In this document: piece by piece, positions 1 to 64,000 of the stretch
How the letters are laid out: each line of letters opens with the position of its first letter
How positions within the stretch are numbered: the first letter of the stretch is position 1
Assembly: GCA_030710605.1 (NCBI GenBank)
Contig: CP092871.1
Location: forward strand, 73,623,171 to 73,687,170
DNA length: 64,000 nt
Source of the DNA: Cordylochernes scorpioides
Taxonomy: Eukaryota; Arthropoda; Arachnida; Pseudoscorpiones; Chernetidae
Reading direction: 5' to 3'
The notes under the pieces: model-generated
The model's input: the letters and a program-made list of their open reading frames with translations, nothing else
Told to the model about the DNA's origin: nothing
Databases searched by the model: none
Position numbers and translations under genes: made by a program

Positions 1-128
1 AACTCTACATCCTGACTGTTCCTCTTGGTCAACACAGTACAACAAGAGCTACCAGGACTTCAACATTATTTCAGTAGTCGACAGGATCTCATCACAGATA
101 AGTCGACAGCAACTCATCATCACATTTA

Positions 129-3100
129 AGCCGACAGGATGACCAAAACGAAGGATGACACAACGAAGAGGTAAGAAGACTGTTCAGATAGGAAGCGAGA
201 AAGAGTGAAGATGGAGGAACAAGCCCGACCATTCCAACGAAACGTCCAAGCAATCTCTCCCCCCAGCAAGAGACGATATTTACGGAAGAAACGCCGCCCC
301 AACGGACTTCCGCATACCCGCTAACCGATCGCCAACGTCGGGAGCAAGCTGACCGCGCCAACGACAGCCCCGATATTCCCGCAAGTCATGGAAACCGAGC
401 AGCGATGTGGCCCAAACCCTGTGACAAGTTCCACACCTTCGACTTGACATCGTCGAGACAATGCTCAAGGCAACAAGCCACAATCAACTTCACAGAAGCT
501 ACAAGCGTCTACAAGCTCTACATGGAGCGTCTTCAACGTCAGCAGGACGACCACCAAAGACTAAGTCTCCTGACTGAACTTTCATCCAAATTGTAAGTTT
601 TTAAAAACCTACCTTAACCTTATCCTCAACTTCACAACTTGATTCAACCTAAATTTTGTATTTATATTTTCACTTTAAGCATTTTTAAATCAAATTTTTA
701 CCTCTTTTTATATAATTTTTATTCAATTTTTAAACTTTCACACTATCATTTATCAAATTTACTTTAATTTTTAATCAGATTATAAATTTCAAGTTATTAC
801 TCTCAATTTTACTTAAAAAAAAAAATGTTCGCCCATCACGCTTTTTTACCATTTTTACTAATCTTACATGTCGTTCTTAAATTTATCTAAAATGGTACTA
901 TCCAAATCTACAACTTGAAAAAAAAAAATCATTATTATTATTTAAAAAAAAAAAAACATCTCATTCATTATAATTCTCAACTTATTTTTGTTTTACTTAT
1001 TAGTTATCATTATACCAAAAGACCAATATCTTTATCAATTCTTAAAATTTGGTAATGTTACCATTTTAAGTAAGCGCCCAATTCAAATTATTTGTAACTC
1101 TCACGACATTGCCCTTTTATAAGAATCATTTTAACTACCATAATCAACGATTTAAAAAAGTATGTTAAAATTTTAAATATAAATTAACATAGGTGAAGCG
1201 CATTTTTTTAAATTGCAAAAATCGGAAGATACAATATCTTCAAAAACACCACTAGGGAAAACAACTATCTTTCCCAAAACAAGTTAGGAATAAAGATTCA
1301 CTCCACTTCACCGCCAGTAGCTAATTTAAGTCACAGCCTTCCAAAACGATTACAATCGTTAATATTCGAGGATAAATACACTCCCTCGTCTTTTCCTTTT
1401 TACATGCATGATTGGTCATCAACACATTTCTTTCAACAAACGTTACAACACCCTCACACATCACTTTATACAATTGGCAACAATTTTTAGTGCGCGACTT
1501 AACACACAAATCCAAATCTTGAGCCACACAAGCCTCCACTTAACTCTATATCGTCGCCACAATAAAATAATTTCACATTAAACTTGCCAAATCCACTAAC
1601 AGTCAAATATTCTCTCGATGTGTTTCATACAACAACCACCCATTACTTTATTAAATTTGTTATTCATGGTAAAACAGGTTAGATTTTGTGCCAAACTAAG
1701 ACTTCACGTGACACCATTTCATTCACATTTCTCACTTCGTGTCATAGCGCTACACCACAAAACCTTTTCACTTTTCAGGCCAAAGACGCCTTCATGCCTA
1801 TGACTTCTCACCTCAAAGCGTGTACACGTCGAAAGTCATATCTTTCACTCACTTCTAGCCTGAAATCATCGTATAACAATTTTACTAAGTCTAAACTGAT
1901 TTCGAGACACAACACTTACGAACATCGAGAAAACTATATTTTCAAATAGGCAAGAAAATTGCGAAACTTCAACAAAAGAAGAGAGAGAAAGTCAGTTTCA
2001 AGCAAGACAGAAAATAAACACCCCGCACGTGTGACCACCCCACAAATAGAATTTCCGTGAAAAAAAAAGGAAGTGGACGCTCTTTATGACGTCACTCCCC
2101 TGGTCACTGTTATCTTTTGAGAATATCTTCTCTCCCCCCTCAAGCAGTCATCTTGACCTCTAGCTTCATGACGCCATTTCGAACACATGTGTCACACTAC
2201 TCATTTAGATTTCCTCGAGAATCTCACAAATCTCACCAACGAGATATCACAACACAACATACTTTAAACATTTTACATGTTAATTGATAACACCAATTAA
2301 AACAATTTGGTTAAGTCTTATATAGACTTTTTAACGCGAAAGAGAAATCATTCTCTACATACCAGCATTGAGGACAAACGAAAAGATCATTTCACATATT
2401 CCCAGTTTCAGAGTCATAGAAACACCGATGTTACCAAAGGGATATAATCTAGTCACACACCACAACTGTAACTTTTCGTCAAAAGAGACAATTTTTGTTC
2501 AATATTTTACACTACTTAAAATTTATCCAATCATTAATAACCTTCAATTATATTATAAATTTTGTATAAAATCTTGAATAATTATTCTTATTCTTACCTT
2601 TCAATTATATAAACAAATTTTTTAATCCAACATTTAAAAAAAAAAAAAAAAAAAAACCTTTAATCAAATTTACTTTTATTTTTCATGATATTATTTTAGT
2701 ATTGTAAAACATCTAATTGTTTCAAAAATTATTTTTATTTTATTATTTATTATATATTTTATATATTACAGGTTTAATTTTGTCCACTTACACTTTTTGT
2801 ACCCGCAATCATATTTCTATATTTCTATTCACTATATTTTATTTGTTTAAATACCTTTATTATCTGACAAAGTTAATCATCCACTATCGGGCATCTACAA
2901 CAATCGTTTTCAACAATCATTTTCTTTAACCAATTCCCTATATTTTTCATCACTATCTTTTCAGTCATTGCGTCACAACAACGTAGAAAAACGACAGCAC
3001 TGCTTGACAATTTATTTTTTGATTTCGTAATTTTCTCTTTGAGAACACCGTTCCCCAGACTTACCAATCCAAACTTCTGGTCTGAACATGCTTCAAGAGT

Positions 3101-3290
3101 TTATTTCATTTCATCCGCAGAGCAAATCACCAACGCATTCACAAAGCGTTCACGTTTTTCAACTTTCAACTTTTTTTTCAGCTCTAGCGGACCACATTCA
3201 ACCTTTGAATTCGAGTCAAGTCAGATCACCTACTGTCGCTACAATTCTACTTATCGCATGGCTCTATTTCACTCCTTTCTCAATCATATT
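129..3290. other. Non-coding internal region of the LARD-like unit
   Basis: AT-rich sequence with homopolymer runs, for example A-runs near 820, 920, 940 and 2640. Only short chance open frames (under 100 codons) without recognisable motifs. Bases 129-210 resemble the sequence after the related LTR at about 49230-49290, both with a GACAGGAT..ACGAAGGA string, which suggests a shared leader. No gene recognised. Confidence 0.5.
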
Positions 3291-3299
3291 AATAAGCAA

Positions 3300-3640
3300 C
3301 TTTTCTTCAACAACTTTTAACCCAATAATCCTAAAATTGTGACAAAACACTGTAACCCTTATATAGGATCGCAAGTGAAACATTGCCAAGGAAGACAGCT
3401 CAAGTCTATATCCTCGCTTTGCACCTGGATCTGAGTATTTGGTTTACATGAGCACTTCTAACAATTACATATTCTTCAACAACTTTTCAACCCAATAACA
3501 CTACAATTGTGACAAAGCACTGTTACCCTATACAGGATCACAGGTGAAACATTGCCTAGGAAGACGCTCAAGTCCATATCCTCGCTTTGCACCTGGACCT
3601 AAGTATTTGATTGCATGTGTAAATCTCACAATTGCTTATT
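3300..3640. repeat. Two-copy tandem repeat of about 170 bp
   Basis: Two adjacent imperfect copies start at about 3305 and 3477. Each contains the strings CAACAACTTTT, ATTGTGACAAA, GTGAAACATTGCC and ATCCTCGCTTTGCACCTGGA. They lie in the internal part of the LARD-like unit. Function unknown. Confidence 0.7.
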
Positions 3641-3909
3641 CTTTAACTACTAACCCTGTTCAACGCCCACCAATATTCTCTTAGAATGTGAATTTTTATG
3701 TCATCATTTTATTTTAATCATCTTTTTTGTTAATCAAACACAATGTCATTTTTATTTCGCTTTTATATATCCAACAAATATCATCTTGTTATAGCCCTTT
3801 TTAACCCTCACAGTTTAAATTAATTAAAAGAAATTTTAATTACTTACCTGTGTTAGAGAGGCTTTACCCGCCTAAACCCGGATAAACCCTTTCACTCCCG
3901 GGGCCCATC

Positions 3910-4743
3910 TATGGTAATTTAAAACAACAACCTCATATGGTGTAGATAACTTATAATAAGATTGTCATGTTGTACATAGAGACACATCTATAAATAATTA
4001 TGCGCATGATTAATCTGTGTCTTTACATCACCCTATGTAATGTAATTTGTACAAAGTGGATAAATAAATAAAATCTGTAATAGATTTAAGAGTTGAGCTA
4101 AAGCAGAGATCGAGCATAGTATTACCAAAACAACAGTCTAAAGATGGAACTCATAAATCAGGTAGATTTACAATTCCCACAAACAAGGCCACCCACACTG
4201 TCACATGTGGTGGAATGCAGAGACCCCTCTCACACCTGGACATGCCAAGGCCCCCCTTTTCTCAGAAACGCCCATGTCACATAAGGTCACCCCGTCTTTA
4301 ACCTATAAATCATCACCTTACAGTGGCTTGACAGCTCAGTACAGTTCAGTCAGTTGAGTTGAGTTCACCCTTAGTGCAAGCCGCGTCGGTCGTATGTTAT
4401 GTCGATCTCAACTATCATGTAGACGAGTAAGAAACTTCTATGTCTCCATCTTTCGCTCCTGGCTCAACTTTTATCTGTTTACGGAACTTTCTTAGTGCAA
4501 CTGTGTCTTCGTTTTTTGTGTGGATATCCCCAGCTTTCCACTCTGCCTCGACCACGACTGCCTGTATTTTGTGAGAACTTTTAAAGGTCTTCCAAGGTGC
4601 AGAGAGGTACTGGAAAACTCTACATCCTGACTGTTCCTCTTGGTCAACACAGTACAACAAGAGCTACCAGGACTTCAACATTATTTCAGTAGTCGACAGG
4701 ATCTCATCACAGATAAGTCGACAGCAACTCATCATCACATTTA
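3910..4743 (+). repeat. LTR-like repeat (right copy)
   Basis: This shares long blocks with 48455-49290: AACAACCTCATAT, GTAATAGATT(T)AAGAGTTGAGCTAAA, the block CTCTGCCTCGACCACGACTGCCTG, and GGTCTTCCAAGG..GAGGTACTGGAAAACTC. Its last 128 bp equal window bases 1-128. Boundaries are approximate because I see no clear TG/CA ends or TSD. Confidence 0.5.
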
Positions 4744-4916
4744 TACATTTATTTATCTAAAAAAAATTCTATCTAAGTTCAGTTAAAAATTCAGCTAACC
4801 CACAAACTCTTTTAATTCGATGGAATTAAAGCATCTTATTGTTTCAACTGTATAAATCTAGGTAGGGAGTTTTAAACTTGATAATGTCTTCAAAATTTGA
4901 AACAAAAAGAGGATAT

Positions 4917-5246
4917 TGTAGCAAAGTATTTATTATTTTATTAACAGAGTATCATTTTTGATGTTTATATTTTGCTACTCTGTAAACTTCCCTCATTGCT
5001 TATCTTTTGTTTATCATTCATAGTTTGTTCTTGCCTTAAATAAATTGCTGTGCCATCCTGAAGTTTGTCTTTCCTAATTTTCCACGTGTCATTTTGGTGG
5101 AGATGCTGGGTAAGTAAGGGAAGACAAACTGAAAATCGCCGAGAAGACCTAGAAGCCATGGGTGTTGTGATCTACATTTTCGTAGACTGTCTCCAGAATT
5201 CCACCGCCGTGTCAAAGCCAAGACTTTCCTAATTTTCCTCGTGGCA
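4917..5246. repeat. Solo-LTR-like repeat, ATAT target duplication
   Basis: It starts TGTAGCAAAG and ends CTCGTGGCA, and is flanked by ATAT at 4913-4916 and 5247-5250. It is related over its left half to 12354-12527, including the string CTTATCTTTTGTTTATCATTCATAG. There is an internal duplication of its end (TTTCCTAATTTTCC at about 5070 and 5226). A 4-bp ATAT duplication fits gypsy/errantivirus-type insertion, but no internal gene supports a family assignment. A non-autonomous DNA element is an alternative. Confidence 0.5.
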
Positions 5247-5250
5247 ATAT

Positions 5251-5991
5251 TATATAATATATATAAGAAAATGTATAAGAATGTATAAGAAAATGAAACA
5301 ATCTAGAACGAATTTATGTTTTCAAATAAAACAAATCTCCTAAAATGTCTTCAATGCGTAATTTTGTTTTATTTAATAAAAAGAAAATATTCGTGCTAAA
5401 ATGTTTCCTTTTCGTTATATATTGTTGCACCAGGTTGCGGCTTGGCAGACTCTTCAACCTTGATCCTCTCCTGTGCCGGGTCTTGCATCTTACCAGAGCG
5501 TGTTTCAACCATCCTACAAATTTATATAAGGGAATAATGAGATAACTCTAAGTAGCCTCCAGAATTATTTATTTATTTCTCACATCAAAGAGAGCAGTGA
5601 AGTCACACAGTGTACCTAAATACAAATGGTGATTCTATAATACATTAATTCTGTTTATAATACATATATTCTGTTTAATAAAATAAATAAATATAAAATA
5701 TAAATTTGAATTTAATATATATGAAAAATAATATTACAAATTAAAATAAAATAGGTTCATTAGCCATGATGCAACAATATATAGATGAGGCGCTAATACC
5801 TTATGTTTCAATTGGCCAACTGGCCGTTTTGTGAGTTGTTTTTTGATGATCATTGCAAGTATAACCATTTCTACTGTTCTCAAAACACGTATTTCCATAG
5901 TTTGCCTAAATACCTTAACCAAGAAATTATTTATAATTTTAAATATAAAAAAAAACAAAACAGAACCGACAATTAAGAAAATAAAAAAGGC
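5251..5991. other. No gene recognised
   Basis: AT-rich sequence with only short open frames lacking motifs. Bases 5400-5520 are slightly richer in GC but match nothing I recognise. Confidence 0.5.
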
Positions 5992-6300
5992 ATCTCCTTA
6001 TCGGAATAAATATCAACTATTCTCGTTGATTTTTAATTATTCCAGAATTAGCCAAATACCCATACTTGATTAATCAAGAAAATATAAACACATACGAGTT
6101 TCGGGCTGTTGGCCCTCGTCAGCCTGGTGTAAGCTCTACCTCAACAACAACAAAAAAAAAGGTCATTCAAGCATCCTGAAAATTCAAGAATTGCGTGAGA
6201 ACGCGAAACAATAGTACAAATATGATATTGTACTGGGGTAAAGTTCATAAATTAATAAAAGAAAAGACAAAAGGCATCTCCTTATCGTGTAATTAACAAG
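5992..6300 (-). repeat. Decayed copy of the ~350-bp hammerhead repeat (family of 54.6-57.3 kb)
   Basis: It matches the minus-strand order of the unit at 54670-54980: GGCATCTCCTTATCG, then TATTCTCGTTGATTTTTAATTATTCCAG, the ribozyme box, GGTCATT..GCATCCTGAA, GCGTGAGAACGC and TACAAATATGATATTGTACTGG. The start of a second unit (GGCATCTCCTTATCG) follows at about 6275. Confidence 0.75.
6089..6130 (-). ncRNA. Hammerhead ribozyme relic (type I, short stem III)
   Basis: On the minus strand the core reads CUGACGA, stem II GGGC/GCCC with loop CAACA, GAAAC, then UC-GUA. Core bases are present, but stem I is poor (ACCAGG against UGUG), so self-cleavage is doubtful. It lies inside the decayed repeat copy at 5992-6300. 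Confidence 0.6.
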
Positions 6301-7254
6301 AACAGACAATATTAGAGTGGTATGGTGAATTAAATGGTCGAAACTACTAGATGCACTGATAAACCAAATCCTCCCAATATTTTCCCATCGCAGTGAGGGC
6401 AGTAAGAAGTGACAAATAAAAATTCCTGCTAAACTTTTCCATTTTCTAACATATAGATGGTGCCCTAATACAATGCCCTAATACTTGTATCTTAAGGAAG
6501 ATAGTATTTAAGAACAAAAAAAGAAAGAACGTTATATCGCATATAAAATTTAACATTACATAGACTTTCTAATGTCAAAAAGCAGCTTTTAGAAAACCAA
6601 CACATCTTGAAACTTATTTCATTTTTATAATCTCTATTTTATTCACGTAGTTTAACACATACCTTGAGCTGAAAAGAATATGTGTGTCGCTGAGGTAGAG
6701 CTTGCAACACAATGGTCAACGGCCTGGAACACCTATGTTATTAAACATTCTTGTTGAATAAAGAAAATGTAGAGGAATAATGTAAAGGAAATGATAAAAT
6801 TAACGTTGCGCCGTCATATTTATTCTGATAGTTGGCGCTCTGTCATTAGCAGCGTTTGGAGACATAATCTGCCCTTTTTTAGTAACAAAACGCTAAAACT
6901 AAAAAATAACTGTCCATTTGTTAAAGAAGGGCTAATCTGGGAATCTACATTTGTACATATAAAAGTGATTGCTGTTTATTCGATTTGTTTAAGGGAATAT
7001 CAAATCTCTGTCTAGATTTATTTTAAATATTATATAAGTGTGTCCTTATATATATTATTTTCTGGTAATTTTGTAAATGATTATTTCTAAATATATCGTA
7101 AATATGAAAATATATATTTCTTATTGTATTATTAATGTTAAGACATTTGACCGCTCCACATACAATGGAAAAAACTCGAAAAAAAATCAAAATGAATGTG
7201 AAACGTGTCTGATAATTACAAGATGGGAAAATGATGACTAAAAAAATACCATGT
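6301..7254. other. No gene; fragment of the 372-bp family
   Basis: Bases about 6368-6410 (CCTCCCAATATTTTCCCATCGCAGTGAGGGCAGTA) resemble the end of the 372-bp repeat at 40.4-42.4 kb, and TAGATGGTGC near 6454 resembles its AGATGGCGC motif. Near 6690 GAGGTAGAGCTTGCAACAC resembles the segment upstream of the hammerhead in the 350-bp family. The rest is anonymous AT-rich DNA. Confidence 0.4.
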
Positions 7255-7463
7255 ATACAATTGGACAAAACATAAGGAAGTTGTACCTTCTAGCATTTAT
7301 ATCGGGATTCAGACAATAAATCTAAAATATATTACAGTGACCTTTATTGAAGACACACGAGATAACTAAGAGTGAACAAAATGCCTCTGTCTCCTTCAAA
7401 AATAACAGAAGACCGGCGGTATCAAAGACTTATCGCTCCCTTAAGTTTTGTACATGAGTTTAT
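7255..7463. mobile_element. Tc1-type MITE copy
   Basis: About 210 bp with inverted ends: ATTGGACAAAACATAAGGAAG on the left and CCCTTAAGTTTTGTACATGAG on the right. Inside are the family strings ATATCGGGATTCAGACAATAA and CAGTGACCTTTATTGAAGACACACGAGATAAC. No coding capacity. The right end of the Tc1 relic at 38.8-40.0 kb has the same sequence, so that family may supply transposase. Confidence 0.75.
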
Positions 7464-7874
7464 AATTTAATTATGGAGACAATATATAGAAATAAAACTT
7501 ATAAAAATGTTGTGTTTGTTTGTGTCTTTTTCTTAAAATGACTATTTTAAAATATTTATTAACCTTTCCGGCTACTTATTGACTTTCCCTCGTACTACCT
7601 GCAGGTGGATGTAAGCCATAGAACACTGAAGAAATTCCATAATACATTTAAATATACGACGCTTATTTATATAATCCAAAACCTAAATACTCCGTTAGCG
7701 CCGATTCTTTTATTGTAAACAAACATAAACTAGCTGAGCTTTCAGAGGAGTCTCCTTAATCTGAGACAAATAAAGATGGCATTGGGTAGCTAATAGAGTT
7801 TGTGAATTACATATCCAACTAGACTCTATATAAGAAATTTGCAAAAGGAAACTAAAATTGTATAGTAATGGATG
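7464..7874. other. No gene recognised
   Basis: AT-rich spacer between two oppositely oriented MITE copies. Nothing recognised. Confidence 0.5.
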
Positions 7875-8079
7875 TACACTCATGGACAAAATTTAAGAAA
7901 GTGTAAAGTCTTTGATGTCGCATCGGTCGCCCCTTTTTTTTAAGGAGAATGAGACAAATTTGTTTACATTAGGTTATCTCGTGTGTCTTCAATAAAGGTC
8001 ACTGCAATATCTTTCAGAGTTATTGTCCCGATATAGATGCTAAAAGATACAACTTACTTAAGTTTTGTCTATTAGTGTA
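7875..8079. mobile_element. Tc1-type MITE copy, opposite orientation
   Basis: It begins TACACTCATGGACAAAA and ends TTAAGTTTTGTCTATTAGTGTA, which are inverted ends. Internally it is the reverse complement of the copy at 7255-7463 (GTTATCTCGTGTGTCTTCAATAAAGGTCACTG). Non-coding. Confidence 0.8.
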
Positions 8080-10260
8080 ATTAGTATTTTTTATTTAGTG
8101 AAGATGCATATAGATAGAAATTTCCGATGACTCTATGAAAACAATCTTACTCTTTCATGGCTATTATTACAAATCAATACTTTATACTGACTGGAGATTT
8201 ATATATGTCTAGTAATTGAGTAAGGTTTCTTGTGATGGATTCAAAGACTTTCTCTATAGTAAGTATTTGCATTCTTTTGGTGATATTTGTCTTCATATAT
8301 AATAACAACAACGGGGTATTTTTGTTCTTTATTAAATCCCTTAATAATCTCTGTGAATTTTTTCATTAAAAATAATTTGAAAATATATTTTCTCATAACA
8401 CCTATGCTAGTCGTGTATGGTTTATGCAAATCAAGGAATGTTAATGAAATATCTTCGAATATTTAGAAGCGATTTATTCAATATGTTTAAAATTGTTTAA
8501 TTTTTAAAAGAATCATACACGTCTATAATAGTTTCGAATTCTTATAACAGATAACGCGCTAATGTATCATATTATATCCAATATGTATTTACATAATCAA
8601 ATACTTTTATAAATCAATGTGCAATTGTAGCTATAGTTTACATAGCATTATATATATAAACAAATTTATTAGCATCATGAATAAGAATGATGTGACATAC
8701 ATATCAGGTAAATATCTAATGAGACATATCAGGTAATATCTTAGAAAGGAAGAAAATTCTCTGATAGAAGAAACCCTCTAAAAAGCAGTTACGTCGCAAT
8801 AAAAGCCTTCCATTATATTTATTGATTTTTTCTTTAAAATTTTGACGACAAAATTTAATTTCTCCTCTAATAAAAAGATAAAAGTGGTGAGGGCATACAT
8901 TTTTCATCTTATTGGAGGTTGGAGGGAATGTGAAAAAGATAAAAGTATAGAAGTTGTGTGGTAGCTCTGGTGATATTTTATTTATTTGCCAATTCGATAT
9001 GAAATTGTACAAAATAATGAAATTGTTTATTGCATAGACTATTATGTATAGACAGCCTATTCCTATGTAAATTATTTACATAACTACATATATACATTCA
9101 ACTAGATCTGATAGATCACAGGATGATGGGAAACAAAGAGAAAATGTTATCACTATGGAAATTGTAATAATCCCCATTTTTATAAAATAGTTTTGATATA
9201 TTTAAAAAGGGAATACGATGGAATCTTGAGAAGAGACAAACTATTCACCATCTATTGACTTTGAATATTTAAAATCAATCTAAAAATTTGATTTTTCACA
9301 ACAATTTTATTGAATTTTTTACCATTGCCTCCTCTCTCTAAATTAATTTTGTTTGAACAGATAGACATCAAATTTTATTATTTATATTGAATATATTCAG
9401 GCAAAATCTTAATTCAAAAGAAAAATATATGAAAACGTATTACCCAAAGAATCTGTGGGAAAATATTAGTTTTGGAAAATTGTCGAAATCTTTGGCTGCT
9501 AATCGACCACTAGAGATTGAAGAAGGTATAATTCATGATATGTGAAACAAAATTGTAAAAATAAATAAACTCGGAATAGAAGTAACGAAGAAACGGAACT
9601 CCCAAGTGATGAAGAGATGCCAGGAAGAACAAACAGGTATTTTCCCTTTGATCATTGATTGTTTAATTTTAAAGAAAAAAATATATATCGATATTATATG
9701 AATATGATTTGATCGAATTATTTTTCTATTATTTTATTTCACTGATGATTTATGTTGCGATTAATCAATTTTATCCTGAGAAAATGTTTAGCGACATTTT
9801 AGGCAAAGTATTTGGGCCGAATTTCCAGCTAAATCTCTCTTTTTGTCAGATTAAAATTTTCAAAGAATCTCTTCTGAAATTAATAAAAAAACAAAGCCCG
9901 TCTTGAACTGACGAGAGCCATATCCCAAAACCATGGCTTCTAGAAGTCCATTCTTTATTTTCCAAGGGTGGTTTTGTGGCTTTGTAACAAGAGTATACCC
10001 GAATGGAGAGACAAGAAGAACATTTGAAAACCTTCAAAACAACACAAATCAACATTATACATAATAAAAGGTCATAATCTCTTTCCTGTAGATGATGCTA
10101 TTTAAAATAATAATGATATTAACAGCCAACAATCCGAAATAGTTCATCATGTTATTCAATTAACCATGAATGGTTATGTTTGGAAAGCTGATTTTCTCTA
10201 CTTATTTCGAATAGCATAACATCAAAAACGACACCCCACATCTTATAAATATCAAAATAT
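8080..10260. other. No gene recognised
   Basis: About 2.2 kb of AT-rich DNA with chance open frames only. I see no repeat family, splice-like exon or RNA gene. Confidence 0.5.
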
Positions 10261-10397
10261 ATATCTAAAATAGCATAGGGCTCCCGTCAAATTATGCGTC
10301 AAAACTAGACGCCATCTATTGACCGTCGCCGCAAACTAGCGGCATCGGTTCGATGACAAAGCCACAACACCAGCTTTGGCAAACTGAAAAGCGTCCA

Positions 10398-10441
10398 CCT
10401 AGAGACGATGGTTTCGGGATAATGACCCTAGTCAGTCTAGG
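10398..10441 (-). ncRNA. Hammerhead ribozyme relic, core mutated
   Basis: Minus strand: stem I CCUAGA/UCUAGG is intact, but the first box is CUGACUA instead of CUGACGA, changing the conserved G8. Stem II GGGUCAUUAUCCC is still paired and GAAAC is present. The G8 change should abolish cleavage. Confidence 0.65.
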
Positions 10442-10716
10442 GCGGACTTTATTCCATGAGATCAACACGGGATCTAATGGAATCTTCACAATCTGTCAAA
10501 GAGGTGTTTAGCTGTCAAAGTGGCTGAGCCAAATTTAGGGCCAAGTTACAGATGGAAAATTTTACGGGAGGAAATTGATCTAAAAAAGCATCGGGCTCCT
10601 CTCCCGTCAAATTAAGCGTCAAAGCTAGACGCCATCAATTGACCGTCGCCGCAAACTAGCGGCATCGGTTCAATGACAAAGCCACAACACCAGCTTTGGC
10701 AAACTGAAAGGGTCCA

Positions 10717-10761
10717 CCTAGAGACCATGGTTTCGAGCTAATGGCCTTCGTCAGCCTTAGC
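10717..10761 (-). ncRNA. Hammerhead ribozyme relic
   Basis: Minus strand: CUGACGA and GAAAC with ACCAUGGUC are kept. Stem I (AAGG against UCUAGG) and the base of stem II (A..U closing) have drifted. Cleavage would be weak at best. Confidence 0.6.
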
Positions 10762-10780
10762 CTTTATTTTATGAGTTCCA

Positions 10781-10830
10781 CGCGGGACGAGGGCCATTAG
10801 CGCGAAACCATGGTGTGTAAGTGGACGCTA
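10781..10830 (+). ncRNA. Hammerhead ribozyme relic
   Basis: Plus strand: GACGAGGGCCATTAGCGCGAAACCATGGT is kept, but the first bases of the CUGA box read GGGA, so the core is broken. It forms the inverted partner of the two minus-strand copies at 10.4 and 10.7 kb. Confidence 0.55.
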
Positions 10831-10995
10831 TTCAGTTTGCCAAAGTTGGTGTTGTGGCTTTGTCTCCGACCCGAGGCCGCTAGTTTGGGGCGACAGTCAA
10901 TAGATGGAGTCTAGTTTTAGGTTTAATTTGACGGGAGAAGTGCCCTATGCTTTTTTAGATCAATTTCCTCCCGGCAAATTTACCAACAAAAATAT

Positions 10996-11417
10996 TAATA
11001 TATAAAATTAATTAAATACAATATATACCTTGTACCAAAAGAAGAATTTCTCACTTTATGGATACATTTACAATACATTTATAAATACATTAAAACAAGG
11101 CATATATTGTTTATCACCCCAGTAAATAACGTAATAGTTGTGATAAAGAGTGTGTCACAACATTCCAGTTTTGGCAAATCCAGACAAAAGCCAACAACCT
11201 GTATACCATAGTTTGAGGCAATGACCCTCATCAGTACAGGAACGGCTTCGATGTCATAACATCCTACGAGAGGAGTAGAGGTTGGCATTTGTCTGAATTT
11301 ACCAAAACTGGTGCTATGAAAAATAGTGGTAAACAAAATCCGTTGTTTAAATACATTTTAAAGGGGGAGATACCTCTTTTGGTACACGAATACAATCCTT
11401 TCGCACCTTTTATGTAA
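10996..11417. other. Relic of a third hammerhead-repeat family; no gene
   Basis: Bases about 11150-11310 align with 15310-15410: (TTT)GGCAAATCCAG, AAAGCCAAC, a CTCATCAGT box and TAACATCC. The remainder is anonymous AT-rich DNA. Confidence 0.5.
11198..11240 (-). ncRNA. Hammerhead ribozyme, one core change
   Basis: Minus strand: a perfect 6-bp stem I (CCUGUA/UACAGG), CUGAUGA, a short stem II (GGG..CCU), then CAAAC in place of GAAAC, and cleavage triplet GUA. The G12-to-C change hits a catalytic base, so it is probably inactive although otherwise well preserved. Confidence 0.7.
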
Positions 11418-11868
11418 TACACTCATGCACAAAACTTAAGGAAGTTGTACCTTTCAGCATGTATATCGGGATTCAGACAATAACTCTGAAAGATATTACA
11501 GTGACCTTTATTGAAGACACACGAGATAACCAATATACACTCATGGACAAAACTTAAGGAAGTTGTACCTTTCAGCATGTATATCGGGATTTAGACAATA
11601 ACTCTGAAAGATATTACAGTGACCTTTATTGAAGACACACGAGATAACCAATATACACTCATTCACAAACCTTAAGGAAGTTGTACCTTTCAGCATGTAT
11701 ATCGGGATTCCGACAATAACTCTGAAAGATATTACAGTGACCTTTATTGAAGACACACGAGATAACCAAGTGTGAACAAAATTACCTCTGTCTCCTTAAA
11801 AAAATAAAAATACGACCGGCAATATTAAAGACTTTCTACTTCCTTAAGTTTTGGTCCATAAAAGTTTA
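11418..11868. mobile_element. Tc1-type MITE with a 118-bp left half in three tandem copies
   Basis: Units begin TACACTCAT(G/T)(G/C)ACAAA at 11418, 11536 and 11654, a period of exactly 118 bp. Each carries CAGCATGTATATCGGGATT and GACCTTTATTGAAGACACACGAGATAACC. Only the third unit continues through the right half to the inverted end CCTTAAGTTTTGGTCCATAAAAG. Non-coding. Confidence 0.85.
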
Positions 11869-12353
11869 TATATATCTTATATATATTAATAGAAATTAAA
11901 ACCGCTCATGATTACCCTCTATCTCTATATTCAGAAATTAACTCAATCAAAATAATACCCACAATACAGCCATCATTATAATTTGTCCGTTTATTCTCAA
12001 CTAAAAGGAAAATAACATTTCATCCTCTCCTTCTTCTTCTTTCTTATCTCCATTAAATCATATTAGAGTACCAAGCTCTTATAGAGCTTGTTGATGGTGT
12101 CTGTGGCTGGGGTTGAGTAGAGCTCATCAATGAAAGAGTCAATACAGTCAATGATGTGTTATAATAATAACATTCCATAGAAATAATTAGGTAGAATAAT
12201 TAACTATTGCCTTATTTCAATATTCATACACACTAGTATAATCTAAAAAAAAAAAGTAGATTCATGAACTGTCCTGGAGTTATTACCTGACGTTTGGGTG
12301 ACTCCCTGTCATCAGGGAAATAATGACGTACTTCTCTTGTAAACACTTTATAT
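11869..12353. other. No gene; hammerhead-like relic inside
   Basis: AT-rich DNA. Bases 12095-12157 (GAGCTCATCAATGAAAGAGTCAATACAGTCAATGATGTG) have a decayed relative at about 16050-16100, so this is a dispersed repeat. A hammerhead-like fold sits at 12281-12325. Confidence 0.4.
12281..12325 (-). ncRNA. Hammerhead-like fold with long stem I, lacking G12
   Basis: Minus strand: UUAUUUCC-CUGAUGA, hairpin GGG-AGUCA-CCC, AAAC, GUC-A-GGUAAUAA. Stem I would pair UUAUU/AAUAA and CC/GG around one U-U mismatch. CUGAUGA is exact. CA is inserted before stem II and the GAAA box is reduced to AAA. It looks like an inactive descendant, or a non-canonical variant. Confidence 0.4.
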
Positions 12354-12527
12354 TGTAGCAAAGTATATATTATTTTATTAACAGAGTAACATTTTTTATG
12401 TTTATATTTTGCTACTCTGTAAACGTCCCTCGTTGCTTATCTTTTGTTTATCATTCATAGTTTGTTCTTGCCACGAATAAATTGCTGTGTCATCCCGAAG
12501 TTGGTCTTTCCTAATTTCCACGTGGTA
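12354..12527. repeat. Solo-LTR-like repeat, ATAT target duplication
   Basis: It starts TGTAGCAAAGTATATATT and ends CCACGTGGTA, flanked by ATAT at 12350-12353 and 12528-12531. It is the shorter relative of the repeat at 4917-5246. It carries AATAAAT in a 3'-end-like position. No genes. Confidence 0.5.
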
Positions 12528-12531
12528 ATAT

Positions 12532-13585
12532 ATTGATTCTATATTTTGTATTGAGAGATTCACATCTAATTTCTCCAAGTACAGGTTTAGAGTCTCTACA
12601 GGTGTAGAAGTGAATGCGAGTTAGCTGCACAAGTAACGTCTTGGAATTCGGAAATTTACATTTTATGTGAAGTTTTTAATAACGAATCTCAGGTTATCCT
12701 ATTTTCACAAATGTCGATATAAACACAATATATTACCGTCTCCGTAATTCTTTAGATATTCCAAAAAAATGTTTAATCCAACCAATTTTGTCCTAAATTG
12801 TCTGATGAGAAAAACTTATAACTTGAAAACTAACTATTTATTATTAAAAATAAACGTATCGCAGTTCATTTTCTGTGTTTGAACCGAAGATCTGTGTATG
12901 TGAAATAGTATAAATGTATAAAAAGAGAATATAAAATTGTTTGTCAAAGATATGTAAATACACACCCACACAATATAAACAGAGAACACAAACAAATATT
13001 CACTGGGGATCTCAGTCAGCCTATGGACCTCTATACGATAAGGACATGAAATTAATGATGTGCCAAAGGTTTAGGGTAATTTAAGGTAATTCCAGCCTAC
13101 GTGATTCCCTTCTTTATGGGCTGGCCTTCTAGCCAATCTTCCAGTTGCCGGGGAAATCTTAGAGCGGTTTCTTTTTTCTACCAGGACCAATAAGTTTTAG
13201 TTTTTTGTGATATTCATAAACATTTCTACTTGATTTTCGTATAATACCCAAAATACAGTCTATTATCGATTTATGATATTAGTTACGGGGTCAAATATTT
13301 TCGGTCTTAAATCCGGGACCTTTATTATCATCACCATCTGGAACAATATAAAGGTTCTCCAACAGTTCACGGTCTCCTGCCAGAGGGTGGGATAGTATGA
13401 GTGGTCCTTATATTTCCTATAGTGTCCTTTAATAAAATAAAACATTCGTATTCACATTTATTTGCTTTCCATGTTAAACTACAAGTATATTTACAATTTG
13501 TAAAAGTAAATATTTTGTTATTAAATAAGATCAATTTAATAATAAAATTTATTATACTGATTCGAATTGGTTTGTAAATGTGATA
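12532..13585. other. No gene recognised
   Basis: AT-rich spacer with short open frames only. Nothing recognised. Confidence 0.5.
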
Positions 13586-13803
13586 TACACCCATGGACAA
13601 AACTTAAGGAAGTTGTACCTTTTTGTATGTATATCGGGATTCAGACAATAACTCTGAAATATATTACAGTGACACTAATATTGAAGATACACGAGATAAC
13701 CAGGTGTTAACAAAATTGCCCCTGTCGCCTTCTAATAATAATAAAAAATGACGACCGGCGACATCAAGGACTTTCTACCTCCTTATGTTTTGTCTATAAG
13801 TGT
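13586..13803. mobile_element. Tc1-type MITE copy
   Basis: It begins TACACCCATGGACAAAACTTAAGG and ends CCTTATGTTTTGTCTATAAGTGTG. Interior strings ATATCGGGATTCAGACAATAACTCTGAAA and ACACGAGATAACCAG match the other copies. Non-coding. Confidence 0.8.
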
Positions 13804-16800
13804 GCGTTTTAAATCGGGTTGGAAATGAAACTGTATTTATACTGTAGAGTCTCCAGTGAATGACACTAAAAACATGGCTCAACCTAATTTCTCCTGGTCT
13901 CCAATCATCTGCTTCGGTTGAATGACTGCATAACTTGACCTGATATGACAGAGTCTCTAATGAAAGACCACTTCCAGGAGAGACCAGACTGAGATAAGTT
14001 TTAAGGTCTGATCTCACATAGATAAATTCTACTGAGCAAGGGACTCGGAGCAGAAATACCTCGGTTTTAAATATGATTTGGTATTAAATCTTGTAATTCT
14101 CTTATAAAGAGCTAGATTCGACTCTACATTGATGTAAGTCCAAGGTACCGTTATATGACTTACAGTCACCCCGTCTTGAAGCCGACAAACCTGTGGCTTG
14201 CTACCAATGTTTGTAGGGAATGATAACCATTAGTGATGTACCACCATCAAGTCCAGAATTATAAAACGAAAGTGCATTTTTTATTTAGGTTACGTTAAAC
14301 ACAAAGCTTTCGGACACATTTCTGTTCTACTACAGGTGTAGCGAGAATGTGATGTACACCACTGTAGAATAACAAAGAGATGCTTGTGTTAACATGACCC
14401 AAATAAAATAAAATATTCATCTCTCAGTCTAAATTTGATACTTACAAATTACCTTGGGAGTAAGTACGTAGTTGTTGATTACAAACTTACCCCTGAGTGG
14501 ATATTCTCCTAATCTAATTTACGTCTTAACAAAGGTTTTTATGAATTAGTAGAAATGGCATCAGTTTCATTACAGATCAAGTCTCCAATTCCATCCTAAT
14601 ACGGAGGAAGGAACTCACCACTTGCCATTGAAGTTGGAAACAGATTCTAAAAGCGGATGAGCCTACTATTTGGTCAGCAGTGTATGAAGACAAGAGGAAA
14701 CCACCGCATTAGTTGTCCCACGAAAACCCTCAATGAATGGACCATCTTAGCACCAGACACTATCGATAGTCTTGCAGGCCCTACACACTGACTTGTTTGA
14801 AATAAATAAATAAAGTAGCAGTTAAAGTAGTAGTAGTTATAAGATAAGAATTCCTCAATAGCTTATTATCATCATGATCATTTTCTAACCCGGACTATGC
14901 AAATTAACTTGTTATCGGACAGATATTCCTATTCTGGAGTTGAGGCTTTGACAGCGAGCCCTCCTATTCCTAACTCTATATTTGTTAAGTTCTGTCTGGG
15001 AAAAAAAGGAATATGCAAAAAAAAAAATTAGATCGTTATCCAACTATTGTCGATATCTCGGGGTTAAAGCTATTACTCTTTCCAGACGTAACTGTATATA
15101 ATGTCAAAGTTTCATCTAAACAAGTTACATAGGGCGGCAACATATGTGGAACATGCATATATTGTAAAGGCATGGGAGGATGGTATTCATGTGCTAAAAG
15201 CCATTTCTTCATCTTAATAAATGCGTAAAATTATATATTAAATACACTAAAATGATTATTTTGATTTTGCAGAACGGCCAAATTCAGATAAGTAAATAGG
15301 TCTCAACACCAGCTTTGGAAAATTCGAAGTAAAGCCAACTTATTTATGATAGATTCAGTCTATGGCTCTCATCAGTGCAGGATCAGCTATGATTTATTAA
15401 CATCCACACAACTTAATGTTTTAATTCATTCAATATAAATGGGATGGTGTCTCTTTTTGCATATAAGAACAACGTCCTTCCTCATTCTACAAAATAATAA
15501 TAATAAAAAAAGAATACCAAACTGTTATAAATCGAAACTAGACTGTCTTCCAATTTATCGATGTTATGAAAGTGAGGGCGGCATTATATTAGAGGGAGAA
15601 AGATTTCTGGCTGATCGAACAATTAGGCCTCGCAGGCCCAAGTGATCAGTCGGGCGTGATATTGGGGGCCTTTTACCTGCAGACGAATAAATATTCATCG
15701 TCTGCTCGCTTTGCATGTAAATAGAAAGTTTCTGGAATTTTACCTTAAATTGAGATTTGATGGAAACTTATAACTTGATGCCTTTCAACCTATATGAGCC
15801 TTCTTCTGTTTGCATCTCGATTTCCTACCATCCTTGATTCCAGTCACTGCACATTAAAATAGATATCTCTCTAAGCCTAGTTCAATTTTAAGACATTTTT
15901 TCCTGAAGAAGATATGATAATCTATGTTATATATGTCATGAGATTCAAAGAGTGGGCATAATATTTCAACTGATTCTACTTTAAGTAAACCACGTGTTTA
16001 CTCTCTCTCCTTTCTTATCCCCTCTTAGGCATATAAAGGGGTAATTCTTGAGCTCATCGATGGATGAGACAATGCAGTGAATGATGTGATTAGAGATTAC
16101 ATGCTGTGTGGGAATTGTACTTGGTATAATCTGGGAAAACAGTTTAACCTCTCTGGAAGGTTATTGTCCGTAGAAAATAAGAATTAAATCTGTGAATTAC
16201 AAACTGTGCTATTCTCTTGGGAGGACAGACTTGATTCTTGTTTCCTTGTACCAGTTGTAAGTTTCGGCCGATACTCATTCATGTTGATATATTGGTAGTA
16301 CGGAAACTTTTCAACTTCTTTGCGATTCTGGAATCGCTGGTCTGGAAGACCATGTTCCATCGACCGGAAGATGTGACAATCCGATTAGTCGGTGGGGGAA
16401 GATTTCCCATCTGAAGTATTTCAGGAGTCTTTAACCGATTGAGCGACATGTCGCCTTACGTTTTCATGAAGCATTATCAACTTGTCATGTCGGTACGCCA
16501 ATTCTGGTCGTTTCACTGCGATTTCTGGGCATAACTCCATTAGTTTTTATTGACAGTAATGAAAACCGACTATTCCGCCGGTTTCAGAAATAAATGAATG
16601 CCGTGCCTATCCCACAAGGTACACCTAAGAACTTTCTCTTCGTGGATTTTGAGTTTGATGGTCGAAGTTTTCGGCTGTCTTGGGCTTAGTCATGATTTCT
16701 TGCCCTTCGGATTGTCAAAATTCACCCATTTTCAACCCGTGACAATGGAGTACAGAGAGAGAGAGAGAGAGAAAAAATACTTTTTTTACTTTGAAACCTT

Positions 16801-17305
16801 ACCAACAGAATTTCAGATATCTCGTTTTATGTGATCTTACATTTTCTTTTTACTCAATTCGTAAGGCAGCCATTTTTCCTTCTGGATATTTCCCATAGCA
16901 TGCAAACGAAATGAAACAGCCTGTCGAGTGACGTCTGTTCTCGTGTTTAAATATCGTCTTCATCCAATGATGATTACAATTCCTCATCTTCGAACTTTTC
17001 AGCAGCTCTCTTAGGTTCACCTTGTCGTTGACGTCAAAATCTCTAGATATGAATCGTTTAAACCACTCTTGGCAGGTTTTTAATGAAGGTGCATTGTTGC
17101 CGTTGACACTATATATATACCGCATTCTATAAGCTTCCATGTTGCGCTTTTCTTATCGTTGAAGATATAGACAAAGCTTCCCGCAAATGAGATTTTTCAG
17201 GAAGAAAATAGGACATCTAAAGATATTATAATAAAAATAGGCATAAACCTTTATATAAAATATCACAATATAGCGTTTAAGTCACAGAATAAAATGCAAA
17301 GCAAT
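13804..17305. other. No gene; scattered repeat relics
   Basis: Mostly anonymous DNA. Relics noted: a PLE-type box near 14303-14345 (minus strand ..GUCCGAAAGCUUUGUG) and a hammerhead relic at 15341-15380. There is also a (GA)n run at about 16755-16772 and a decayed relative of the 12.1-kb repeat near 16050. Open frames here are short, without splice or protein motifs I can support. Confidence 0.4.
15341..15380 (-). ncRNA. Hammerhead ribozyme relic (family of 11.2 kb)
   Basis: Minus strand: CUGCA-CUGAUGA-GAGCCAUAGACUGAAUC. The first box is exact. The GAAAC box has drifted to GAAUC, and stem I is lost on the 3' side. Flanks match the repeat around 11198-11240. Confidence 0.45.
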
Positions 17306-17316
17306 AGATGAAGGTT
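17306..17316. repeat. 11-bp target-site duplication, left copy
   Basis: AGATGAAGGTT, repeated exactly at 18403-18413 on the other side of the inverted-repeat element. Confidence 0.6.
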
Positions 17317-17357
17317 CAGAGAAAACCACAGCCACATCAACTAATAGTTTAACTCCC

Positions 17358-17382
17358 GACATTTCAGTGTCACTCTCTTCAG
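17358..17382 (-). ncRNA. Hammerhead-like box pair, left arm
   Basis: Minus strand: CUGAAGA, hairpin AGUG-A-CACU, GAAA, UGUC. It satisfies CUGANGA and GAAA but has one unpaired G below stem II and no clear stem I. Candidate only. Confidence 0.35.
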
Positions 17383-18303
17383 TGGAATGGTTACTTTGAA
17401 TCCTAGTTCTACTTATATACATACTTGATTTTCTAAACTACATGCAAAGCGTCATGTATATGAAAATATAAAAATTCCTAAAAATTTAATAATAAAAATA
17501 AAACTTTTGTAAATTAAAAGATTAAAAATATAAAATTATATACATAGCCTTTTTAAAAAAATGTCCTCATTTACATATGTAAGGCGATACATCCGGGGAG
17601 CAAATCGCAAATTGAAGGTTACAAATATTTATAAATTATACCTGAACGGTTATTCTTCCTCGCTCCTTCACTCGCCAATATTCTACATTATGGCCTTATA
17701 TTATGGTGGGATGTCTATCTTTTCATTTGAGTAATTTCCGTGTTTTTATGATTCCCAGTCTTCTAGGAGTAGTCTTTCCGCCTTATTTCTAACTCCTCTG
17801 TGTAGGACCTTGACTCCATTCCAGTATAAGGCCATAAAGCAGAAAATTGGCGAGTAAAGGAGAGAGGAAGAATAACCGTTCAGGTATATTCTATAAATAT
17901 TTGTAACCTTCAATCCGAATTTCATATTTTTTCTAAGGGTTTTATTGGTTTTAGGGGTTTATTTCCCGGTACTTTATACTTCAGGATTTAATTTTCTATT
18001 TCATAACTCTGGTTTTAATACTTTGACGGCCTCGGTGGGTGGTTTTTAGCGTCCATTGCGTACATTAGCGATTTGTTCCCCGGTTGTACAGCCCTACATA
18101 TGTAAATACGGACAATTTTTTTTTAAAGAATGCTCTATGTATATAAATTTATATTTTTAATCTTTTAATTTGAAAAGTTTTAATTTTTATTTTTTTAGAT
18201 TTTTAGGATTTTTTTTATATATTCAGATAGATAACGCTTTGCATGTTTTTCAGAAAATCGTGCATGTATATAAGTAGAACTAGGATTCAAAGTAATCATT
18301 TCC

Positions 18304-18330
18304 CTGAGGAGAATGACACTGAAATGTCAG
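18304..18330 (+). ncRNA. Hammerhead-like box pair, right arm
   Basis: Plus strand: CUGAGGA, a GAAUGACACU segment in the stem II position, GAAA, UGUC. It is the inverted partner of 17358-17382, with stem II more decayed. Confidence 0.35.
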
Positions 18331-18413
18331 AAGTTAAATCATTGGTTGATGTGGCTGTCGTTTTTTCTCTGAATCAACTTCCAACCAACAAATGATCTTC
18401 GGAGATGAAGGTT

Positions 18414-20370
18414 AGTTTACACAAATATTTAAAATTAATTTAAAAACCGCCGAGTCATATTCGCGCCCTCAATACTCTATTATTAAATCTTTCTGTAGAC
18501 TGGAAGAGATAGTTCCACGAACTGTTTGCGTAGATACTGTGGGGGCTCTCTGGATAGATTTGTCGAATTCTCCTTTTATAAACCTTCAAATATTATTTCA
18601 TCTTTGCGCCGTTATACATGTGCGAGAAATTAAAGATAATTCTTATTATGCAATCATTTTTTATCCTAGCACAGGGAAACACTACAAGAAAATCTCCTAT
18701 CAGTACTACCTTCTCGAGAGATCTCTTTTATAAAATTATAGTTAACTTGACCTGACATAGCCTCCAATGAGGGACTATTACCTCCACGAGAGACCATGAT
18801 CCACCGTATTAATACGTATCCCTTTTATTATTTTATCATAGTGCACACGATATAATAAAAATAAAACAAAATTTTATACATTAATAATACTCTAAATATA
18901 TATATATATATATAATTTTAAAAAATACCTTTTAGATTATATCCCCTCCCATATTGTTTCATTTATTAATATGAAATATACAAATATAATTCATAGAATA
19001 CGCCAAAATATTAATCGCATTTTATATATCAACACCTATTTATATTCAAAATCCATGTTCAAATGACAATAAATCTCAAGGTTAGAGAGAAAAAGCACGA
19101 AAATAAAATGGCGCCAGTTTATCATGCAGACGACAGTAAAGAGTGCGCGTGCGTACAAAAGTCGTCTGGCCAAATGGCGCGCGCGAGGACAATAAAACGC
19201 ATTTCCGACTCATTACGAACAGCCATAAAGTCCAATTCAATTTCCCATAGGCTAGGATCATGGGTTTTTCTAAGGGACTTTATAGTTCATAACCCTTTTG
19301 CGTGACCCTTCCATAGGTCTTTAATGACCTCCCCGGTGTAATTGGGTCTAACAAAGGGACCCAGAAGAGACCTGCCTCCTCTTTTACAGCCCCGCCACAA
19401 TGGTCATTTCCTGCATTCCAACTCACTGAAGAATTTTTAGGGGTCGTAGTTTTCTCCTTTGCATGGGATTTTGAAGAATGCATTATACCATTTGCATGCT
19501 AATATTTGATGACGTGTTATTTTCATTTTAATTATCTATAATATATATTTTATAATATGGAGGTTTTGTTTAACGGAGAATATTACATTAAGGTTTCGTA
19601 AAACAGATTCCAACGAATGAGGTATATATATTGTTAAGCTTCGATCTATAAATGTGCTGGAAACTTTAAAAATTTGAAATTCGTTTTGGAAACCTGAATG
19701 ATAAAATATATTTTTTGGCAATATATAAACTAGCACCTAAACATATCTGTAATATAATTGTAAAAACTTGCAAACAGCGTTAAACATTTTTCCCGCATAT
19801 TTATTTAGCTTTTGATATCTCCTTTATCCAAACATCTAAAATGCCAAATAGGTGTTTAGAATTAGTAAATGTTCTAATGAAATAGATACACGTGGGTAAA
19901 TTGTTTCAAAATATGAAAGTTTCAGAGCTACTTACAAGCTATTTCTTTAAATTTTAATTGATTATATTTGTATATTTTCTTCCTGGGTTTCAGAACAGCT
20001 TCCAGCAGTTGTTAGGTCCATCTATAGAGCTCGAAGTGAAGATCTTCTAGAATATTTTACATTTTTGAAATATCCGTTCTTTTTTTCCTATTTTTTAGGA
20101 TATCAAAAAAGGATTGGTGGTAAAATTATGGAATATTCCTCACAATTTAGGCATATTGGTGAGAGAGGTATAAAGAGACAAAAAAAATCCTGAAAATTAT
20201 TACCTTTCGGGGAAAAAAAGTGTGTTCAATTAACAAATTACACAAAGTTCAATTTGAATATAGGAAAAAGTATCTTAAAAATGGAATGTGATTACCCCTT
20301 AAACATGTATTAAATTATTATGCCATTTTTTACTCGTCACATCTGTATATTAAAAACAAAAACAAAACAT
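18414..20370. other. No gene; CpG-richer patch at 19060-19500
   Basis: Most is AT-rich with a (TA)n run near 18896-18912. Bases about 19060-19500 are clearly richer in G+C and CpG than their surroundings (GCGCGTGCGTAC, GGCGCGCGCGAG) and end with an ATTTGCAT octamer near 19490. I cannot assign a gene. Confidence 0.35.
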
Positions 20371-20610
20371 ATCCTGATCGCTCACATGAAAACTTTAAAT
20401 GGCAGAGCGCCATCAAGAGGAACAGAAAAATCAGCTAAATGTTTATTTAGCTTGTTCCATGATATTTTGCCACCCCCCCCCCCCCCCCCATTTTCTTATT
20501 AAATCAAAAAGAGCCAACCACGAACGCGTTTTGAGCCCTTGTAAATGTGGTACAGGCTGTACCTCAAGGACCAAAAATGTATGGAGTATATATGTAAATA
20601 AATATTATTT
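20371..20610 (-). repeat. Decayed hammerhead-repeat copy (family of 61.4-61.6 kb)
   Basis: It shares CTGATCGCTCACATGA, TTTATTTAGCTTGTTCCAT, AACCACGAACGCGTTTTGAG and GGCTGTACCTCAAGGACC with 61430-61625. The ribozyme box is ruined (no CUGA). A run of C (17 bases) at about 20473-20489 lies inside and may be prone to sequencing error. Confidence 0.55.
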
Positions 20611-20614
20611 GCTA

Positions 20615-20960
20615 ATTTAAAAATAAAAATAATTTCTAATGTCCTTCCTGCCATGGAAAATGGTATCACCAGTAGTGACCCTTCCTGCGGTTTCGCCAGT
20701 TTAACGTATCTTTCCAAATTTATATTGGGCTGTTCGCTCATTAATTCGCTACTTTAGAATATATTTCTTGGTATTTAAAGAAACTATGGAGATATAAGCT
20801 ATAAAGTAAACAGTGAAGTATATTTGCATAGAGCATTTCTCTGCCGGATATATATCGGCAGATCGGAAACTTAGTTTTGACTGGCGTTGGGAGGGTTCGC
20901 CACTGATGAGCCAATATTTCACCTTGAACAGTAGAAAGTCATCTTATTTGTAAAAATAAA
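20615..20960. repeat. Inverted decayed copies of the 372-bp family
   Basis: A minus-strand part at about 20640-20710 (CCTTCCTGCGGTTTCGCCAGTTTAACG) faces a plus-strand part at about 20880-20935 (TTGGGAGGGTTCGCCACTGATGAGCCAA). The same head-on arrangement is seen at 40.1-40.4 kb and 60.8-61.0 kb. Confidence 0.6.
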
Positions 20961-22869
20961 TATCGCGAAATATATATTTATATTTTTTATATTATCACAA
21001 TTTTGATATCAATTAAATATTTGTTATAAAACACGGCGTATTATTTTCTCTGTGTGATTAATTTTACTAATTAATTTCATACACACACACACGCACTATC
21101 ACTCTATAATAATAAATAAATAATTAGATTATCAAATTCTAACTTTAAAAGCAATATTTCACTATTTTATAATAAAATAATATATTTAGACATTCATATC
21201 TAGACATTAAAAATATTTAATCTAATATATATTATAGATTGTAATAATAGTAATTAATATTTGTAAAGGCACAAAATAAATAAATTAAAATCTCATCATC
21301 TTTTCTGTTAATATACCTGTTAACATTTATTTTTTAACCTCAATTTCAGTCATATAATAGCTTATAAACTATACCAAACACCATACTATATTATAAGAAA
21401 TCCAAACAATTTCTGACGCGTATGTTTCTTTTTAAAATAAAACAATTTTCTACTGATAAAATATTTGTTAAAGTCTCATCACATGTTGTTTTTTTTTTGC
21501 AGGCGATTCTTCTTCCCACGTGAAAATTTTCTTCGGTATTTGGAACTATAATATTTATAGAGAAATATATTTGAAAGAAAAATCACAATTTTATCTTTAT
21601 AAATATTAAATGAATAAGTTTAGGAAGATATTTATATATATAAATATTTGAAATATATATGATATGTTATCATAGAGTAAAATAACTACTATTTATATTT
21701 ATAAATTTTTAAATATTTATATGATAACATATTTTGTGTGCGAAATATTTCAAAGTTGTTGCTTTTGAGATATATTGCATTTAAAAAAAACAATATATCA
21801 AAATAACTTTAAACTTTTAGATAAAGGAGAAACATAAGATATTTTATAAAAACTATATATATTTTAATAAAATAAAAATTTCTAATAAAATTTTGAAAGC
21901 TATTATTGAAACCTTTTTGTGAGACTCAAAATATTTTGGAAAATTTTATAATCGTTTCTAATAAATTTAGTTTTTAAATATTTCAAATATTTTGTTTAAA
22001 AGACACATATCATCGTATATTATGTAACGTTTGATTTCAATTTTAATCAAATAAACTTTATTACAATTATAAAGCTATTACTACACCTTTTTATAAAATA
22101 AATAAAATTTATTTCATACTTTCTATAATATTTGAAGTATAAATTCAGATATATATCGTATAAGAGATGCTTTATGATGTATTGAAAGCGATAAATGCCA
22201 TTATGCCCTAATATTATTTTCAATAATTTGAATTTTCTTCACGTGTTTTATTTATTTAATAATAGGAATTGAACGTACTTACGCATTTCCATAATATACT
22301 TCTATAAATTTATGTTATAAAATTGTATAAAGTAACAATCAAACCTTTCTTTTGTTTATAATATAAATCTGCTTGTATCTTATGCAAAATAAATGATGAT
22401 GACTCACCAACAGTTGTTCTAGATTTTGATCACAGATTAAATAATACAACTAATATAAGAAAAAATAAAAAATATTTATATAATGAAATGAAAATATATT
22501 GAATTATTATGAATATAATATACTGCAAAAATAATTTGATTATTTTAAATTTATATATTTAGCTAGACAAATGACCCGGCTTTAATCTAATCGGGTTTGT
22601 CAGAATGATTGTTTTTATAAATAATATTATTTTTAACAAATATGTTTATATATTGTTATTAATGCTATCATAGTAGTAGTGCAGATGTATATACTCGTTA
22701 ATATACTTTATTATCTCATATTCATTTACCCTAGAATATGAAAAATAGCCAGAGAGTTGTACTCTAATCTATAATAAATATATATTTAAAAATAGTATTA
22801 TTTCAAAAATGAATATAAAATTCCCCAAATTTCATATTTTTAAATTTGAAATATATTTATAGGATAATA
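20961..22869. other. No gene; extremely AT-rich
   Basis: Very AT-rich DNA with an (AC)n run near 21081. Stop codons are dense in all frames. Nothing recognised. Confidence 0.6.
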
Positions 22870-23116
22870 TGATAGGCTTAGCATAAATACGATGTTTCTT
22901 TTTAAGGATTCCAAGTTGTTTTGTACTCACTTATTTTGTAGTTAAGAGGACATCCCCTTTTAATATAAACTAATATATATTTATTTAAGGAACGACTTGT
23001 TCCAATACAAATATTGTTAAAACAAGCGAGCGATAAATCAAAAACAGAAAGGTCATGAAGCGTAGAAGTAGTGTGACGTCAGCATCGATGATGATAAAGT
23101 CAAAGTCTGCGTAACA
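22870..23116 (-). repeat. Copia LTR (3' LTR of the minus-strand element)
   Basis: It runs TGATAGGCTTAGC ... TAACA and matches 27160-27412 with few substitutions. It lacks the GATGACT segment present near the end of the other LTR. Confidence 0.8.
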
Positions 23117-23125
23117 ATTCCCTCC

Positions 23126-23671
23126 TTACTTTGTCTTTATTCCCACGATGCTGAGGTTCTCCAGGTGTTTCTTCATCTGGTCTCGGGATAGGTCCTTTGT
23201 GAAGATATCCGCCTCCAGGTCCTGAGATGGCTTGTACAGAAGGCAGATGTCTCTGGATTCATAACAGTCTCTCAAGAAGTGGTACTTTCTGTTGATATGT
23301 CTACAGCGACTGCTTTGTTTAGGGCTGGCGATCCAGTTGATCAATGACTGACTGTCTGTATAGATCGCAGTTGGTTTTTCCATGAAATTCCATTCTTCCG
23401 GCTCTCGTAGCAGGTTTATTATCCACTTGATTTGACAGCAGCTTTCACAAGCAGCTATCATTTCCGCTTCCATTGTGGAGAGGGCAACGAGTGGTTGTTT
23501 ACTACTTTTCCAGTCTATAGTTGCTTCGCCGAGCTTCAATACATATCCGCCGTAGGATTTTCCATCATGAGTGGTCGACCAGCTGGCATCGGTGTAGGAC
23601 TTCAGGATTCCAGTCTTCCCTCTTTCAAATTTCACTCCTAGGTCAATTGTTCCTCGTAGATATCTCATCAC
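23126..23671 (-). pseudogene. Copia RNase H fragment
   Basis: 181 codons in a frame different from the RT part. It shows the copia RNase H signatures GYVLKLGEATIDWKSSKQP, ALSTMEAEMIAACES and YTDSQSLINW, and ends near DIFTKDLSRDQMKKHLE. In the live element this domain digests the RNA strand of the RNA/DNA hybrid. It is separated from RT by a frame change near 23670-23700. Confidence 0.9.
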
Positions 23672-25197
23672 TCTTTTGATTGCTGTTTTGATTGCATCTG
23701 TTTTGGTTGTCTGGAGTACTGTGAAAGTTTGCTAGTGATGTAAGCGATGTCGGGTCTGGTGTTAACAGCTAGAAACATTAGCATTCCAAGGGCTTCTTGG
23801 TAAGTGTGCTGATCACAATAATTGTCATCTTCAATATGATTGTCCAAATTGATTTCTTTGGAACCTGGTGTTGGAACTTCCTTACAAGTTTCCATTCCAT
23901 ATTTCTGCAATATTTGTTGTACATAGTGGCTTTGCTGTAGCGAAATTCCCAACTTGTCTTGTATGATCTTGATTCCCAAAAACATGCCTTTACATGTTAC
24001 ATCCTTTATTTCCAGGTGATGTCTCAATTTATTGATGAATCTGTTTGAGGTATCTTCAGAATCTGAGACAGTAATAAAGTCATCAACATATATCCCTACA
24101 TAGAAGTATTTGTCTTCATTCTTCCATTTAAATAAGCAAGGATCAGATTTGAGTTTTTCCAGTCCACAGTCATGAAGTACTTGACTGAATTTCTCATACC
24201 ACGATCTTCCGGATTGAGGTAGACCGTAAATACTTTTGTTGAGTGTGCAAACTTTGTTTCTGTCTTGGACAAATCCAGCAGGTTGTTCCATGAATATTGT
24301 GTTTTCAATGTTTCCATTTAGATAGGCTGCTTTCAAATCAAATAGTTTAATGACTGAATCTTTTGTTGCTGCCATTGACAAAATAGTCCTGAGGGTGGCA
24401 TTTTTAATTACAGGGCTGAAACTATCGTTGTAATCTCTTCCTGGGATTTGGTTGTATCCCATTGCAATAAGTCTAGCTTTGTAAGTTTTGTTTTTGTTTT
24501 CTTGGTCTTTAGATATTTTGAACACCCATTTACTTTTGACAACTTTAGCGTTTACAGGTCTAGGTACCAGTTCCCATACTTGATGTGAGTACATGTTCTG
24601 TATTTCCTCAAGCATTGCGTTCTCCCAATGTTTCCTGTTTTCGCATGCGATGGCTTCTTCATAGTCTTTCGGAATGGTTTCATTCGTAGTAGCCAGAACG
24701 TAGTCATCGAATCTTTTAGGTATTGTTCGAGTTCTTTGTGGTCTGTCTGATTCACTTGACTCTGTCTGTCTGTTGATCATGGTATCTGGTGCTGGCTCTT
24801 CAATATCAACATCTGATAGAACATGATTGTCCAGTTGTTCATCCTCCTGAATGAAGAAATATGTGTCAGTGTCCGTATTATTATCACTTTGGTTTTCTTC
24901 CGAGATGACATTATTGTTCTCTCTGAAGTGAATGTCTGCGGTTTCAAGAATGACTCTCGCTGTGATATCAAATACTCGATAAGCTCTTCTGCATCTTGAA
25001 TAGCCTACAAATATTCCTCTCTTAGATTTAGCTTCTAGTTTGTGTCTTTGATGATTCTCGAGTTTATAGAAGACTTCACAACCAAATCTCATGATGTGAG
25101 AGACGGATGGCTTTTTACCTTTCCATTTTTCCATAGGGGTAGTGTCTGGGTCATTGGTTGTGGGAGTTAGATTGTACAGATATGCAGCTGTATTCAC
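23668..25197 (-). pseudogene. Copia integrase C-terminus and reverse transcriptase fragment
   Basis: 509 codons. The first ~65 residues are the end of integrase (FGCEVFYKLENHQRHKLEAKS, GIFVGYS). An acidic linker follows, then the RVT_2 reverse transcriptase from about residue 195 (HQVWELVPRP, KSKWVFKI, KARLIAMGYNQ). FDLKAAYLNG and the catalytic YVDD box (IYVDDFITV, near residue 370) are present, so the active site is intact. It has lost its fusion to gag-protease-integrase upstream and RNase H downstream by frameshifts, so this is a dead copy. Confidence 0.92.
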
Positions 25198-25415
25198 AGC
25201 TTCTGCCCAGAAGTGTAGGGGTAATTGGGAGTCTGCCAGAAGTGTTCGGCCTTTGTCTAATAGTGTTCTGTTAGCTCTTTCAACTCTCCCATTGCTTCTT
25301 GGGGTATACGGTGTAGTTAGTTCATGTTTAATTCCTTTGGATTCTATGAAGGTTTCAAGGTTTTTATTGATAAATTCTGTTCCGTTATCTGTTCTAAGTC
25401 GTTTTAGTTTTGAGT

Positions 25416-26891
25416 TTAGCTCGTTTCTCTCTTTACAATAAACTTCTTCAAAACTTCTGCTGCTGAGAGTTTATCTTTGAGAAATTCTACAAATATTCTC
25501 CTAGAAAATCTATCTACGATGGTCAAGAAATATTTACTTCCGCCCAAGGAGTTTATTCTCATTGGATCACAGAGATCGACATAAATGGCTTCAAGGGGGT
25601 AGCCTTCCTGATTGCTATCTGTGTGAACATAGGGTACTTTGGTCATTTTTCCCAAGGAGCAAGCATCACATTGATCAAGGGTACCATTTATAGAGTCCAA
25701 GCCTTTTAGATGATTGTTCTTCAAAATCAGGTCTAATTTGTTGTCACTAGGATGTCCTAACCTTCTGTGCCATGCAGTCCTAGAATTGTCCTTTGAAATC
25801 AAGCAATGTTCATTTGGAACATGAGTTGCTTCAGATAAACGTGATAGGTTCAATGTGTACATGTTACCATTAAAGTTGCCTGTTCCTATTAGCTTGTCAT
25901 CAGAAGAGTATATGTATGCTCCTTCAGAATTCAAAAGAACTGAGTTCCCTCTTCTTACCACGCTTGGAATGGACATTAGATTTCCTTTCAGGTGTGGTAC
26001 ATGGAGGACATTATGCAGGGTTACAGCGTTGTTAAGTTTGTCCTTACCTTGTACAGTAGCTTGGATTGATCCTGATGAGGCAGATTCGATGTGTCTCCCT
26101 TCTTCCGCCACTTGTATGCTTCTTCTCTCCTCCGTCTTGTGCTCGATCCATTCACCATGGGAAGTCATGTGGCTTGTGCACGCAGAATCAATTATCCACA
26201 CGTCCTGAGTCGTCGGGCGTTCCTCCCTTGTGATTACATGTAGTGCGTATTCTGAAGTGGAGTTTCTTCGTTGGGATGGTTCCTCCGTTCGTTCTTGGAT
26301 TGCTGATCTGGCCGTGTCGTTGTTTTGTTTTGGTCCTTTATGGTAGTTCCTTGTACTGGCCATGTTATATTTGTTTGTTGTATTCTTTTGATTTCCTTTG
26401 TTGTTAGGGTTGAACCAACAGTCTTTCTTGAAATGTCCTTTTATTTTGCAAATGAAGCATGACTTTTCTTTGAATTGGTTGCCTGATGATCTGAAAGCAT
26501 TTTCATGATTTTTGCTTCTGTCCTGTCTTTTCTTCTCGAAATCCAGTAGAGTTTGTCTCAAGTCTGGTAAGGAGATTTCTCTGTTTATTGACAGTGCTTC
26601 TGTGATCGTGTCAAAGTTAGGTGTGTGTCCTTCAACAATGTATCGTACAAGTTCTCTTTCTGTTACAGTCTTTCCTAGCTGGGTGATCTCTTGTGCCAGG
26701 TTCTGTGCTCGTACAATATACATGTTAACATTTTCATTTGGGTTCAATTTTAATCTGGCTAGATCCAACATTAGGTCTATCCTTTTATTTTCTAGAGATC
26801 CTTCAAACCTTTTCTTTATGTCGTACCAAATTCTTTTTCCGAAAGTGGCAATATTATTAGGCTGTATGCTTCCCGATTCTTTTTCTTCCAA
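25416..26891 (-). pseudogene. Copia Gag, protease and integrase N-terminus fragment
   Basis: 491 codons. In order: Gag (UBN2-type, about residues 1-140), a CCHC knuckle (CFICKIKGHFKKDC) and the protease motif WIIDSACTSHMT, where the usual DSG is DSA. The GAG-pre-integrase block HRRLGHPSDNK..CDACSLGK and the start of the integrase core (IYVDLCDP, YFLTIVDRFSRR) follow. The frame is lost near 25430; the rest of the integrase core, with a recognisable TDNGTEF-like block, runs out of frame across 25200-25415. The G-to-A protease change is a further sign of decay. Confidence 0.9.
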
Positions 26892-27046
26892 ATATTATAT
26901 TCTAGTTTATTTTTTGTAAAGTCTGGCTCGTCATTAACAATTACGTCCTCGAAGAGATCTTTTGAATCTAGAATTGCTTCCATTTTCATGGACCACGTTG
27001 TATAGTTGTTTTCTGTTAACTGTTCGATTTTTGCTAAGTTATTCAA
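26816..27046 (-). pseudogene. Copia Gag N-terminus
   Basis: 76 codons beginning MNNLAKIEQLTENNYTTWSMKMEAIL, the typical start of copia Gag (a hydrophobic start followed by NYxxW). The reading continues in another frame from about 26880, so a frameshift separates it from the rest of Gag. The start is taken at the ATG about 115 bases inside the right LTR. Confidence 0.85.
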
Positions 27047-27145
27047 CTTTTTCTTTCTAAATTGGCGGTTAGTCCAATTATTTAATTTCTTTTTGATTTA
27101 AATGGATCAATTGGCGGTTAGTCCAATTCGCGCGCCCAAACCACG

Positions 27146-27160
27146 CTCTGCTACCAAATT
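27146..27160 (-). other. Copia primer-binding site
   Basis: The minus strand immediately inside the LTR reads TTGGTAGCAGAGC, close to the common copia TGGTATCAGAGC site, which pairs with initiator tRNA-Met to prime minus-strand DNA. Confidence 0.7.
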
Positions 27161-27412
27161 GATAGGCTTAGCAAAAATACGATGTTTCTTTTTAAGGATT
27201 TCAAGTTGTTTTGTACTCACTTATTTTGTAGTTAAGAGGACATCCCTTTTAATATAAACTAATATATATTTATTTAAGGAACGACTTGTTCCAATACAAA
27301 TATTGTTAAAACAAGCGAGCGATAAATCAAAAACAGAAAGGTCATGAAGCGTAGAAGTAGAGTGACGTCAGCATCGATGATGATAAAGCCAAAGTCTGCG
27401 GATGACTTAACA
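27160..27412 (-). repeat. Copia LTR (5' LTR of the minus-strand element)
   Basis: It is the partner of 22870-23116 and has an extra GATGACT near its outer end. Confidence 0.8.
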
Positions 27413-28658
27413 ATCATTTTTAAATTAAACCTTAAAATATTTAAACAATTTTATTGTATTAAAACAATAATAAACAATAAGAGGAGCTTCTTGTGTAGAT
27501 TTCTTTATTACCGCAAGCTTTCGAACAGAACGTTCATCGGGCGTGGATAGTAAAACGTGCTAACATGCTATTAGAGGAGAAAAACTAATATATACACCAA
27601 TAAATTTACATATTGAAGAGAAAATTGTATATTAAATAAAATATTAAAGTTTCCATGAAAATTTTAAGTGATAAATAACACATTCTTGATATAAAAATAT
27701 GCTATAGACAATACACAATTATATTAGAGTGAAAAAAATATCATATGAGGAATTAATTCGTTTTAAACATTTTTTAATAGACAAATATTATTACCGTATT
27801 AAATAATATTCTTTTAAATTAACTCTCAATAACTTTAAGCAAATGAAGACAAATTGCTATTTAAATAAAATTATACTATTATCAATATATTCTGCCATGG
27901 TTAACGAGGTTTATTAACTTCTAATATAATTTCTAAATTAAATTATATGAAATAAAAGAAAAAATGAATATATTTTGCTATTTTTTTTTGTAGAAAATTA
28001 GGTAATTTTAAAATATTTATTCACTTTATATTTTTAAAAATCCATTATTTGATTGCTTAATATTAATATTTCATATTTTCCATTCCCAGTATATTATATA
28101 TTAACATAAAAGAGTTATATATGATTTGTATAGTTTTATTTTTCATAAGCTCTATATTTTTGAAATTTATAAATAATTGTTTGAGTAAATCATAGTTTTC
28201 AGCAAGCCTAGATTTCTGATTATTTTATAGTTTCCAATTTATCACTAAGATAAGAGTTATATTTTTTGCAGAAGAGCTATGAACAACACCTGATATTGGC
28301 TACTTCTAAGGTAACTTTAATCTTTTCCTCCAATCCCAGCAATTCTCCAATCCGATTAGACCTCCTCAATAATCCTCCAATCAACTCAAAGCACCAGTTT
28401 CCTTTTTTTTTCAAAGTTTAGCCGAATATATTTATATGCTATCAGAGGATACTTGGAAATATCGTTTGGAGATATTTTACTATGTTTCCAAGCGCAATAT
28501 TTTAATCCATTAAGTTATACTCTTTAAAAATATTTTTAAAAATAAATATGTATTTTTATTTTTAAATATATTGTAATAATGATAATATATACATAATATA
28601 TTTTGAAAAGATATTTGTATTATTTATTTTATAATTACTTTTCATATATTATTAAAAA
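27413..28658. other. No gene; PLE-type ribozyme relic at 27509-27548
   Basis: AT-rich DNA. On the minus strand 27509-27548 reads CCGAUGAACGUUCUGUUCGAAAGCUUGCGG, resembling the CUGAUGA/GAAAGCUUG hammerhead of Penelope-like terminal repeats, with the first box altered. Otherwise nothing recognised. Confidence 0.4.
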
Positions 28659-29067
28659 AATAATTAATTATAAAAAACACGTTTAAAAAAGCTTTTATTT
28701 GAAATGCACTAAAAATAACAAAATAAATATTTCTGAAGTATTTCTTTTTTTTTCTGAAGGTACCATTTAACAAATAAAATAATAGACTTAGAAATAAAAG
28801 CGGTGGGGGAAGATAATCATTTATGCAGAAAATAGGTATAAATTTAATGAAAGGCATAATCTTGCTAATCATTTGCTTCATATAAAATCACATTGATCTC
28901 AAATTTATTATTATTGTACCCTACCGCTTTTATTTCTAAGTCTATTATTTTATTTGTTAAATGGTACCTTCAGAAAAAAAAGCCATACTTCAGAAATATT
29001 TATTTTGTTATTTTTAGTGCATTTTAAATAAAAGCTTTTTTTAAAGTGTTTTTTATAATTAATTATT
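28659..29067. repeat. Foldback repeat with ~150-bp arms
   Basis: Left arm 28659-28806 and right arm 28918-29067 are close inverted copies (TTTGTTAAATGGTACCTTCAG, GCTTTTATTTCTAAGTCTATTATTTTA) around a spacer of about 110 bp. It is non-coding and probably a MITE or foldback element, or an inverted duplication. I saw no clear TSD. Confidence 0.75.
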
Positions 29068-29356
29068 CACGCTATTTTTAGTCGTATATATGCCAGTCCA
29101 AAAAAAAGCCTTATCACTGAGACGACGTTGGCCTTAAATAGCTGCAAGCCTGCTCGTAGCAGATTGGTCAATTCCTCGTGTGAGGTCGGAAGTGACGTAA
29201 GCAAAATCCGTTATTAACAGAACTGCGTCTCTTTGCTTTTGGGAACCCTAAATTTATTGAATTATATTACAAAGTTAGAGACACCCAGTGGATTATTGTT
29301 AGGGGATAATTGGTACATATAAAATTTGAATTATAATTAAACAATTGATTAAATAG
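29068..29356. other. No gene recognised
   Basis: Moderately AT-rich. Bases 29115-29200 are a bit richer in GC. No motif recognised. Confidence 0.4.
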
Positions 29357-29602
29357 TTTACTCTTAGTTACTGGCGTTCGGCCTCTCTCAGGCCGACTTT
29401 TAAAATCAATAATAAACCATGTTAATTATAATATTAAAATGAAATTAAACGTATTCACATAATTTGCTGAGAATAAATATTTTGTTTTTATCGAATAAAC
29501 AGAGCTCTAAACAAAATTAAATGAAAATGTACAAGAAACTATTTCTATCTAAATATCTAAAATATTATATATATATATTCTAATAAATTCTATCTGAATA
29601 TT

Positions 29603-29848
29603 TTATTCAAGATTAGGTGCACAATTCAAGCATATTTCAATGGAATGATCTTTGCAGATTGGCTCTTTGCATTTTTTGCATTGCATTTGAGTTAGACGAT
29701 CTTTTCTACATAGGTAGCATCTTTTGCGGTTTTTTTTTTTTTGGGACAAGGACTGCCGCTTGTGGATTCCTTGAGAACACACATTATTGATATTTCGTAT
29801 GAACATCAAATAAATATTTGCCTTCCTCAAGTCATAAAGTTTCAGCAT
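29603..29848 (-). pseudogene. piggyBac transposase, C-terminal cysteine-rich domain
   Basis: 81 codons. The last ~45 residues are KRCYLCRKD..CKKCKEPICKDHSIEICLNC, the Cys/His-rich zinc-binding tail that contacts the transposon ends in piggyBac-family transposases. It is in a different frame from, and separated by about 90 bases from, the preceding fragment. Confidence 0.8.
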
Positions 29849-29941
29849 GCTTCTGAATCAAAACTTGTAGATCTCTTGACAAATTTTTGGCTTGATTTCT
29901 CATATTCAAGGCATCTCTCATTAGTTGTAGAGCAAGCTGCT

Positions 29942-30238
29942 TTATAAAATATTTTCGAGCCATCCACCATCTTGCTTGACAGCCTTATAAATTACTGCTG
30001 ACTTTATTGAAACCACATCCAAAAAGTTAAAAAATAAACACAGGGGGCCATCTTTTGGTTCTTCTTCCAACAGAATACTATTCTGATCAACTACATCTAC
30101 ACCACCTTTGGTCATATTATAAAATGTGATTATCTCGGGCTTTTGTTGTTCAGCAGTTTCTTGATCAATTGTTCGGGTCGAATGCATTGTGGAAAGTAAT
30201 GTAACAGATTTTCCAATTTTAGGGACATAGGATACCAA
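29942..30238 (-). pseudogene. piggyBac transposase, catalytic C-terminal fragment
   Basis: 98 codons containing KSVTLLSTMHS, KPEIITFYNMTKGGVDVVDQ and FFNFLDVVSIKSAVIYK, the third-aspartate region (KGGVD) of the DDD transposase. The first two catalytic aspartates and the N-terminus are missing upstream, so the protein could not act. Confidence 0.85.
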
Positions 30239-30653
30239 AGTTTTGTTTTTTGAAAAACCAAAAGTGGAACAGAACTTCTATTATATTATACAAAATTACA
30301 ATCACAAAACACAATTTAGAATGCAGATAAAGCAAGAGTAATATAAAAACAAATGCTCAACTTATTTGGTGCGTTTGAAGGTCAATAAAACCAAAAGTAA
30401 AACAGCCAATAATAGGAACGCTAAAATTCCCAGTGACATACTGTAATTACTAGCGCTCGGCTTTAAAGGCCGTTTGATTTAATAACTCGGAATATACAAA
30501 ATAGATTTCTCTTAAAATGCAAAGTTCTTCAAATAAATGCATTTTATTAAGCTACCTAAAAATTTGATGAAAAATGATGCATTTTGAAATTTTTGCAAAC
30601 ATTTTTAATTTTCACACGGCCTTTCAAGCCGAACGCCAGTTATTAAGGGTTAA

Positions 30654-31362
30654 AAGTAACAACATACTAATTGAAAAAGGGGAACTATTTAAAAAGGTGT
30701 CGTGAAATGTATGGTGGTATATTGTTACACACACACATATATATATAATGAATATAAATATATGCGCGATGATATTGGAATAAGATGACTAAATTATAAC
30801 AGAAAATATTTTAATATATTTGTTGGCTTTTCTCATTTATTTGCTTGTAATTCCAAGGACGTTTTAGATAGGAATCTGAATATTTGGATTTCTAATTCCT
30901 TCCATGTCTTTAACCCTTATTGAAAAAATCCTTTCGCAACCTCCAGCATTTTCCGAGTAGATATAATGCAACACATAATATTAAAAAAGAAATATAGATA
31001 ATGGTTCATTTCCCGCCTTCCCGACCACCCAGAAGTCTGAAAATTAGTACACTTGCATTGTTAATTGGACTGAGCGAGTATTGTGAGTTTCATTATTCTA
31101 TATGGTCTGGAAGCATATTAAAATTGAATATACAAAATTTGAAAGGAAATTTGGAAAATTTTCCGTTCTTGGCCAACCTGACAACCCAGAAGTCTGATAT
31201 TTGGCCAGCTAGCATTGTCATCAGGTTTGAACATGTGTACCAAATTTCATATTTCTAGGTGCCCTATAAATATATTAAAAATTGATTACAAGATTTGGCG
31301 ACAGACATCCAGACAGACAGACATGGAGGCAAGTTAAATAAAAGCTTTTAAAAATTGAATAT
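30654..31362. other. No gene; small dispersed-repeat fragments
   Basis: Two related segments, about 31020-31050 (GACCACCCAGAAGTCTGA) and 31180-31200 (GACAACCCAGAAGTCTGA), suggest a diverged tandem repeat. It ends with a (CAGA)n stretch at 31307-31322. AATAT at 31358-31362 is the left TSD of the BEL element. Confidence 0.4.
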
Positions 31363-31839
31363 TGATGCGAAAATAGGTACTTTTTGGACCAACCGAACAG
31401 TGGCAACACGGCCGGCTGCCGGCCCCCGCGCATGCGCGAGCAAGAACAAAAATAATTAGCCCTAAAAGTTCCGGTAAACAAAGGCTGCTTTAGACCTAAC
31501 GTTTGGTTTTGACGGGCCAGAAAAGGAACTATCCCTTCATAAATTTTAATAATTGCTTTTTAAATAACATTTGTATTGATATTAATTTGTGTGATTTTTT
31601 TTAAATAAATATTTCTTTCAATAAGTATTAATTCTTCATCACTGTTTACTAACTTAGGCCTCGTCATCCAACGTTGTGACACTTCTACTGATCCCTGCAA
31701 CAAAGGTATTGATTTACCAATTTATAATTTTCAAATCAGTTTCCAGCATTACTGTAAAGCTAGGAACGTTTAGTTCAGGTTAAGCCATCGGGACCTTGTA
31801 TTGTCTTTCTTTTTTTTCAAATCTAAGACAAAGACAACA
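31363..31839 (+). repeat. BEL/Pao 5' LTR
   Basis: 477 bp, TG..CA ends. It contains a GC-rich block with palindromes (GCCGGCTGCCGGC, GCGCATGCGC) that probably belongs to the promoter region. Confidence 0.95.
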
Positions 31840-31841
31840 TT

Positions 31842-31860
31842 TTGGCGCAGTCGACAGGAT
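31842..31860 (+). other. BEL/Pao primer-binding site (candidate)
   Basis: TTGGCGCAGTCGACAGGAT begins two bases after the 5' LTR, the expected place for tRNA priming, and starts with the common TGGCG string. I cannot name the tRNA from sequence alone. Confidence 0.6.
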
Positions 31861-31924
31861 AAAGATTGAAGAATTACTGATTACACACAAAGGTGCAACT
31901 GTGAACCAGTGATTACTTCTCAGG

Positions 31925-34171
31925 ATGGCTGACCAACCAGTTAGTAGTGCTGAACTGAAAAAGCTTAGGACGCCAGTGCGTGCAATGTTCACCAAGGCGT
32001 TCAATGAGCTCGAAACAGAGATCAAGAAGAAGGAAGTCAAGAAAGCAGATGTAGAGAAAATCCTCCGCCGACTCCAGACCCACCATGAAAAGCTTTTAAT
32101 ATTGAACATGAGGATGGAAGAAGCTCTGCTACGAGAATCAGCGTCTGAAGACATTTTCACTGCTGAGTACGAATCCGTTTGTGAGTACGAAGATAATTTC
32201 AGTAACATTATGACTGATTACGAGGCTCTTGCGGAAGAGGATGACGTTAGTACTAGTACAATCAGCGGCACAGCAGCAATGAACTATCGACTACCGAAGC
32301 TGGAGTTCAAGAAGTTTGGGGGAGAACCAAGAGAATGGATTACATTCTGGAGTCAGTTCAGCACGATTGACCGGGATCCACAGATGCCTCCAGAAACTAA
32401 GTTTCAGTATCTCTTTCAAGCCACTGCCGAGAACTCCGAGGCAAGAGAAGCAGTCGAAAGTTTTCCACCGAGTGCCGACAACTACCCTAAAGTCATCGAG
32501 TATATCAAATCACGTTTTGGAGAGGATGAAATGCTTGTTGAGATTTATGTGCGTGACCTGCTTCAGAATGTGCTTCAGAATGTGAGAGCCGAAGGTAAGA
32601 TGTCTGTAGTGAAGCTTTACGATAGACTGGAGACACAACTGCGAGCATTAGAAACATTGGGCGTCGCTCGTGACAAGTTTGCGGCTATGCTGTACCCACT
32701 CGTCGAATCAGCGCTACCAGAGGACACCCTGAGAGTATGGGAACGAAGTCAATATACGGTGAGCGGAAGAGGAGTACAGGATAAGTTGACACAACTCATG
32801 ACGTTTTTGAAGACAGAAGTGAAGGGCGAGAGTCGAGTGAATATGGCCAAAGCAGCGTTCAAGATCGACAACAATCAAGATGCGAAGGATGATCGATCAA
32901 ACAGGAAATCTCTTTCTAAGAAGAATACTGGAAGTAAAATGCCGGCGGCTACTGACCTCGCCAACACCACTCAGATCGCCAACACCACTCGGATGCGAAA
33001 CAACTGCATCTTTTGTGGGAATGGTCACCCGAGCCAAGAATGCTACAGTGGACAGCGGATGCATCTACCAGAGAAGAAAGATAAGGCTAAAGGGAAGAAT
33101 GTTTGTTTTTGGTGCCTGCTTCCTGGCCACGCATTCAAGAAATGCCGGATTAAGCCACGTTGTCCTGTCTGCGGAGGGAAGCATTACGCCATTATGTGTC
33201 CTACTTTGGAAGCCCAGAAGACTTCTCATCTCCAAAAAGCGGAACTAAAGGTTTCAGGGGAAAGTCCTGCAACAGAGCAAGAGACCGCCAATCAATTCAC
33301 GTCAACAACTTTGAACAACGCTACCGTGGGAGGAGTCTATCTACAAACTCTGATAGTCAAGATAAGCGGACCAAAGGGGAAGCATAATGTTCGAGTGTTG
33401 CTTGACTGTGGATCCCAGCGGTCCTATATTTCAAAGAGAATGGTGGACGCACTGGGCCTAAAGAGAGTGCAGCAAGTTACACTCACCCACAATTTGTTTG
33501 GAGGCGGAGAAATTCGTCAAAAGAAGCACAATGTGTACAAAGTAAATGTTTCCAGCCTCAACAACGAATACATGGATGATCTCAAATTCTTGGATCAGGA
33601 AGTAATTTGCGGACACATCAGTCAAGTACAGGATCAAACTATACTCAATGAGTTAAAAGCTCGAGGGATCAACTTGACTGACATATACCAAGGCGAAGAG
33701 AGACCGATCCACATGTTAATTGGTTCGGACTTGCTCAGCGGCATTCTGACAGGCAGAATGCAAATATTGCAAAGTGGAGTTGTGGCGACAGAAACCAAGC
33801 TGGGGTGGACAGTAATGGGACCAGCAGTAGGGAACGACATGGAAGATTCATGCCTGATCGTGACTTCACTTCACGTTAACAGTTTCGACGTTCAGGATTC
33901 ATGGAAATTAGATGTGCTTGGAATCATGGATGCAGCAGAAACAAAATCTAGGAAAGATTTAATCGAAGCATCCAACACTCATTTCAAGGAGACTGTGAAA
34001 CGAGACGAAAGCGGAAGGTACATCGTGTCACTACCATGGATAGCTGGACACCCACCAGTTCCGATCAATCGCCGAACTACAGAAAATAGATTGCTGACTA
34101 CAACAAGGAATGTCCAGGGCAAGATGCTGTATGAGAAGTATGATACTATTTTTGAGGAGTGGGAAAAATAG
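31925..34171 (+). pseudogene. BEL/Pao Gag-protease part of polyprotein
   Basis: 748 codons up to a TAG. The N-terminal coiled-coil-like region spans about residues 10-70 (Lys/Glu-rich). A DUF1759-type Gag domain begins near residue 122 (LPKLEFKKFGGEPREW). Zinc knuckles lie at about 361-420 (CIFCGNGHPSQEC, CFWCLLPGHAFKKC, CPVCGGKHYAIMC). An aspartic protease (DUF1758) is near 490 (VRVLLDCGSQRSYIS; the usual DSGS reads DCGS). The start of the RT lead-in follows. The ATG at 31925 is the first in frame, about 85 bases after the LTR. The same frame stays open after the stop, so the TAG looks like a point mutation; readthrough cannot be excluded. Confidence 0.93.
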
Positions 34172-36283
34172 AAAATCATCGAGGAAGTTGAGGATAAATG
34201 GGAGGAGTGCAATTATCTCCCTCATCGCCCAGTGCTCAAGGATAGTCACACCACTCCTATTCGTCCAGTATTCGACGCAAGTTGCAAGAAAAAGGGGGTC
34301 CCATCATTAAATCAATGTCTGGAAAAAGGAGACAACCTGATTGAGCTCATTCCTGATTTGCTCTTGCGGTTTAGACTAGGAAGGTATGGCATCATTGCAG
34401 ACATACGAAAAGCTTTTCTCCAGATTCAGGTTCGAGAAGAAGATCGTGAATTCCTTCGGTTCCTTTGGTGGAAAAAGGACCAGAAGACACTAAAATTTTA
34501 CAGGCATTGCCGAGTAGTCTTTGGCCTTACCTCAAGTCCTTTTCTGCTAGCTGCAACCATTAAGTATCATTTGAGCCTGCCGCAGTTTCAAGATAATAGG
34601 TGCGCAGAACTTCTTGCCCGAAGTTTTTACGTCGACAACTGCATTCTTAGTTTGTCATCTACACATGATGTCAAAAAATTTATCAAGGAATCCTCCGACA
34701 TCATGATGCAAGCCAAATTTGAGTTACGAGACTGGATGTGGAATGAACCTGGAATCACAGAACAAGATCCAGTCTCTATTTTGGGTATGAAATGGCACCT
34801 TCAGACTGACACTATTGCCATTAATGTGCAGTCATTGAAAAATATAGATGAAGAAAAATCAATCACAAAGAGAAGTATCTTGTCAGCCTGCCATCGCATT
34901 TTTGATCCGATTCAATTTACCTGTCCAGCTACAATCAAGATTAAGAAGATGGTTCAAGATGCTTGGAAGGAGAATAAATCATGGGATGAACCGCTGAACG
35001 AAGACAGACGGGTCGAGTTCATAAAATGGAGGAAGCAAGCTTTAGAATTGGATCAGATCAAGATACCTCGATGGATCTTACCTATCAAAGGAAGAACAAC
35101 ATTGCACGTGTTTTGTGACGCTTCAGCTATAGCGTACGCAACGGTGATCTTCATGCGAATAGAGAATGCGTCAGTCATAGTTGTGCGATTCGTTGAAGCA
35201 AGAAATCGACTGGCAACTATTAAGAGGATCACGATTCCACGACTGGAACTATTAGCCTGTTTGATTGGAGCACGACTGTTGGTGCATGTTCTGGAAAATT
35301 TAGAAGAAAGTCCGGAGAAGATTCAATGTTGGACAGACTCCAGTCCTGCCCTATACTGGATACAACAACAAGTGAATTGGGCTCAGTTCGTTTCCAACCG
35401 TGTCAAGGAGATCACAACACTTACGAAGAATGAAGATTGGAACCATGTCGCAGGGGAACACAATCCAGCAGATCTTCCATCCCGTGGTGAATCCCCATCG
35501 AAATTCATAAAATCCGGATGGTGGGAGGGATCAAAATGGCTTCAGGAAAAGAAAGAAGACTGGCCAGTATCAAAAGTACAGTATGATCTGGAAGCCATTG
35601 AGGAAGAGAGGAGAAAGACTGTGGTGGCTGGATTTGTAGCCAAAAAGCCCGAGGAGAATCCATGGTATCTGAATCTATACGAGGGAAAACGTGAAGTGAC
35701 TCTAACACAAATACTGAGAGTAATCGCGTGGATGCTACGTTTCAAGCCCTCTGAATACAAAGGAGATGTCATCTCACAAGAGGAGCTAGACAGTGCTGAA
35801 AAGTCCCTAGTTAAGATAATACAGAGTGAATCGATCGGTGAGGAAGATCCCAAGATGAAGCAGCTACACGCGTTCCAAGATAAAGAAGGATTATGGAGAG
35901 TGAAAACGAGGATAGTGAATCGAAATGACGATGAACTGTTCCGATTGCCAATTTTGATCCCAACGAATCATCCGGTCACAGAGCTAATTGTGAAATCAGT
36001 CCACGATAAAATGTACCACTGTGGAGCCCAGACGCTGCGATCAGTACTAAGAGAGAAGTTCTGGATTCCAAAAGCTCGACAACTAGTTCGTCATGTAATT
36101 CATAAATGTCCTCGCTGTCGACGATTTGAAACCAAGCGAGTCGACGTACCAGAGGCATCGTTGCCTCAACATCGCGTACGAGATGTTGTGGTTTTTGAGG
36201 TGACAGGAATTGACCTCGGAGGACCTTTATATCTGGAAGATGGACAGAAGGTTTGGTTCGTCATCTTCACCTGTGGCGTATAA
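34172..36283 (+). pseudogene. BEL/Pao reverse transcriptase, RNase H and integrase N-terminus
   Basis: Same frame as the preceding part. RT begins right after the stop (NYLPHRPVLKD, PIRPVFDAS) and continues through IIADIRKAFLQIQV to the catalytic box FYVDNCILS (YVDD-like, with N for the last D as in many BEL/Pao). RNase H/Peptidase_A17 follows (LHVFCDASAIAYATVIF, QCWTDSSPALYWI, EHNPADLPSRG). The integrase H2C2 zinc finger is HDKMYHCGAQTLRS..CPRCRRFE. The integrase core starts with VTGIDLGGPLY, which holds the first catalytic Asp. A TAA at 36281-36283 interrupts just after it. Confidence 0.93.
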
Positions 36284-37198
36284 CGTGCGGTCCACCTCGA
36301 ACTGGTAACTTCCTTATCGACGGAAGCATTGGTGGGAGCAGTAGAGAGGTTCGTAGCAAGACGAGGTTGCCCTGCAGTCATCTACTCAGATAACGGGACG
36401 AATCTAGTTGGACTCCGGAACGAGCTTTATCGAGTTAATTTTGGAGTGAAATGGAAGCTAAATCCTCCAGCAGCACCGTGGTGGGGAGGTTGGATCGAGA
36501 GAATTGTTGGACTCACCAAAAAACTGCTTCGAAGATTGCTGGGAAAACGTGTTGTCAACTACGAAGAAATGGTGACGATCCTCGAAAACTGTGAACGAGT
36601 TATCAACGCGCGACCACTCACCTACATTGCTGAGGACAATGATGATCTTGTGCCATTAACCCCAGAGATGTTTCTTCGAGAACCAAGAGCTGAAGGAGAG
36701 ATTGATCTAAATGAATTCAGGTGTAACTTTGGGAAGAGCTATGAGAAACGCAAACGACTCCTGAAGGAATTCCGTAAGAGGTTCAGAAGCGAGTACCTAG
36801 GATTGTTGGTGCATCACGACAATCGCAAGAAACAACGACAGTTAAAAGTTGGAGATATCGTCCTTGTGGAGGTTGAAAACAGGAAGCAAATAAACTGGCC
36901 TATGGGAAGGATTACGAAGGTGTTTCCTGGAACTGACAATGTGCGAAGACTTGTGGAAGTTAAGACTAAGTCTGGATTCATGAAGCGTGCAGTGCAACGA
37001 TTGTTCCCACATGAAGTACCATCTGAGGACGTAGAGCAAGGCGACGGGGAGCTTAAGCCAGCGGAGGATGAGATCGTCAGGGAGAAAACATCCGGTGTGG
37101 AGTCCACGTCAGCGCAAGAGAAAACTACTCCAGTAAAAGTAGGGAAAGTTTACACGCGTTCTGGAAGAGAAGTCAAGTTACCGATTAGGTTTAATTGA
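36284..37198 (+). pseudogene. BEL/Pao integrase core and C-terminal domain
   Basis: Same frame again. STEALVGAVERFVARRGCP and YSDNGTNLVG (second catalytic Asp) are followed by PAAPWWGGWIERIV (catalytic Glu) and the DUF5641-type C-terminal domain (KQRQLKVGDIVLVEV, WPMGRITKVFPG). It ends at a TGA 118 bases before the 3' LTR. Integrase inserts the cDNA and produces the 5-bp TSD seen here. Confidence 0.93.
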
Positions 37199-37316
37199 AG
37201 TTGAGAGAAAATTTAATCATAAAACATTCTGTTAGATTTGATATAATTCCTTCTTTGTTTTTTTTTTTAATTAGTATTGACCTTATAGCAAAGTTCAAAA
37301 GGTCAAGGTGGGAGAG

Positions 37317-37793
37317 TGATGCGAAAATAGGTACTTTTTTGGACCAACCGAACAGTGGCAACACGGCCGGCTGCCGGCCCCCGCGCATGCGCGAGCAAGA
37401 ACAAAAATAATTAGCCCTAAAAGTTCCGGTAAACAAAGGCTGCTTTCGACCTAACGTTTGGTTTTGACGGGCCAGAAAAGGAACTATCCCTTCATAAATT
37501 TTAATAATTGCTTTTTGAATAACATTTGTATTGGTATTAATTTGTGTGATTTTTTTAAATAAATATTTCTTTCAATAAGTATTAATTCTTCATCACTGTT
37601 TACTAACTTAGGCCTCGTAATCCAACGTTGTGACACTTCTACTGATCCCTGCAACAAAGGTATTGATTTACCAATTTATAATTTTCAAATCAGTTTCCAG
37701 CATTACTGTAAAGCTAGGAACGTTTATTTCAGGTTAAGCCATCGGGACCTTGTATTGTCTTTCTTTTTTTTCAAATCTAAGACAAAGACAACA
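37317..37793 (+). repeat. BEL/Pao 3' LTR
   Basis: Preceded by the purine run AAGGTCAAGGTGGGAGAG, the likely polypurine tract. It differs from the 5' LTR at about seven positions, including two T-run length changes. Confidence 0.95.
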
Positions 37794-37798
37794 AATAT

Positions 37799-38800
37799 TC
37801 TTTTTAATTATTTCTAGGAATATTCATATCAAATATAGTCATATAGATTTATTTTAGTGATAAAAGTTACATTATCTTTCAAAATATTTGTGTATAAAGC
37901 TTTATTTTAGTATTTAATTATTTGTTATTAGTTATATTTCAATCTATAGATTGTGCTATATTTATTAACTTAAAATATTTGAAAAACAACTATGTACATT
38001 ATAGCTAATATACATTTTGGTTTTATCGTATAAGGACATTTTTATTTCATTTTATTGACACAATATTTTAATTTAAAACATAAGAAAATATTTTTTGTGT
38101 GTATTCATAAAGGTTTTACATTTTTAAAAATTCTAAGTTCAACAAAATTTCAAAACTTAATAACAATATTTGAAGTTTTATATAAACATATCAAGGTAAA
38201 TTATTGTGTGTGGTTTTTAAAATATCTAAAACAACATTTTATATTAAATAACACAATTTCTGAAATTTAATTAAAATTTTTATTGAAACTTTCTTATTTT
38301 GTAACGTTACTTAATGAAACTCGTTTACAGTACATTAATTTTAATGCTATGTTATCTTATAAGTCAATATATACTTTATTATAAATAAAGTTAAATGTTT
38401 TTGAGCTAAATATAAGCGGAATTTTCTGAAAAATAAAATGGATATAAAAAGTTTAAAATGATATGGTTTCAATATGCAAAATTTAATTTAAATATATTGC
38501 TAGTTAATTTCAGAATATCGTTATAAATTTATACTTTTATTTAAAGAGAGACACTTTTGAATCCAATATAAATATTTTAATATTTCCATAAATATAAACT
38601 TTCTAAAAGTAAATCCGCGATATTCATTTAACATAGAATTTCGATGGTTGATCGTTTCGAGACAAAGAAACACTCCATGCTGATTGGCTAATGAAGTTTA
38701 CGCTGATTGGAATGGCTTATTAAGTTTACCTGCCAATTAACAACCATTCATAATTAGAATAAAATGGACATATAAACCTAAATATGAATATTAAAACCAA
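37799..38800. other. No gene recognised
   Basis: AT-rich DNA. Two short related segments at about 38680 and 38708 (GCTGATTGG..AAGTTTACC/G) form a small local duplication. Confidence 0.5.
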
Positions 38801-38942
38801 TACACTGCGTGACGTTGAAAATGGAACACCAAAATAGAGGGGCCAGAAAGTGATTAAACTTGGCAAACAGAGGTAGGAACGAACAATAAGTGATCTTTAT
38901 TTCTAAATGATAGTCATAATACAGAACGAGAACGGCATCAGC

Positions 38943-39407
38943 TCAGTAGAAAGTAGGACCACCGCGGACGGCGACAGCAACATGTCTAGGTAGATAGTCA
39001 ATCAGACTACGGTTGGCGTCCTGAAGGATGGCTCTCCATTCCCTTTCAACCATTTGCCACAGTTCGTCTTCTGAACGCGGCTGTGGCAAGGCATGCAACT
39101 GGCGTCCAATAATGTCCCAGACGTGCTCGATCGGTGAGAGGTAAGGAGAGTACAGCGGCCAGGGAAGCATATGTACATCTTTCAGAGCTTGTTGGCTAAT
39201 GAGAGCAGTGTGCGGTCGGGCCTTATCCTGCTGATAAAGGGCATTGGACACCCCCTGAAGGTAGGGGTGTGTCTCCGGCCTCAGCACATCATCAACGTGT
39301 CGTTGAGCCGTCATATTGTCCTGAATACGAACTAAAGGTGACATGGTATCATACGCGATCGCGCTCCAAACCATGATTCTGCGTTGTCGCGCGGTGGGGC
39401 GTTCCAC
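38943..39407 (-). pseudogene. Tc1 transposase, C-terminal catalytic part
   Basis: 154 codons: RRIMVWSAIAYD, then QQDKARPHTA (second catalytic Asp) and LYSPYLSPIEHVWD (catalytic Glu), about 34 residues apart as in DD34E Tc1 transposases. The first catalytic site lies upstream in another frame at about 39450-39480. There the usual FSDESRF motif reads FSGESRF, so the first Asp is lost. Inactive. Confidence 0.88.
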
Positions 39408-39612
39408 AAATGCTGCCGGATTGAACCTTTCTCCACGTCGACCCCAGGCGCGTAACGGCGACTCTCACCGAACAAACAGAAGCGTGACTCGCCTGAGAAC
39501 ACGACCTTGAGTCATTCTGTCATCCACATAAATCTAGCCCGGCACTATTCTTGCGTCTATTCAGTAGTAGATTTCTTACCGGACGACATGAATGCAAGCT
39601 TATAACAACCAA

Positions 39613-39879
39613 TCAACGGGAAATGGTTCTGGTCGAGATGGAATGATCTAGAGTGTCTTGCACATTTTGCAGAATGGAGGTACAAGTGGCATGTGGGTCC
39701 GCCACTTCTTTTAGAAGGTTATACCGATCCACGCGTGCTGACGTCACACTGGCTGCACCGGCATTCCTATGAATTGACTCATTTCTTTTGCCAACCATCT
39801 TCTCAACAGTCGATGCACCCAGGTGTGTGTCAGCTGCGATTTGACATATGGACCAACCTGACCTTTTCAGTCCATTCAC
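39613..39879 (-). pseudogene. Tc1 transposase, N-terminal helix-turn-helix part
   Basis: 88 codons: LKRSGWSICQIAADTHLGASTVEKM is the first helix-turn-helix (paired-like DNA-binding) segment. A second follows (SVTSARVDRYNLLKEVADPHATCTSILQNV). The frame is lost before the catalytic domain. Confidence 0.8.
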
Positions 39880-40057
39880 ATACCTCTCGTAAAAGCATCT
39901 GTCTAAAAGATATTTGATACACAGTGACCTTCATTGAAGACATACTAAATAGCTAAGTGTGAACAACCTCTGTCTCTTAAAAAAAAAAAAAAGACAACCG
40001 GCGGTAGTAGATTTTTCCACTTCCTAAAAAATTGTCTATGAGTGAATGGGAAATTGC

Positions 40058-40069
40058 ATTTAATTCTAT
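40058..40069. repeat. 12-bp target-site duplication, left copy
   Basis: ATTTAATTCTAT, repeated exactly at 42360-42371 across the whole tandem array. Confidence 0.85.
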
Positions 40070-40376
40070 AAAGCAATAACGCGCCATCTATACATATAAA
40101 ATAAAAGGATTTAAAAGCGCGAATGTTTCTTTTATACATAAAACGAACTTCTACTGTCCTTACTGCGATGAAAAAATATATTGGGAGGGCTTGGCTCATC
40201 AGTGGTGAACCCTCCCAGCGGTTTCGCCAATTTAATCCACCAGACCGCTTCTCAGAGCTCTAATACTGTATTGGATCATTCTGCTTTTATATGCTACACT
40301 GAAGGATGGAATCTTAGAAATGGTTTTCAAGTAAACTATGGACATAAGCTTATAGGAGAGTAGAATTACATTCAAA

Positions 40377-42359
40377 GTGGGAGGGTTCACCACTGATGAG
40401 CCAAGCCCTCCCAATATATTTTTTCATCGCAGTAAGGACAGTAGAAGTTCGTTTTATGTATAAAAGAAACATTCGCGCTTTTAAATCCTTTTATTTTATA
40501 TGTATAGATGGCGCGTTATTGCTTTGTGTTAATCTATTCCTAATGGCCTTGTCTTTATAGTTTGCTGAAGAGCATTCCTCGAAGCAAATATTTGAATGTA
40601 ATTCTACTGTCCTATAAGCTTATGTCCATAGTTTACTTGAAAACCATTTCTAAGATTCCATCCTTCAGTGTAGCATATAAAAGCAGAATGATCCAATACA
40701 GTATTAGAGCTCTGAGAAGCGGTCTGGTGGATTAAATTGGCGAAACCGCTGGGAGGGTTCACCACTGATGAGCCAAGCCCTCCCAATATATTTTTTCATC
40801 GCAGTAAGGACAGTAGAAGTTCGTTTTATGTATAAAAGAAACATTCGCGCTTTTAAATCCTTTTATTTTATATGTATAGATGGCGCGTTATTGCTTTGTG
40901 TTAATCTATTCCTAATGGCCTTGTCTTTATAGTTTGCTGAAGAGCATTCCTCGAAGCAAATATTTGAATGTAATTCTACTGTCCTATAAGCTTATGTCCA
41001 TAGTTTCCTTGAAAACCATTTCTAAGATTCCATCCTTCAGTGTAGCATATAAAAGAAGAATGATCCAATACAGTATTAGAGCTCTGAGAAGCGGTCTGGT
41101 GGATTAAATTGGCGAAACCGCTGGGAGGGTTCACCACTGATGAGCCAAGCCCTCCCAATATATTTTTTCATCGCAGTAAGGACAGTAGAAGTTCGTTTTA
41201 TGTATAAAAGAAACATTCGCGCTTTTAAATCCTTTTATTTTATATGTATAGATGGCGCGTTATTGCTTTGTGTTAATCTATTCCTAATGGCCTTGTCTTT
41301 ATAGTTTGCTGAAGAGCATTCCTCGAAGCAAATATTTGAATGTAATTCTACTGTCCTATAAGCTTATGTCCATAGTTTACTTGAAAACCATTTCTAAGAT
41401 TCCATCCTTCAGTGTAGCATATAAAAGCAGAATGATCCAATACAGTATTAGAGCTCTGAGAAGCGGTCTGGTGGATTAAATTGGCGAAACCGCTGGGAGG
41501 GTTCACCACTGATGAGCCAAGCCCTCCCAATATATTTTTTCATCGCAGTAAGGACAGTAGAAGTTCGTTTTATGTATAAAAGAAACATTCGCGCTTTTAA
41601 ATCCTTTTATTTTATATGTATAGATGGCGCGTTATTGCTTTGTGTTAATCTATTCCTAATGGCCTTGTCTTTATAGTTTGCTGAAGAGCATTCCTCGAAG
41701 CAAATATTTGAATGTAATTCTACTGTCCTATAAGCTTATGTCCATAGTTTCCTTGAAAACCATTTCTAAGATTCCATCCTTCAGTGTAGCATATAAAAGA
41801 AGAATGATCCAATACAGTATTAGAGCTCTGAGAAGCGGTCTGGTGGATTAAATTGGCGAAACCGCTGGGAGGGTTCACCACTGATGAGCCAAGCCCTCCC
41901 AATATATTTTTTCATCGCAGTAAGGACAGTAGAAGTTCGTTTTATGTATAAAAGAAACATTCGCGCTTTTAAATCCTTTTATTTTATATGTATAGATGGC
42001 GCGTTATTGCTTTGTGTTAATCTATTCCTAATGGCCTTGTCTTTATAGTTTGCTGAAGAGCATTCCTCGAAGCAAATATTTGAATGTAATTCTACTGTCC
42101 TATAAGCTTATGTCCATAGTTTACTTGAAAACCATTTCTAAGATTCCATCCTTCAGTGTAGCATATAAAAGCAGAATGATCCAATACAGTATTAGAGCTC
42201 TGAGAAGCGGTCTGGTGGATTAAATTGGCGAAACCGCTGGGAGGGTTCACCACTGATGAGCCAAGCCCTCCCAATATATTTTTTCATCGCAGTAAGGACA
42301 GTAGAAGTTCGTTTTATGTATAAAAGAAACATTCGCGCTTTTAAATCCTTTTATTTTAT
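40377..42359 (+). repeat. 372-bp tandem repeat with 744-bp higher-order period
   Basis: Anchor GGGAGGGTTCACC recurs every 372 bp. Units alternate between two variants. One has AGTTTACTTGAAAACC and AAAGCAGAATGATCC (about 40640, 41380, 42120). The other has AGTTTCCTTGAAAACC and AAAGAAGAATGATCC (about 41010, 41750). So the effective unit is a 744-bp dimer in the order A-B-A-B-A. Apart from those sites the units look almost identical, so the array is young or homogenised. Confidence 0.95.
40732..40782 (+). ncRNA. Permuted hammerhead-like core (one example of five)
   Basis: The order is UUGGC-GAA-ACC-(8 nt)-GGU-UC-ACCA-CUGAUGA-GCCAA. ACC/GGU would be stem III, UC the cleavage site, and GCCAA pairs with UUGGC as stem II (locally, or with the next unit across ~320 nt). 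No stem I can form from the ACCA between UC and CUGAUGA, so this is not a canonical hammerhead. It repeats every 372 bp at about 41104, 41476, 41848 and 42220. Confidence 0.4.
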
Positions 42360-42371
42360 ATTTAATTCTAT

Positions 42372-44405
42372 GTAAATAAGCGATACGAAAAGGCTATTGT
42401 CGAAACCTAACCTTGTTTTATGGTCAAAATAAATTAAACCTACCATTTATGACAACGGAATTGTTTTAATTAAAATATATTTTAGAGATATTGAACGTTT
42501 TACCTATAAATATATTGCAAAAAATAAAATCTATTTCTACTCTCAAATTATGATGTTACAGGAAAAGGTAATTATCAGTAAAAAAAAAAAATTTCAATCA
42601 AACATAGTTTTTTATATAAAATATTAACTAAAAATAGAGATGATTTTAAATAAAACGAAAAACAAATTGAAAATATTAAAGCGTTTAGATAAACTTTCCA
42701 GACGAGAATTGTACGAATTAAAAAAAACAGCAGAAGAACGTAACATGACACCGGGTAAGCTCCTATTACAAAGTAGCGCTCAAGTTCACGAACACAGAAT
42801 AAACTTTCGCTTTTTTTTTCCTAGGATATTTTTCTCTGATGTAAAAATAACTTTTCAACTAATTTCAGCAAGCAATTAAAATCGAGTTTCTAATATCATT
42901 TAATATATTTTTTATAATAGTTTTTTTAATAAAAATATTATTAATTGTGTAAAAGGCACAGGATTCTGCAATAAATTTCCTAAAGGTCTTAGGTTACAAT
43001 TAATGGTCAAATGTTGCATTTTTTTACTATCGTCTGATTAATAATAAAGAAGAAAGCGATCACGTGACTCGTTCCATTAATTTTACAAATTTTCCCGCGT
43101 TTTTTTATTAGCTTTTCACTCACTTATGATCTATAATTATATTTGCTTAATATCTTTACCAATAATCGACTCTTTAAATATATTTATGATGCTTAAAAGT
43201 CTCATGAACTATTTTTGACAGAAATTAAGTTATACAACTTTTGAAATATATGTAAATTTCACTCTGGAATTTACAAAAAATACAAATATCATTGAAATAA
43301 TACAAAGATAATATATAATAGAATAATATTAATTTTTTTCATACTATAATAAAAAAGTGTACTGTATGTAATTAACTATAATATATAACTATATATAATT
43401 AACTAAGTACACTATACTGTAATTTACTATATTAATTATTACATTTTAAATGGATAAAAAGATTCCTAATTTCTTAATAGATACCACATTCTGTGTCTGG
43501 CCAAAAGACCGAGAAGCAATTTGCTTAATAGATAGTGGTGTATTTCTATATTTAAATATTCCACGGTCAAAAATAATTAAATCATAGAAATTAATCGCCT
43601 TTTATATATTTTAATTATTTTTATGTAATAGTCTTCGAATTAAAAAAAAAAAAAACATTCCGTATTTTCTGTTAGTATTTGCGCCTTTTATTCTCTTGAT
43701 ATTATTTAATGAAGATGAAATAATTTTTATATACTCTTTGTCAGTAGAAATAAATATCCTTTTAATAATAGATTTACGCTATAATTTCTTTTTGCTTTGT
43801 TTATAGGATATCTATCATTCTATCAGAACTTTACTAAAAGCTTCAATCAATGCACAGGAAGGTATAATTCGCCCGATTTCTTCTATGGAATGATCAGATT
43901 TGCATAATGTGTAGAATAGTTTCCGGTGAAAATATCAAAAAAATCCAAACTATTCTCCTCTAAATCGTGGTTTAGAGATAAACTTATATGCAAATATTCT
44001 TAGAACGAGTTTCTATAAAATATTTGTAGTGCCTTCAAAAGGGAAATTGTTTAAGGTTTTGCATATACCTACTCGAATAGAGTGTTTAATTATAATATAA
44101 CTAACATTTAGGACTATATATACATATACCTTATGTTCATATTCTGTCCACTTTTAAATATCTATCTTACAATATTATGGTAATATGCAAAATTTATATC
44201 ACAAAATTGATTAAGCTTCCATTTCAACGCAATGTTAATACCACTGATCAATTGGAAAATATCAACCTTTTCTGTTTTCTAAGGAAGACACTCTTAGGTA
44301 AATATTATTTTGCTATATATTATATTTATAATTGTGTAATTTTTACATGAAAGTGACAATTTAATTTTTATTAATCATATCATTGTTAAGAGATGTAAAA
44401 TTTGC
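42372..44405. other. No gene recognised
   Basis: AT-rich DNA, densely stopped. An open frame at 42640-42879 starts with a Lys/Leu-rich run resembling a short helical peptide, but nothing supports expression. Confidence 0.5.
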
Positions 44406-44410
44406 ATAGT
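44406..44410. repeat. Target-site duplication of copia element, left copy
   Basis: ATAGT, repeated at 47550-47554. Confidence 0.85.
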
Positions 44411-44626
44411 TGTTGTATTCCAATTGATTACACACAGCGCTCAACGTTAATTATACTTTAATTAACTATAAGGTAAAGGGATTATATATATAGTAAATGG
44501 TAAACATGAAGAGAAAGAAAAACAAGTCAGCGATGGCGAGACGCCGCTTGCAGAGGTTACATCACCAGCAGGAAGTGAGTCAGCTCCAGTGTTGCCGAAG
44601 CCAAACGTCGCTGCCACGATCCAACA
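44411..44626 (-). repeat. Copia LTR, left copy
   Basis: 216 bp. By eye it is identical to 47334-47549. Confidence 0.92.
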
Positions 44627-44653
44627 AACTCCTCCCTCGAAGTGATCCCTTCT

Positions 44654-47140
44654 TTATGGATTACTTCGCCGTCCATAAGTCTCGAACGATGAAGTTCGTA
44701 TAGGTTTCTCCCCAGTGGCTTGGTCAAAATGTCCGCTAGGTTTCTTCCACTTGTTTACTTCAGCACTGAGGAGTGCAATTGAGTTCCGAGTATCTCTCTG
44801 GTTCCTTAGGATCATTGGATGAGATCGAGTAGGAGAAGGCTTCACAGTATCTTCATTATGGCTGTCCTCTTCTGTAGGTGTCACGTCTTCTTGATCTAAT
44901 AAAGACACTGGATTCTCTTCAATCTCCCGTTGAGTCCCATAGCTGTAGTGTTCAACTGATGGAAGCACCTCCCGGTTGCTGTCGTTCCTCGATACATCAC
45001 TCTCTTTGAAGACACAATCCCGAGATTCCACCACTTTCTTCATCTCAGGAATCCACACTCTGTAGCCACGTCCTCTGAGTGCATATCCAACAAGGTTACC
45101 TTTGACAGCTCTTCTTTCGAGTTTGGATTTACGGACTTGTCCTGGAATATGGACAAATACTTGACAGCCAATAGCTCTTAGGTGTTTAAGACTAGGCTTG
45201 TTCCCTGTCCACAGTTCATATGGCGTGCTTTCACCATTGTGATTGTTGAGAACTCTGTTTCTGACATAGGCTGCGGTGTAAGTCAGCTCCGCCCAGGAAG
45301 CCTTTGGCAGACCACTTCCAGATATAGTGCTCCTGACAAGATCTAGGAGTGTCCTATTCATTCTTTCTGCCACACCATTCTGTTGAGGTGTATACGTCAT
45401 AGTGTGTTCATGAACTATTCCAACGCTCGTGCAGAAAGTGTCCCATTCTTTGAAACAAAATTCCAAGCCATTATCCGTACGTATTTGTTTTAGTTTCCGG
45501 CTGGTTTGTTTCTCAGATTCTTGAATCCACTCTTTGACTTTTCCCAGGGTTCCGCCTTTGTTTTTCAGGAAAAATACACTTGTATATCTCGTAGATTCAT
45601 CAATGATGGTTAAGACGTACTTGGCTCCTCCCCAGCTCAATACGTCGAGTGGACCCATCAAGTCCGCATGCACCAAGTCCAACGGCATGATTTCTTTTTC
45701 CTCCTTGTGTGAGTGTTGAAGGAATGGCAGACGGTAAGACTTGCCGATCAAGCAGTCTTCGCACTTTTCTGGCTTTGCCGGGCTGCAGTCTTCGCACTTT
45801 TCTGGCTTTGCCGGGCTGCAATCAAGTCCTCTTACGCTTTGGTTCTTGGCCATCTTTTCTATCGTATATGCATTTACATGCATCAGCCTTTTGTGCCAAA
45901 GTTCCAGTGTAAGCTCTTCCTTGCATTCAGATGCAAGAGAAACACGATCATTCTGATCTATCGGAGAGGATGGAGTAGTCTGGACGTAGTAAAGTCTACC
46001 CAACTTCTTTCCCTCTATCAAGAGTTTACCTTTCATGTCCATAATGTGGCAACCACTCATGTTGAAGACAACTTTTCTACCGTTTTCTATCATTTGGAGT
46101 ACAGACAGAACACTGTGACGCATATCTGGAACATACAAGGTGTTCTGGGCAATCATATTGCTGGCATCTCCTTTGTGTCCAACAATATTGGCACTGACAG
46201 TACCGATACCACATACTTCTATAGAAGAGCCATTCGCAATAGTGATGGAACTCATATTGCTTGTGCACTCTTTCAGACAGGTGAAGTAATCTCTCTTGGG
46301 AGTCATATGGTGCGTCGCTCCAGAATCTATGATCCAGGTCTCGGCGGTAGCTCCAAACAAAGTGTTGCACATTTCCGACATATTTACGCCTTTGTTTTGG
46401 TCAAACCTCTTTGGTCTTTGTTCATTCTTTCCTTTCTTCCTGCATTCCCTTGCATAATGGCCTTTACCTCCACATTTGAAACAAACAACCTTTGCTTTAA
46501 ATTGTTTTTCTGTTTCAATGGGCTTCGAAGAGGCATTAACGACCATGGCACCCACATCTTTTGGTAGATTAGACGAACGCCTTTCTGCTTCTGCCAACAG
46601 CCGTCTTTTAACTGTGGCGGTCGTGAAGTCTGAATCAGGCAAGTTACATATGGTTGAGACAACGATGTCCCAATCCTCTGGTAATCCACCCAAAAGAACC
46701 ATAGCCAAATCGCCATCATCAATTTTGTCGCCAATTTGGGCCAGTTCGTTTACAATGTAGTTTATTTTCCCCATATACCCTTCCATATTGCTGTGCTGAG
46801 TCAACCTTTCGCCATATAACTGCCTTCTTAGTTGTACGGCTCGATATCTACTATCCTTTGGTGCGTATAGTTTTTCCAGTTCTTCCCAGACCTCTTTCGG
46901 AGTATTCAAATGTTGAACATGCAATTGTTGTTCATCATTAATCCCGAGGCAAATTTTTGCAGACGCCTTACCCTCCCGCGACAAAAAAAGTTTTGTTGCA
47001 ACAAGGTCACTAGGGTCAGGCTTAGCCTCTCCTGGATTGATCAAACTCCACAAATCGTTTTCGATTAGAACGAGTTTCATCTGGAAGCTCCAGCTAGAGT
47101 AATTAGCACCATTTAATTTTGTAATCGTTGTGTTCGCCAT
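44654..47140 (-). CDS. Copia Gag-protease-integrase polyprotein, RT deleted
   Basis: About 828 codons from the ATG at 47138-47140 (MANTTITKLNG). An earlier in-frame ATG at 47188 adds 16 atypical residues. Order: Gag (YSSWSFQMKLVL, LRRQLYGERL), CCHC knuckle CFKCGGKGHYAREC, protease WIIDSGATHHMTP with intact DSG, and GAG-pre-integrase (LWHKRLMHVN..CEDC). The integrase core has its D, D and E (HADLMGPL, RTDNGLEF, PQQNGVAERMN), followed by the copia post-integrase domain (IGCQVFVHIPGQ). After about residue 790 the frame runs into sequence that, one frame over, is the extreme end of a copia RNase H. So RT and RNase H were removed by a deletion near 44745-44760. Confidence 0.92.
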   Translation of the reverse strand: MANTTITKLNGANYSSWSFQMKLVLIENDLWSLINPGEAKPDPSDLVATKLFLSREGKASAKICLGINDEQQLHVQHLNTPKEVWEELEKLYAPKDSRYRAVQLRRQLYGERLTQHSNMEGYMGKINYIVNELAQIGDKIDDGDLAMVLLGGLPEDWDIVVSTICNLPDSDFTTATVKRRLLAEAERRSSNLPKDVGAMVVNASSKPIETEKQFKAKVVCFKCGGKGHYARECRKKGKNEQRPKRFDQNKGVNMSEMCNTLFGATAETWIIDSGATHHMTPKRDYFTCLKECTSNMSSITIANGSSIEVCGIGTVSANIVGHKGDASNMIAQNTLYVPDMRHSVLSVLQMIENGRKVVFNMSGCHIMDMKGKLLIEGKKLGRLYYVQTTPSSPIDQNDRVSLASECKEELTLELWHKRLMHVNAYTIEKMAKNQSVRGLDCSPAKPEKCEDCSPAKPEKCEDCLIGKSYRLPFLQHSHKEEKEIMPLDLVHADLMGPLDVLSWGGAKYVLTIIDESTRYTSVFFLKNKGGTLGKVKEWIQESEKQTSRKLKQIRTDNGLEFCFKEWDTFCTSVGIVHEHTMTYTPQQNGVAERMNRTLLDLVRSTISGSGLPKASWAELTYTAAYVRNRVLNNHNGESTPYELWTGNKPSLKHLRAIGCQVFVHIPGQVRKSKLERRAVKGNLVGYALRGRGYRVWIPEMKKVVESRDCVFKESDVSRNDSNREVLPSVEHYSYGTQREIEENPVSLLDQEDVTPTEEDSHNEDTVKPSPTRSHPMILRNQRDTRNSIALLSAEVNKWKKPSGHFDQATGEKPIRTSSFETYGRRSNP
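45757..45822 (-). repeat. 33-bp tandem duplication inside the copia gene
   Basis: GCAGTCTTCGCACTTTTCTG..GCCGGGCT occurs twice in a row, duplicating the peptide CSPAKPEKCED in the zinc-binding GAG-pre-integrase region without breaking the frame. It adds an extra Cys pair. Confidence 0.85.
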
Positions 47141-47207
47141 TTTACAAAATATTTGGTAAGTAGAAAAAAGGATGGTCCAAGTAATCAAAGGAAATTTGGT
47201 TACTCAC

Positions 47208-47330
47208 GTTTTAGGCTTCGCGCTTCTTCAGTCTGACGTTTTAAGTCTTGTGCTTCTTCAGTTTCACGTTTTAGGCCTTGCGCGTCTTCAGTCTCACGTT
47301 TTAGGCCTTGGGCTTCTTCAGTCTCATAAT
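47208..47330 (-). repeat. ~29-bp tandem repeats in the copia leader
   Basis: Four imperfect copies of CACGTTTTAGGC(C)TTG(C/G)GC(T/G)TCTTCAGTCT lie between the gene start and the right LTR, i.e. in the 5' leader of the RNA. They may act in packaging or may simply be slippage. Confidence 0.8.
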
Positions 47331-47333
47331 CTT

Positions 47334-47549
47334 TGTTGTATTCCAATTGATTACACACAGCGCTCAACGTTAATTATACTTTAATTAACTATAAGGTAAA
47401 GGGATTATATATATAGTAAATGGTAAACATGAAGAGAAAGAAAAACAAGTCAGCGATGGCGAGACGCCGCTTGCAGAGGTTACATCACCAGCAGGAAGTG
47501 AGTCAGCTCCAGTGTTGCCGAAGCCAAACGTCGCTGCCACGATCCAACA
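47334..47549 (-). repeat. Copia LTR, right copy
   Basis: 216 bp. It is the 5' LTR of the minus-strand element, followed by TSD ATAGT at 47550-47554. Confidence 0.92.
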
Positions 47550-47554
47550 ATAGT

Positions 47555-47770
47555 TTTAATACCATTATTGCCTATAATGCTCGTAAGTAATAGTTTTGCT
47601 TAGAGTAGTTTCTAAAATATGTTCATCCCTGACTTTGAAGTTTAATAAGATCAACAACCAATCCAGGTCTCTTTTACTATCTTTATTTCTCTAGCTTTTA
47701 GGCCAACATACCCTTCAACAGGAGAACTAGGAGTATGACTTCCAGCTAACTTTACACTCCGAAAATATAA
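47555..47770. other. No gene recognised
   Basis: A short spacer between the copia element and the solo LTR. Nothing recognised. Confidence 0.5.
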
Positions 47771-47774
47771 ATAT

Positions 47775-48317
47775 TGTTGCGTTGTTGGTTAACAAAGAAT
47801 AACTTCCGTGGGTACAAAGGATCTTTAGGACTTTATTTAAGCCTAATTGATAAAAATAATTACAGAAGAGTGCAAAAAATAAAACAACAATAAAGAACAC
47901 AGCAGTTACAAACTCATCAACTGTAGCACGGTGAGGGAAAGCAGGATAAGAACAGGAGACAGAAGTTCGTAGAACCTTCTAGAATCTTCCAGGAAGTACA
48001 CCGGCGTCGGCGGTAAGCAGCAGTCCGACCTCTTGAGACAGCAGCTTGCTTGGAGTACACCACGTAGCTTCGTTCTTCGACCTTCTTTTATCTTTCTTCT
48101 TCCCTGGCATGAGTTTCTCATCCCTATATATCCCGGAGTAGATCTTTCCAGAACGGTCACGGTTGGTCAGCCAATCAGAAAGCCGCCAGCACCGAGCGTT
48201 GCGCAATAGCTGTAGATTGGCCAATCAGTTGTCTTCCGCTTTTTCTACAAAATTTTTAAACGCTCTAGAACATTCTCTCTCCATCTGGAATGTGCTTTTA
48301 TTTCTCTCTACGTAACA
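47775..48317 (-). repeat. Solo LTR, minus orientation, ATAT target duplication
   Basis: 543 bp running TGTTGCGTTG ... CTACGTAACA, with ATAT at 47771-47774 and 48318-48321. On the minus strand there are CCAAT-like boxes (CTGATTGGC twice, near 48170 and 48222) and a TATA-like GGGATATATAGGGA near 48130. That is promoter order for an LTR read leftwards. No internal region, so probably a recombination product of a gypsy-type element. Confidence 0.75.
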
Positions 48318-48321
48318 ATAT

Positions 48322-48454
48322 AAACATATTTATTTATATGAAAGAATGAAAGAAAAAAATAAAAGATAAAAATTTATTTATATGTATTTATTGTTGTGTG
48401 CTTTTCATTCGACTCTAGATCTATCTTTTATATATAATATATATGCTAATTTAA
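48322..48454. other. Short AT-rich spacer
   Basis: Nothing recognised. Confidence 0.5.
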
Positions 48455-49290
48455 ACCAACAACCTCATATTGTGTATAATATAACAAGATTTTCATGTAT
48501 AAGAAACACATCTGTAAATAATTATACGCATGATTGACATGTGTCCTTACGTCATCATATGTAATGTACTTTGTACAGACTAAAGATAAATAAATAAAAC
48601 TCTGTAATAGATTAAGAGTTGAGCTAAAACAAGAGATTGAGATAGAAGTCCAACAATGTATAAAAACGAAGCTCACAAGATGTCAAGGCGTTGCCAGGAG
48701 TATACAATGACTCTCTTCCGATCCACGCCCTTGTCGATTCAGCTGAAACCCAATACTTCCTCTCGGCAAAGATATATTAGCCTCCAACAGGCCCAGAAAT
48801 AAACAGTCACTGCACCATCAGCGGAATCCCTCGTCGGTTGTGTCCAAGGTCCACCTCATCCACCATGTAGACCAGTAAGATTCTTCTCAAATCTCCATCA
48901 TTCGCTCCTTAGCTCGACTTTTATCTGCTCAAGGAACTTTCCTAGTAAAACTGTGTCTCTTCGTTTATTGTATGGACATTCTCAAGTTATCCACTCTGCC
49001 TCGACCACGACTGCCTGTTTTTCTGTGAGAACTGTTAAAGGTCTTCCAAGGCGGAAAGAGGTACTGGAAAACTCTCCACACCCTGACTGTCCCTCTCGGT
49101 TACTACAGGTTTGACCCTCTCGGTTACCATAGTAAAGCGAGAGACCCCCTCAAATCTCACACCACAGTGAGAAACCCTCTGGATATCACAGTATAGAGAG
49201 AGTCGATAGGATCTCACACCATAGCTTAAGTCGACAGGATTACCACACAACGACCGGATGACCACAACGAAGGAGGTAAGAAGCCTGCCC
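48455..49290 (+). repeat. LTR-like repeat, forward arm of a foldback
   Basis: Related to 3910-4743. Its first ~470 bp recur inverted at about 49300-49696 and 51781-51860, so it forms a foldback whose right arm is split by the PLE. No coding capacity. Confidence 0.65.
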
Positions 49291-49299
49291 AGATAAAAC

Positions 49300-49696
49300 T
49301 CGAGCTAGGAGCGAAAGGATGGAGATTTGAGAAAAGATCTTACCGGTCTATATGGTCGATAAGGTGGACCTTGAACACAACCGACGAGGGCTCCCGCTGA
49401 TGGTGAAGTGACTATATTTATTTCTGGCCCTGTTGGAGGCTTATATATCTTTGCCGAGAGGAAGTATTGAGTTTCAGCGGATGCAACAAGGGCGTGGATC
49501 GGAAGAGATCATTGTATACTGGCAACGCCCTGACTTCTTCTACATCTTTTAGACGTTGTTGGACTTCTATCTCAATCTCTTTCTTTTGCTCAACTCTTAA
49601 TCTATTACAGAATTTTATTTATTTATCCTCAGTTTGTACAAAGTACATTACATATGATGATGTAATTACACATGTCAATCATACATATAATTATTT
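49300..49696 (-). repeat. LTR-like repeat, inverted arm (first part)
   Basis: Reverse complement of about 48520-48910 (ACAACCGACGAGGGCTCCCGCTGATGGTG; GAGATTGAG/CTCAATCTC). It ends with ATATAATTATTT (49685-49696), the left copy of the PLE target duplication. Confidence 0.65.
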
Positions 49697-49732
49697 AAAG
49701 AAAAACAGGGTAACGTGGTAAGATTCTTTTAA

Positions 49733-49779
49733 TAGAACACGACGAGCTTTCAGGCAGCAACTGCCCTTCTTCAGGTCTA
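49733..49779 (-). ncRNA. PLE hammerhead-like ribozyme, left arm
   Basis: Minus strand: CUGAAGA, stem II AG(G)GCAG/CUGCCU, GAAA, GCUCGUC. It mirrors 51661-51706. CUGANGA and GAAA are satisfied, stem III would be minimal (AGCU/CGU), and stem I is weak. Confidence 0.55.
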
Positions 49780-50019
49780 ATACAAGTGTAGACAAAGAAG
49801 TGCCATATTTATAAGCGAAAATATTTACATATATACGCGCAAAGAATAAGGAATTTTACATACTGGAGATTGGAAAGGGGAATTTGCATATTTACAAATA
49901 AAAATAAAACAAACTCTGTGTGAGAAATAGAGGCAAAAACGGAGATAAAAATTAAATCTGAAGGCAAAACACGGAGATAAAAATTGAACCGTAAATAACA
50001 ATAAAAACCCAGAAACATA

Positions 50020-50574
50020 TCAGCGAGTGAGGCCGTAAAATATTGTATATTGCGGTGGGAGATCAATCTTCCGGTTAAAACTGGGAGTACAGTTGGACAC
50101 CAGTGCTTCCAGAACCAAGCGTTGGTACTTGTTTCCAATATCCCTGTATACAGAAATCGTATCGTCTAAATTAAAGGAATGGTCGAAATCTGCCATGTGT
50201 TGAAAGATGAGAGATTTTCGATCTTTGGAACGTATATTACGGTTGTGTTCGCGGATTCTAGTGGCGATGGTTCGACCAGTTTCACCTATGTAGCATTGCT
50301 CACAATCGTTGCATGATATTTTATAGATGCCGTTATTGAGGGATAGAGGGTTAAGTTTGATAGAGCTTTTTGTTATGGGGTGCCGTAAGGATGCTTCTAG
50401 GGAAGGCGAATTTTTGAAAAACGTGCGAATACCGAATTTTCGTAAAAATAACGCAATATCAGAGTTAGTGGTCGAAAAAGGAAGGACACAGACGTTTTTA
50501 TACAGCGGAGGTGTAACTTTTTTGAGGTTCGGAACGTAAAAATGGCGGTCAATAAAATTATGAGGGTAATGCAA
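50020..50574 (-). pseudogene. PLE GIY-YIG endonuclease fragment, inverted arm
   Basis: 184 codons identical or nearly so to the C-terminal ~180 residues of the plus-strand copy. GIY (NNGIYKISC) and YIG (CYIGETGR) signatures, then RIREHNRNIRSKD. The N-terminal RT part is cut off at the inversion junction (about 50568), so it is only a fragment. One visible change is N for L after REHN. Confidence 0.88.
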
Positions 50575-51420
50575 TTAAAACAATTAAACTCATACCATCA
50601 TGATCTCCGTTTTACTCACAACCCATCATGTTTTAATTGCATCCCGTTTTTAGACGTTTTAGTCATCAACACTAATGGCACTTTTCAGACCACCGTATTT
50701 CGCAAGCCTAACTTCACTCCCTCCTATTTACACTTTTTATCACATGCCCCGGTTTCTCACAAAATCACCACGGTAAAAACTCTCTCCAAACGGGTATATA
50801 CTCATTGTTCCCTTGCCTTATTTAGAACGATCGAGAAGCGTACCGTTTACACCCATCTTTTATCCGCCGGTTACCCTCATAATTTTATTGACCGCCATTT
50901 TTACGTTCCGAACCACAAAAAAGTTACACCTCCGCTGTATAAAAACGTCTGTGTCCTTCCTTTTTCGACCACTAACTCTGATATTGCGTTATTTTTACGA
51001 AAATTCGGTATTCGCACGTTTTTCAAAAATTCGCCTTCCCTAGAAGCATCCTTACGGCACCCCATAACAAAAAGCTCTATCAAACTTAACCCTCTATCCC
51101 TCAATAACGGCATCTATAAAATATCATGCAACGATTGTGAGCAATGCTACATAGGTGAAACTGGTCGAACCATCGCCACTAGAATCCGCGAACACAACCT
51201 TAATATACGTTCCAAAGATCGAAAATCTCTCATCTTTCAACACATGGCAGATTTCGACCATTCCTTTAATTTAGACGATACGATTTCTGTATACAGGGAT
51301 ATTGGAAACAAGTACCAACGCTTGGTTCTGGAAGCACTGGTGTCCAACTGTACTCCCAGTTTTAACCGGAAGATTGATCTCCCACCGCAATATACAATAT
51401 TTTACGGCCTCACTCGCTGA
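50575..51420 (+). pseudogene. PLE reverse transcriptase C-terminus with GIY-YIG endonuclease
   Basis: About 280 codons to a TGA at 51418-51420. The open frame formally starts at ATG 50542, but that ATG is in the inverted arm; PLE homology starts after the junction. RT thumb-side sequence comes first (FNCIPFLDVLVINTNGTFQTTVFRKPNF, YLHFLSHAPVSHK), then a linker, then GIY-YIG with CCHH-like Cys pair (CNDCEQCYIGETGR..RIREHN..H). The nuclease nicks target DNA and the RT copies RNA onto it. The RT palm with its catalytic Asp residues is missing by 5' truncation. Confidence 0.92.
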
Positions 51421-51660
51421 TATGTTTCTGGGTTTTTATTGTTATTTACGGTTCAATTTTTATCTCCGTGTTTTGCCTTCAGATTTAATTTTTATCTCCG
51501 TTTTTGCCTCTATTTCTCACACAGAGTTTGTTTTATTTTTATTTGTAAATATGCAAATTCCCCTTTCCAATCTCCAGTATGTAAAATTCATTATTCTCTG
51601 CGCGTATATATGTAAATATTTTCGCTTATAAATATGGCACTTCTTTGTCTACACTTGTAT

Positions 51661-51706
51661 TAGACCTGAAGAAGGGCAGTTGCTGCCTGAAAGCTCGTCG
51701 TGTTCT
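51661..51706 (+). ncRNA. PLE hammerhead-like ribozyme, right arm
   Basis: GACCUGAAGAAGGGCAGUUG is followed by CUGCCUGAAAGCUCGUCGUG. Stem II is 6 bp with one bulged G. Boxes CUGAAGA and GAAA and triplet GUC are in place. Located 240 bases after the gene stop, in the terminal repeat region where PLE hammerheads are known. Confidence 0.6.
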
Positions 51707-51768
51707 ATTAAAAGAATCTTACCACGTTACCCTGTTTTTCTTTGAATATTACAGCGTGGCGATATGAT

Positions 51769-51860
51769 ATATAATTATTTGCAGATGTTTGTATTATACA
51801 TGAAAATCTTGTTATATTATACGCCAATATGAGGTTGTTGGTTTAAATTACCATATATAT
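51769..51860 (-). repeat. LTR-like repeat, inverted arm (second part)
   Basis: It starts with the right copy of the 12-bp PLE TSD and continues the arm broken at 49696 (ATACATGAAAATCTTGTTATA, then AATATGAGGTTGTTGG), the complement of 48467-48505. Confidence 0.75.
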
Positions 51861-52680
51861 ATATAATCTATTTATGAAAATTAGCTCATCGTTTAAAATA
51901 AATTGTAAATTATTTTTAATTTTAAATTAAAAAATATATATATTATTTTATGTTAATATATTGCTGATAATTCTAACCATAAATATTCACTAAATTTTTC
52001 GTTTTTTAATGTGGTGAAGAAAGAAATGGCTTCCGCCACCAGTCACGTATTTCAGAAATGCTGACAGCAGAAAGAAAGGCTGACTGAATATCGCACTTGC
52101 ATATTTCCTGGCAGCGCGATTAAACTCTTCCAAAAGTGCAAATTCAAAGCGTTCGTCTGCCAAGATAAAAGAGAGGGCAATCAGAGCATGCGTGACAGGC
52201 CTCCATATCACAATTGTCTGCCGTGTCTTTTGGTTGTTTATTTAGAAGATGGAAGATTTATTTGTATGGATTAGACAGAAAGAGAAATTTTTAAGCCTTT
52301 TTTTAAATCCTAAATTTATGTTTCAAGCTTGCCACACATTTTAATATACTATTACATAGAGTTATATAATATATAAGAAGAGGTTTATATAAACATTTTA
52401 AAGTTGTTTTTATTGAAGTACATGTTGAGAGAGAGAGAGAGATTGAGAGATATTTGAAATTTGATAATTAAAAGAGATATGTAATTATATATTTAACAAT
52501 TTTAAAAAGTAAAATTCAATTATTTAGAAGATTAGAGATTTATTTATAGAAATTAAACAGAAACCTTTTAGGCTTTTTGACACCTAATTTCAAAAATTAA
52601 GCTTGGAATATTATAATATTTTTATTTAATAGATTATAATACACGGTGGTCCATTAGTCCTGAAAAATTGATAAGCAAAA
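51861..52680. other. No established gene; weak exon candidate inside
   Basis: AT-rich, except for a GC-richer stretch at about 52010-52230. A (GA)n run occurs at about 52431-52448. See the candidate exon at 52047-52156. Confidence 0.4.
52047..52156 (-). other. Candidate exon of unknown gene (weak)
   Basis: On the minus strand a pyrimidine-rich tract CTCTCTTTTATCTTGGCAG precedes an open stretch that reads DERFEFALLEEFNRAARKYA and onward, and a GT follows at 52045-52046. The composition is richer in GC than the neighbourhood. I do not recognise the protein; the donor site context is poor. Confidence 0.2.
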
Positions 52681-52702
52681 TTGGCAAACTGATAAGCGTC
52701 CA

Positions 52703-52746
52703 CCTAGAGACCATGGTTTCGGGCTAATGGCCCTCGTCAGTCTAGG
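52703..52746 (-). ncRNA. Hammerhead ribozyme, intact core
   Basis: Minus strand: stem I CCUAGA/UCUAGG (6 bp), CUGACGA, stem II GGGC-CAUUA-GCCC, GAAAC, minimal stem III ACC-AU-GGU, cleavage triplet GUC. All catalytic bases are present (position 7 is C, which is tolerated). Type I with a very short stem III, as in PLE and retrozyme hammerheads. Confidence 0.85.
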
Positions 52747-53050
52747 GCGGACTTTATTCCATGAGATCCGCACGGGATCTAATGGAATCCTCACAATCTA
52801 CCAAAGAGGTGTTTTGCTGGCAATGTGGCTGGGCCAAAATAAACGTCCCGTCAAAATAAACGTCAGAATCTGACGTTTATTTTGACGGGAGAGGCGACCA
52901 TTGCTTCCATGGATTAATTTCCTCCCGGCAAATTTTCCATCTATGTTTTGCCAATAGATTTGGCCCAGCCACATTGCCAGCAAAACACCTCTTTGGTAGA
53001 TTGTGAGGATTCCATTAGATCCCGTGCGGATCTCATGGAATAAAGTCCGC

Positions 53051-53094
53051 CCTAGACTGACGAGGGCCATTAGCCCGAAACCATGGTCTCTAGG
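53051..53094 (+). ncRNA. Hammerhead ribozyme, intact core
   Basis: Exact plus-strand twin of 52703-52746: CCUAGA-CUGACGAG-GGC-CAUUA-GCC-CGAAAC-CAUG-GUC-UCUAGG. Transcripts from either strand of this palindrome would contain one ribozyme. Confidence 0.87.
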
Positions 53095-53230
53095 TGGACG
53101 CTTATCAGTTTGCCAAAGTTGGTGTTGTGGCTTTGTCACCGACCCGATGCCGCTAGTAGCGGCGACGGTCAATAGATGGCGTCTAGTTTTGACGTCTATT
53201 TTGGCGGAGAGGCGACCTTTGTCCCTTTAG

Positions 53231-54601
53231 AGTTAATTGGATTTAATTTAAAATATCATCATTAATTCAACGCTATCTATTGACGAATTAATCGATTTTT
53301 ATCGTTTAATATGTTGATGTAGGAGATATACGTCATAATTTATATATAGAAATCTTCCTCTCCAATATTATATTATATATAAAATACAAACCATAAAATA
53401 TAATAATACAAAATATCTTTATATATTCAATCACATGAAAGATGCCCTTAAAATTATTTATGTTAATGTATTTACATATATATAAATAACAAAATGTAAT
53501 ACTTGATGTTAAAATATGAAGTTTGGAATAATAATACGAATAAATAGCAGAAGTAATTTATATAACGTAAAAAGTTTGCAAACGAAAAAAATACATTAAC
53601 ATTTTATTCAAATATAATATATATATTTCAAAATATTAAATATTTCCACTAGTTCCTAATATTTAATGACTAAAAATATCGTTTTCTCTCAGTCAAAATC
53701 ATTTTCCATTCCTTAATTCACAGAAATATCAACTTCACATGAACGTCTGTTTGCTATTTATCATTTTAATCTTTTAATTCGGCAACCTCGCCGATGTTTA
53801 ATGAGAATTTTATACAAGACCTTCCATTTGTAGCACAAATTTTGATTTCTCTAATGGATTCCCAACTTTTAACTTTATTGATTTTTTAAAATGCTTAATG
53901 TTTTCTAAAACCTCCTTAATATATTTCGAAGTATATATTTGATTTGTGTTTTAAATAGAATTAGCTTAGAATAATATTTAATTTGGAACAAAAACGTTAT
54001 TATCCATATTTTTATAAAATTAATTTGTTCACTGAATAAAAAAGTAAAATTATATTTGACCAGTTCCTTTTAGAAACCATTGCTTAATTTGAAATAAAGT
54101 GACTTATCAGATTGAATTTTGAAAATTCAATATTGAAAATTAGCTTTAAATTTTTGGATTTTTAAAATCTAATCTTAAATATATATCTCTTCAAAACCTA
54201 CATATTGGAATATTTTATACGGTCAAATTTTAACAGAATATATTATAGCAGATTATAAGAAAATAATATATATTATATAGATTTTGCCATTTTAACAGAT
54301 ATACTTAACAGAAATACTTTAATTAAAACATTTTACACTTTAATAACATTTTCATTTTTAACGGTATTTTCGATTTAAAAAATAATTAAACAATTTTACA
54401 TTAGATATTTTTTATTATATTGATATACCTCTATTGAAATACTTTGAAATTGATGATTTTAAATATTTTTATATCCGTTTTAATCAAGCATTAGAAATTA
54501 AGCCTTTGATATTTTCTCGAATAAAGTTAATCACTGTTTAATTATGGAGTTAATATTCCTTATATTTCAGCTATAAACTACTTCCAAGCTTGTATTTAAA
54601 C
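53231..54601. other. No gene recognised
   Basis: Very AT-rich DNA with dense stops in every frame. Nothing recognised. Confidence 0.55.
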
Positions 54602-54612
54602 TATTTTATAAG
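54602..54612. repeat. 11-bp target-site duplication, left copy
   Basis: TATTTTATAAG, repeated exactly at 57341-57351. Confidence 0.85.
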
Positions 54613-54807
54613 TGAAAAAATAGTACAAATGTGATATTGTACTGAGATAAGGTGCATAAATTAAGAAAAAGGCATCTCCTTATCGTGCAACTGAAAGTTG
54701 CTGATGGCTTGCGCCATCTATCGGAATAAATATCAACTATTCTCGTTGATTTTTAATTATTCCAGAATTGGCCAAATACCCATTCTTGATTAATCATGAA
54801 AAGCTAA

Positions 54808-54847
54808 CCACGGACGCGTTTCGGGCTGTTGGCCCTCATCAGCGTGG
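54808..54847 (-). ncRNA. Hammerhead ribozyme, intact core
   Basis: Minus strand: CCACG-CUGAUGAG-GGC-CAACA-GCC-CGAAAC-GC-GUC-CGUGG. Stem I is 5 bp, extendable by an A-U pair. Stem II is 4 bp. Stem III is minimal (AC/GU around GC). All conserved core bases are present. Confidence 0.88.
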
Positions 54848-55306
54848 TGTAAGCTGTACCTCAACGACAAAAAAAAAAAAAAAGGTCATTAAGGCATCCT
54901 GAAAAATCATGAAACGGGTAGTTAAGGCCAGATTTGCGTGAGAACGCTACACAATGTGAAAAAAATAGTACAAATGTGATATTGTACTGGTGTCCGTGGT
55001 TAGCTTTTCTTGATTAATCAAGAATGGGTATTTGGCCAATTCTGGAATAATTAAAAATCAACGAGAATAGTTGATATTTATTCCGATAGATGGCGCAAGC
55101 CATCAGTAACTTTTAGTTGCACGATAAGGAGATGCCTTTTTCTTAATTTATGCATCTTATCCCAATCAATATCACATTTGTACTATTTTTTCACATTGTG
55201 TAGCGTTCTCACGCAAATCTGGCCTTAACTACCCGTTTCATGATTTTTCAGGATGCCTTAATGACCAATATTTTATTTTTTTTTGGTCGTTGAGGTACAG
55301 CTTGCA

Positions 55307-55346
55307 CCACGCTGATGAGGGCCAACAGCCCTAAACGCGTCCGTGG
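55307..55346 (+). ncRNA. Hammerhead ribozyme, GAAA box mutated
   Basis: Same as 54808-54847 but the second box reads CUAAAC instead of CGAAAC (loss of catalytic G12). Expected to be inactive. Confidence 0.8.
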
Positions 55347-55638
55347 TTAGCTTTTCTTGATTAATCAAGAATGGGTATTTGGCCAATTCTGGAATAATTA
55401 AAAATCAACGAGAATAGTTGATATTTATTCCGATAGATGGCGCAAGCCATCAGCAACTTTCAGTTGCACGATAAGGAGATGCCTTTTTCTTAATTTATGA
55501 ACCTTATCCCAGTACAATATCACATTTGTACTATTTTTTCACATTGTGTAGCGTTCTCACGCAAATCTGGCCTTAACTACCCGTTTCATGATTTTTCAGG
55601 ATGCCTTAATGACCAATATTTTATTTTTTTTTGTCGTT

Positions 55639-57142
55639 CATGAATCCTGCCAAGAAGAAAAAGAAGGCCTACAAGCCCATCGTAAACGTCGCCGACCTGG
55701 AGAGGGAAGATGAGATGGTGATCTCACGCAACTGCAGCATCCTGAGCTCCATTGGCCATCCTGCCCTGAAATCCCTGCATGAGGACCTGATCCGCTACAT
55801 CGCCTCGCGGACTGAAATGATCAAGGCCCTCGCTACCGAAGTAGAGAACCTCACTGACACCCTCGAGTCCTTCGCAGAGTTGGACGAAATTGAGGAGGCC
55901 AGCAAGCCCAAGACTGCTTGCCGCGGCACTCAAACCTGCCCTGCTCCTTACCGCAAGGAAACCAGCTCCCAGACTGACCCAATCAAGCCCGCCACTCCTG
56001 CTCCTGCTGCTCTCCCTGCCAAGAAGCCTGCCTCCACCTTGCCTGCTCCTGCTCCAACCAAAAGGAAGCAGTCTGAGGCTCCCAACCCGCCTGCAAAGAG
56101 GACAAACCTGAATGGTCCTTCAAAACCTGCGCCTTCCCGCGTATCCAAGCCTGCGGCCGCCCAAGTGATCCTCCATGGAGAAAAATCGGCGGCCCACATA
56201 GTGGTCATCTCTGATGACCCACAGGCTGACCCAAGGGAGATGCTAAAAGCTGTCCGCGCTGCCCACACTCTCCCCCAAGGCGTTTGGGCCTCCCTGCACA
56301 CCAAGGGGAAGCTGGTCCTCCACTCCAGTAATCCTGACACCATCCCTGAGGTGACAACCTCCCTGGCCAGCAAGTTGAATGGAATGAAGGTCCGCCAGCA
56401 GAAGGAGATCCTGCCACGGATCTGCCTCTTCAAAGTGGATGAGGAGACATCCAACTCCACAATTGAGGAGACCTTCCTGGAAACCGCTGCTGTTAGAAAA
56501 CTTCCTGGGGACAAGGTGGTGCGCGTGGCGCACCGTTCTGCGCCCAGAAGCGGGACCTGCACCGCCTTCATCGAGGTGGACCTCAAGACCTTTAGAGCCC
56601 TAGGCGTTCGCGGGAGAATCGTGGTTGATGGAGTAATCCTCAACTTCGAGGAGTCCATCCGCGCCCGCGTCTGCTTCCGCTGTTGTGGCTTCGGCCACAA
56701 CTCTGCCCAATGCTCCAGAGCTCCTAAGTGCTTCCACTGCGGTCAAGACGGCCATGAAGGCCGCGCCTGCCCATCCATTGCTGACCAGCGCACCTCCAAA
56801 TGTGCCAACTGCTGCTCCAAGGGCCTTCTTGACAAGCACGAGGCGAGAGCCTCAAGCTGCCCCATCCTGAAGTCTAGGGCCCTCAAGTTCTAGGCTTCAA
56901 GGATCTTCTGCCTCCAATTTTATCTGCCACTTCTACTGGATTCCTGGCCAATTCAATGCTCCTGCCTCACTGCACCCTGGCGCTGTTCCCCTGCTTGCCC
57001 AAAGTTTCCACTACCCCTGCGAGACATCTCCTGCCGCCAGATCCTAGGGTCCCTTGCCACCTGACATCGCGCTTGGACTCAAAAATCATAACTTTTGGTT
57101 AGTAGCCCGTAAAACCATATTTTCTCTCTTTTTTTTGTCGTT
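55639..57142 (+). mobile_element. GC-rich gag-bearing insertion within the hammerhead unit
   Basis: The unit is interrupted inside TTTTTTTTGTCGTT, present on both sides (55625-55638 and 57129-57142): an apparent 14-bp TSD. The insert is about 1.5 kb, far richer in GC than its surroundings, and encodes only a Gag-like protein followed by about 235 bp of untranslated sequence. No RT and no poly(A) tail are seen. A gag-only non-LTR retroelement (in the manner of HeT-A) or a processed ORF1 transcript are the leading ideas. Confidence 0.6.
55640..56893 (+). CDS. Gag-like (ORF1) protein with CCHC zinc knuckles
   Basis: About 417 codons from the ATG at 55640, one base after the insertion point. It is intact, with strong GC codon bias unlike its neighbours. 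Order: basic start (NPAKKKKKAYK), a helical/coiled-coil-like stretch at about residues 20-85, a long Pro/Ala/Lys-rich low-complexity linker (about 95-170), an RRM-like globular region (about 175-335), then knuckles CFRCCGFGHNSAQC, CFHCGQDGHEGRAC and a final CANC..C. This is the ORF1/Gag layout of R1/Jockey-type arthropod non-LTR retrotransposons, which binds RNA as a nucleoprotein. No ORF2 follows. Whether it is expressed is unknown. Confidence 0.85.
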   Translation: MNPAKKKKKAYKPIVNVADLEREDEMVISRNCSILSSIGHPALKSLHEDLIRYIASRTEMIKALATEVENLTDTLESFAELDEIEEASKPKTACRGTQTCPAPYRKETSSQTDPIKPATPAPAALPAKKPASTLPAPAPTKRKQSEAPNPPAKRTNLNGPSKPAPSRVSKPAAAQVILHGEKSAAHIVVISDDPQADPREMLKAVRAAHTLPQGVWASLHTKGKLVLHSSNPDTIPEVTTSLASKLNGMKVRQQKEILPRICLFKVDEETSNSTIEETFLETAAVRKLPGDKVVRVAHRSAPRSGTCTAFIEVDLKTFRALGVRGRIVVDGVILNFEESIRARVCFRCCGFGHNSAQCSRAPKCFHCGQDGHEGRACPSIADQRTSKCANCCSKGLLDKHEARASSCPILKSRALKF

Positions 57143-57157
57143 GGGGTACAGCTTGCA

Positions 57158-57196
57158 CCACGCTGATGAGGGCCAACAGCCCGAAACGCGTCCGTG
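57158..57196 (+). ncRNA. Hammerhead ribozyme, intact core
   Basis: CACG-CUGAUGAG-GGC-CAACA-GCC-CGAAAC-GC-GUC-CGUG. One G is deleted from the 3' side of stem I, leaving 4 bp; the catalytic boxes are complete. It lies just downstream of the gag segment, so a transcript through the gene would end in a ribozyme. Confidence 0.83.
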
Positions 57197-57482
57197 TTAG
57201 CTTTTCTTGATTAATCAAGAATGGGTATTTGGCCAATTCTGGAATAATTAAAAATCAACGAGAATAGTTGATATTTATTCCGATAGATGGCGCAAGCCAT
57301 CAGCAACTTTCAGTTGCACGATAAGGAGATGCTTTTTTCTTATTTTATAAGTATTGTTTTAAATAGCCTTTTCAATGTTCAATGAAAACATCATATAAGT
57401 TAGCAGTATGGTTTAGATATTTCTCCATTGTATTTATGCTAATTAATGTTCCGGTCAATATAATATAATTCAAATATTAACA

Positions 57483-58800
57483 TACAAGGATCACTCCAAA
57501 AGTTTTTGCAATCAATATTAAATATTTATAATATAAAAAAAATTATACCTTTAAAATCGATATACAAATTTTACCTAACATAAACATTTTCATAAAATAA
57601 TAACAACAATGAATCATAGAGGGCGCGACTTTGTTCATAGCGGCAATGGTAAATTCTAAAATTTGCATCAGACACAATGGAGTTGACTAAAGAAGGTTTA
57701 TGCGCCATGACCATTTATGGTTATAAAAGTAATTTAACTTCTAAAGAATCACATTAAAGATTGATGAAAGCTTTAGAAGATAGAGCTCCTTCTTTTAGAA
57801 CAGTCTTTAATTGGTTTAATGAATTTTAATTTGGAAAAACCAACCTTGAAGATGAACCTCGTTCAGGTCGACCACCAACAGCAGTGACCCAAGAAAAATT
57901 GAGCTGGTAAGATTTTTACTAAGAGAAGATCGAAGAATTGCATATCAGTAGTTAGAGAGATGTGTTGGCATTGGATCGGCAGCAATCAACACCATCATTA
58001 ATGATCATTTAAAATACAGAAAACTTGTTAGTAGATGGGTACCTCACAGCTTGACTGAAGATCAAAAACTTGGTCGCGTTAAATGGTGTAATTTCATGTT
58101 GAATATTTTTGATGAAGGCAAATCAAAGGCGGTTTTCAATATTATTACAGGTGACGAAACTTGTATTTACAATTTTGATCCAGAAACACAACGGCAATCT
58201 ACTCTTTGGTGCTCTTCAAAATCATCTCCTCCTAAGAAGGTTCGCAGAGCTCGAAGTGTTGGAAAACAAAAATGGTCGCTTGTTATTTTAGAAAAAGTGG
58301 TTTTATTGATATTGTAAAGTTAGAAGTTAGAAAGACATTTAATAGTGACTGGTATACAACAAAATGCCTTCCAGCAGTATTTGAAAAAATCAAGCAAAGC
58401 GGACCAAGAGCTCAACTTGGAGGATACCTTTTTCACCATGACAATGCAAGACCGCACACCTCAGCCCAAACATTAGACTTCTTAGCCAACTCTGGTGTCC
58501 AATTAGTCACTCATCCACCATATTCACCCGACCTAGCACCCTGTGATTTTTTCAATTCCAAAAGTAAAGTTATTGTTGAAAAATGATAAAATTTGACACT
58601 GATGATGAAGCACTGCAAGACTTTATCAATGCCGTAAATTCCGAAGATGACTGGTGTAAGTGCTTCGATAATTGGTTTTCACGGATGAAATCTTGCATAG
58701 GTGCAAGAAAATGCACGTAGATTTTAATGGTATAATATTTATTTTTAAATATTTTAATTATTTAATGTTGATTGAAAAAACATTTTCAGTGACCGTTGTA
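57483..58800 (+). mobile_element. mariner transposon relic
   Basis: About 1.3 kb with imperfect inverted ends: TACAAGGATCACTCC..TTTTTGCAATCAATATT on the left and the complement of TACAACGGTCACTGA..TTTTTTCAATCAACATT on the right. TA is at both borders. Transposase fragments occupy most of the length. Confidence 0.9.
57679..58715 (+). pseudogene. mariner transposase, broken
   Basis: The gene starts at ATG 57679 (MELTKEGLCAMTIYGYKSN). The N-terminal helix-turn-helix reads up to DEPRSGRPPTA near 57880, with in-frame stops at about 57755 and 57828. The catalytic part is split over two frames. The first frame (58051-58317) has TGDETCIYNFD (first Asp). The second (58272-58586) has HHDNARPHTS and THPPYSPDLAPCDFF (second and third Asp, the DD34D layout). 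Later sequence resembles the usual C-terminal end. Stops and a frame change make it inactive, but all three catalytic Asp codons survive. Confidence 0.9.
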
Positions 58801-60764
58801 TTTATTAATTGTCAATGCTTATATTAGTTCTCTCCTATTCCTGAATGAATACCGACGGCACTCGAAGGGAGTGCTAATTTATATTATGTTTACTTTGAAC
58901 CTATAAAAATCAATTTAAAAATACAGTTATGAAAAGAACTAGAAGTTAAGCTGGTACGCATCTTGTGGTGGGAATATAGGTATGATTTAACGTCATATTT
59001 AACAGTGTTTAACTTGATTTGAGAAAATCTCAAATGCCTCATTTCTAATGTTTAATTAAAACGGATATATAAATATGTCTAAAATAGACCAATTTCAATT
59101 AAAGGTATTTCGAATAAATCTAAAAATATCTGTAGAAAAAATGTTAATATATTTTTAAAATCGAAAATTTACGTTTAAAAATGCTCCTATTAAAGTGTGA
59201 AATATTGTCATTAAAATGTAGAATGTTGTTATTAAAGTGTAAAATGTTGTCTTAAAATGGTGACACCCTATATTGTAAAGAAACGAAAGAATGGTATTCG
59301 TTTACCAAAAAAGGTACCTTTTCGCATATTAATTTATATTTTATAAAACATTAATTTTTATCGTTAAAAATATGTAATCTAAATGTTTTAATTGAATAAT
59401 AATTTTTCTAAATTTAAAACATATTCGTGATTTAATATTTTAAAATGAAAAAATATATATCATAAATAAACTTTAAATGTGTTACAGGTTTCTTTAAATT
59501 TATATACCAATTAAAATACCTCAAACACTTTTTATTAATAAATGTCACTAATAAATATCAAACTATATATCCAATATAGGTATAAAATATCTTCTAAATA
59601 GAAAAAATAAAATAAAAAGAGAATATTCAGATATCAAGAAGCTCATTTCTCATATAGATTTAATAGCAACATTAATATTCGTCTGCAAAAAAGTTTTAGG
59701 CACCAAAAGAATCGGTTCATTTATTTCTACCAATATGTCAGGTGATTAGAGGTAGGCAAATACTAGCACTAACCCTAATCAACACAAACACGCGTCCAAT
59801 AAATCACAAACACCATAATTCCTGACGATATTCCCAGGAATTCCTTCCTGCAAGCAACAAAATGGCGGAATAGTTAGTAGGATCGTTTGGTATTTTTTTA
59901 TTTGGCATTAATTTTATAGTCCCTATATATGTTTATACTTATTTTCACTCTATTAAAATAAATATGCATATATTATTTATTAAATTATATATAAAATGTA
60001 GTCATATTTTTATAGATTACATATTCCAGGGGGCTATTTTAATAATTATTTTCAAAAATGAAACATATAGTTATATATATACATTTTATCTCTAATTATA
60101 TTCTAACTTAAATAATCATATAAAATTTTCAATGATGAATTTATTGTTTTCATTTGAAATCTCACTTGAAAAATATTTTATTTATATTTATATTTTATAC
60201 TCTCTCTCTCTCTCTAAGATTTTTTTATATTCCATTTTGATTGTTTAGATAAAATGAGACATTTTGAAAACTTAATCTACATTTAAAACTAATTTGAATT
60301 CTCTTTTTATTTTCATATATTAAAATAATTACAAATATTTGCTTTAATTTTCTATCTTTTCAACAGAATGTATTTCTATAAATGTATCATATATAAAGAG
60401 GAGGTATAGAAAGCAGAAGAATAAAAAGTAAAGCGATTATAAATTAGTGAAAAATGGAAACATTTCGAAGTGTTTATCAACATAACCAACATATTTGAAA
60501 TTTACTAAAAGTGAAATAATTTTCCCACTCAACAACAACTCACGGTTGCGAAGAGTCCGTTGCTGCTCACACACAACCTCGGTGTAGACAGCGGTGTATT
60601 CTCTGTCTATTGTGGCCACAGTGTCCTTCAATTTAATCTGCTAGTTATATAAATGTTCATAATAATTCCAATGTAATTCCAATGTATTAGACTAATCTCG
60701 GAGTCCAAGAAAGGGCGAAACAATGAGAGAAAATAATCACTATGCAAATATGTATTTATAAGAA
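58801..60764. other. No gene recognised
   Basis: AT-rich DNA with a (CT)n run at about 60201-60216. Open frames are short. Nothing recognised. Confidence 0.5.
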
Positions 60765-61110
60765 ATAGAAACATTAAAGCATGAATATTTAGATTTCACA
60801 TAGAACAAACTTCTACTGTCTAGCGATTAAAAATATTGGGAGGGCTTGGCTCATCAGTGGTGAACCCTCCCAGCGGTTTCGCCAATTTGATCTACCAGAA
60901 CGTTTCTGTATTGGACGATTATGCTTATATATGAATGGTGGAATCTTTGAAATTGACGAAATGGCTTGGAGGTTTCACCACTGATGAGTCAAGCATCCTA
61001 ATATCGCAGTAAGGATAGTAGAAGTTTGTTTTAATATGTATAAGAAACATTCACGCTTTAATACCTTCCTATATATATAGATGGCGCGTTATTACATTAT
61101 GAAAAGATAT
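60765..61110. repeat. Inverted pair of 372-bp-family copies
   Basis: A minus-strand part at 60780-60905 (TTGGGAGGGCTTGGCTCATCAG, CAGCGGTTTCGCCAATTTGATC) faces a plus part from about 60945 (GAAATTGACGAAATGGCTTGGAGG, CACCACTGATGAGTCAAGC) to 61100, which includes ATAGATGGCGCGTTATTAC. About one inverted dimer, without a tandem array. Confidence 0.75.
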
Positions 61111-61429
61111 TCAGTTATATGCAAGTTTGGTGGAGAGACATAACAACCAACGTGTGGTAATTTTACCTATTAACAATATTTTCAGCTTTTCTGCCTGAAT
61201 GTAGAACTGGTGGTAGAAGTAGACAAACGACCAATGAGTCTGAGAAAAGCTTGTGTAATATCTTAGACTTATTACGTTGACAGGCATGGGAAACTGCCAA
61301 TACCTTTGTCATTCACCAACAACAAACATTCCCTATATCAAGAGCATTAAATTCAAAGAACAGAAATTCCAGACCAATTATTCCTGTAAATATGCAAATA
61401 TATTTATAGATATCAAAAATAAAAAAGAC
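61111..61429. other. No gene recognised
   Basis: A spacer between two hammerhead-family repeats. Nothing recognised. Confidence 0.4.
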
Positions 61430-61640
61430 ATATTCTGACCTCTCACATGAGCATTATAGATACCAACCATCATCTAGTGGAATAAAATCAACAAAACGTT
61501 GATTTAGGTTTGTTCCATAATATATGGCCAGCTCATTTCTTCATAAATCAAGAAAAACCAACCACGTACGCGTTTCGGACATTTGTTTATCGTCAGCGTG
61601 GTGCAGACTGTACCTCAACGACCAAAGAATGGTCTGAGAG
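61430..61640 (-). repeat. Hammerhead-repeat copy (relative of 20.4-20.6 kb)
   Basis: It shares TCACATGA, GATTTAGGTTTGTTCCAT, AACCACGTACGCGTTTCGGAC and CTGTACCTCAACGACC with the copy at 20371-20610, and its ribozyme end with the 350-bp family. A second CTGACCGCTCACACGA string follows at about 61764. Confidence 0.6.
61562..61601 (-). ncRNA. Hammerhead ribozyme, stem II weakened
   Basis: Minus strand: CCACG-CUGACGA-(UAAACAAAUGUCC)-GAAAC-GC-GUA-CGUGG. Stem I and both core boxes are intact, but the base of stem II does not pair. A reduced alternative (ACA/UGU) might form. Confidence 0.6.
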
Positions 61641-61797
61641 GCTTCGTGAGAAATCAAGCAATGAGTATTTAAAGCTAATTTGCGTAATTATGCTAAAAAT
61701 GTGGAAAGGAATATAAAATATAAATATAGGCCAGGTGCTGATATTTAAATTAAAAAACATATTCTGACCGCTCACACGATCATTTTTATATTTATAT

Positions 61798-62192
61798 ATG
61801 TAGTAAACCCGTTGTGGAATGTGCTGGGCAGTCGTGGTCGTGGATGTGTGATGGTATTCCCGCACTGGGACAGCAAAGAGACAGAGGCAGGTCTAGATGG
61901 TAACTCCAAGAAGGTAGAGGTAGACCACGCGACGAAGTCAGTCGGACCACGGGCGTCACGGATGCCCTACATCGCGGATAGGGGTGAGTGAAAGATCCGA
62001 CGGAATAACGGCGTCGCTCTGAAAACTCCTAACCAACCTCCTAACGGCTTTCCCCTCTCGGGGCCTTATATACTCCACTCTGGCATGTGGTGGCGCGTTT
62101 TGATTGGCTGCGGCAAGCTCTTTGATCTCAGGTGTTGGCCTAACGTCTGACCTTGGCCGGCCACCTGGGCGGATGTGACTCAATATCCTAAC
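61798..62192 (-). repeat. LTR-like repeat, minus orientation
   Basis: 395 bp from TGTAGTAAACCC to ATCCTAACA, richer in GC than its surroundings. On the minus strand there is a TATA-like GAGTATATAAGGCCCC (about 62061-62076) and, upstream of it, CAGCCAATCAAAAC. That is promoter order. No TSD found; the downstream sequence may be the internal region of the same element. Confidence 0.5.
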
Positions 62193-64000
62193 ACCTGTAC
62201 GTTTGGTCTATGGCTTCGCTTGGTCTACCTCTCTCTTTGCTTTATTGTGATATCCATCTTACAAGGTTGATACATAGTTTTATATAGGGATGGGATTACA
62301 ATAAATATCAGAAGGTTGTGAATTGTCCAACCCAAAATATACTACAGAATGTGTCCCCGGTGATGAAGGTTTGGTTGGGGGAATGATATGTAATGAGTGA
62401 TGACCTAACAAACCTATTATAAAAAAAAAGAAATAATTTGCATACAAATTAGTTAAAATTATTAAAAGTTATAAGTTAAACAGAAAAAGATGTTGTAATG
62501 GTGGTGTATCACTGAAATATAAATCAAGGTTATGAAAATAAAAAGGTTCAAAATGAATGATACAAGATTAAGGGAAAGTATATAATACAAAATGATAAAT
62601 ATGGTAAAATGATTCGTACAAGTAAAAATATCTTATTGCATAAAATATGAGCGGAGAAAAAGTTAGTTTATTGGTTGAACATATAATGTGACGCTAAGAT
62701 TGAAAAAGGGAAAGGGGGTATCTGAGCATGTTTCTGCAAGGTTGTATCCCAAGCATTCTGCAATGCAATGCGAACTTGTTTAAGTGAGGCATTGTTTTCA
62801 TTAACAGAAGGCCCACGATATTCCGTCTGCTTCATTAGCTCAGACAGTGAAAAGAGGTGGGAAGATTGATGGGGTAAAAGGGAGAGGTAGAGGTAAGAGG
62901 GATTCCTGTTGTCCATAATGATTATGCCCGTTTGAATGATGACAAAAAAAAAGTGAAAGTTTGAAAAAATGGTGAATTGAAATGATGAGTCGGGCGATGA
63001 GAAAAAAAAAAAAATAAAAAGATCGCGCTGGATATCCTGAACTCATTATTGGGAATGGTATAACGAGGAAGGATTGTTCCAGTCGGATTAATCAATGAAA
63101 AAAAATAAAAATGTTTGGCGAACTGGAATCCCTTGGAAGGTTGGAGATTTGAAGGATGCGGAAAAGGAGAGGTGGGTGCAAGAGCTTTATTGCTGTCAAA
63201 TTTGATTGTGTCCGGCTTGTATGATGAAAAAAAAAAAAAAATTGAAAGATGAAAAAAATGATGAGCCGGACGATGAGAGAGGAAAAAAAATAAAAATCTA
63301 ACTAGGTCTCCTGAGCTCACTGTTGGGAAATGTACAGCAAGGAAGGGTCTTCTAGTTAGGTTAATCAAATAAAAAAAAAGAAAAATGGCTGACGAACAAT
63401 AAACTCTTGATGGCTGTAAAAGGTTGGGAGGAAAGGTTCATGGGATAGAGTTAAGAGGTTGTAAGGGAAGCGTCAAAAAACACAAAGAAAAATAAAATGA
63501 TAAATGTTTTATCTGTTTAAGAAATATTATAAATGTTGTTAGGTGTAGGTTTTTTATAATGGTGACTAAAACAGTTGAGGTTGTAAAATGTTAGGTCTAA
63601 ACATGATAAAAAAAAAAAGAGAAAATAAAAATATTAAAGGTAACAATATACAAAGGGTTGATTGGCAATTGATGGCATTAATTTTGATGATTAATAAACA
63701 AAATGATATTATTGATTAAAAGTGAAATGTCTTATCCACATCTGTAAGTCAAAAAAAAAACAAAGTCCAACATCGCAAAACTAGGTAAACTGTAAGTCTA
63801 TTTACAATAAATGAAAAGAAAAGTCAAAAGAAAACAAAAATATTCGTTCCTGAGAGAAAAAAAAAAAAAAAAAAGGAACATTTTTACATACAGTGTTTAG
63901 TTGTAGGTGCAAGATTAATGATGTCCTTCTAGTTTGGTCTACGGAGAGGCAATGTGACCCTATGTCGCTTTGGTCTGGTCTGAGAAGTTGTTCTTTGCCA
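62193..64000. other. Non-coding, A-rich region with ~285-bp repeats; possible LTR-element interior
   Basis: Two related blocks at about 62980-63110 and 63262-63372 share GAGC/TCGGGCGATGAGA, CCTGAACTCA/CCTGAGCTCA, TTGGGAAATG and a final GGTTAATCAAT, each followed by an A-run. The long minus-strand open frame here (62922-63368) is low complexity (poly-Phe, Pro, Ser) and follows the A-runs, so I do not call it a gene. The element, if any, runs past the window end. Confidence 0.4.

Follow-up and report, generated by a model that had tools for sequence, protein, structure and literature searches.

The window, by which we mean the whole 64-kb stretch of DNA analysed here (65% A+T), contains four insertions (17317-18402, 40070-42359, 49697-51768 and 54613-57340) bordered by exact 11-12 bp direct repeats, each present twice on its + strand; in a chance control, an 11-mer matched at a random offset in 3 of 200000 trials. 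Each insertion consists of two arms joined head-to-head, a tail is found on exactly one arm in all four, the Penelope-like element (PLE) fragment among them, and poly-A is absent from their ends. A first-pass annotation of this DNA had reported both the repeats at these borders and the head-on junction of inverted and forward copies, and both hold; what it called an inverted head makes better sense as a second arm, and each of the two arms ends at the target with the same element side.

The remaining claims about individual insertions fared less evenly. PLE protein is indeed coded by 49697-51768 alone (Table 1). Hammerhead boxes, ascribed to all four, were borne out in 40070-42359 (block order S-G-C) and 54613-57340 (type I), while a descriptor test found no credible hammerhead in the other two, where stems are too short: the CTGANGA boxes reach stems I/II/III of 2/1/3 and 1/1/4 in 17317-18402 and of 5/3/2 in 49697-51768. 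The repeats other than the PLE are not all non-coding, as had been supposed. The insertion at 54613-57340, built of an inverted arm, a 347-nt unit (54992-55338), a long coding unit (55339-57188) and a partial third copy, contains a 417-aa ORF for which a domain search gave weak matches to gag-like zinc knuckles but none to an RT or endonuclease, so this gag family needs a helper itself; with a gag-like ORF alone, and no ORF combining RT and GIY-YIG, the insertion is not a PLE. Another of its hammerhead copies, at ~55312, has GAAA changed to TAAA. Overlooked in the annotation was a fifth head-to-head insertion with type I hammerheads, for which a target duplication was sought and not found. A 13-bp repeat at 61428/61757 resembled such a duplication at first and was left uncounted; it is probably the element's own, since an old copy elsewhere in that family, at 20366, has similar sequence next to it.

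Table 1. Coordinates of the insertions and their parts within the window
Feature	Position	Strand	Details
Degenerate head-to-head insertion	17317-18402	+	11-bp duplications 17306-17316 and 18403-18413; 33-nt tail, right arm only
12-bp target duplication ATTTAATTCTAT, left copy	40058-40069	.	right copy 42360-42371
Shorter arm, 372-nt family	40070-40376	-	3' end (40070) at unit position 148, site B; tailed
Type-SGC hammerhead of inverted arm	40182-40248	-	motif scan
Longer arm, 5.3 tandem 372-nt units	40378-42359	+	3' end (42359) at unit position 122, site A; no tail
Type-SGC (non-circularly permuted) hammerhead	40719-40785	+	predicted cleavage after 40724
Further type-SGC copies	41091-41157, 41463-41529, 41835-41901, 42207-42273	+	same motif
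12-bp target duplication ATATAATTATTT, left copy	49685-49696	.	right copy 51769-51780
5'-truncated Penelope-like element	49697-51768	+	two 878-nt arms, 99% complementary; 25-nt tail (51744-51768) on forward arm alone
C-terminal PLE ORF fragment	50572-51420	+	GIY-YIG at its end, E=2e-6; RT part assigned by inspection, without family match
Fifth head-to-head insertion	~52676-53205	+	borders approximate; type I hammerheads 53045-53106 (+), 52691-52752 (-)
11-bp target duplication TATTTTATAAG, left copy	54602-54612	.	right copy 57341-57351
Insertion of 347-nt/gag family	54613-57340	+	ends at unit 201 (left) and 152 (right)
417-aa ORF	55640-56893	+	weak gag-like zinc-knuckle matches
Type I (CGS) hammerhead	57151-57210	+	another at 54795-54854 (-)

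The hammerhead of the 372-nt unit has a complete core, comprising CUGAUGA, GAA, the pairs A15.1-U16.1 and G10.1-C11.1 and a GUC site, with its blocks in the order S-G-C. In the five forward copies and the inverted one, a script counted 5 Watson-Crick pairs in stem I (9 with wobbles), 5 in stem II and 6 in stem III, and an 8-bp bridging helix, TGGGAGGG/CCCTCCCA, is evident by inspection and in the fold, whose nested part gave z=-3.2. None of the classical types I-III fits this unit, for which the scan returned S-G-C alone. Block order, all core nucleotides and stems I-III are shared with the type-SGC (HRIMA-1) motif described by Eckert et al. 2023, as is an extra helix that links stems I and II on their outer flanks and directly abuts stem III, an arrangement reported for a few of its members; the stem I-II linker, however, would be 7 nt here if stem I is 5 bp, versus typically 3 in published examples (PMC10085705).

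This long linker could speak for an S-G-C arrangement that is coincidental or a dead relic, the RNA being cut otherwise or not at all, and stem I is not clearly constrained: its variation (8/1050, 0.0076) is close to, though below, the 0.0103 of the remaining unit positions, and low variation therefore does not mark it out. We nevertheless regard coincidence as unlikely, because all core positions are present and 200 shuffles (12.8 Mb, one strand) yielded no SGC motif with all stems of at least 5. A relaxed G-C pattern run against viral contigs likewise returned 38 stretches with 39 sites, none with all stems of at least 5, two identical weak ones having stems of 5/3/4; the strict SGC pattern had 0 matches in the viral contigs and 0 in the genome contigs databases. 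Moreover, when paired and catalytic positions are pooled, variation among copies is seen to avoid them. Minor bases occur at 35/7110 in the hammerhead core versus 313/30306 elsewhere in the unit (p=7e-6) and, inside the core, at 21/6086 in paired or catalytic positions versus 14/1024 in linkers (p=1.8e-4); the former are the least variable, although for stem I this is least clear. Viewed for covariation, young copies are near-identical and older ones decayed, and in an old copy at 6316-6409 with a broken core one stem III pair has changed at both bases, from C-G to U-A. The Rfam scan produced no match at the gathering score and, below it, Hammerhead_HH9 at 57147-57211 (23.3 bits).

Animal (non-LTR) retrozymes, as described by Cervera and de la Pena 2020, are short, non-coding, tandem units of 170-400 nt, and the 372-nt family shares with them its low G+C, multiple copies, duplications longer than 4 bp and a PLE as proposed mobiliser (PMC7229834). 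They carry type I hammerheads (PMC7229834), which we find in the 347-nt/gag family and the fifth insertion and not in the 372-nt family; its S-G-C order therefore makes it a variant rather than a classical member. Judged by its sequence, the 372-nt repeat looks like a type-SGC retrozyme variant with a predicted ribozyme and without a classical hammerhead. Type-SGC hammerheads have been described from metatranscriptomes and by searching RefSeq and metagenomes, and the main text of that report uses ‘retrozyme’, ‘animal’ and ‘insect’ 0 times each (PMC10085705). Here the motif would be given a home in a mobile element.

Across the genome, a first look returned 606 candidate loci of the 372-nt family, of which 35 de-duplicated loci, from 40, were examined. 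Five pairs among the 40 (L038/L043, L044/L045, L046/L047, L053/L066 and L042/L056) are duplicated insertions that share a target duplication in reverse. As the annotation's own genome-wide test had envisaged, target duplications are frequent (12-15 bp in 24/35 loci, the one exception in length being L044, a 17-bp AT repeat; none found in 11/35), and so is the head-to-head order (26/35, with 9/35 single-arm and 0/35 tail-to-tail), a layout that the main text of Cervera and de la Pena 2020 does not describe with the word ‘inverted’ (PMC7229834). All 23 two-armed copies with a duplication have one end at unit 117-124 and the other at 148-160, the spacing between the two sites, A and B, having a median of 32 nt and leaving a tail of 26-38 nt; L067 (ends 112/126) departs from this pattern. 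The 23 target duplications are 80% A+T, against 65% for the window; the 80% omits the AT repeat of L044, kept among the 23 copies, and includes L042. A 21-bp repeat at L059 proved to be element sequence and was not counted. Gag-family copies with a duplication behave in a similar manner, 6/7 ending at 151-154 and 199-203, ~50 nt apart; the seventh, L063, a weak match, ends near 198 and 162.

Such ends recall PLEs, for which head-to-head partial copies, A+T-rich targets, two RT starts and one tailed end are described in anole PAc (PMC11167929) and rotifer Penelope (PMC3846280), with the same tail signature. The 372-nt repeat differs from a PLE in coding no RT or endonuclease, its 12-15 bp duplications compare with 8-10 bp in rotifer Penelope (PMC3846280), and the ~50-nt tail of the gag family exceeds the 30-40 bp reported in PLEs. 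PLE mobilisation of animal retrozymes is an already published hypothesis, for which the genomic evidence here is strong, and we assign a probability of about 0.8 to the reading that the 372-nt repeat is a retrozyme with an SGC hammerhead copied by a PLE at two sites. The first-pass view of the repeats as PLE parasites is thus supported by the tail signature (23/23 and 6/7), although its wording of a system ‘in one locus’ is misleading, because each insertion is a separate one, and the families concerned have 606 and, for another family among the window insertions, 2608 first-look candidates in the genome.

Mobilisation by a LINE-type element, through target-primed reverse transcription with twin priming yielding the inverted parts, would account for 11-15 bp duplications and truncations too, but it fits poorly with the prevalent head-to-head arms, which, in loci with a target duplication, share the 3' region that they present to the target. 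With twin priming, the inverted parts do not overlap. The poly-A-free ends of the window insertions also count against it. LINEs are named as an alternative mobiliser where PLEs are proposed (PMC7229834), yet the combination of a tail with two fixed internal start sites is described as a feature of PLEs alone (PMC11167929), and we give the LINE route only a slim chance. If the copies were instead satellite DNA, produced by recombination with inverted duplication and without retrotransposition, the tandem arrays and the five pairs sharing a duplication in reverse would fit; recombination predicts neither a target duplication proper to each of 24 loci nor ends at two discrete positions, and these ends largely refute this very improbable account. 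Equally hard to credit is the gag-bearing family as the source of the machinery in place of a PLE, for it offers an ORF, a type I hammerhead and a similar kind of ends, but no RT or endonuclease beside its weak gag-like matches.

On the PLE reading, the 372-nt repeat would be a non-autonomous animal retrozyme whose tandem RNA is predicted to cut itself after GGUC in every unit, the stem III hairpin loop and the adjacent 8-bp hairpin loop pairing via stems I and II. Multimeric or circular RNA would then be copied in trans by the PLE protein, which would cut both target strands 12-15 bp apart, with reverse transcription from each cut strand starting at a fixed internal site, A (unit ~122) or B (unit ~154). 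In a two-armed insertion A would be used on one strand and B on the other, and the cDNA arms would meet head-to-head at junctions that vary in position and often overlap by a few bases. There is perhaps an even chance that a permuted (S-G-C) hammerhead drives an animal mobile element in this way while one RNA, multimeric or circular, sits in a PLE dimer and serves as template for both arms, the subunits of the dimer being forced to A versus B. One strand cut per subunit, with different start sites, would leave every two-armed insertion with one tailed and one untailed end. The anole PLE protein is described as cutting and extending both strands, with RT starting at a pair of neighbouring internal positions that set the limits of the tail; bulk start sites are the same on both strands, hammerhead mutants are without effect on insertion, and uncleaved RNA is the main substrate (PMC11167929). 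Any role of the hammerhead in insertion is therefore putative, and the A/B pairing is not seen in that system. For its own cleavage the anole PLE ribozyme needed the PLE protein. The PLE-specific end signature of the 372-nt family makes it directly testable which enzyme spreads animal retrozymes, and the pairing constrains how a PLE complex holds RNA and two DNA strands.

As to the template, the two arms within a locus diverge by 0.0083, versus 0.0175 between loci, and units inside one arm differ by 0.0101 per site. Unit variants alternate in the window's longer arm (1, 3 and 5 alike; 2 and 4 alike) and lie in blocks in L067. A monomeric circle as sole template is unsupported, as units of one arm differ; given these differences and the L067 blocks, a tandem-array transcript fits as well as a circle. 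Of 52 arm 5' ends, none lies 5 nt or less from the predicted cleavage site, so cleavage would leave no trace in the DNA.

Minor observations concern the start sites. In four families the RT starts lie in or near U-rich hairpin loops; this uncontrolled comparison is only a lead, as folding the 61 nt at the 3' end of the window's 372-nt insertion showed no signal (z=0.06). The sequence TAGATGGCG occurs 13 times in the window, confined to the three hammerhead families. It cannot be what sets the start, because its place relative to A and B is inconsistent: the 372-nt family has it between the two sites, whereas in the gag family it precedes A by ~48 nt. That it acts as a promoter is a guess.

The four head-to-head insertions in the window are each bordered by an exact direct repeat that occurs twice on the plus strand, and each joins an inverted arm head-on to a forward arm, as the first-pass annotation had reported. 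Exactly one arm per insertion additionally carries a one-sided tail (see table). The second insertion holds a 372-nt repeat, a putative retrozyme, and the third is a 5'-truncated fragment of a Penelope-like element (PLE).

Features of the window and relatives of its hammerhead-bearing families
Feature	Position	Direct repeat	Tail	Detail
Insertion 1	17317-18402	11 bp	33 nt	two arms head-to-head
Insertion 2	40070-42359	12 bp	26 nt	372-nt family
Insertion 3	49697-51768	12 bp	25 nt	two arms head-to-head
Insertion 4	54613-57340	11 bp	51 nt	347-nt/gag family
Fifth insertion	52676-53205			borders approximate
Fifth-family relatives	9890-9988; 10284-10985; L044:2957-3563			L044, a locus elsewhere in the genome
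Palindrome	52846-52890			22-nt arms, 1 nt between
Old 372-nt family copies or pieces	60750-61112; 6316-6409; 20650-20914			longer ones ~75-80% identical
Old 347-nt/gag relatives	5999-6296; 61471-61707; 20493-20577
TAGATGGCG	10310; 40082; 40505; 53173; 54712; 55087; 55434; 57284; 61078			among 13 occurrences
Copia-type element	23668-26894			Pfam
BEL/Pao-type element	31913-37195			Pfam
DDE_3 (mariner-like) element	38946-39464			Pfam
Second Copia-type element	44657-47203			Pfam
Tandem repeat, 118 nt	11417-11769			3 copies
Tandem repeat, 169 nt	3303-3651			2 copies

A query with the 372-nt unit returned 606 first-look candidates in the 2.62-Gb genome (24 contigs), whose BEL/Pao, Copia and Penelope elements suggest an animal, and the sample leans towards young copies because only the best 40 were scored. 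The window copy was analysed with 39 further loci, and removal of 5 duplicates left 35 in all. Duplicate loci share one target duplication in reverse orientation (L046/L047 on contigs 23 and 19, L038/L043, L044/L045, L053/L066 and L042/L056), and these pairs are either segmental duplications or assembly effects. The genome-wide tally of duplication lengths and inverted arms, proposed earlier as a check on the shared architecture, agrees with it at most of these loci. With arm calls requiring at least 95% identity, 26 of the 35 loci are head-to-head, 9 single-arm and none tail-to-tail; target duplications, 12-15 bp long except for a 17-bp AT repeat at L044, flank 23 head-to-head loci and one single-arm locus (L042), 24/35 in all, and none was found at the other 11 (L031, L032, L040, L041, L050, L052, L055, L057, L059, L062 and L067).

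Every one of the 23 duplication-flanked head-to-head insertions pairs two end sites. Site A spans unit positions 117-124 (median 122), site B, on the arm with the tail, spans 148-160 (median 154), and the two ends of an insertion are 26-38 nt apart (median 32). Such pairing in 23/23 would have a probability of 1.2e-7 were ends picked independently and evenly. Site B falls on the left arm in 12 cases and on the right in 11, and extra bases occur at one end in L048 (2) and L064 (1). Among loci lacking a duplication, L041 and L052 end at ~156/113 and ~159/121, and L067, at 112/126, falls outside the pattern.

These ends point to a PLE as the probable mobilising enzyme, since the retrozyme has both PLE features described by Frangieh et al. 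2024 (PMC11167929). There, the protein of an anole PLE cleaves each strand of A+T-rich DNA and extends it, with reverse transcription starting from two neighbouring positions inside the RNA; the interval between these start sites corresponds to an optional 30-40 bp tail in genomic copies, a signature described as unique to PLEs. However, other results on the anole element count against a simple transfer of the model: mutating the hammerhead left insertion unaffected, the main substrate was unprocessed RNA, and start sites were alike between strands in bulk. On the grounds that retrozymes and PLEs co-occur, form tandem copies and have hammerheads in common, Cervera and de la Pena 2020 (PMC7229834) proposed PLEs as retrozyme mobilisers, a proposal restated in a review (PMC7761336). 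Among the matches listed, none describes the tail in retrozymes in its title or the opening of its abstract.

Judged by sequence, the two arms of one locus were copied from one template or from close relatives, because divergence between them is 0.0083 vs 0.0175 between loci (0.0101 within arms). Units of the window array at 40378-42359 alternate between two variants at both internal variable sites, as do those of L062 at 5/5 sites that split 2:2 among four units; in L067 the variants instead form blocks. Such alternation fits two templates: a dimeric circle that was copied more than two times round, or an RNA transcribed from an alternating array. The 5' ends of the arms are scattered over the unit; 0/52 come within 5 nt of the predicted cleavage site and 1/52 within 10 nt. 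A total of 11/52 ends vs 3.5 expected (P=6e-4) fall at positions 365-372/1-17, a region picked after viewing the data; it lies between stem III and the bridging helix, and the enzyme may stall there. The 25 arm junctions comprise 16 with an overlap of at least 1 nt, 2 without overlap and 7 with extra bases.

Hammerhead or hammerhead-like boxes had been claimed for all four insertions, but by descriptor a credible core occurs in the second and fourth only; in the first and third the stems I/II/III beside the CTGANGA boxes reach no more than 2/1/3 and 1/1/4, and 5/3/2. A window scan with a descriptor permitting all six orders of the three blocks found S-G-C order in five forward copies and one inverted copy of the 372-nt unit (S, GCGGU C UGGUG; G, UUGGC GAA ACCGC; C, CACCA CUGAUGA GCCAA), type I order at five places (two in the fourth insertion, two in the fifth, one in an old copy at 6039-6134), and no match in the 118-nt and 169-nt tandem repeats. 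When the window was shuffled 200 times with dinucleotides preserved (12.8 Mb, one strand), S-G-C order with all stems at least 5 arose 0 times, and 5 times at loose thresholds. The predicted arrangement is that of the type-SGC non-circularly permuted hammerhead described by Eckert et al. 2023 (PMC10085705), in which the assayed members self-cleave in vitro, with all four helices required. The C block is enclosed by an 8-bp helix, UGGGAGGG/CCCUCCCA, directly against stem III, as is the bridging helix in a few published members. The main text of PMC10085705 makes no mention of retrozymes, animals or insects, and among the open-licence PubMed Central matches listed, no title or abstract ties a type-SGC or permuted hammerhead to a retrozyme.

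Minor bases are rarer in the 67-nt core (35/7110) than elsewhere in the unit (313/30306; Fisher p=7e-6) across 157 unit pieces from the 35 de-duplicated loci. Inside the core, they are commoner in linkers (14/1024) than at paired and catalytic positions (21/6086; p=1.8e-4); both p-values are optimistic because the sequences are related. By part, the rates are 0/294 for GAA, 0/98 for the cleavage base, 1/802 for CUGAUGA, 2/980 for stem III, 3/1077 for stem II, 7/1785 for the bridge, 12/686 for the stem I-II linker, and 0/220 and 2/118 for two short linkers; stem I, at 8/1050, therefore shows no clear reduction relative to the rest of the unit. Identical full cores number 85, with duplicated loci counted in, and old copies are broken. 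The decayed copies in the window indicate that the family has long been active.

The 347-nt/gag family shows the same two-site end pattern at its own positions. Seven of the 8 copies studied have a target duplication, and in the six clear ones (window, L055, L064, L108, L109, L110) the ends fall at 151-154 and 199-203, one at each site. At L110 part of the duplication is AT repeat, and the one at L109 is 9 bp long; L063 has a 10-bp repeat and ends near 198 and 162, and no duplication was found at L052. Copies at L052, L055, L063 and L064 were chance finds in flanks of 372-nt loci, and L108-L110 were chosen from the match listing because both strands matched there. Within one insertion, 54992-57188 joins two units of this family, the short one non-coding and the long one gag-coding; the open reading frame of the latter matches zinc knuckles weakly (Pfam zf-CCHC, E=0.054; PDB Gag, E=0.0042). 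By reading, the 347-nt unit corresponds to the long unit without the stretch between two TTTTTTTTGTCGTT-like copies; as these short direct repeats bound the only stretch that differs, the non-coding unit may derive from the coding one by internal deletion, a direction we infer. Each old relative of this family lies within a few hundred bases of an old 372-nt family copy.

A fifth head-to-head family, absent from the first-pass annotation, carries a canonical type I hammerhead; no clean target duplication was found for it, and the palindrome lies near its arm junction. The motif TAGATGGCG, confined in the window to three otherwise unlike hammerhead families, is perhaps a promoter element common to them.
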